Virus record (IMG/VR): IMGVR_UViG_3300027413_000455
Span: 1 to 22,103 of that record
Source: a virus
DNA length: 22,103 bases
Strand: one strand, 5' to 3'
The notes under the pieces were generated by a model that was given only the letters and a program-made list of their open reading frames with translations, ran no database searches and had not been told where the DNA came from. The translations under genes were made by a program, and so were the position numbers. Positions 1 through 22,103 of the stretch are shown here, in pieces (position 1 is the first letter of the stretch; every line of letters begins with the position of its first letter).

Positions 1-2
1 TG

Positions 3-278
3 GATAATAAAGTTATTGTTGCTACATATGGTGTAGCGGCAGTAGGTATTAACATACCCAGAATATTTAACTTAGTTCTTTTAGAGCCAGGTAAAAGTTA
101 TGTGCGTGTTATACAAAGCATAGGTAGAGGCATTCGTAAAGCAGAGGACAAAGACTATTTAAATGTTGTTGACATTACGAGTAATTTAAAGTATAGTAAA
201 AAACACTTGACGGCCCGTAAGGCGTTTTATAAAGAACAAGGATTTCCGTTCCAAGTGACTAAAGTGGAGTATAAATGA
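3..278 (+). CDS. uvsW: UvsW-type DNA/RNA helicase, C-terminal end (partial)
   Basis: Ninety-one residues are visible; the start lies before the window. The segment runs from a motif-V-like stretch (VATYGVAAVGINIP) to a motif-VI arginine-finger segment, QSIGRGIRK (residues 38-46 of the visible part), followed by the VVDIT and KHLTARKAFY stretches that end T4 UvsW-like superfamily 2 helicases. In T4, UvsW unwinds R-loops and branched DNA and helps switch from origin- to recombination-dependent replication. The stop overlaps the next ATG as ATGA, so the downstream gene is probably translationally coupled. The family call rests on motif VI and the C-terminal tail; other phage SF2 helicases are less likely. 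Confidence 0.85.
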   Translation, partial: DNKVIVATYGVAAVGINIPRIFNLVLLEPGKSYVRVIQSIGRGIRKAEDKDYLNVVDITSNLKYSKKHLTARKAFYKEQGFPFQVTKVEYK

Positions 279-778
279 AAATATTGACAGTAGAAAACGA
301 TGTATATGAAATTGACCATGTACCTGACGAAATAGATGACATACGTTTCTGTGTGTTTGACACATCAGACACAGATTGGATGGATTATTACTTCCTTCCT
401 TTAATTTTTCTGGAGAGCTTTTATGCTCCAGCAATATGTTTACGAATAGGCGAAAACACTATCCAGATGCCTATGGATTGGAGCATAGTAATAACAGATG
501 AAGATTTGACTGGTATCGAAGTAGTGCCGTTAACCAGTTTAAACAATAGAGGATTCTTAACAGCAACAATGAATCCTTTAGGCAGAAAGATGTTAGAAGC
601 ACAAGAAATACAAATTACAAACATCTATCAAGACGTAAAATGGTTCTTCCCTAAATTGAAGAACGGACATTTATTAGTTGCACCGCTAGAGAACAAGCCA
701 AATCCTAGGTGTGCATTTTTTGTAAAAGAAGCCAATAAGATACCTAATGATCTTTACATTGGCGATTTATTAGACTAG
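275..778 (+). CDS. Conserved-looking hypothetical protein, 167 aa
   Basis: I do not recognise a characterised family. The protein is acidic at its N-terminus (VENDVYEIDHVPDEIDDIRF), with a hydrophobic middle around YYFLPLIFLESFYAPAI and a later segment NIYQDVKWFFPKLKNGHLLV. I believe similar proteins sit beside uvsW in marine T4-like phages, but from memory only. There is no signal peptide or clear membrane span; the hydrophobic stretch is interrupted by charged and polar residues. The start is fixed by the ATGA overlap with uvsW and a GGAG-like ribosome site just upstream. It is followed at once by an ideal Shine-Dalgarno for the next gene, so it belongs to the same early transcription unit. 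Confidence 0.85.
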   Translation: MKILTVENDVYEIDHVPDEIDDIRFCVFDTSDTDWMDYYFLPLIFLESFYAPAICLRIGENTIQMPMDWSIVITDEDLTGIEVVPLTSLNNRGFLTATMNPLGRKMLEAQEIQITNIYQDVKWFFPKLKNGHLLVAPLENKPNPRCAFFVKEANKIPNDLYIGDLLD

Positions 779-782
779 GAGG
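777..782 (+). promoter_or_regulatory. Consensus Shine-Dalgarno AGGAGG
   Basis: A full AGGAGG lies five bases before the ATG at 788 and shares bases with the upstream TAG stop (776-778). It fixes the start of the acidic protein and couples it to the gene before it. Confidence 0.8.
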
Positions 783-787
783 ATATT

Positions 788-1543
788 ATGAGTTTAGATA
801 AAGATATTGATAAGATGGCAGAAAAGTTGAAAGGTACAAAAAGGCGTTTCAGAATTGAAGCAGGATACCGAGGTGGCGAAGTAGCAATTGGCACAGTTAA
901 GGCAGACTTTGTGGACCATTTCATAAAACCAGAAGATGGCGATGGCGACTTAATAGATTTCGTTACCAGTTTCGACTGGGATGAAGTGGATGAGACAATA
1001 CCGTTACCATATGAAAACTTTGAATCATGGACAGAAACAACTGACATTGAACACTTAAATGGAGCATACGCTGACGATCAATGGACTTACGAAGAAGTTC
1101 CTGCAGACGGTAGTGATGATTATGCTTATGAAAATGTAATTGATTTTGATCCTTACCATTTGTACGGCAGAGAAGCATACATGGACGATAAGAAGCCAGA
1201 CGATATGACTAATTATAAACCAGTGCTACAATTTCACAGTGGTGAGAAAGGTGGTTTTGGTTCTTGGTTTGTTGAACTAATTGGCGAAGATTTTGACCCT
1301 AAGAAAGTAGCATTCAGTTCTGTTGAATCTCAGGTAGCCGAAATAGTTCAAGACATGTGGTATGATAAAGAATTGATTGACAAAGATTATGATAACTGTG
1401 ATACTACTGGTAAAGGATACTATGCAAGTGTAGGGTACATGAATATGAAATGGCATGACTCAGATGAAACATATACTGATGAGTATCTACTAGAAAACGA
1501 ATATTGGGAATGTTATGATGACGAGCTCGCCGACAGTGAGTAG
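788..1543 (+). CDS. Very acidic hypothetical protein, 251 aa
   Basis: I recognise no family. By my count 65 of 251 residues are Asp or Glu, spread along the whole length after a short basic N-terminal part (KLKGTKRRFRIEAGYRGG). Aromatic residues are frequent, and the C-terminus is strongly acidic (ENEYWECYDDELADSE). A perfect AGGAGG (777-782), which shares bases with the stop of the previous gene, sits five bases before the ATG, so the start is secure and translation should be strong. Its 3' end overlaps the start of apt by 29 bases in another frame. A soluble DNA-mimic or binding partner of a basic protein is one possibility, but only the composition suggests it. Confidence 0.85.
   Translation: MSLDKDIDKMAEKLKGTKRRFRIEAGYRGGEVAIGTVKADFVDHFIKPEDGDGDLIDFVTSFDWDEVDETIPLPYENFESWTETTDIEHLNGAYADDQWTYEEVPADGSDDYAYENVIDFDPYHLYGREAYMDDKKPDDMTNYKPVLQFHSGEKGGFGSWFVELIGEDFDPKKVAFSSVESQVAEIVQDMWYDKELIDKDYDNCDTTGKGYYASVGYMNMKWHDSDETYTDEYLLENEYWECYDDELADSE
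1377..1405 (+). promoter_or_regulatory. Candidate sigma70 promoter inside the acidic-protein gene
   Basis: TTGACA (1377-1382), a 17-base spacer and GATACT (1400-1405) preceded by TGT, which forms an extended -10. It would start near 1412, about 100 bases before apt. The -10 matches consensus at four of six positions, so the call is moderate. Confidence 0.4.
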
Positions 1544-2090
1544 TTATAATATAGATTTAAAAGACCATATTAGAACAGTATCCGGATTTCCAAAAGAAGG
1601 TATTGAATTTAGAGACATAACTAGTCTACTGGAAAATCCAAATGCATTTAACAAGTCGTTGTCAGATTTAACTGGACTTTCAATGAGCTTCGGTGCTACT
1701 AAAATCATTGGTATCGAAAGTAGAGGGTTTGTTTTTGGAGCACCAGTGGCTAGAGATTTAGACTTGCCTTTTATAATGGCTCGTAAGCCTGGCAAGTTAC
1801 CCGGCAACGTATATAGGAAAGAGTACGAATTAGAGTACGGTACTGCATGTTTGAATATACAATGCAATACAGATATTACTCTAGATGATAAAGTTGTAAT
1901 AATGGACGATTTGATTGCTACAGGCGGTACAGCAATAGCCTGTGCAGATATTGTGCATACACATTTTGGAGTACCCAAAGAAAACATTCAAGTATTAGCA
2001 CTAATAGACTTGCCCACACTTAGAGGAAGTGCTATAATAGAAGAACACGGGTACAGAGTAAACACATTAATTGAGTTCGAGGGACATTGA
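1515..2090 (+). CDS. apt: Adenine phosphoribosyltransferase
   Basis: Joins adenine and PRPP to give AMP and pyrophosphate in purine salvage. The 191-residue protein follows the bacterial Apt pattern throughout: GFPKEGIEFRDITSLLENP near the N-terminus, GIESRGFVFGAPVA, ARKPGKLPG, YELEYGT, and the PRPP-binding loop VVIMDDLIATGGTA at residues 127-140. Length is close to E. coli Apt (183). Two adjacent ATGs (1515, 1518) could start it, and the Shine-Dalgarno is weak. It overlaps the 3' end of the acidic-protein gene, and its stop overlaps the ATG of the nucleosidase gene as TGATG. That neighbour would supply adenine, the substrate of Apt. Confidence 0.95.
   Translation: MMTSSPTVSSYNIDLKDHIRTVSGFPKEGIEFRDITSLLENPNAFNKSLSDLTGLSMSFGATKIIGIESRGFVFGAPVARDLDLPFIMARKPGKLPGNVYRKEYELEYGTACLNIQCNTDITLDDKVVIMDDLIATGGTAIACADIVHTHFGVPKENIQVLALIDLPTLRGSAIIEEHGYRVNTLIEFEGH
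2010..2038 (+). promoter_or_regulatory. Candidate sigma70 promoter within apt
   Basis: TTGCCC (2010-2015), 17 bases, then TATAAT (2033-2038) preceded by TGC, an extended -10. The -10 is perfect and the -35 matches four of six. It would start near 2045 and feed the nucleosidase gene. Confidence 0.35.
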
Positions 2091-2677
2091 TGAAAGATTT
2101 AATTTTAATTGCGTTAGAAAGCGAAGCACCAAAAATGAAAGAATGGGAAAATGTATTTTTTACTGGTGTAGGCAAAGTTAATGCCGCCATTAGAGCATCA
2201 GCACTAATACAAGAACATAGACCTAGTAGAGTTTGGAACTTTGGTACAGCAGGTGGTATAAACCCTGACTGTAAACAATTAGTAGAAGTATCGAACTTTG
2301 TACAACGAGATATGCGATGCTGTGAACTAGGATTTGAAATAGGATTAACTCCGTTTGAAGAGGTTAGGACAATCAGTTTTGATGATCCAAACGAAGGATA
2401 CACTTGTAGTACAGGTGACAATTTTGTAGATAATCCAAACTTAGAAATCCCCGCAGACATAGTAGATATGGAGGCTTATGCTATTGCAAAGGCGTGCCAG
2501 TATCACGGTGTCGAGTTTAAGTGTTTTAAATATATAAGTGATAGTGCCGATGAAAATGCAAACAAAGAATGGCATGAGACTGTTGCAAACGGCGAACCTC
2601 ATTATATTAATGTATGGGACACTCATACTAGCAATTTAAATGACTATGACACACAACTACAATTAGACATGGATTAA
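2090..2677 (+). CDS. 5'-methylthioadenosine/S-adenosylhomocysteine nucleosidase-like protein
   Basis: A member of the purine nucleoside phosphorylase/MTA-SAH nucleosidase superfamily (195 aa). The three catalytic positions of E. coli MtnN (Glu12, Glu174, Asp197) have counterparts: Glu12 in LILIALESEAPK, Glu128 in VDMEAYAIAKAC (residues 125-136) and Asp151 in ISDSAD. The protein is shorter than MtnN (232 aa), with the middle reduced. It should release adenine from MTA or SAH, though another nucleoside substrate cannot be excluded. I chose ATG 2090, which overlaps the apt stop as TGATG, over the TTG three bases earlier. Tight coupling with apt suggests a two-step path from MTA/SAH to AMP; removal of SAH could also relieve inhibition of methyltransferases. 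Confidence 0.85.
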   Translation: MKDLILIALESEAPKMKEWENVFFTGVGKVNAAIRASALIQEHRPSRVWNFGTAGGINPDCKQLVEVSNFVQRDMRCCELGFEIGLTPFEEVRTISFDDPNEGYTCSTGDNFVDNPNLEIPADIVDMEAYAIAKACQYHGVEFKCFKYISDSADENANKEWHETVANGEPHYINVWDTHTSNLNDYDTQLQLDMD

Positions 2678-2678
2678 T

Positions 2679-3143
2679 ATGGCAAAGAAACCGCAAATAC
2701 CTTTACAAGAAGTTATGAAAGCCATTGACAAAAAGGATCGTGGCTGGTATAATAAACTTGATGCTGAAAAGAAAAAGGCTTTTAGTGCCTGGATGATGAT
2801 GAGGTATGCGAGTAGTGTGCAAGGCAGTTCGGCACCAGACTATATTTGGATGGTCAACGAGTTAGTTAATCACAAGTTTACTGATGTTAGTAAGCACCCC
2901 GAGTTACAATGGTTGTTATTAACAGCGGCTGGTAGTGGTAAAGTACAACATCATCCATATATCAAACCGCCTAACAGTAGAAAGAAGAAAAGTAAACGTG
3001 GTGACTTTGTGCATTCTGTATTACCCCACTTAAAAGGTGATGAGGTAGCATTGTTTTTGTCGTTGAATGATGATAACGACCTTAAGGAATTAGCACTAGC
3101 AAATGGTTGGGACGATAAAGAAATTAAGGATCTATTAAAATAA
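2679..3143 (+). CDS. Probable clamp-loader small subunit (gp62-like), 154 aa
   Basis: In T4, gp62 with gp44 loads the gp45 sliding clamp. This protein is 154 aa against about 187 in T4. The middle segment FSAWMMMRYASSVQG, then DYIWMVNELVNHKF, then PELQWLLLTAAGSGK resembles the conserved core of marine T4-like gp62 proteins (a W/F-M-x-x-R segment, a D-x-x-x-x-x-N-E segment, then a short hydrophobic segment before a Lys/Arg-rich one). A Lys-rich stretch PPNSRKKKSKRGDF follows near residue 105. Similarity to T4 gp62 itself is weak, so this is an inference from pattern and setting. The ATG lies one base after the nucleosidase stop. A perfect sigma70 promoter lies within its first 75 bases. Confidence 0.6.
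   Translation: MAKKPQIPLQEVMKAIDKKDRGWYNKLDAEKKKAFSAWMMMRYASSVQGSSAPDYIWMVNELVNHKFTDVSKHPELQWLLLTAAGSGKVQHHPYIKPPNSRKKKSKRGDFVHSVLPHLKGDEVALFLSLNDDNDLKELALANGWDDKEIKDLLK
2725..2753 (+). promoter_or_regulatory. Perfect-consensus sigma70 promoter inside the gp62-like gene
   Basis: TTGACA (2725-2730), exactly 17 bases, then TATAAT (2748-2753), with TGG just before the -10 forming an extended -10. All twelve box positions match consensus. Transcription would begin near 2760, inside the gene, and serve the finger-protein, thyX and MazG-like genes downstream. The same bases encode protein. Confidence 0.6.
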
Positions 3144-3811
3144 TGGAATGCAAATGGTGTAAAAAGTCATTTAAGTCTGAGACTACTCTGGCTGTCCATA
3201 TGTGCGTTAAGAAGCGTAGATTTGCAGACAAGGATATGAGCCATATTAGATTGGCACATAGGGCGTTCCAGATATTCTATGAAATAAACACTAGTGCAAA
3301 AACACCTAAGACTATGGAAGACTTTATTGTAAGTCAATACTATGAAGCATTTGTAAAGTATGGTAGAGCATGTACAGTAAACGAGTGGTTAGATCCTGTA
3401 AAGTACACAGAACATTTAATTAAGACCGGCGTAAAGTTAAAACAATGGGCGTCAGATAGAGAGTACGACAAGTATTTAAAAACTTATGTTAGAAAAGAGC
3501 CAGGATTAAAAGCATTGGAACGTACTGTTATATATCTTGCAGGATGGGGCGAAGAAAATAATGAGCCTTGGCAAGACTACTTTGATAAAGTATCGCCTAG
3601 CAGAGCAGTATATGATTTAAGAAGTGCAAAGGTAAGTCCTTGGATATTATATCTTAGCGAATCCGGTGATAAGTTATTAGAAAGGTTCAACAGTGAACAA
3701 GTTAAAATGATACAGGATGTAATTGATCCTCCATTTTGGATGAAGTTGTTTACTGCAAACAAAGAAGAAGCAAACGAAATTAAACAGGCTTGTAAGGAAG
3801 CAAAAATATGA
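3143..3811 (+). CDS. C2HC zinc-finger hypothetical protein, 222 aa
   Basis: The N-terminus has a compact finger C3-x2-C6-x12-H19-x-C21 (ECKWCKKSF then LAVHMC), typical of a C2H2/C2HC nucleic-acid or protein binding unit. The remaining 200 residues look mostly helical and contain many aromatic and charged residues (HRAFQIFYEI, DFIVSQYYEAFVKYG, LKQWASDREYDKYLKTYV). I do not recognise a named family. A role beside the replisome is suggested by its place directly after the gp62-like gene, with TAATG overlap. A distant gp59-type helicase loader (217 aa in T4) was considered because of size and context, but I see no motif to support it. Its stop overlaps thyX as ATGA. Confidence 0.85.
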   Translation: MECKWCKKSFKSETTLAVHMCVKKRRFADKDMSHIRLAHRAFQIFYEINTSAKTPKTMEDFIVSQYYEAFVKYGRACTVNEWLDPVKYTEHLIKTGVKLKQWASDREYDKYLKTYVRKEPGLKALERTVIYLAGWGEENNEPWQDYFDKVSPSRAVYDLRSAKVSPWILYLSESGDKLLERFNSEQVKMIQDVIDPPFWMKLFTANKEEANEIKQACKEAKI

Positions 3812-4476
3812 AAGCAAAATTAATTAGTTATAGTCAAGCACCAGCATTAACAGGTACTGACCCTAGTCCATTGGATTTAGTGGCTTACTGTGCTAGAGTA
3901 AGTAATCCAGACAATCAGAATAATACTGAAACAAATGAAAAACTTGTAAATTATTTGGTCAAACATAAACATTGGTCACCACTTGAAATGGTATCAGTGT
4001 GTATGGAGATTGAAACAACCAGAGACATTGCAAGACAACTGTTACGACATAGAAGTTTTAGTTTCCAAGAGTTTAGTCAGCGTTATGCAGACCCAACAAA
4101 GGATTTAGAGTTCGAGATACGTGAAGCAAGACTACAGGACCCTAAAAACAGGCAAAACAGTGTACCCACAGATGATGGACTACTACAACATGCATGGGCT
4201 GACTTGCAACAGAAGGTTATAGACACCGCCTTAGAAGCATATAACTACGCTCTAAGCAGAGGTATTGCTAAAGAGCAGGCAAGAGCAGTACTACCGGAAG
4301 GTAATACACTAAGCAGGCTGTACGTTAACGGTACGCTCCGAAGTTGGATTCATTATATTGAACTTCGTGGTGCTAATGGTACACAGTTAGAGCATATGGA
4401 ATTAGCATGGGCAGTAGCAGATGCAATTAAAAATATTTTTCCAATGGCTGAAGACTATGTAAGGAAGGAAATTTGA
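3808..4476 (+). CDS. thyX: Flavin-dependent thymidylate synthase ThyX
   Basis: Makes dTMP from dUMP using methylenetetrahydrofolate as carbon donor and FAD/NADPH as reductant, with no structural relation to ThyA. The signature RHRX7S is present as R80-H81-R82 to S90 within RHRSFSFQEFSQRY. The upstream segment HKHWSPLEM and the C-terminal LRSWIHYIELR and GTQLEHMELAWAVADAI segments also fit the family. At 222 aa it is a normal ThyX length. It overlaps the finger-protein gene as ATGA, and the following MazG-like gene appears to start on a TTG that overlaps its stop. It supplies thymidylate for replicating an AT-rich genome. Confidence 0.97.
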   Translation: MKAKLISYSQAPALTGTDPSPLDLVAYCARVSNPDNQNNTETNEKLVNYLVKHKHWSPLEMVSVCMEIETTRDIARQLLRHRSFSFQEFSQRYADPTKDLEFEIREARLQDPKNRQNSVPTDDGLLQHAWADLQQKVIDTALEAYNYALSRGIAKEQARAVLPEGNTLSRLYVNGTLRSWIHYIELRGANGTQLEHMELAWAVADAIKNIFPMAEDYVRKEI

Positions 4477-4727
4477 AAAAGAAAGAAGAAATGTTAGTAA
4501 TCACAATGGAAGAATGTGGTGAACTAATACAAGCATGTAGCAAGATGTTACGTTTTGGTGAAGATCAAGACTATACACAATTGCAAGAAGAGATTGGCGA
4601 TGTTATGTGCATGATTGAAATACTTAAAGATGGCGGACTTGTAAGCGATGAACAAATACAAGAACGTATCAAAGTAAAGAAAGAAAAACTGATGAAGTGG
4701 AGTTTATTGTACACAGAAGGAGAATGA
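4473..4727 (+). CDS. MazG-like nucleotide pyrophosphohydrolase, 84 aa
   Basis: All-alpha NTP pyrophosphohydrolase family. The metal-binding pattern E-x-x-E ... E-x-x-D is present at E14, E17, E40 and D43 (EECGELIQAC and EEIGDVMCMI). At 84 aa it is a single-domain version, so it may hydrolyse noncanonical or other NTPs as a dimer or tetramer; the substrate is not readable from sequence. The best start is TTG 4473, which overlaps the thyX stop (TTGA) and has a purine-rich AAGGAAGGA four bases upstream. An ATG at 4491 is the alternative and would remove six residues without touching the catalytic part. Confidence 0.85.
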   Translation: MKKKEEMLVITMEECGELIQACSKMLRFGEDQDYTQLQEEIGDVMCMIEILKDGGLVSDEQIQERIKVKKEKLMKWSLLYTEGE

Positions 4728-4728
4728 T

Positions 4729-5055
4729 ATGAACGACTACGACGATTACAGTTACAATAATATGGGTTCAATTACAATAGGTAATGACATATATACCACA
4801 GCAGACTCACCAACTGTTACTATTAGTGGATCAAGTACACCTTATTTTACACTTGATGATAATATTACATTAACACTTGATGATAATATTAACACAGAGA
4901 GCAAAATTCAAATAGGTAAGTTCGAACTTGACGAAGAAAAATTAGGTAAGTTAGATGCACTATTGAATGTAATCGAATCTTTAGAGGATGACAATCCTGT
5001 CAAAGAGTTGTATAATGCACAACGTATGATAGATAAAATGAAAGGCAAACTATGA
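4729..5055 (+). CDS. Small hypothetical protein with TLDDNI repeats, 108 aa
   Basis: The N-terminal half is rich in Thr, Ser, Asp and Ile with a short beta-like repeat (GSITIGNDIY, FTLDDNITLTLDDNI). The C-terminal half is charged and likely helical (KIQIGKFELDEEKLGKLDALLNVIESL, then ELYNAQRMIDKMKG). This two-part layout resembles small proteins of marine T4-like phages whose function is unknown. A strong GAAGGAGA ribosome site precedes the ATG. The stop overlaps the following ATG as ATGA. No enzymatic motif is visible. Confidence 0.8.
   Translation: MNDYDDYSYNNMGSITIGNDIYTTADSPTVTISGSSTPYFTLDDNITLTLDDNINTESKIQIGKFELDEEKLGKLDALLNVIESLEDDNPVKELYNAQRMIDKMKGKL
4849..4891 (+). repeat. Short in-frame tandem repeat, 24-base period
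   Basis: The 19-base unit ACACTTGATGATAATATTA occurs at 4849-4867 and again at 4873-4891. The period of 24 bases is eight codons, giving two TLDDNI units in the protein. Confidence 0.9.
4988..5016 (+). promoter_or_regulatory. Candidate sigma70 promoter before the DnaE-like gene
   Basis: ATGACA (4988-4993), 17 bases, then TATAAT (5011-5016). Five of six -35 positions and all -10 positions match. Start would be near 5023, leaving a leader of about 29 bases before the ATG at 5052. It lies within the 3' part of the repeat-protein gene. Confidence 0.45.
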
Positions 5056-5618
5056 AAATAAACTTCGATGTTGATATTGATATGGCAAATAGGGATAAGT
5101 TCTTAGAACTTTTTGATCCTATACCTGCCAGTATCAAACGTGAGCAATCATATGAAAAGCACAACACCGGAGTTTACTTTCAACCTATTCCTTCTTTTCC
5201 TTTAGAAGGATACAGCACAATAGATCATAAAGAAGCAGAGGATATGGGATATTTTAAAGTAGACGTATTGAATAATAGTGTTTACAAAGATATCATAGAC
5301 GAAGCACACTTAGATAGTCTATTGGCAAAAGAACCAATGTGGGAGTTGTTTGAACATGAAGACATTGTTAAACAACTCTTCCACGTTGGTAATCACTATG
5401 ATATTATTAAACAGCATCAACCTAAGAATGTTGAACAACTTGCAATGATACTTGCAATGATTAGACCTGGTAAGCGATACTTAGTAGGTAACAGTTGGGA
5501 TATTATTGAAAAAGAAGTATGGGAAAGAACTGACGACTACTTCTTTAAGAAAAGTCATGCGATAGGATACGCAATGGTAATTATAGTCCAGTTGAATCTT
5601 TTGGTTGGTAAGGTTTAA
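5052..5618 (+). CDS. Short DnaE (DNA polymerase III alpha)-like protein lacking the catalytic motif, 188 aa
   Basis: Three blocks follow the order seen in bacterial DnaE: STIDHKEAEDMGYFKVDVLN (residues 55-74; compare the DnaE GLVKFDFLGL region), KNVEQLAMILAMIRPGK (125-141; compare the ALFRPGPL region) and FFKKSHAIGYAMVI (164-177; compare the FNKSHAAAYALV region). The long DnaE segments between them are missing. No PDxD-type catalytic motif and no PHP domain are present, so it is not expected to polymerise DNA. It may bind DNA, nucleotides or a replisome partner. I recall similar proteins in marine T4-like phages. It overlaps the previous gene as ATGA and the converging minus-strand gene by four bases. 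Confidence 0.7.
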   Translation: MKINFDVDIDMANRDKFLELFDPIPASIKREQSYEKHNTGVYFQPIPSFPLEGYSTIDHKEAEDMGYFKVDVLNNSVYKDIIDEAHLDSLLAKEPMWELFEHEDIVKQLFHVGNHYDIIKQHQPKNVEQLAMILAMIRPGKRYLVGNSWDIIEKEVWERTDDYFFKKSHAIGYAMVIIVQLNLLVGKV

Positions 5619-5986
5619 ATAGTCTTTTTAACTAATTGAATACTTCTTCGTTTTATTCTCTTCTTAAGAATATTCTGCATACTGGTCACAGGACCGAATA
5701 ATACATCCGTCTCTTTAAGAATAAATGTTCTCAAGCAGTACTGTAATTCTTGCATCTCTTGGAATAAGAATATATCTATTGGCAATTGTCTATTCGACTC
5801 CCACCACCATAGTTCGCCGTACTCTAACATAAGTTTCTTATGCTCGCCGGTCCTACAACGCTCAATATCATAAAAACTAATAATTTGTTTGTCTTGATTT
5901 TGAACGATACCTACGAATTCTTTTTCGCTAAAGAGCAAACCAGTCAAAAATGGAAATTTATCTTGTAGCTCTTGTTCTTTAGTCAT
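5615..5986 (-). CDS. Hypothetical protein, 123 aa, only minus-strand gene in the window
   Basis: No characterised family recognised. The protein begins MTKEQELQDKFPFLTG and contains GIVQNQDKQIISFY, a WWWESNRQLPIDIF segment (strongly aromatic) and a basic end KKRIKRRSIQLVKK. I believe similar proteins occur in cyanophages, from memory only. A longer reading up to 6061 is possible, but its extra 25 residues are Cys/Leu-rich, lie over the promoter region and lack support, so I use ATG 5986. The late box on the minus strand (5991-5999) puts the expected start of transcription exactly on this ATG. The stop overlaps the stop of the DnaE-like gene inside TTAA. Confidence 0.85.
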   Translation of the reverse strand: MTKEQELQDKFPFLTGLLFSEKEFVGIVQNQDKQIISFYDIERCRTGEHKKLMLEYGELWWWESNRQLPIDIFLFQEMQELQYCLRTFILKETDVLFGPVTSMQNILKKRIKRRSIQLVKKTI

Positions 5987-5990
5987 CGTG

Positions 5991-5999
5991 ATATTTATG
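5991..5999 (-). promoter_or_regulatory. T4-type late promoter for the minus-strand gene
   Basis: CATAAATAT read on the minus strand. If the last A of ATAAATA is -6, as in T4, then +1 is base 5986, the A of the ATG, so the transcript would have no leader. There is no Shine-Dalgarno. Confidence 0.6.
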
Positions 6000-6008
6000 T
6001 GTCTAATA

Positions 6009-6017
6009 GATAAATAT
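6009..6017 (+). promoter_or_regulatory. T4-type late promoter for the 276-aa structural-type gene
   Basis: GATAAATAT on the plus strand, nine bases from the opposite-facing late box at 5991-5999. Predicted +1 near 6022, leader about 19 bases. Confidence 0.6.
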
Positions 6018-6040
6018 AGTAAAGATAATGGTAAAGAACA

Positions 6041-6871
6041 ATGACAAGCGGAACCGCACATACATTATATAACTTAGGATATCAGACCGTAGATTTAGTT
6101 CTTAGTGCGGATGGTATATATGTGGATAATAGACCTATGAATCAGACAAAATTAGTAGTACATAAAGGGTTAAACAATCAATTAAACTTTCATGTAAGAA
6201 ACAGAGACAGAGTTAAGCAAAATCTTAGCACTAAAACGTTGTATGCTACAGTTATTAATCCTAACACTAGTAAACGTGTTTTATTTAAACCGTTGACGCT
6301 GGTTAGTGGTGGAACAACAGGTGAAGCAAGACTAGATTTAGTTACAGGCGATATACAAGATTTATCACCCGGGCTATATCAAATAGCAATAAGTGAAAGT
6401 GCAGATTCAGGTGCAACACAGTCTCCGTTATACGCAAATCAAAACGACAGAATTGTAACTGATTTAGAAATCAAAAGTAGTTTAGAGTATGAACCAAGTC
6501 CAACTCAAACAGCATCTGTGTTCACACAGACAGCAAGTGTTGGTGTAGATGGTATAGATTCCTTTGCAACCTCTTCGTTGTACGGTAATCAAGATAAAAA
6601 CTATAGGCATAGCGGACACACAATAGCACTTTATATGACAGACTTTGTAGGCACTGTTAAAATACAAGGTTCAGCACTAGCATCAGCACCAACACAAGAT
6701 ACAGATTGGTATGATATTAATGCACAAGGTGACATTGGTAATCCAGCAATTCCTTATACTACAGCAACAAGTGGCGTTGATCCTTTTAATTTTACAATAA
6801 ACACTAATTGGATTAGAGTTATTTTTGACCAAACTTCAGGAACTTTAGATAAAGTTTTACTCAGAAACTAG
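6041..6871 (+). CDS. Probable virion structural protein, 276 aa
   Basis: The composition is typical of a beta-rich virion protein: few Cys or Trp, many Thr, Ser, Asn, Gly and Val. The N-terminal part (VDLVLSADGIYVDNRPMNQTKLVVHKG in pieces) resembles the beta-sandwich modules of phage baseplate or fibre-attachment proteins, and the C-terminal part (GHTIALYMTDFVGTVKIQGS ... DWYDI) resembles a jelly-roll binding module. I cannot assign it to a T4 gene. A late promoter box about 24 bases upstream supports late expression. It sits between early modules, so it is a late island with the minus-strand gene. It could be a neck, fibre or head-associated protein. Confidence 0.6.
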   Translation: MTSGTAHTLYNLGYQTVDLVLSADGIYVDNRPMNQTKLVVHKGLNNQLNFHVRNRDRVKQNLSTKTLYATVINPNTSKRVLFKPLTLVSGGTTGEARLDLVTGDIQDLSPGLYQIAISESADSGATQSPLYANQNDRIVTDLEIKSSLEYEPSPTQTASVFTQTASVGVDGIDSFATSSLYGNQDKNYRHSGHTIALYMTDFVGTVKIQGSALASAPTQDTDWYDINAQGDIGNPAIPYTTATSGVDPFNFTINTNWIRVIFDQTSGTLDKVLLRN

Positions 6872-6899
6872 TTGACTTTTAAATACTAGGTGTTATAAT
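6872..6899 (+). promoter_or_regulatory. Sigma70 extended -10 promoter for the primase gene
   Basis: TTGACT (6872-6877), 16 bases, TATAAT (6894-6899) with TGT before it. The expected +1 is 6906 or 6907, and the primase ATG is at 6907, so the mRNA would be leaderless or nearly so. It begins one base after the stop of the late gene. Confidence 0.7.
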
Positions 6900-6906
6900 T
6901 ACTGTT

Positions 6907-7887
6907 ATGCATCATCATGAATTAGTTGACCAAGTACACCGACTGTTAATGGATAACTTGCCGTTACAAAATGGCAAGACTCCAGGCGGCTGGACAACAT
7001 TCAATTGCCCAATGTGTAGCGATAGGCGTAAACGTGCTGGTGTTATACAATCAGGTAGCAAAATAAGTTTCCATTGTTTCAATTGCCAATACACAACTGG
7101 TTGGGCACCTGCACCTAGATTAGGTGGCAAGTATAAAAAACTGGTTGAGACATTGGGGGTGCAGGTAACAGATATTCATAAAGTTGTATTGGACTTAATG
7201 AAACACGGCGAAGAACTAGAAATAGAAGACGCTGACGATAGTTATGTATACAGTGCGGCAGAGTTTAAAACACACAGTCTGCCAGATGAAACTACTATGG
7301 TAGAAGACTTGCCCGATGACCATAAAGTAAAACAGTATGCAATTGAGCGTGGACTGTTAGGCAAGTTTCCATTACTGCATATTAATAATCCTGTTTATAG
7401 TGCTAGGCTCACAATACCGTTTATGTACAATAACAAATTAGTAGGCTGGACTGGAAGACATGTAAATCCACCTAATAAAGAAACAGCAAAGTATTTGCTA
7501 AACACACAACCTGGGTATGTATTTAATATTGATAGGTTTGTTGATAGTGATAGAGATTTTGTTATTGTAGTAGAAGGTGTATTTGATGCAGTGTTTGTTG
7601 ACGGCATAAGTGTATTAGGTAATGTAGTAACACCAGAACAAGCACACTTAATTGACAAACTAAATAAACGTGTTATACTATGCCCGGACAGAGATGAGCC
7701 AGGTAAAGAGTTAATCGACCAAGCAGTTGATTTAGGTTGGGAAGTTAGTTTTCCACCTTGGCATCCTGATGTAAAAGATGCCGCAGACGCAGTAGAGCGT
7801 TATGGTAGATTACTCACAGTAAAAAGTATTGTGGATTTTGCTACAAACAATAAAGTTAAAATCCGTGTACAGAGTAAAATGTTATGA
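6907..7887 (+). CDS. DNA primase, gp61-type (zinc finger plus TOPRIM)
   Basis: Makes RNA primers for lagging-strand synthesis, acting with the gp41 helicase. At 326 aa it is close to T4 gp61 (342). A zinc ribbon C34-x2-C37-x19-C57-x2-C60 (NCPMCSDRR, HCFNCQ) is followed by the TOPRIM core: FVIVVEGVFDAVFVDG with the metal-binding Glu, then VILCPDRDEPGKELI with the DxD pair. No Shine-Dalgarno precedes the ATG, and an extended -10 promoter places the transcription start at the ATG itself. Its stop overlaps the next ATG as ATGA. The order primase, SGNH-like gene, helicase forms one unit. Confidence 0.93.
   Translation: MHHHELVDQVHRLLMDNLPLQNGKTPGGWTTFNCPMCSDRRKRAGVIQSGSKISFHCFNCQYTTGWAPAPRLGGKYKKLVETLGVQVTDIHKVVLDLMKHGEELEIEDADDSYVYSAAEFKTHSLPDETTMVEDLPDDHKVKQYAIERGLLGKFPLLHINNPVYSARLTIPFMYNNKLVGWTGRHVNPPNKETAKYLLNTQPGYVFNIDRFVDSDRDFVIVVEGVFDAVFVDGISVLGNVVTPEQAHLIDKLNKRVILCPDRDEPGKELIDQAVDLGWEVSFPPWHPDVKDAADAVERYGRLLTVKSIVDFATNNKVKIRVQSKML
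7652..7679 (+). promoter_or_regulatory. Sigma70 extended -10 promoter within the primase gene
   Basis: TTGACA (7652-7657), 16 bases, TATACT (7674-7679) with TGT before it, the same layout as the promoter in front of primase. It would start near 7686 and serve the SGNH-like gene and the helicase. Confidence 0.5.
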
Positions 7888-8678
7888 AGATGTTAATTAG
7901 TGGTTGCAGTTTTACAGGCGGGTCAGATGTAATACATGACGAAGAAACAGGACTAATAGTAAAGAACAACCAAACAACATGGTGCAGTTTTTTAGATGCA
8001 GATGTGAACAACATTGCATTAGGTGGAAACAGCAACCACAAAATAAGTCGTAGAGTGTTTGAAGAAATAGACAATACTTATGACTATGTTATAGTACAGT
8101 GGACAGCACTACATAGACAAGAGCGTTACAACACTATGACAAAGCAATGGGTGAATTTTTGTAATGCTGGGCATGTAATAACAAACGACCCTTACAATAA
8201 AGTAGGTGGTTCTTACGAGAACGGATTGTACGACTGGCACACAGACGACTTCAAGTATATGGATGATACTCCTGCAAATGCTGGAGTAGAAAAAACATTT
8301 AATTTAACAAACAAGGCTATGACGGCAGAATTATTATACGGTAAGTCGTTACAGGATTACAGGATAGACTTTTTAAAAACAGTTATCACAACACAACAAG
8401 CATTGAAAAAACGAAATATTCCATTTCTTTTTACTAGTATGTCTAACGAATCACATATACCTACTATAGCGGGCGGTTCCGGCTTTGATTTTAACAGCGA
8501 CAACATGTTGTGTGACTACGAAAGGCACTTATTAAAAGAAATAGATATAACAAAATGGACTGGTAGGCCAATGAGTTTTATGATGGATAACAAAACAGTA
8601 AGCCACGAAGACGGGCATCCAAGTCTGGAAGGACATAAATTAATATACAATCACATAAAGAAGGACATGAAACAATAA
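7884..8678 (+). CDS. SGNH/GDSL-type hydrolase-like protein, 264 aa
   Basis: Likely an esterase or acyl-hydrolase fold. Block I is GCSFT (residues 7-11) with Ser9 as the expected nucleophile. IALGGNSNHKISRRV supplies the Gly/Asn of the oxyanion hole, and DGHPSLEGH near the C-terminus supplies the Asp/His pair. YDYVIVQWTALHRQERY is the usual strand between them. The middle (residues about 90-150) has an insert rich in Tyr, Asp and Asn. There is no signal peptide, so it acts in the cytoplasm or on the virion. It overlaps both neighbours (ATGA, TAATG), an unexpected place between primase and helicase. The substrate is unknown. Confidence 0.75.
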   Translation: MKMLISGCSFTGGSDVIHDEETGLIVKNNQTTWCSFLDADVNNIALGGNSNHKISRRVFEEIDNTYDYVIVQWTALHRQERYNTMTKQWVNFCNAGHVITNDPYNKVGGSYENGLYDWHTDDFKYMDDTPANAGVEKTFNLTNKAMTAELLYGKSLQDYRIDFLKTVITTQQALKKRNIPFLFTSMSNESHIPTIAGGSGFDFNSDNMLCDYERHLLKEIDITKWTGRPMSFMMDNKTVSHEDGHPSLEGHKLIYNHIKKDMKQ

Positions 8679-10060
8679 TGGATCAAATACAAGATTACAA
8701 CGAAGAAATACAGCAGTTATTCCTCAACTTTTTAGTTACTGATCCAGAGTTGTTTGTTAGGGTAAACGGTATCATTCAGCCGTATATGTTTAACAAAAAG
8801 TTTCAAGCAACTGTTAAATTCTTAAAAGACCATGCCACAGATTATAGTAGCATACCCACTATTGACCAAATTAGTGCAACAACAAATGTAGACTTGGAAC
8901 GTATAGATGGTGTTAACGATAACCATGTGGATTGGTTCTTAGATAGTTTTGAAAGATTTTGTAGACACAAAGCATTAGAAAAAGCAATCTTAGAAAGCAC
9001 AGACTTATTAGAAACAGCAGACTATGGTGCAGTAGAAAACTTAATTAAAGAAGCAAGTCAAGTAGGATTAGTAAAAGACTTAGGACTAGAGTATTTTGAT
9101 AATCCTAAAGAACGTTTACAATACATTAAAAGTCAAGCAGGTGCAACAAGCACAGGATGGCGAGATGTTGATAGAAAATTATATGGCGGATTAAACAAAG
9201 GCGAGATTACTATTTTTGCTGGAGGCTCGGGTGCAGGTAAAAGTTTGTTCTTACAGAACTTAGGTGTTAACTGGAGTTTAGCAGGACTTAATGTAGTTTA
9301 CATTAGTTTAGAGCTTAGTGAACAACTTATTAGTATGCGTTTAGATGCAATGGTAAGTGGCTACAGTACTAAAGATGTTATGAAGAATATGGATGACGTT
9401 GATTTAAAAGTGCGTATGAAAGGTAAAGGTGCAGGCAAGTTTAGAGTAAAACAAATGAGCAGTGGTGTAACAACTAATGATGTTAGGGCTTTCATCAGAG
9501 AGTATGAAATTAATTCAGACTTAAAAGTCGATGTTGTATTAGTCGATTACTTGGATTTAATGATGCCTATTAACAGCAAGATTAGTGCTAATGACCAGTT
9601 TATCAAAGATAAGTTTGTATCAGAAGAGTTGCGTAACTTAGCAATGGAAACTGGTGTAATACTTGTAACAGCATCTCAGTTGAATAGAGGTGCAGTAGAA
9701 GAAATAGAATTTGACCACCACCATATTGCAGGTGGTATATCTAAGATACAAACAGCGGATAATGTGATTGGTATTTTTACAAGTAATGCAATGAGAGAAC
9801 GTGGTAGATATCAAATACAGTTTATGAAAACACGTTCTAGTAGTGGTGTTGGTAGTAAAGTAGATTTGAAATTTTGCCCTGATACATTAAGAGTAGAAGA
9901 TTTAGAAGAAGGCGATGAGGGTGCTGTAAGTGTAGCATCCAGTGGATTACTAGAACAACTTAGTAGGAATAAGAGTATCAAGGCAGATGAGCCAGAGCAA
10001 CAAGATACTGTGAACCAAGCATTAAACATGCGAGAGTTTATGAAAAAAAATGACCTATAA
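8678..10060 (+). CDS. Replicative DNA helicase, gp41/DnaB-type
   Basis: Hexameric 5'-3' helicase that moves on the lagging-strand template with primase. At 460 aa it is near T4 gp41 (475). The N-terminal domain (about 1-140) is helical. The RecA-like domain follows STGWRDVDRKLYGGLNKGEI, with Walker A GGSGAGKS at 182-189, the DnaB-type YISLELSE, Walker B DVVLVDYLDL from 285, then ILVTASQLNRG (motif H3-like) and MKTRSSSGVGSKVDLKF (motif H4/arginine finger region). The acidic C-terminal tail (DLEEGDEGAV) is typical for phage relatives. TAATG overlap with the SGNH-like gene couples their translation. A late promoter starts three bases after its stop. Confidence 0.95.
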   Translation: MDQIQDYNEEIQQLFLNFLVTDPELFVRVNGIIQPYMFNKKFQATVKFLKDHATDYSSIPTIDQISATTNVDLERIDGVNDNHVDWFLDSFERFCRHKALEKAILESTDLLETADYGAVENLIKEASQVGLVKDLGLEYFDNPKERLQYIKSQAGATSTGWRDVDRKLYGGLNKGEITIFAGGSGAGKSLFLQNLGVNWSLAGLNVVYISLELSEQLISMRLDAMVSGYSTKDVMKNMDDVDLKVRMKGKGAGKFRVKQMSSGVTTNDVRAFIREYEINSDLKVDVVLVDYLDLMMPINSKISANDQFIKDKFVSEELRNLAMETGVILVTASQLNRGAVEEIEFDHHHIAGGISKIQTADNVIGIFTSNAMRERGRYQIQFMKTRSSSGVGSKVDLKFCPDTLRVEDLEEGDEGAVSVASSGLLEQLSRNKSIKADEPEQQDTVNQALNMREFMKKNDL

Positions 10061-10062
10061 AA

Positions 10063-10071
10063 GATAAATAC
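10063..10071 (+). promoter_or_regulatory. T4-type late promoter, start of the long late block
   Basis: GATAAATAC, with TATAAA (10056-10061) directly upstream. Predicted +1 near 10076; the leader contains AGGGA (10080-10084), eight bases before the ATG at 10093. Confidence 0.65.
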
Positions 10072-10092
10072 AGATACATAGGGAATTTAATT

Positions 10093-10350
10093 ATGTCATT
10101 TAAAAAGTCGAGAACAATTTTAGAAGAACTACAACAGATTTCTGTTGATAGGGATAAACATCATGTGTTAGAAAACAGGGTGGAAAATGTTGTATCTGCT
10201 GTACAGAATCTTAAAAAGATGTTACAAGAAACATACAGTGAAGAAGATGCTTTAGACTTAGAAAGAAGACTAATCAATAGCATTAAAAGTGGCGATGCAA
10301 AAAAATTCTCCAGGGGTATAAAAAAAGTACTCGAAAATAAAGAGAGTTAA
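10093..10350 (+). CDS. Small conserved-looking hypothetical protein, 85 aa
   Basis: A short, charged, helical protein: TILEELQQISVDRDKHHVLE, then ENVVSAVQNLKKMLQETY, then DALDLERRLINSIKSGDAKKFSRGIKK. Heptad-like spacing of Leu, Val and Ile suggests a coiled-coil or helical bundle. I recall similar small proteins after the helicase in marine T4-like phages, but no function. Late promoter and Shine-Dalgarno are good. The next gene starts one base after its stop, so the two are likely on one message. Confidence 0.8.
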   Translation: MSFKKSRTILEELQQISVDRDKHHVLENRVENVVSAVQNLKKMLQETYSEEDALDLERRLINSIKSGDAKKFSRGIKKVLENKES

Positions 10351-10351
10351 T

Positions 10352-11512
10352 ATGAAGATTTTTGAATTTGGTGATTTAGTATACGAAAAAGGCGCAGAAC
10401 AAACCTATAAGAGAACCAATAAAGGTTCAAGCAGAGGCGGTGGAGACACTGGTACATCAGCATTATATAGGGGTCAAGAAAAAGGTGCAATGAGCAATGA
10501 CAAAATGGCACCTGGAAGAGTTGCCGCAATGGCTAAACAGAAAAAAATTGATAGGCAAAAAGCTCAACAAGCCGCAGGTAATGCCGCTGGTGCTAAGAAG
10601 ACTGGTGAAATAGGAAAGTTCGGAGCCGCCAGAGCCGCCGCAAAGAATATGATAAATCAAGTTGTTTCTCACCCTAACAGAGACGATGTTGCATTCCAGT
10701 ATATTCAAACAGGTAAAGGACACTCAGGTTATCAATGGCAAGAAGTTTCTAAAACTAAGAAAATTCCGGGCCAACCAGATATGGATGATCCAAAAGCATT
10801 AAGAGAGCCTATACCAGGTACATACCCAATAGCAGATAAAGATTCAATTAGTATGGAATTAACTTCTATTGCTAAAGGTACATATTCAGATAAAAGTATT
10901 GCAGATAAAGTTAAAGATAAGGCTGTTGACGCCATGGGCGGCACGTTAGCCAACAAAACAATGCAAGATCCAGGTGCAACCACAGCCGCTAAAGTAGGCG
11001 CAGTTGCAGGCGCTGGGTTAGGCAGATTGGCATCTAAAATGATTAAGAAGCCACAAGCACCTGATGTTAAACCTGAGTTGCCGTTACAAGGTCCTCACAT
11101 GAACGATATAAAAATGCATCAAAAAGGTATGGTTGACCAAAGCAAAGATCAAAGTGCTAGGATACAACATGCAAAAACATTTTTAGACATATTAAAGAAA
11201 CACGATGTTAAGTATGATGTTGACAAATATGTTCAAGCAATTACTCCTGCTATTAAGAAATCAGGACTACAGAAAGCGAACCCAGAATTTTATCAACACT
11301 TTGTAACACAAGTTAGAGCTATGAGAGCCGAAGCATTTGAATATGCAAACAGTGTATTAGAAGCGGCAGGCATTACTTGGGAACAAGTAGGTTATAAAGT
11401 ATCGTTGCATGAAGATGCAAGTGATGTTGTGTTCTTAACTCCTATAGTAGCAATGGCTGAGATAAACGAAGCAATTCAAATACAGGAACTTAAGAACTTA
11501 GCAGGCATGTAG
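10352..11512 (+). CDS. Probable head-associated protein with a capsid-targeting-like N-terminus, 386 aa
   Basis: No family recognised. It starts MKIFEFGDLVYEKG, the M-[K/R]-hydrophobic-x-E-F pattern shared with four other late proteins here, although the following site (VYE) fits the T4 protease consensus less well. Residues 15-110 are rich in Lys, Arg, Gly and Ala (GRVAAMAKQKKIDRQKAQQA, FGAARAAAKN) and likely disordered or DNA-facing. Residues near 215-235 form a Gly/Ala-rich stretch (AAKVGAVAGAGLGRLASK). The C-terminal 130 residues look helical. A structural or internal head protein fits the composition and late expression. The GTG of the next gene overlaps its TAG. Confidence 0.65.
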   Translation: MKIFEFGDLVYEKGAEQTYKRTNKGSSRGGGDTGTSALYRGQEKGAMSNDKMAPGRVAAMAKQKKIDRQKAQQAAGNAAGAKKTGEIGKFGAARAAAKNMINQVVSHPNRDDVAFQYIQTGKGHSGYQWQEVSKTKKIPGQPDMDDPKALREPIPGTYPIADKDSISMELTSIAKGTYSDKSIADKVKDKAVDAMGGTLANKTMQDPGATTAAKVGAVAGAGLGRLASKMIKKPQAPDVKPELPLQGPHMNDIKMHQKGMVDQSKDQSARIQHAKTFLDILKKHDVKYDVDKYVQAITPAIKKSGLQKANPEFYQHFVTQVRAMRAEAFEYANSVLEAAGITWEQVGYKVSLHEDASDVVFLTPIVAMAEINEAIQIQELKNLAGM

Positions 11513-12720
11513 TGGACAATCCACACATTAGTGGAACGGACAACTGTAAATTTATTTCTAATCCTTCTGGGGATATTTATTTTGCGTTAGAGAAGTCCTT
11601 TTGGTACGATATTGCACAACAATTAGATAAAAAAATTCTTATATTGTGCGATAGAACAATGTATTGTATTCCTGCAACATTGGCTTTCTATAGAGATCTA
11701 ACAAACTCCGAGTTTAAACCAGACCTTGTTATTATACTTTTTGCGTGTGAGCCAAATCTTATGGGTATAGATAGCGACACACAAACCGGCGGACACAAAA
11801 ATTTAGAAGCAAGTAAAAATTTAATGCTGAAGCAAAATGCTGATATACGCACTTTGTATGATAATATAAAAGAGCCTAAAGTTATTTTATCTTCAGATCC
11901 TAATCAAACAGATCCTTACTATGACATAATACACTTTAACACGTTTTATTTTCTTACATATAATCATGTAACAAAAACTATTCCACCCCAACACAAACAG
12001 CATAAATTATCTTGTTTAAATAGAGTTGCAAGACCTTCTAGAATACACATGTTCAGTAATTTAGTTAAAGAAGATTTTTTTAAAGATATATATTTTTCTT
12101 TTCATGGTTTAGGACTAATACAAACAAAATCAGGAAACATATTAACGGATAATAACACTATACCAAAGGCATTGTATGAGTATATGGGACCATCGCGTGT
12201 AGCACTTAGCGACACTGAACTACAGCACATCGATGACACCCTAAAAGAACAATGGCATCTATTGCCTATCAGAGTGCAAGAAAGATCGGAATATAATCCA
12301 ATGGATAAAGACAAACGACCAAGTTTAGATGTTAACGATGCCTATTCAAACAGTGTGTGTAATATAGCAACTGAAACTACTACATGGTGGGCAGACAATA
12401 ATGTGTTTATAACAGAAAAGACTTACAAGCCTGTAGCACTAGGCATGCCGTTCTTTGCACAAGCAGGATCTGGTTCAATAGCATACCTCAGAGAACAAGG
12501 GTTTGATGTGTATGACGATGTACTAGACCATTCATACGACACAGAAGTAGATTATGCTAAACGTCAAACTATGCTTATGGACAGCATAAGAAAGTTTATG
12601 CAATTAGACTATGTAAGAGATATTGATAGAGAAAAACGCAACGTTGAACATTTTTATTCAGATGAAACATACAACTCTTATTTCGACCCGTTTATAGAGC
12701 AGTTGAAGAATATCATATAA
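11512..12720 (+). CDS. Glycosyltransferase-like protein, 402 aa
   Basis: The C-terminal part has the signature NNVFITEKTYKPVALG (TEKT at 301-304), then MPFFAQAGSGSIAYLREQGF and a following D-x-S-Y-D segment. This ending resembles GT-B or fucosyltransferase-like enzymes of phages and bacteria, where the TEK segment contacts the nucleotide sugar. The N-terminal half is a possible Rossmann-like domain (KKILILCDRT, DLVIILFACEPN). There is no signal peptide. The start is GTG 11512, overlapping the previous TAG; the next in-frame ATG is over 40 codons in. It could glycosylate phage DNA, virion protein or host surface; none can be chosen from sequence. Confidence 0.55.
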   Translation: MDNPHISGTDNCKFISNPSGDIYFALEKSFWYDIAQQLDKKILILCDRTMYCIPATLAFYRDLTNSEFKPDLVIILFACEPNLMGIDSDTQTGGHKNLEASKNLMLKQNADIRTLYDNIKEPKVILSSDPNQTDPYYDIIHFNTFYFLTYNHVTKTIPPQHKQHKLSCLNRVARPSRIHMFSNLVKEDFFKDIYFSFHGLGLIQTKSGNILTDNNTIPKALYEYMGPSRVALSDTELQHIDDTLKEQWHLLPIRVQERSEYNPMDKDKRPSLDVNDAYSNSVCNIATETTTWWADNNVFITEKTYKPVALGMPFFAQAGSGSIAYLREQGFDVYDDVLDHSYDTEVDYAKRQTMLMDSIRKFMQLDYVRDIDREKRNVEHFYSDETYNSYFDPFIEQLKNII

Positions 12721-12731
12721 ACTGCTATAAT
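12703..12731 (+). promoter_or_regulatory. Candidate sigma70 extended -10 promoter before the KWDG protein
   Basis: TTGAAG (12703-12708), 17 bases, TATAAT (12726-12731) with TGC before it. A late box (12734-12742) follows two bases later, so early and late promoters appear to be stacked. Confidence 0.45.
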
Positions 12732-12733
12732 GT

Positions 12734-12742
12734 GATAAATAC
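12734..12742 (+). promoter_or_regulatory. T4-type late promoter before the KWDG protein
   Basis: GATAAATAC with predicted +1 near 12747 and a leader of about 19 bases. A weak GTGAG ribosome site precedes the ATG at 12766. Confidence 0.6.
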
Positions 12743-12765
12743 ATGTAACTTAACAGTGAGTTAAT

Positions 12766-14076
12766 ATGAAATTTATTGAAATATCAAAACCATTAGTCAC
12801 ATCTATTCTTAGTGAAAGCATATTGCTGGAGGGTAAGGATGGTAAAAATACCCATTTGGAACATTTAGAAGATAACATCTTAAACAAAGGGTATGCAGGT
12901 GCCAAAGAAGCAGTAGACTACTTATACAGTTTACATTCTATGCTTGACGGCAATGCAAAGTCGCCTATCAGTATGACCACAAAGTGGGACGGAGCACCGG
13001 CTATTGTTGCTGGTAAGGATCCTGCAACAGGCAAATTCTTTGTAGGCACTAAAGGTGTATTTGCACAAAAGGCAAAACTAAACTTCACAGAAAAAGATAT
13101 TGATACCAATCACCAAGATAAAACAGTAAAAGGTGAACTTAAAAGTGGTGAAGGTTTAAGAAAGAAACTTAAATTAGCACTTAAATATCTTAGTGGTTTA
13201 AATTGGGACACTGTAGCACAAGGCGACATGTTGTTTGCTACTACAGAAGACATTAAGACAGTTACTCTTGATAACGAAGAGCATATAATTTTTAAACCTA
13301 ATACAATAACTTATGCTGTTCCTAAGAACAGTGACATGGCAAAACAAATATTAAGTGCAGGGTTCGGTATTGTATGGCACACAGAATACGTTGGCGGCCC
13401 TACACTAGCAGACACAAATGCAAGTTTTGGATTTGACAGCAGTGTGTTAGGACAAGCAAATGGTGTTTGGCACAGAGATGCACTTATCAAAGACCTTAGC
13501 GGCACAGTTACAATGACTGCTGAACAGAGCGATGACATACTGAATGCTATAACTGTGGCAAATGAATATCTTAAGTCTATTGATGCAGACACATTTAAGT
13601 GGTTGCAACAAGGCACAGATTTAATAGGCGACAAGGTATTTTTACCTCAGCTCAAAGCACATGCTAATAATCAAGTACGTCAAGGACACTTTGATGAACC
13701 TACTAAATTTGCACAAGGCTTTGTTACAAAATATATTAATTATATGGAAAAAGAAATTGCTAAAGTCAGTACACAAAAAAGCATAGATGCTAAAACAGAT
13801 AAGATGGTACAAGGCGTTAAGTTTATTAAAGAGCATGTTCCAAGCATTGTAGCAGTATATGACTTGTACTTAAAACTCATTGAAGCAAAACTTAAGATTG
13901 TTAAGAAACTAGAACAAATTAAACAAATCGGAACGTTTGTACAGACAGACTCAGGTTTCGACGTTACGGCAGAAGAAGGATTTGTTGCTGTAGACAGAAT
14001 TGGTAACGCTCTTAAACTAATAGATAGACTAGAGTTTAGCAGAATAAACTTTGGTTCAGGCAAGCCGAGCTCATAA
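12766..14076 (+). CDS. KxDG-motif nucleotidyltransferase/ligase-like protein with capsid-targeting-like N-terminus, 436 aa
   Basis: The segment TTKWDGAPAIVAGKD has K73-W-D-G76, the KxDG core of covalent nucleotidyltransferases (ATP-dependent DNA and RNA ligases, capping enzymes), where the Lys carries AMP or GMP. Later segments could be motif III (VAQGDMLFA, G153-D154) and a Lys-containing strand HIIFKPNTITY (K177). A clear motif V (KxK) and motif IV (DGVV) are missing, so activity is uncertain. Residues 1-22, MKFIEISKPLV ... SILSESILLE, resemble a T4 capsid-targeting sequence with two possible cut sites (LSE17, LLE22). The C-terminal 150 residues are helical (KLIEAKLKIVKKLEQIKQ). I recall relatives in marine T4-like phages of unknown function. 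Confidence 0.6.
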   Translation: MKFIEISKPLVTSILSESILLEGKDGKNTHLEHLEDNILNKGYAGAKEAVDYLYSLHSMLDGNAKSPISMTTKWDGAPAIVAGKDPATGKFFVGTKGVFAQKAKLNFTEKDIDTNHQDKTVKGELKSGEGLRKKLKLALKYLSGLNWDTVAQGDMLFATTEDIKTVTLDNEEHIIFKPNTITYAVPKNSDMAKQILSAGFGIVWHTEYVGGPTLADTNASFGFDSSVLGQANGVWHRDALIKDLSGTVTMTAEQSDDILNAITVANEYLKSIDADTFKWLQQGTDLIGDKVFLPQLKAHANNQVRQGHFDEPTKFAQGFVTKYINYMEKEIAKVSTQKSIDAKTDKMVQGVKFIKEHVPSIVAVYDLYLKLIEAKLKIVKKLEQIKQIGTFVQTDSGFDVTAEEGFVAVDRIGNALKLIDRLEFSRINFGSGKPSS

Positions 14077-14077
14077 T

Positions 14078-14821
14078 ATGGCACAATACGACTTCCAAAT
14101 GATAAACCAGGATTTATCAGAGAGTAAATTATTAAGAACAACAAGTAACTTTGGTATGCTTAAAGGTAGGTCTATTGCAGACTTACTATATTTGCAAACA
14201 CTACAACTTATTATGTTTAACAGAGACTCTAAGCAACGAGATTACTCTGTTGGTTATGCAAGGAAGACAACACAGTTTGGTCCTTATGCACTTTTTAGAA
14301 CAACATCAACTGACATATATGTATTAGCATTTGCTTTAGATAATCCAGAGTACAAAAGTTTAAATATATCAACTAGAGAACAGAACATACTAAAATCAGT
14401 ACAATTTCAGAACAGAAGACATTTTAATTTTGTGAAAAGAATGGCTGTGCGTCCACCGAATAGAAGTGAGACAACTGCATTCCTTGTGAGATTAGAAACA
14501 CAATTAAAAATAACAAATTCTCTTTTTAAACAGTTAAGACGTTTGATTATAGATTGGGAAGATTTAAAATATGCCCAAAAGCAGTTTGTGGTATCTAAGT
14601 TAATGCAACAACAAACAATGCTAAGAGGCAAAGCAAGTGACTCATACGAGCATTTACATGCTATGAAAAGAGAAAGAAAGTATACTGACACTGGTAAAAA
14701 GTCTGGTTATAAGGACAGTCCAGTAATACCAACACTTACTAAGGCTAAAATACAAGGCACAACCGGGTCAGGTATAGGAAAGATTGCAGGCTACTGGGCC
14801 AGCGGTCGAAAAAAGGTATAA
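14078..14821 (+). CDS. Hypothetical late protein, 247 aa
   Basis: No family recognised. Basic and rich in Arg, Lys, Gln and Tyr, with long helical-looking stretches (DLLYLQTLQLIMFNRDSKQRD; QFQNRRHFNFVKRMAVRPPN) and a basic tail (GKIAGYWASGRKKV). The N-terminus has DLSE (12-15), which would fit a T4-type protease site, but it starts MAQYDF and lacks the M-[K/R] pattern of its neighbours. I start it at ATG 14078, one base after the upstream stop, not at the longer in-frame reading that overlaps that gene. Its TAA is embedded in the late promoter TATAAATA of the next gene. A structural role is inferred from position only. Confidence 0.7.
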   Translation: MAQYDFQMINQDLSESKLLRTTSNFGMLKGRSIADLLYLQTLQLIMFNRDSKQRDYSVGYARKTTQFGPYALFRTTSTDIYVLAFALDNPEYKSLNISTREQNILKSVQFQNRRHFNFVKRMAVRPPNRSETTAFLVRLETQLKITNSLFKQLRRLIIDWEDLKYAQKQFVVSKLMQQQTMLRGKASDSYEHLHAMKRERKYTDTGKKSGYKDSPVIPTLTKAKIQGTTGSGIGKIAGYWASGRKKV

Positions 14822-14824
14822 ATA
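14817..14824 (+). promoter_or_regulatory. Exact T4 late promoter TATAAATA overlapping a stop codon
   Basis: TATAAATA, the complete T4 late consensus, contains the stop of the upstream gene. With its last A at -6, +1 is 14830, the A of the ATG of the next gene, so the transcript would be leaderless. Confidence 0.65.
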
Positions 14825-14829
14825 TAGAT

Positions 14830-15342
14830 ATGAGAATTTACGAAATTATACAAAACATAGCAGAAACCCAAACAACGGCTGAAATGATTGACAGTGAGAT
14901 TGATGATGAGATAGGTCCTCCAGGAAACAGACGTCCTGGCTATGAAGGTGTAGACAAAGCGGCTGTAAAGTCTATAGCAATCGGCAAATTTACCACAGGT
15001 GGTCCAAGTATTACTCCGGGTATAGCAGTTAAAATGGCAATGATACAAGTACATCCGGAAATAGAAGATAAAATAATGAGACGTAATTCTAAGGCAAAAA
15101 CTAGTAGCCCAGATAAACAGCAAAGAAAAGGATTAGACATTGGTCCCAGTAAAAGTGTAAGTAAAGGCTGGACTGATAGGACTCACGGTCATTTAAGAAA
15201 GGATAGAAAGGCTATCGAACCAGGCGGCAGTAGCTCTTACAGTCGTGCCAAAACAGGTAATCAGAATTACAAATCCGGACAGGAAAAGGCTAGAAAATCT
15301 GCAGAATTTGTTAAGAATATTATCGGCTCTAACCCTAAATAA
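14830..15342 (+). CDS. Basic late protein with capsid-targeting-like N-terminus, 170 aa
   Basis: The N-terminus MRIYEIIQNIAET has the same pattern as other proteins in this block, with an IAE site (residues 10-12) that fits the T4 prohead protease consensus. Next is an acidic segment (EMIDSEIDDEIGP), then a middle domain (VDKAAVKSIAIGKFTTGG ... IAVKMAMIQVHPEI), and a disordered basic C-terminal half rich in Lys, Arg, Ser and Gly. No enzyme motif is seen. A packaged internal head protein is a reasonable inference. It is preceded by an exact late promoter and no Shine-Dalgarno. No terminator follows. Confidence 0.7.
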   Translation: MRIYEIIQNIAETQTTAEMIDSEIDDEIGPPGNRRPGYEGVDKAAVKSIAIGKFTTGGPSITPGIAVKMAMIQVHPEIEDKIMRRNSKAKTSSPDKQQRKGLDIGPSKSVSKGWTDRTHGHLRKDRKAIEPGGSSSYSRAKTGNQNYKSGQEKARKSAEFVKNIIGSNPK

Positions 15343-15366
15343 CACAATAATTAAAACTATTTTTAA

Positions 15367-15376
15367 GCCAATTGGC
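15367..15376. repeat. Perfect 10-base palindrome next to a late promoter
   Basis: GCCAATTGGC overlaps the first base of the CATAAATAA late box. It could be a protein-binding site or chance; it has no U-tract to act as a terminator. Confidence 0.35.
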
Positions 15377-15384
15377 ATAAATAA
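15376..15384 (+). promoter_or_regulatory. T4-type late promoter of the first small cassette gene
   Basis: CATAAATAA with predicted +1 near 15389 and a leader of about 26 bases that contains AGGAG (15403-15407). Confidence 0.65.
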
Positions 15385-15414
15385 GTGTAACATATACATT
15401 TTAGGAGAATAAAA

Positions 15415-15783
15415 ATGGCACAAACTCAAAACGCAGGGGCGGCAGTTGCCGCTGGTCACTATAGTGGTCTACCTTTAGCAGGTATCCAAATCGATTTCGG
15501 TGCAGACGTTTCAGCTAAATTGGCTGTAGGCGGATGTGTTGATTCAGTATTAAAAGCATTTGGTATTGAAGGTTTAACACCAGTAGCAGTTGGCACAGTC
15601 GACGCAACAGGTGGCGCTGGACAAGGACTTAGAATCCTTTTTGAAGGCGAACACGGTACTGACACTTATGATGGAACTAACTCAGAAACATTAGCGGCTC
15701 ACTTAGAAGACGTTATTATTTCATTGGGCACAGTTGATGGTGTTAACTTAGCATTAGCAACAATTACTGCTTTCGATCTATAA
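15415..15783 (+). CDS. Small probable virion protein, 122 aa
   Basis: Starts MAQTQNAGAAVAAGHYSG and is rich in Gly, Ala, Val and Thr with alternating hydrophobic residues, as in small beta-rich capsid decoration or tail proteins. No known domain is recognised. It has its own late promoter, a strong Shine-Dalgarno and its own rho-independent terminator, the arrangement expected for a highly expressed virion protein. The following gene also starts MAQT, but the rest of the two proteins does not align by eye. Confidence 0.7.
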   Translation: MAQTQNAGAAVAAGHYSGLPLAGIQIDFGADVSAKLAVGGCVDSVLKAFGIEGLTPVAVGTVDATGGAGQGLRILFEGEHGTDTYDGTNSETLAAHLEDVIISLGTVDGVNLALATITAFDL

Positions 15784-15804
15784 GAAATTGTAATAAAAAC
15801 AATG

Positions 15805-15835
15805 AAAAAGCACCATTTACTTGGTGCTTTTTTTT
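15805..15835 (+). terminator. Rho-independent terminator
   Basis: The arm AAAAAGCACCA (15805-15815) pairs with TGGTGCTTTTT (15822-15832) around a six-base loop, followed by a run of T up to 15835. It ends the 122-aa gene's transcript. Confidence 0.9.
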
Positions 15836-15845
15836 GGCTGATTTA

Positions 15846-15854
15846 GATAAATAA
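15846..15854 (+). promoter_or_regulatory. T4-type late promoter of the second small cassette gene
   Basis: GATAAATAA, eleven bases after the terminator T-run. Predicted +1 near 15859 gives a leader of about 46 bases, the longest in the window. Confidence 0.65.
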
Positions 15855-15865
15855 AAGTAACAAGC

Positions 15866-15883
15866 GTATGTTGAGAGACATAC
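15866..15883 (+). promoter_or_regulatory. Hairpin near the 5' end of a leader
   Basis: GTATGT (15866-15871) pairs with ACATAC (15878-15883) around TGAGAG. It lies seven bases from the predicted mRNA 5' end and before the Shine-Dalgarno AGGAG (15894-15898), so it could protect the mRNA without blocking translation. Confidence 0.45.
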
Positions 15884-15904
15884 AACCAAGTTTAGGAGAT
15901 TAAC

Positions 15905-16234
15905 ATGGCACAAACAAGAGTAAACGGTGGAGTAGTAGAAGGACAACTATTAGTAGGTTCTTTAAGCCACTTTATCATCGACGAAGTAGATACAGTAGAT
16001 GACATTAGTTCATTTGGTTTCACAGCAGGTGCGGCAAACAAAGGTGAAGCAGTAGTTTCATCTTTAGCAACAATCTGTACACCAGTAATTATTACTTCTG
16101 TATCAGCAACAGTAATGCACGTTGCAGTAGAAGGTCAACCTTCAGCGGCAAACGTATTAGCGGCAATCCAACCAGCATTAACTGGTAACGGTGCAAACGC
16201 TACTGTTACAGCAGGCGAATACAGAGTAGCATAA
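15905..16234 (+). CDS. Small probable virion protein, 109 aa
   Basis: Starts MAQTRVNGGVVEGQLLVG and is rich in Ala, Val, Thr and Gly with beta-like alternation (TPVIITSVSATVMHVAVEG) and no Lys-rich segments. No domain is recognised. Late promoter, leader hairpin, AGGAGAT ribosome site and a following strong terminator mark it as a monocistronic, highly expressed gene. A decoration or other abundant virion protein is the best guess. Confidence 0.7.
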   Translation: MAQTRVNGGVVEGQLLVGSLSHFIIDEVDTVDDISSFGFTAGAANKGEAVVSSLATICTPVIITSVSATVMHVAVEGQPSAANVLAAIQPALTGNGANATVTAGEYRVA

Positions 16235-16257
16235 GTTTAACTACTTTAGCAACTTTT

Positions 16258-16286
16258 AAAAAGCACACTACGGTGTGCTTTTTTTT
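16258..16286 (+). terminator. Rho-independent terminator
   Basis: AAAAAGCACAC (16258-16268) pairs with GTGTGCTTTTT (from 16273) around a TACG loop, with T through 16286. Like the first terminator, it is followed by GGCT. A smaller TGGCT/AGCCA stem (16286-16290 and 16301-16305) comes next. Confidence 0.9.
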
Positions 16287-16321
16287 GGCTTTCGTTCCGG
16301 AGCCATATTTTTGTGTATAAT

Positions 16322-16330
16322 GATAAATAC
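16322..16330 (+). promoter_or_regulatory. T4-type late promoter of the 134-aa gene
   Basis: GATAAATAC directly after TATAAT (16316-16321). Predicted +1 near 16335, and GGAG (16343-16346) lies six bases before the ATG at 16353. Confidence 0.65.
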
Positions 16331-16352
16331 TACAAATAACACGGAGACACAC

Positions 16353-16757
16353 ATGAGTATGACAAGAACAGGAGCAATGGGATCAGTTGAAGTACTAACT
16401 GGTAACATAGAATTTTTTACATTGTTTACATCTTTGGATATATCCGTAACTGGTGATTTTGCAGATGCTACACAAAAAGATTTTGAGAGTGTTGTTCAGG
16501 TAATTGGTTTGAGAGCTATGCCAACAGTGATGAATAATCCTGTATTTTTAAATGGTATAGGGCAGAACTTACTAGAGAATTACGGAGCACCAAGTTTAAC
16601 AGGTGCAGGTTATATCTTTAAGTTCGCTACAGAACAGCCCGGAGCACATACGGTACAGACATTAATAGACGAGTTAGACCTTGTCGTTTTAAACGATGGG
16701 ACAATTAATACTAAAACAAGTGTTAATATGGAATTTACTAAACAGGATTTATTGTAA
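16353..16757 (+). CDS. Small probable virion protein, 134 aa
   Basis: Starts MSMTRTGAMGSVEVLTGNIE; the rest mixes beta-like and helical segments (IEFFTLFTSLDISVTGDF; DFESVVQVIGLRAMPTV). No domain recognised. I chose ATG 16353, which has a GGAG ribosome site and sits 18 bases from the predicted mRNA start; an in-frame reading from 16275 would run through the terminator and promoter. There is no terminator after it, so it shares a transcript with the membrane protein, basic protein and giant amidoligase-like genes that follow. Confidence 0.7.
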   Translation: MSMTRTGAMGSVEVLTGNIEFFTLFTSLDISVTGDFADATQKDFESVVQVIGLRAMPTVMNNPVFLNGIGQNLLENYGAPSLTGAGYIFKFATEQPGAHTVQTLIDELDLVVLNDGTINTKTSVNMEFTKQDLL

Positions 16758-16758
16758 A

Positions 16759-17007
16759 ATGGAAGAACGTAATCAACCGAAGCCAGTCGAACAACAAGTG
16801 TATGCACAAAAGGATAACCTAGAAGCACACATTATTGCAGATATGCTAAGAATAGAAAGTATCACTACTGAACTGAGAGAGTTCAAAGAAGATACAAAAC
16901 AAAGACTGAATAAATTAGAGAACTGGCTAGTAGCAATTGTTGGAACAAGTTTCACAACACTTATTGCTGTGGTAATCGGTTTGATGGTTAATGTGTTTGG
17001 AAAATAA
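16759..17007 (+). CDS. Small membrane protein with coiled coil (holin-like or structural), 82 aa
   Basis: The N-terminal part is hydrophilic and helical (DNLEAHIIADMLRIESITTEL, then REFKEDTKQRLNKLENW) and fits a coiled coil. The C-terminus has one membrane span from about residue 57 to 80 (LVAIVGTSFTTLIAVVIGLMV) and ends in GK. This layout, soluble coiled coil then one membrane helix, occurs in XhlA-type phage holin-associated proteins and other small phage membrane proteins. I start it at ATG 16759, one base after the upstream stop. TAATG overlaps the next gene. No lysis enzyme lies nearby, so a lysis role is only one option. Confidence 0.7.
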   Translation: MEERNQPKPVEQQVYAQKDNLEAHIIADMLRIESITTELREFKEDTKQRLNKLENWLVAIVGTSFTTLIAVVIGLMVNVFGK

Positions 17008-17288
17008 TGAGACTAGAAGATATAACAGAAGATACAATTACTGAAGCCAGAATGGTTTGGCGTAGAAGCGGCAAGAAGATCAAACGTGCTGTTAGATGTA
17101 CTAGCGGTAGGCGTAAAGGCAGAGTGGTTAGTAGCCCAGCACAATGTTCTGCACCTGTCAATATGAAAAAACGTATGACGTTGAAAAAGACAAAAGCAAG
17201 AATGGGTGCAAGAATGTCGAGAAAATCACAAAGAACAAAAAGACTTAATCCTACAAGTAGAAGATTAAGATCATTAAACAGGCGATAA
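17007..17288 (+). CDS. Very basic small protein with capsid-targeting-like N-terminus, 93 aa
   Basis: About one third of the residues are Lys or Arg. Residues 1-13, MRLEDITEDTITE, are acidic and end in an I-T-E site before Ala14; cleavage there by a T4-type prohead protease would release a purely basic protein (MVWRRSGKKIKRAVRC onward). Two Cys (in RCTSGRR and AQCSAP) flank a GRRKGRVV segment. Similar small basic proteins in marine T4-like phages have, as I recall, been called prohead core proteins. DNA binding inside the head is the likely role. Translation is coupled to the membrane protein (TAATG). Confidence 0.75.
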   Translation: MRLEDITEDTITEARMVWRRSGKKIKRAVRCTSGRRKGRVVSSPAQCSAPVNMKKRMTLKKTKARMGARMSRKSQRTKRLNPTSRRLRSLNRR

Positions 17289-17291
17289 TAC

Positions 17292-20200
17292 ATGAAATTT
17301 ACTGATGTGAGAACTTTAGAAAGTGTACTAGCAGAATATGGTATGAATTCCGGAGCAAGTACACCCACTAGTCAACAAAAGACTGGGGCAACAGCAAAAG
17401 CAAATGCTAAACCTACAACTACTAAAGCACCTGCTAAAGTAGATAAAGGTAGCCCAACAGTAACACCCGGATTGGATGTTAAAGATGCAGAGCCTGAAAA
17501 AGTAGAACCAACTTATACAAAGTCTAAAGCAAAAGATATAGAAGTTGATGCAGAATATCACAACGACAAAGGCGAAGTAGCAGGTAAAGTAGTTAGTAAG
17601 GTAGGGAACAAACCAAATCCAGATAAAGTTGTAATACAAGATCCTAAAGGTGAGTATCAACTAGTCGACCCAGATGAAGAAGTACAAGTTTTAAATGCTA
17701 GTAAACTTTCCAAGTTGAGTAAGTCCACAGCATCTTCCTTCAATATTAAAAATCACAGCAAAAAAAGACTTGCTAAATTAAAGACCAACATGAAAAAACT
17801 TGTGCGTAAGTTTAAATTGCGTGAACAAGGACCTGAACCAATATTTGAAATAAACTTTAATAGAAAAAATGTTGCACAGCAGGCACTTAACAGTCCTATT
17901 AAATGTGGATTTGAAGCAGAGACTGTATTTACAGAAGTAGCAGACAGAGGAAGTGATGACGGAGACTGGTTATACGAATACAATTGGTACGACATCGAAG
18001 ACTTTATTAGAGATCAAGAAGGCAGTGGGTCTGTTGATACAATAGTTGAAGCATACAAAGAATGGATTTATGAAAAGGCATATGATTTAGAAGGCGACAT
18101 CATGCATGACCTAGTCGTTGAAAGAAAAGAAGATGAAGATGAGTTAAATGATTTCGTTGAATCAATGCTAGATGAAGATGATATAGAAGCGTACAAAGAA
18201 GAAGAATTAGAAGGTATGGACGATGAGCAAAAAGAAGAGTTCGAAGATTGGGACTTTATTGCATGGGGCAGACAGTATACCGAAGAACAACGAGAAGATG
18301 AATACATTGAGTGGCTCGAAGAGAAAATCAGAGACAATGGTGAAGCATTAGAGTTAGCAGTTGAGTCAGCCGAAGAAGACAACGATATGGATCAATGGGC
18401 GGCTAACGAATATGGTAGTTGGAGTAGTTGTTTAGGCGAACATGGTATCTACTTATACGATGAAGGCGGTTCAGGCGAAGGAGTTAGCGAAGTAGGCGAT
18501 ATGTTAAGAATTTGGGCCAGAGATAACAGTAAAGTTAGTGATGATGTGGAATCAGGTGAGTACCACTCGAGTTATGGTACTAACAATGACTTTTGGCGTG
18601 TAGAGACTGACAGCAGTATTGACGCAGATAGCGGCACAGGCGCAGAAGTTATTTCTCCTGTTTACGATACACCTAAACAAATGATGGAAGAAATGAAAAG
18701 CCTGTTCGATTGGTTTGCAAAGGAAAATGTAGAAACAAACAGCAGTTGCGGATTACATATTACAATGAGTTTAGACAGTGAAAATAAAGAAGAAGTTAAT
18801 CCAGTTAAACTTGCTGTCCTGTTAGGCGACAAATATTTATTAAGTACATTTGGCAGAGCAAACAACAGTTATGCAAAGTCACAGGTTGCTAGTTTGAAGA
18901 AGTCCGCACAAGAGTTAAAATCAAGTCCAGAAAACACTAAGACTATAAAAAACATAGAAAATATTCTTAAGAAAGGTATTAATCCAGGCAAGTTTAGTTC
19001 TATAAACTTTAAAGACCAAACTGATAGCCAGACTGGTAATCAACTTATAGAATTTAGAATTGGCGGTGGCGATGACTATCACTTAAACTTTGATACAGCC
19101 GCAAAAGCAGTTATACGTTATGCTGAAACATTAAGTGCGGCATATAGTGATAAACTGTACAGTAAAGATTATGCAAAAGCATTATTCAAATTAATAAACA
19201 GTTTAGATGAAATTGATGCAAAAGATATAGAACGTGTTAAAGGTAGATTCGAAATAGAACTACCTATTGTAGATGTTATTAAAGACTACTTCGATAAAGC
19301 CATTTATATTGATTCAATGGATTCGGTTGCTGTAGCAGTAAACAGTCTAACGAAATATAGAGAATTATCTCAGCCAAATGCAGATGAGCAGTGGAAACAA
19401 GCACTTGTAGATTATGAAGAGCGAACTGGTAAGAAAGTAGAAGTAGAAGAAGTAGAAGAAATGGAACCTTTGCAGGCACAGGAACCTATTACAAGGCCTT
19501 ACAAACAAGCACCAAGTAAACAAGCACCATTGTATTTGAAAAAAGCACAGGAAAACTTTGCACTAGCAATTGGACAGGCAGGATTTGACCTTAGTTCAAA
19601 TAAAAGTAGAACAAAACCTAATGCGAAATCTATTGGTGAATTTAGAAAATCTTTAGCAGACTTTGAACTTACATATGATAAGTTGGGTCAGCTGATACTA
19701 AAACTACAAGATAGAATTCAAGTTGCCCAAGCGGCGAATGATACACCACAGAAAAAATTAACTACAATACAAAACGGTGTCGACAAATTATTTAAGAAAT
19801 CTATTATTACACTTCCTGCGTTTTTAAGTGGACCAGACAGTGACAAAATTGTTAAAGGAATGTGGTCAGCATCACAAAGTGGTGAATTACAAGATGGCGA
19901 GAAAAATAAACAATTCTTTAACGCAATAGCAAGTGCTACTAATGTTGATGTAGACACAATTGTTAGTGCATGGGATTCTGTTAATAAAAACGAGTTCAAA
20001 CGATTTAATCAGGACTTGGTAAAAGGTTCGTATAACAGTCCTGGCATTAATGCCAGCACTTCCTGGTTTCCAGTAGGCGGCCCAGTTAACAAAGCAGGAC
20101 TAAAGAAATTACTTGCTCACTTGGCAGATTATGAAGAGTGGAATCACCCTGTTAAGAAAGGTCATAACCCAACTACAAGTGGAGATGATTCATACACAGA

Positions 20201-22103
20201 TAATGCAATAAGTAAAATGCAAATTAAATTGAGAAAAAGATTTCTAGAAATACAACGTGTAAAAGATACACAGCCAGCACAACATTACGATATGCTAAAA
20301 GTAATAAGTAAATCTTTAACAGAATTAGTACCGGCAGTAAAAGCCACAGAGAAAATGATGGCAGAAATAGATCCTTCATTGAGAGGTGTTGAACCGCACG
20401 GTACGTCACAGGACGGATTGGATTACTTTGGTATGAGATCGTCCCAAGCAGAAACAATGACAACAATTGCTAGACAATTATCAAACCCAGATGCCTCAGA
20501 TCCTTTTTCTGAAACTCCTGTAATTCAATTACAGCAACATCTACAAGCCTATTTAAACGATGTGTTTGAGAGAAATCATCTTGCTAAAGCAAAGTACGGT
20601 GCTGATGTATTTACTAAAGGTAAAATACCTGAACTAATTAAGACCAGAACAGATGCTATATCTAAATTTATAAACACAATAGACAAGCTCGGACAAGAGC
20701 TAGGATTTGATAGTACTGGTATCGATGTTGACCAAAAGAAACAACTTCCTAAAAAGCAAAAACAGTTTATGAAAAAACACGGTGACCCGTCGATTGCTAA
20801 AATAAACGCATTTAGTTTTGGTGGCGATGTAATGGTCAAAAAAGAATTTGCTAAAGAAATAAAAACAATAGGCGATAATGAACTAAAGTCTAGAGTACAG
20901 CAACCTAGTTCAATACATTCAACTAGTTACAAAGATATATTAATTATTCCATGGGCACACAGTAGTGCAATAAGAAATTCTATTGAAATATTAAATAACC
21001 CAGAAAAATATAAAGACAACTGGAGATGGCGAGTTGCTGAAGAAATGAAACGTAGATGGGAAAGCAAGTACGGAATTACTTATGACGAAATGTTTGATCA
21101 ATATGTATCTTATAACGACTCTGGTATTAAACGAATGCTTCAACAAAGAGGCATAGAGTTTACTGATGAATTAGGTGACGGTAGAGAACCTAACTTTGCT
21201 CCACTAGTTACACAAGAAGTAACAAAAGGGCCAGACGGTGAACCGTTTGATCCAAGATCAGCACAGGTTTGGAAAATGAATAATGAAAGTGTATTTAAGA
21301 AATTTGATAATTTGCCATTAGAAGAGCAAATTAATATTATTAATAAAGTTAGTAAAGACAAAATTGATAAGATTTACGAAGCATCAAAGGATATTCCTAG
21401 TGGACAACACATATGGAACGTGGCATATAAAGATGGTAGTAATAAAGAAGTAATGGCGTCAAGTCCATATGGTGTTTATCTACAATTAGCACCTGGAGTG
21501 CGTTATCCAGAGAAGCAAAAGAAAGCATTGGGAATCAAAAGTATAAAAAAAGTGAGACAGCCTAATCGAAAGCCTAAAGGCTCGTTTGGATTTAACAATA
21601 AAGGTTTCACTAAAGATCAAAGAGATCTTAAAAAAGCTAAAGATATAGAGTTTAACAAAGACCCTGATTCATATGTACATGATCGAAATAGAGTTGGCGT
21701 TGAAGAAAGTGTTCCAGACTTTAAACAAGTAGATACTATTAATAGATTAATGGCAGATCATTTTCCAGTAGGAGACCTTAAAAAACAAATGTTAGCCTAC
21801 CAAGCGATTCCTGTACCTGCAATGTTAGATCATTTTAGACAACTAAGAGCAGAAGCAGGCGATGATGCATGTGCTAGGAACATATTGCAAATGTTTGTAG
21901 GTGTATTACCTGATGAAACAAAAGCAAAAATTAAAATGACAGAATGGAGCAAACAGCACGTTACTAAACTAATTAACGAGTATACTGACTTAGGTGTTGA
22001 AAAAGATGCTATTATTAAAACTATTAGCGGACTAGATGCCAGCAATGAGCAACATGCTAATATACTAGATAGAATTTACAAATTACTTAACAGTGACCAT
22101 ATT
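17292..22103 (+). CDS. Giant protein with amidoligase-like domain and capsid-targeting-like N-terminus (3' end outside window)
   Basis: An open frame of 1,604 codons runs off the window without a stop. Residues 1-15, MKFTDVRTLESVLAE, match the late-protein N-terminal pattern and end in an L-A-E site. A Lys/Thr/Pro/Ala-rich linker follows. Residues about 200-620 carry the motif order of the amidoligase-2 group of COOH-NH2 ligases: CGFEAETVF (205-213), WRVETDSS with GAEVISP (435-456), CGLHITMS (486-493) and IEFRIGGGDD (586-595). Such enzymes use ATP to form amide or peptide bonds. A very acidic insert lies between the first and second motifs (around residues 280-370). The remaining 980 residues are helical, Lys-rich and unrecognised. 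ATG 17292 lies three bases after the upstream stop. Confidence 0.7.
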   Translation, partial: MKFTDVRTLESVLAEYGMNSGASTPTSQQKTGATAKANAKPTTTKAPAKVDKGSPTVTPGLDVKDAEPEKVEPTYTKSKAKDIEVDAEYHNDKGEVAGKVVSKVGNKPNPDKVVIQDPKGEYQLVDPDEEVQVLNASKLSKLSKSTASSFNIKNHSKKRLAKLKTNMKKLVRKFKLREQGPEPIFEINFNRKNVAQQALNSPIKCGFEAETVFTEVADRGSDDGDWLYEYNWYDIEDFIRDQEGSGSVDTIVEAYKEWIYEKAYDLEGDIMHDLVVERKEDEDELNDFVESMLDEDDIEAYKEEELEGMDDEQKEEFEDWDFIAWGRQYTEEQREDEYIEWLEEKIRDNGEALELAVESAEEDNDMDQWAANEYGSWSSCLGEHGIYLYDEGGSGEGVSEVGDMLRIWARDNSKVSDDVESGEYHSSYGTNNDFWRVETDSSIDADSGTGAEVISPVYDTPKQMMEEMKSLFDWFAKENVETNSSCGLHITMSLDSENKEEVNPVKLAVLLGDKYLLSTFGRANNSYAKSQVASLKKSAQELKSSPENTKTIKNIENILKKGINPGKFSSINFKDQTDSQTGNQLIEFRIGGGDDYHLNFDTAAKAVIRYAETLSAAYSDKLYSKDYAKALFKLINSLDEIDAKDIERVKGRFEIELPIVDVIKDYFDKAIYIDSMDSVAVAVNSLTKYRELSQPNADEQWKQALVDYEERTGKKVEVEEVEEMEPLQAQEPITRPYKQAPSKQAPLYLKKAQENFALAIGQAGFDLSSNKSRTKPNAKSIGEFRKSLADFELTYDKLGQLILKLQDRIQVAQAANDTPQKKLTTIQNGVDKLFKKSIITLPAFLSGPDSDKIVKGMWSASQSGELQDGEKNKQFFNAIASATNVDVDTIVSAWDSVNKNEFKRFNQDLVKGSYNSPGINASTSWFPVGGPVNKAGLKKLLAHLADYEEWNHPVKKGHNPTTSGDDSYTDNAISKMQIKLRKRFLEIQRVKDTQPAQHYDMLKVISKSLTELVPAVKATEKMMAEIDPSLRGVEPHGTSQDGLDYFGMRSSQAETMTTIARQLSNPDASDPFSETPVIQLQQHLQAYLNDVFERNHLAKAKYGADVFTKGKIPELIKTRTDAISKFINTIDKLGQELGFDSTGIDVDQKKQLPKKQKQFMKKHGDPSIAKINAFSFGGDVMVKKEFAKEIKTIGDNELKSRVQQPSSIHSTSYKDILIIPWAHSSAIRNSIEILNNPEKYKDNWRWRVAEEMKRRWESKYGITYDEMFDQYVSYNDSGIKRMLQQRGIEFTDELGDGREPNFAPLVTQEVTKGPDGEPFDPRSAQVWKMNNESVFKKFDNLPLEEQINIINKVSKDKIDKIYEASKDIPSGQHIWNVAYKDGSNKEVMASSPYGVYLQLAPGVRYPEKQKKALGIKSIKKVRQPNRKPKGSFGFNNKGFTKDQRDLKKAKDIEFNKDPDSYVHDRNRVGVEESVPDFKQVDTINRLMADHFPVGDLKKQMLAYQAIPVPAMLDHFRQLRAEAGDDACARNILQMFVGVLPDETKAKIKMTEWSKQHVTKLINEYTDLGVEKDAIIKTISGLDASNEQHANILDRIYKLLNSDHI

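Follow-up and report, generated by a model that had tools for sequence, protein, structure and literature searches.

A putative T4-type capsid-targeting leader on five proteins from an uncultivated marine jumbo-phage clade

Results

Five genes of the window begin with a common tag

The stretch of DNA analysed here (the window) is a 22,103-nt (22.1-kb) IMG/VR fragment in which 28 genes were scored for an N-terminal tag. Five of them, named throughout by their first nucleotide, begin M-[KR]-[IFL]-x-[ED]-[FIV] (10352, 12766, 14830, 17007 and 17292; Table 1), and these are exactly the five starts at which the initial annotation had placed a shared N-terminus. One of the leaders reads MRLEDITEDTITEA. 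Shuffled sequences gave a mean of 0.02 matches and reached a count of five in none of 20,000 rounds, and the pattern occurred at 0 of the 167 internal methionines of the window. An [IL]xE motif lies within residues 5–24 in 4/5 tagged genes versus 3/23 others; in those four it closes the leader, the exception being 10352, which has VYE only. The sites that had been read at residues 10–22 of four of the proteins (LSE and LLE, IAE, ITE and LAE) could all be found. Three of the five proteins (10352, 14830 and 17007) are basic, as had been read; 12766 and 17292 are not (Table 1). The neighbours named as untagged (11512, 15415, 15905, 16353 and 16759) indeed lack the tag; gene 14078 did not appear in that list. 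The block had been ended at 17340 and is in fact longer, since open reading frame 17292 continues past the end of the window.

Table 1. Features of the tagged block (all on the + strand; leader coordinates in nt of the window)
Feature	Coordinates	Strand	Details
Replicative helicase (gp41/DnaB-like)	8678..10060	+	Synteny anchor of the block with PA5oct and Melnitz
Tagged protein 1	10352..11512	+	386 aa, pI 9.4; matches tag pattern
Putative leader of 10352	10352–10387	+	~residues 1–12; MKIFEFGDLVYE; weakest site, VYE 10–12
Tagged protein 2, DUF6267 family	12766..14076	+	436 aa, pI 6.4
Putative leader of 12766	12766–12831	+	Residues 1–22; LSE 15–17, LLE 20–22; body from ~residue 27
Gene 14078, possible sixth substrate	14078..14821	+	247 aa, pI 10.2; no K/R tag
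Tagged protein 3	14830..15342	+	170 aa, pI 9.8
Putative leader of 14830	14830–14865	+	Residues 1–12; MRIYEIIQNIAE; IAE 10–12
Tagged protein 4	17007..17288	+	93 aa, pI 12.0; AR-MVWRR body after leader
Putative leader of 17007	17007–17045	+	Residues 1–13; MRLEDITEDTITE; ITE 11–13, also 6–8
Tagged protein 5, giant protein	17292..22103	+	3' open, ≥1604 aa within the window; full-window relative G001 has 1902 aa; pI 5.2
Putative leader of 17292	17292–17336	+	Residues 1–15; MKFTDVRTLESVLAE; LAE 13–15
Amidoligase_2 domain inside giant protein	18564..18962	+	PF12224, 25.2 bits against a cut-off of 22 (narrow margin)

Two further features of the window were recorded. Upstream of the primase and helicase, positions 1515–4727 hold adenine phosphoribosyltransferase-, ThyX-like and MazG-like genes, as judged by eye. 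A scan of the window for late promoters returned a single exact TATAAATA at 14817, and near matches (69 versus 66 expected) were not in excess.

The tag marks the same families in related phages

With the DUF6267 gene as query we retrieved 39 viral loci, among them G001 (65.7 kb, 90% identity), G003 (217 kb) and G002 (340 kb; both 79%). The unmodified pattern marks 7 of 75 genes in G001 (0.04 expected) and 8 of 401 in G002 (0.23 expected), and with an extended regex 9 of the 20 G002 genes of the block were tagged versus 3/381 elsewhere (p=5e-11). For this block test, as for the PA5oct and S-CREM2 tests below, we scored every in-frame start, treating real and shuffled sequences in the same way, because strict scoring of called starts missed real ones. 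Loose capsid-targeting (CTS) regexes applied to reference phage genomes barely exceeded shuffles and were therefore replaced by tighter ones. The window helicase is closest to those of PA5oct-like phages (54% identity to that of PA5oct), and the order of the block around it is syntenic in both PA5oct and Melnitz.

We then surveyed gene families across 119 related loci (1,336 unique ORFs). The initial annotation had proposed searching related phages with the N-terminal pattern, and this search marked the same five families: DUF6267 (57 of 72 members tagged), the 14830 family (38/51), the 17007 family (35/43), the giant-protein family (17/21) and the 10352 family (18/61). Many of the remaining 10352-family members are fragments or begin M[LQ]I[NE]EI, and the G002 homologue starts MRLEQIEEAPVPG (MRLEQIEEA). 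Beyond these large families, about 20 small accessory families of the 119 loci are also tagged. By contrast, no tagged member was found in 25 other clusters of at least 8 members, some of them probably spurious reverse-frame ORFs and others including the helicase, the primase and structural-looking neighbours. Nor was the tag found in replication or nucleotide-metabolism families of G002 and the related loci. The copies in G002 are thus concentrated in this block, rather than being equally common in early genes, which is what the initial annotation had said would speak against its reading.

These counts bear on whether chance, or a generic bias of phage gene starts towards MK-rich sequence, could produce the pattern. 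The pattern was derived post hoc from the window itself, which gives such an explanation its opening, but the shuffles and the independent genomes (G001, G002 and, below, PA5oct) speak against it, as does the absence of tagged members from all 25 other clusters. Moreover, the hydrophobic/acidic pattern is kept while individual residues change. We consider a chance origin to be refuted by the family-cluster counts and the enrichment in the G002 block, and give it next to no probability.

Cleavage-type sites fall at the border between leader and body

In the 17007 family (50 distinct homologues), leaders of 12–16 aa that vary strongly in sequence and length precede an invariant RMVWRR-type body, and [ILVMF]xE forms the end of 31 of 31 distinct leaders, right at that body (shuffle mean 9.6). 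Likewise, all 7 distinct leaders of the giant protein end in [ILVMF]xE before YGMxxGxSTP (1.3 in shuffles). For DUF6267 the motif stands no more than 3 aa from the body in 30 of 41 distinct leaders (9.9 in shuffles), and in the remaining ones it is mostly one residue further away; residues 1–30 of the AlphaFold model of 12766 have a pLDDT below 50. The 14830 family joins a conserved MKINEIIxxE-type head to highly divergent bodies.

Homologues with and without a leader locate the same border. The DUF6267 proteins of the cyanophages S-PM2 and P-HM2 are leaderless and start at the leader/body border (MATQNKHLEHLED / MSKNTHLEHLED), so this family is not always in need of the tag. Its tagged members in Melnitz, C48C1, HTVC008M and DLP_6 carry ITE, ITE, LVE and LAE, respectively, just before the core. 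The only reference-phage homologue of 17007, from Salicola phage SCTP-2, is also leaderless (it starts MAKLIYGRSGSK), and its alignment to 17007 begins at residue 14, directly after ITE. The cytidylyltransferase family, like DUF6267, gains or loses a leader: it is leaderless in P-HM2 (MKKVYVTFGRLNPPT) and tagged in Melnitz (MKKFSEIIEARGDTAVFTFGRFNPPT), and in C48C1 a similar tag, MIKNFSQYLLEEE, is found upstream of the annotated start.

Near residues 10–17 the 14078 family has a conserved boundary, [IL]xE|[AS][RK]L[FYW]R (LSE 13–15 in the window protein), which is present in most distinct N-termini whose start looks right. Judging by this boundary, the 14078 product may be an additional protease substrate.

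Two tagged families look enzymatic

Protein 12766 matches PF19782 (DUF6267) over residues 28–432 with an E-value of 1.2e-96 (324.8 bits versus a curated cut-off of 27). The family has an invariant KWDG motif that could correspond to the lysine motif of nucleotidyltransferases, and BFVD matches tie it to S-PM2 proteins named cytidylyltransferase. A fold search of its model (pLDDT 72, moderate) against the PDB returned no match; a nucleotidyltransferase or ligase nature, read from KWDG, is a guess. Within the giant protein, the amidoligase motifs CGFEAET, GAE-I-SP, TGLH-TMS and EFR are conserved in 32 homologues. Foldseek related the model of residues 195–720 (pLDDT 83) to glutamine synthetases (prob 0.95, E 2e-3), although the TM-score was low (0.16–0.19). 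Judged by motifs and domains, each of the two families seems to consist of enzymes or of proteins with an enzyme domain.

Relatives encode a gp21-type protease, and tagged genes lie beside it

The initial annotation had suggested looking for a gp21-like protease. No prohead protease gene lies within the 22-kb window, but the 340-kb relative G002 encodes one of the gp21 family (PF03420, 5.8e-25), and PF03420 was found in every reference relative searched (PA5oct, SCTP-2, Atu_ph07, Melnitz, cyanophages and T4). Its GEL-HP and GVSSRG motifs are conserved among the proteases of G002, Melnitz, the cyanophages and T4. One tagged G002 gene outside the block, MRLNEFYEPEDDQS, is found two genes away from the protease; in PA5oct, gp333 (MKINDIITEG), likely a relative of that gene, lies between portal and protease. 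PA5oct has a second annotated head maturation protease, gp212 (NC_071039, 180349–181020), far from gp331; both were detected by mass spectrometry.

The tag on the small gene between portal and protease raises another explanation, namely that the tagged proteins are scaffold-like parts of the prohead core, cut by the protease at maturation and serving assembly or DNA condensation without being injected. Very basic proteins such as 17007 would suit DNA condensation, and IPIII of T4 has a role in assembly (PMC9026906). Against this, the amidoligase-domain family and the DUF6267 family with its invariant KWDG look enzymatic, and the bodies diverge fast, as do those of T-even internal proteins. A further argument comes from a virion proteome: a kinase, a SAM hydrolase and a cytidylyltransferase are among the tagged virion proteins of S-CREM2 (next section). 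Altogether, we regard a purely prohead-core role as rather unlikely.

Tagged proteins are enriched in the virions of cultured relatives

The GenBank record of the Pseudomonas jumbo phage PA5oct flags proteins detected by ESI-MS/MS. The pattern of the initial annotation, unchanged, matches 8 PA5oct ORFs (0.7 in shuffles), and 5 of these 8 are virion-detected versus 85/520 (16%) of the other ORFs (p=0.0047); the other 3 of the 8 lack MS detection. A T4-register regex gave 2/6 virion-detected matches in PA5oct, which is not significant (p=0.27); patterns in the strict T4 register seldom occur in the clade of the window phage. At the threshold used, the five tagged proteins of the window had no match among PA5oct proteins.

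For cyanophage S-CREM2 we used a regex derived from residues 4, 7, 8 and 10 of T4 IPIII and the published virion proteome (PMC10665884). All five matches are in that proteome versus 46/216 other ORFs (p=5.6e-4), and these proteins with T4-register leaders are a SAM hydrolase, an APH/ChoK-like kinase, a cytidylyltransferase and two hypotheticals. The PA5oct test is the cleaner of the two, because we already knew the S-CREM2 N-termini when that regex was composed. In addition, the cytidylyltransferase T4-GC190 has been detected in virions of S-SM1 (PMC3037559). A virion-detected Cas9-like nuclease of S-CREM2 (OR473000, 7704–10313) reads MTSRWSNWSTGSDKKPLRFASFMAEAAVDQ; its capsid-targeting-like stretch lies at residues 17–27, which would fit either a wrongly placed start or an internal leader.

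Since virion detection in relatives cannot tell head from tail, the tag might instead sort proteins to tail, baseplate, membrane or an infection compartment, with the [IL]xE sites being incidental. This is hard to reconcile with the named baseplate and tail proteins of the S-CREM2 virion list, which are without the tag, with the site coinciding exactly, in three families, with the border between leader and body, or with the recurrence of the tag beside portal and protease genes, and we judge it very improbable.

Discussion

The initial annotation had likened the common N-terminus to the capsid-targeting sequence of T4. The specificity of the tag, the leader/body borders, the protease of the relatives and the virion enrichment in PA5oct all argue for this reading, and we think it very probable that the five window proteins carry a T4-type capsid-targeting leader. 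Since the tag resembles the one that loads proteins into the T4 head, it probably marks proteins that are packed in the particle and may be injected.

The internal proteins of T4 have leaders of 10–19 residues that gp21 cuts after L/I-x-E, and in IPIII residues 4 and 7 direct packaging and residues 8 and 10 processing (PMC9026906); across T-even phages a conserved leader sits on divergent bodies (PMC3012670). Like the CTS of IPI, IPII, IPIII and Alt, the window tags are short leaders at the N-termini of proteins that are unrelated and often basic, and they have a basic residue 2, an acidic residue, two hydrophobic residues three apart and an [LI]xE cut site; a gp21-family protease is likewise present, here in relatives, and the leader is kept as the bodies diverge. 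Unlike in IPIII (hydrophobic residues 4 and 7), the hydrophobic pair is at 3 and 6, and a variable spacer usually precedes the cut site, as in the bipartite leader of T4 IPI (MKTFKEFTSTTTPVSTITEA) and unlike in IPII and IPIII. Compared with the tag of IPIII and IPII, the window tag is a putative bipartite variant that is shorter by one residue. The cargo differs from that of T4, comprising DUF6267, the giant amidoligase-domain protein and the MVWRR basic protein. In T4 itself, the uncharacterised 54-aa gp61.1 (NC_000866, 18966–19130) starts MKTFKEFIKEDMVAGDSG, a near-perfect IPIII-like capsid-targeting leader.

Among other phages, PA5oct is syntenic around the helicase and has tagged proteins detected by ESI-MS/MS. 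N-terminal routing into the head is also seen in the long head-protein propeptides of SPN3US and phiKZ, those of SPN3US being cut by a gp21-family protease (PMC5694885), and in the signal of P1 DarB (PMC9024508). Those signals are longer, ~30 residues in P1 and mostly >100 in SPN3US, versus 12–22 in the window. Our literature search found no paper naming DUF6267 together with phage and none that connects cyanophages or PA5oct-like phages with capsid targeting; subscription papers were largely outside it, which makes this weak evidence.

By the mechanism we propose, the amphipathic head of the leader (a basic residue at position 2, hydrophobic ones at 3 and 6 and an acidic one at 5) would dock the protein to the prohead core during head assembly. 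A gp21-type protease would then cut after [ILV]xE at residues ~8–22 and free the mature protein inside the head, where it would stay with the DNA, probably leaving with it at infection. We infer packaging and cleavage for the window phage in this way, and delivery to the host by analogy with T4. If the tag is a capsid-targeting leader, the block that follows the replicative helicase gene would therefore be a cargo cassette, encoding a small and very basic protein, two further basic ones, the DUF6267 protein and the giant amidoligase-domain protein. Overall, we read the block as a variation on the T4 system that serves other cargo, carried by an uncultivated clade of marine jumbo phages.

More tentatively, the leader could be an address label, legible in the sequence, for a whole injected marine jumbo-phage payload, in which the amidoligase-domain protein (~1,900 residues) and a DUF6267 enzyme would modify molecules of the host as infection begins, with a T4-register form of the label explaining the virion enzymes of cyanophages; we see this as possible, though short of probable. 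If the capsid-targeting reading itself is right, one could predict what uncultivated jumbo phages of the T4 superfamily carry in their virions by reading the first 20 residues that each gene encodes. There would also be a testable reason for the kinases, SAM hydrolases and NMNAT-like cytidylyltransferases in purified cyanophage virions, enzymes that the authors of the cyanophage proteomes could not tell from contamination. Finally, it would yield new candidate host-takeover proteins, the giant amidoligase-domain protein among them.

Follow-up and report, generated by a model that had tools for sequence, protein, structure and literature searches.

A giant modular phage protein with an amidoligase domain, a capsid-targeting-like leader and an exchangeable C-terminal cassette

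At the 3' end of the window (the whole 22,103-bp stretch of viral DNA analysed here), an open reading frame at 17,292-22,103 on the plus strand runs from an ATG to the end of the contig, 1,604 codons without a stop. An earlier, sequence-only reading took it for a giant amidoligase-like enzyme, possibly packaged in the phage head, which raises the question of whether this protein is one enzyme at all, and how and where it would act. Drawing on sequence, structure models and analogy with known phages, we consider it probable, if only by a little, that the protein is a head-targeted polyprotein from which the prohead protease releases a ligase and a PD-(D/E)XK-like nuclease for delivery. The gene and its parts are listed here, with a slash marking each candidate cut.

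17292 to 22103, plus strand: giant amidoligase open reading frame, residues 1-1604, open at the contig end
17292 to 17336, plus strand: capsid-targeting-like leader MKFTDVRTLESVLAE/YG, residues 1-15
17337 to 17825, plus strand: basic linker ending in conserved LRE/QG, residues 16-178 (alignment A1)
17853 to 19205, plus strand: amidoligase domain of predicted glutamine-synthetase fold with a helical insertion of ~190 residues, residues 188-638 (AF2, Foldseek, VIA, PF12224)
17904 to 17921, plus strand: motif 1, CGFEAE (E208, E210), residues 205-210
18597 to 18659, plus strand: motif 2, RVETDSSID...GAEVISP (E438, D440, E452)
18750 to 18770, plus strand: motif 3, GLHITMS (H489, T491)
19047 to 19058, plus strand: motif 4, IEFR (E587, R589), residues 586-589
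21705 to 21710, plus strand: candidate internal cleavage motif VEE/S (E1472), starting a recurrent SVPDF or AVPDN module
21978 to 21983, plus strand: candidate cleavage motif INE/Y (E1563), where the C-terminal cassette is joined
21981 to 22103, plus strand: first 41 residues of the nuclease-like cassette (YTDLGVEKDAIIK...), the same module as residues 1564-1912 of the relative L001

Searches of IMG/VR recovered 16 relatives with the giant protein and 161 with an alignment of its domain; 80 loci were kept from the latter, and counts out of 80 refer to these. One relative, L001, shares 8.5 kb of DNA with the window at 99.1% identity, as far as the window's last base; its homologue stops at 1,912 aa, so the full length and the 3' end were read from there. 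Because of this continuation, and because the window keeps the first 41 cassette residues, its missing end is known in type. A chain of more than 1,600 residues, as first described, is thus borne out in both, and other full-length members span 1,546 to 2,472 aa. Identical fusions in independent contigs of several lineages rule out an assembly artefact. The lineage appears to be marine and related to the PA5oct-like jumbo phages (Arenbergviridae); these are also the nearest sequenced phages for its replicative helicase, at 53.7% identity. No relatives were found in bacterial and archaeal genomes, which therefore gave no clue to the host. Scans of the giant proteins and their C-termini with NCBIfam and PADLOC returned no useful name, and PDB sequence profiles gave nothing meaningful for the amidoligase or the C-terminal domain. 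Elsewhere in the window (1515-2677), an adenine-phosphoribosyltransferase-like gene and a nucleosidase-like gene lie side by side, overlap by a few bases and suggest a purine salvage pair.

The identification as an amidoligase had rested on four ordered amidoligase-2 motifs, with residues 190-630 proposed as the domain. The motifs are present in order in the window (VETDSSID...GAEVISP at residues 437-456, CGLHITMS at 486-493), and the amidoligase does lie where proposed, though its extent is closer to ~188-640. Pfam Amidoligase_2 (PF12224) matches residues 425-557 (E 1.7e-5, 25.2 bits against a cut-off of 22) and the domains of 24 of 42 relatives (E<=0.01), and PHROG 7469, 'amidoligase enzyme', matches weakly (E 0.0015). 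Across 42 sequences, 39-91% identical to the window, CGFEAE, E-x-D-x-S, G..E.ISP, GLH.TMS and EFR are conserved, and E208, E210, E438, D440, E452, H489, T491, E587 and R589 are invariant; the helical insertion varies among these sequences and the motif positions do not. No loss of ATP-site or metal-site residues was seen across these homologues. Among the fetched relatives, CGFEAE and GLH[VI]TMS occur in all 80 and [IV]EFR in 78.

The AlphaFold2 model of residues 172-700 (mean pLDDT 82.8) places the long helical insertion after the first strand, at model residues ~55-241. Glutamine synthetases head its Foldseek matches (best E 4.3e-3, probability ~0.9), and YbdK and PafA appear lower in that list; VIA-align reached Z 11.4 over 206 residues, with 190 chains at Z>=8; the 50 matches listed are glutamine synthetases or close homologues. 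A viral structure library gave phage 'amidoligase enzyme' proteins as its best matches (to E 2e-19, up to 1,071 aa). The comparison with glutamine-synthetase folds proposed at the outset thus gave a match, and an unrelated fold was not seen. Chance motif matching is ruled out by the family matches, the fold and the 80 loci. Residues ~188-640 are, by sequence and model, a genuine Amidoligase_2 domain, and ATP-dependent ligation is predicted for it.

One departure from the family pattern, already noticed from the letters, is real: the second histidine of motif 3 is replaced (CGLHITMS), and HxH gives way to GLH[IV]T in 80/80 loci. HxH is usual in other amidoligases, and glutamine synthetases carry GMHxHxS, in which the first histidine binds metal; that first histidine is kept in the giant family. 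Homologues in two jumbo phages also lack the second histidine, with asparagine at this position in Atu_ph07 and serine in SCTP-2, and we therefore do not take HxH as family-defining. Because the threonine is invariant in the family, its presence looks like a lineage trait and not decay, and the domain that carries it may be active.

The C-terminal cassette has a different character. Its GP..E140, D158 and E168-x-K170 are invariant in 37 sequences, and in its model (pLDDT 88, pTM 0.82), which runs from a helix (140-145) through strands at 150-152, 159-161 and 165-172, the E, D and E-x-K fall in a helix-strand-strand-strand core, as in PD-(D/E)XK nucleases. Foldseek found no match with this model. 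VIA gave weak matches, with MspI in the first row (Z 4.2, 147 residues) and HinP1I in the third (Z 3.9, 160 residues), both restriction enzymes that align over most of the cassette's catalytic half. No relatives of the cassette were found among 50,697 sequenced phages. On sequence and model, the cassette is likely a PD-(D/E)XK nuclease. Two more cassette types resemble other restriction-enzyme-type cores, one in L036, L056, L060 and L090 (HFDMSVKVGS.KQ.GQVGGG, PHROG 3560) and one in L040, L049 and L054 (VGISSKGGKGAK). A short module, INCSNPKGFSQKAHCAGKKK, recurs in giants (L010 residues 1538-1608; L060; L109) and in cyanophage genes; in P-TIM68 it lies near the major capsid gene, and it has a weak, below-cut-off ArfA match.

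Is this nevertheless one giant enzyme, as first supposed? The C-terminus argues otherwise, being exchanged among relatives and found also in separate, leader-bearing genes. Between L002 and L003, identity is 97.3% across 6.1 kb upstream and 99.3% across 3.0 kb downstream, and the same superoxide dismutase (SOD) gene follows in both, but the 3' ends of their giant genes (1.28 and 1.06 kb) are unrelated; conversely, the giants of L007 and L061 are only ~54% identical N-terminally and have C-termini that are 91% identical. The cassette of the window's type is a gene of ~360 aa with its own leader (MRLRNLFE/YDDL, MRYKDLVE/YEDL) in over 40 other contigs, and its fused copies are joined at KLINE/YTDL, ITVNE/YDDL or ESVINE/YDDL. 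Leader, linker and cassette also occur together, with no amidoligase, in proteins of 720-941 aa; the amidoligase is likewise absent from records of 200 kb or more with a stand-alone cassette, so that the ligase is an accessory module. Most full-length relatives combine the amidoligase with a nuclease-like module, and two (L069, L078) carry a fused Cu/Zn SOD, with NVSE/A (or NVQE/G) and [IL]TE/AEE kept; several others have a Cu/Zn SOD gene with a leader ending LSE/AEK or ISE/AEE downstream of the giant. By sequence, the Cu/Zn SOD module thus appears to behave like the nuclease-like one, stand-alone or fused, with the motif kept. Since the C-terminal alignment (A3) lacked conserved stretches, these searches were done by single module. 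The exchange between close relatives leads us to reject the one-enzyme reading; the giant is a chain of modules with an interchangeable C-terminal cassette.

Unrelated cassettes between near-identical phages might also suggest a weapon like the polymorphic toxins, with the N-terminal part as delivery device and the exchanged nuclease as effector against the host or competing phages, and the nuclease-like E...D...ExK patterns of several cassettes, with restriction enzymes among the best structural matches, fit this. Yet no immunity gene is evident with the cassette, the same SOD gene following the giant in both swapped phages; some cassettes are not nucleases but SODs; and the amidoligase is the most conserved part, beyond what a carrier would need. 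We regard such a weapon as unlikely, though it is the alternative that fares best.

For the head-targeted polyprotein, the N-terminus is the first piece of evidence. A targeting-like start had been claimed for the window's giant, and a leader of 8-18 aa, variable in length and constant in its end motif, is present in every complete member, ending in hydrophobic-x-Glu with tyrosine next nearly always ([LI]xE/Y in 12/12 aligned relatives). Of the apparent exceptions, that of L029 and L030 is explained by initiation at GTG (seen by eye in L029); the others are one truncated contig start and one leader ending VIE/G. This short leader resembles the capsid-targeting sequences of T4 (PMC10052503). 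Leader-like starts are found in 121 of 537 distinct forward open reading frames of at least 100 aa in the fetched loci; shuffling leaves 35+/-5, and the 128 antisense frames yield none. Many of the forward frames are homologous to each other, so 121/537 overstates the independent cases. The LRE/QG at the end of the linker is kept in 11 of 12 aligned relatives, and leader and linker recur without the amidoligase in L109, L113 and L120. The leader pattern, which is common in the lineage, would let candidate injected proteins be listed from sequence.

The neighbourhood offers a second line of evidence.

14830 to 15342, plus strand: protein with a capsid-targeting-like leader, MRIYEIIQNIAE/TQ (sequence, leader survey)
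15905 to 16234, plus strand: homologue of the PA5oct structural protein EST35_0233 (ESI-MS/MS), E 5e-7
16275 to 16757, plus strand: homologue of the PA5oct structural protein EST35_0234 (ESI-MS/MS), 34.6% over 159 aa, E 4e-25
17007 to 17288, plus strand: small protein, highly basic, leader MRLEDITEDTITE/AR; immediately precedes the giant and is a conserved neighbour in relatives

The gene order of the window matches a block of PA5oct, and the PA5oct homologues of 6041-6871, 15905-16234 and 16275-16757 are annotated as structural (ESI-MS/MS), as is that of the gene downstream of the giant in relatives; the mass-spectrometric support is that of these PA5oct homologues of syntenic neighbours. Because such proteins lie on both sides, the giant sits among virion genes. 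PA5oct-like jumbo phages share the surrounding virion gene order with the window, whereas PA5oct has small structural genes at the giant's place, and protein searches found no amidoligase homologue in it. The major capsid family PF07068 had no match anywhere, a result uninformative on absence. The window also encodes, at 12766-14076, a DUF6267 protein (PHROG 455) that is conserved in cyanophages and pelagiphages and shows a leader-like start; its KWDG motif is reminiscent of nucleotidyltransferase ligases, and no solved relative was found. Leader, leader-rich gene block and PA5oct synteny together support head packaging indirectly.

A position among virion genes would also suit an amidoligase acting late in the producing cell, around head assembly, where it would modify or cross-link virion proteins and be packaged as a by-product. 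The Atu_ph07 homologue adjoins portal and prohead core genes, and ATP is present in the cell and not in the mature head. However, the domain is accessory, missing from same-leader proteins and from the cassette-bearing records of at least 200 kb, which argues against a general assembly step, and the leader and exchangeable partners fit cargo better; we think late action in the producing cell rather improbable.

The joints of the giant look like head-protease sites. At VEE/S, kept in 7 of 9 aligned relatives, fall the recombination joints of other relatives, and xE/Y is kept at the start of every listed copy of the cassette, stand-alone or fused; of the joints, YxDL and SOD show the cleavage-like motif clearly and others show it loosely. 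LYE/Y at E229 was rejected as a cleavage site, lying inside the conserved domain. Where T4 gp23 is cut, the major capsid proteins of the related contig G016 and of PA5oct read, by eye, YLSE/SANSG and FLVE/NASAG, and a prohead protease is present in both. In T4, the residue after the cut is Ala, Ser or Gly, whereas tyrosine stands at P1' in the giant's motifs. Such proteases process many head proteins of giant phages, cutting after Glu (PMC9026906). Neither PF03420 nor the PA5oct protease was found in the giant-gene contigs, including one of 217 kb, though these contigs may be incomplete. Both the tyrosine and this result count against the polyprotein, and the latter favours a coincidental leader, or some other N-terminal signal, on an unpackaged cytosolic late enzyme; the leader statistics and the syntenic virion genes speak against this, and we give it a small chance.

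The head-targeted polyprotein would work as follows. The leader would bring the chain into the prohead, as with T4 capsid-targeting sequences; the prohead protease would cut after Glu at [LIVMF]xE/, removing the leader at LAE/YG and separating modules at INE/Y and possibly at LRE/QG and VEE/S. The predicted mature N-termini are YGMNSGAS or YGMSSGAS, QGPEPIFEINFN, SVPDFKQ and YTDLGVEK. Ligase and nuclease would then stay in the head alongside the DNA until both are ejected; in the host, with ATP and Mg now available, the amidoligase would form an amide bond on a protein of the host or of the incoming phage, and the nuclease would attack DNA. More tentatively, and as a possibility we would not yet bet on, several host-takeover enzymes (amide ligase, restriction-like nucleases and, in some phages, SOD) may be carried in one prohead-protease-cut chain under a single leader, with the last position serving as a slot for exchanged, motif-bearing cassettes. 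A head-packaged structural or scaffold-like ejection protein whose ligase fold is no longer catalytic seems quite improbable: the replaced second histidine, the very long helical chain and a neighbourhood in which no partner from known amide metabolism was found would fit it, but all eight of the key acidic, His and Arg residues stay unchanged in 42 divergent sequences, in contrast to the helical insertion around them, and other phage homologues have Asn or Ser in place of that histidine.

How far do known systems anticipate the head-targeted polyprotein? Phage amidoligases of PF12224 and PHROG 7469 are common and share its motif series and predicted fold, but the giant is much longer, has the helical insertion after the first strand and the invariant threonine, and adds a capsid-type leader and exchangeable C-terminal modules. 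Its closest homologues in sequenced phages are those of Agrobacterium phage Atu_ph07 (AUZ94978, 500 aa; hhalign probability 99.3%) and Salicola phage SCTP-2 (gp124, 647 aa; 95.8%), which are short and, unlike the giant, have no modular C-terminus; the former lies in a portal and prohead region and starts MRWQDISSKKLTE/L. In T4, as in the giant's lineage, a short leader ending in xE stands on many unrelated proteins of one phage, among them IPI-III and Alt, and such leaders suffice for the packaging and delivery of foreign enzymes (PMC9026906). T4 enzymes are delivered with the DNA (PMC9026906), as we propose for the giant; T4 cargo, however, consists of single small proteins with one main cut, whereas the giant has fused modules, internal motifs and tyrosine after the main one. 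Polyvalent proteins (DarB and DdrB of P1, the N4 virion RNA polymerase) are likewise very long and multidomain, with mixed domains, and are transferred with DNA, as the giant would be (PMC5512222), but the giant's joints carry protease-like motifs. In the passages on polyvalent proteins considered here, 'ligase' denotes RNA ligases and amidoligase is absent (PMC5512222). Pfam scans of the N- and C-terminal parts found no polyvalent domain (ArdC-N, DarA, LPDs, MPTase and others) above cut-off, with one weak LPD3 match. A literature search for a phage head polyprotein with a prohead protease found no clear precedent. Phage amidoligases as a family are thus already known, and so are packaged effectors with several domains, such as polyvalent proteins (PMC5512222) and T4 Alt; what appears new is an amidoligase under a capsid-type leader, joined to swappable modules that derive from leader-bearing genes and keep their cleavage motifs. 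If the reading is right, phages deliver ATP-dependent amide-bond-forming enzymes at infection, a host-modifying amide chemistry that we did not find reported as packaged, and they do so by means of a polyprotein in which one effector position is replaceable. With the cassette and its near-identical flanks, peptide mass spectrometry would be enough to test the idea.

The SOD genes near the giant vary in their own right. Directly downstream of it in relatives, a Cu/Zn SOD with a capsid-targeting-like leader is fused to a ParB-like part (L023:15445-16938, with Sod_Cu E 7e-45; L022:15223-16716; L028:16063-17751; L072:16480-18510; L088:16246-18066). An Fe/Mn SOD stands in place of the Cu/Zn enzyme in L029:17460-17999, L032:7286-7819 and L054:14754-15293, with leaders such as MKVNDFLTE/A and Pfam matches of E 1.8e-22 (L029) and 8.4e-25 (L032), so that two unrelated SODs are found near the same place. 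An alternative oxidase adjoins the SOD in L029:18010-18597 and L054:15306-15893 (PF01786, E 3e-69 in L029).
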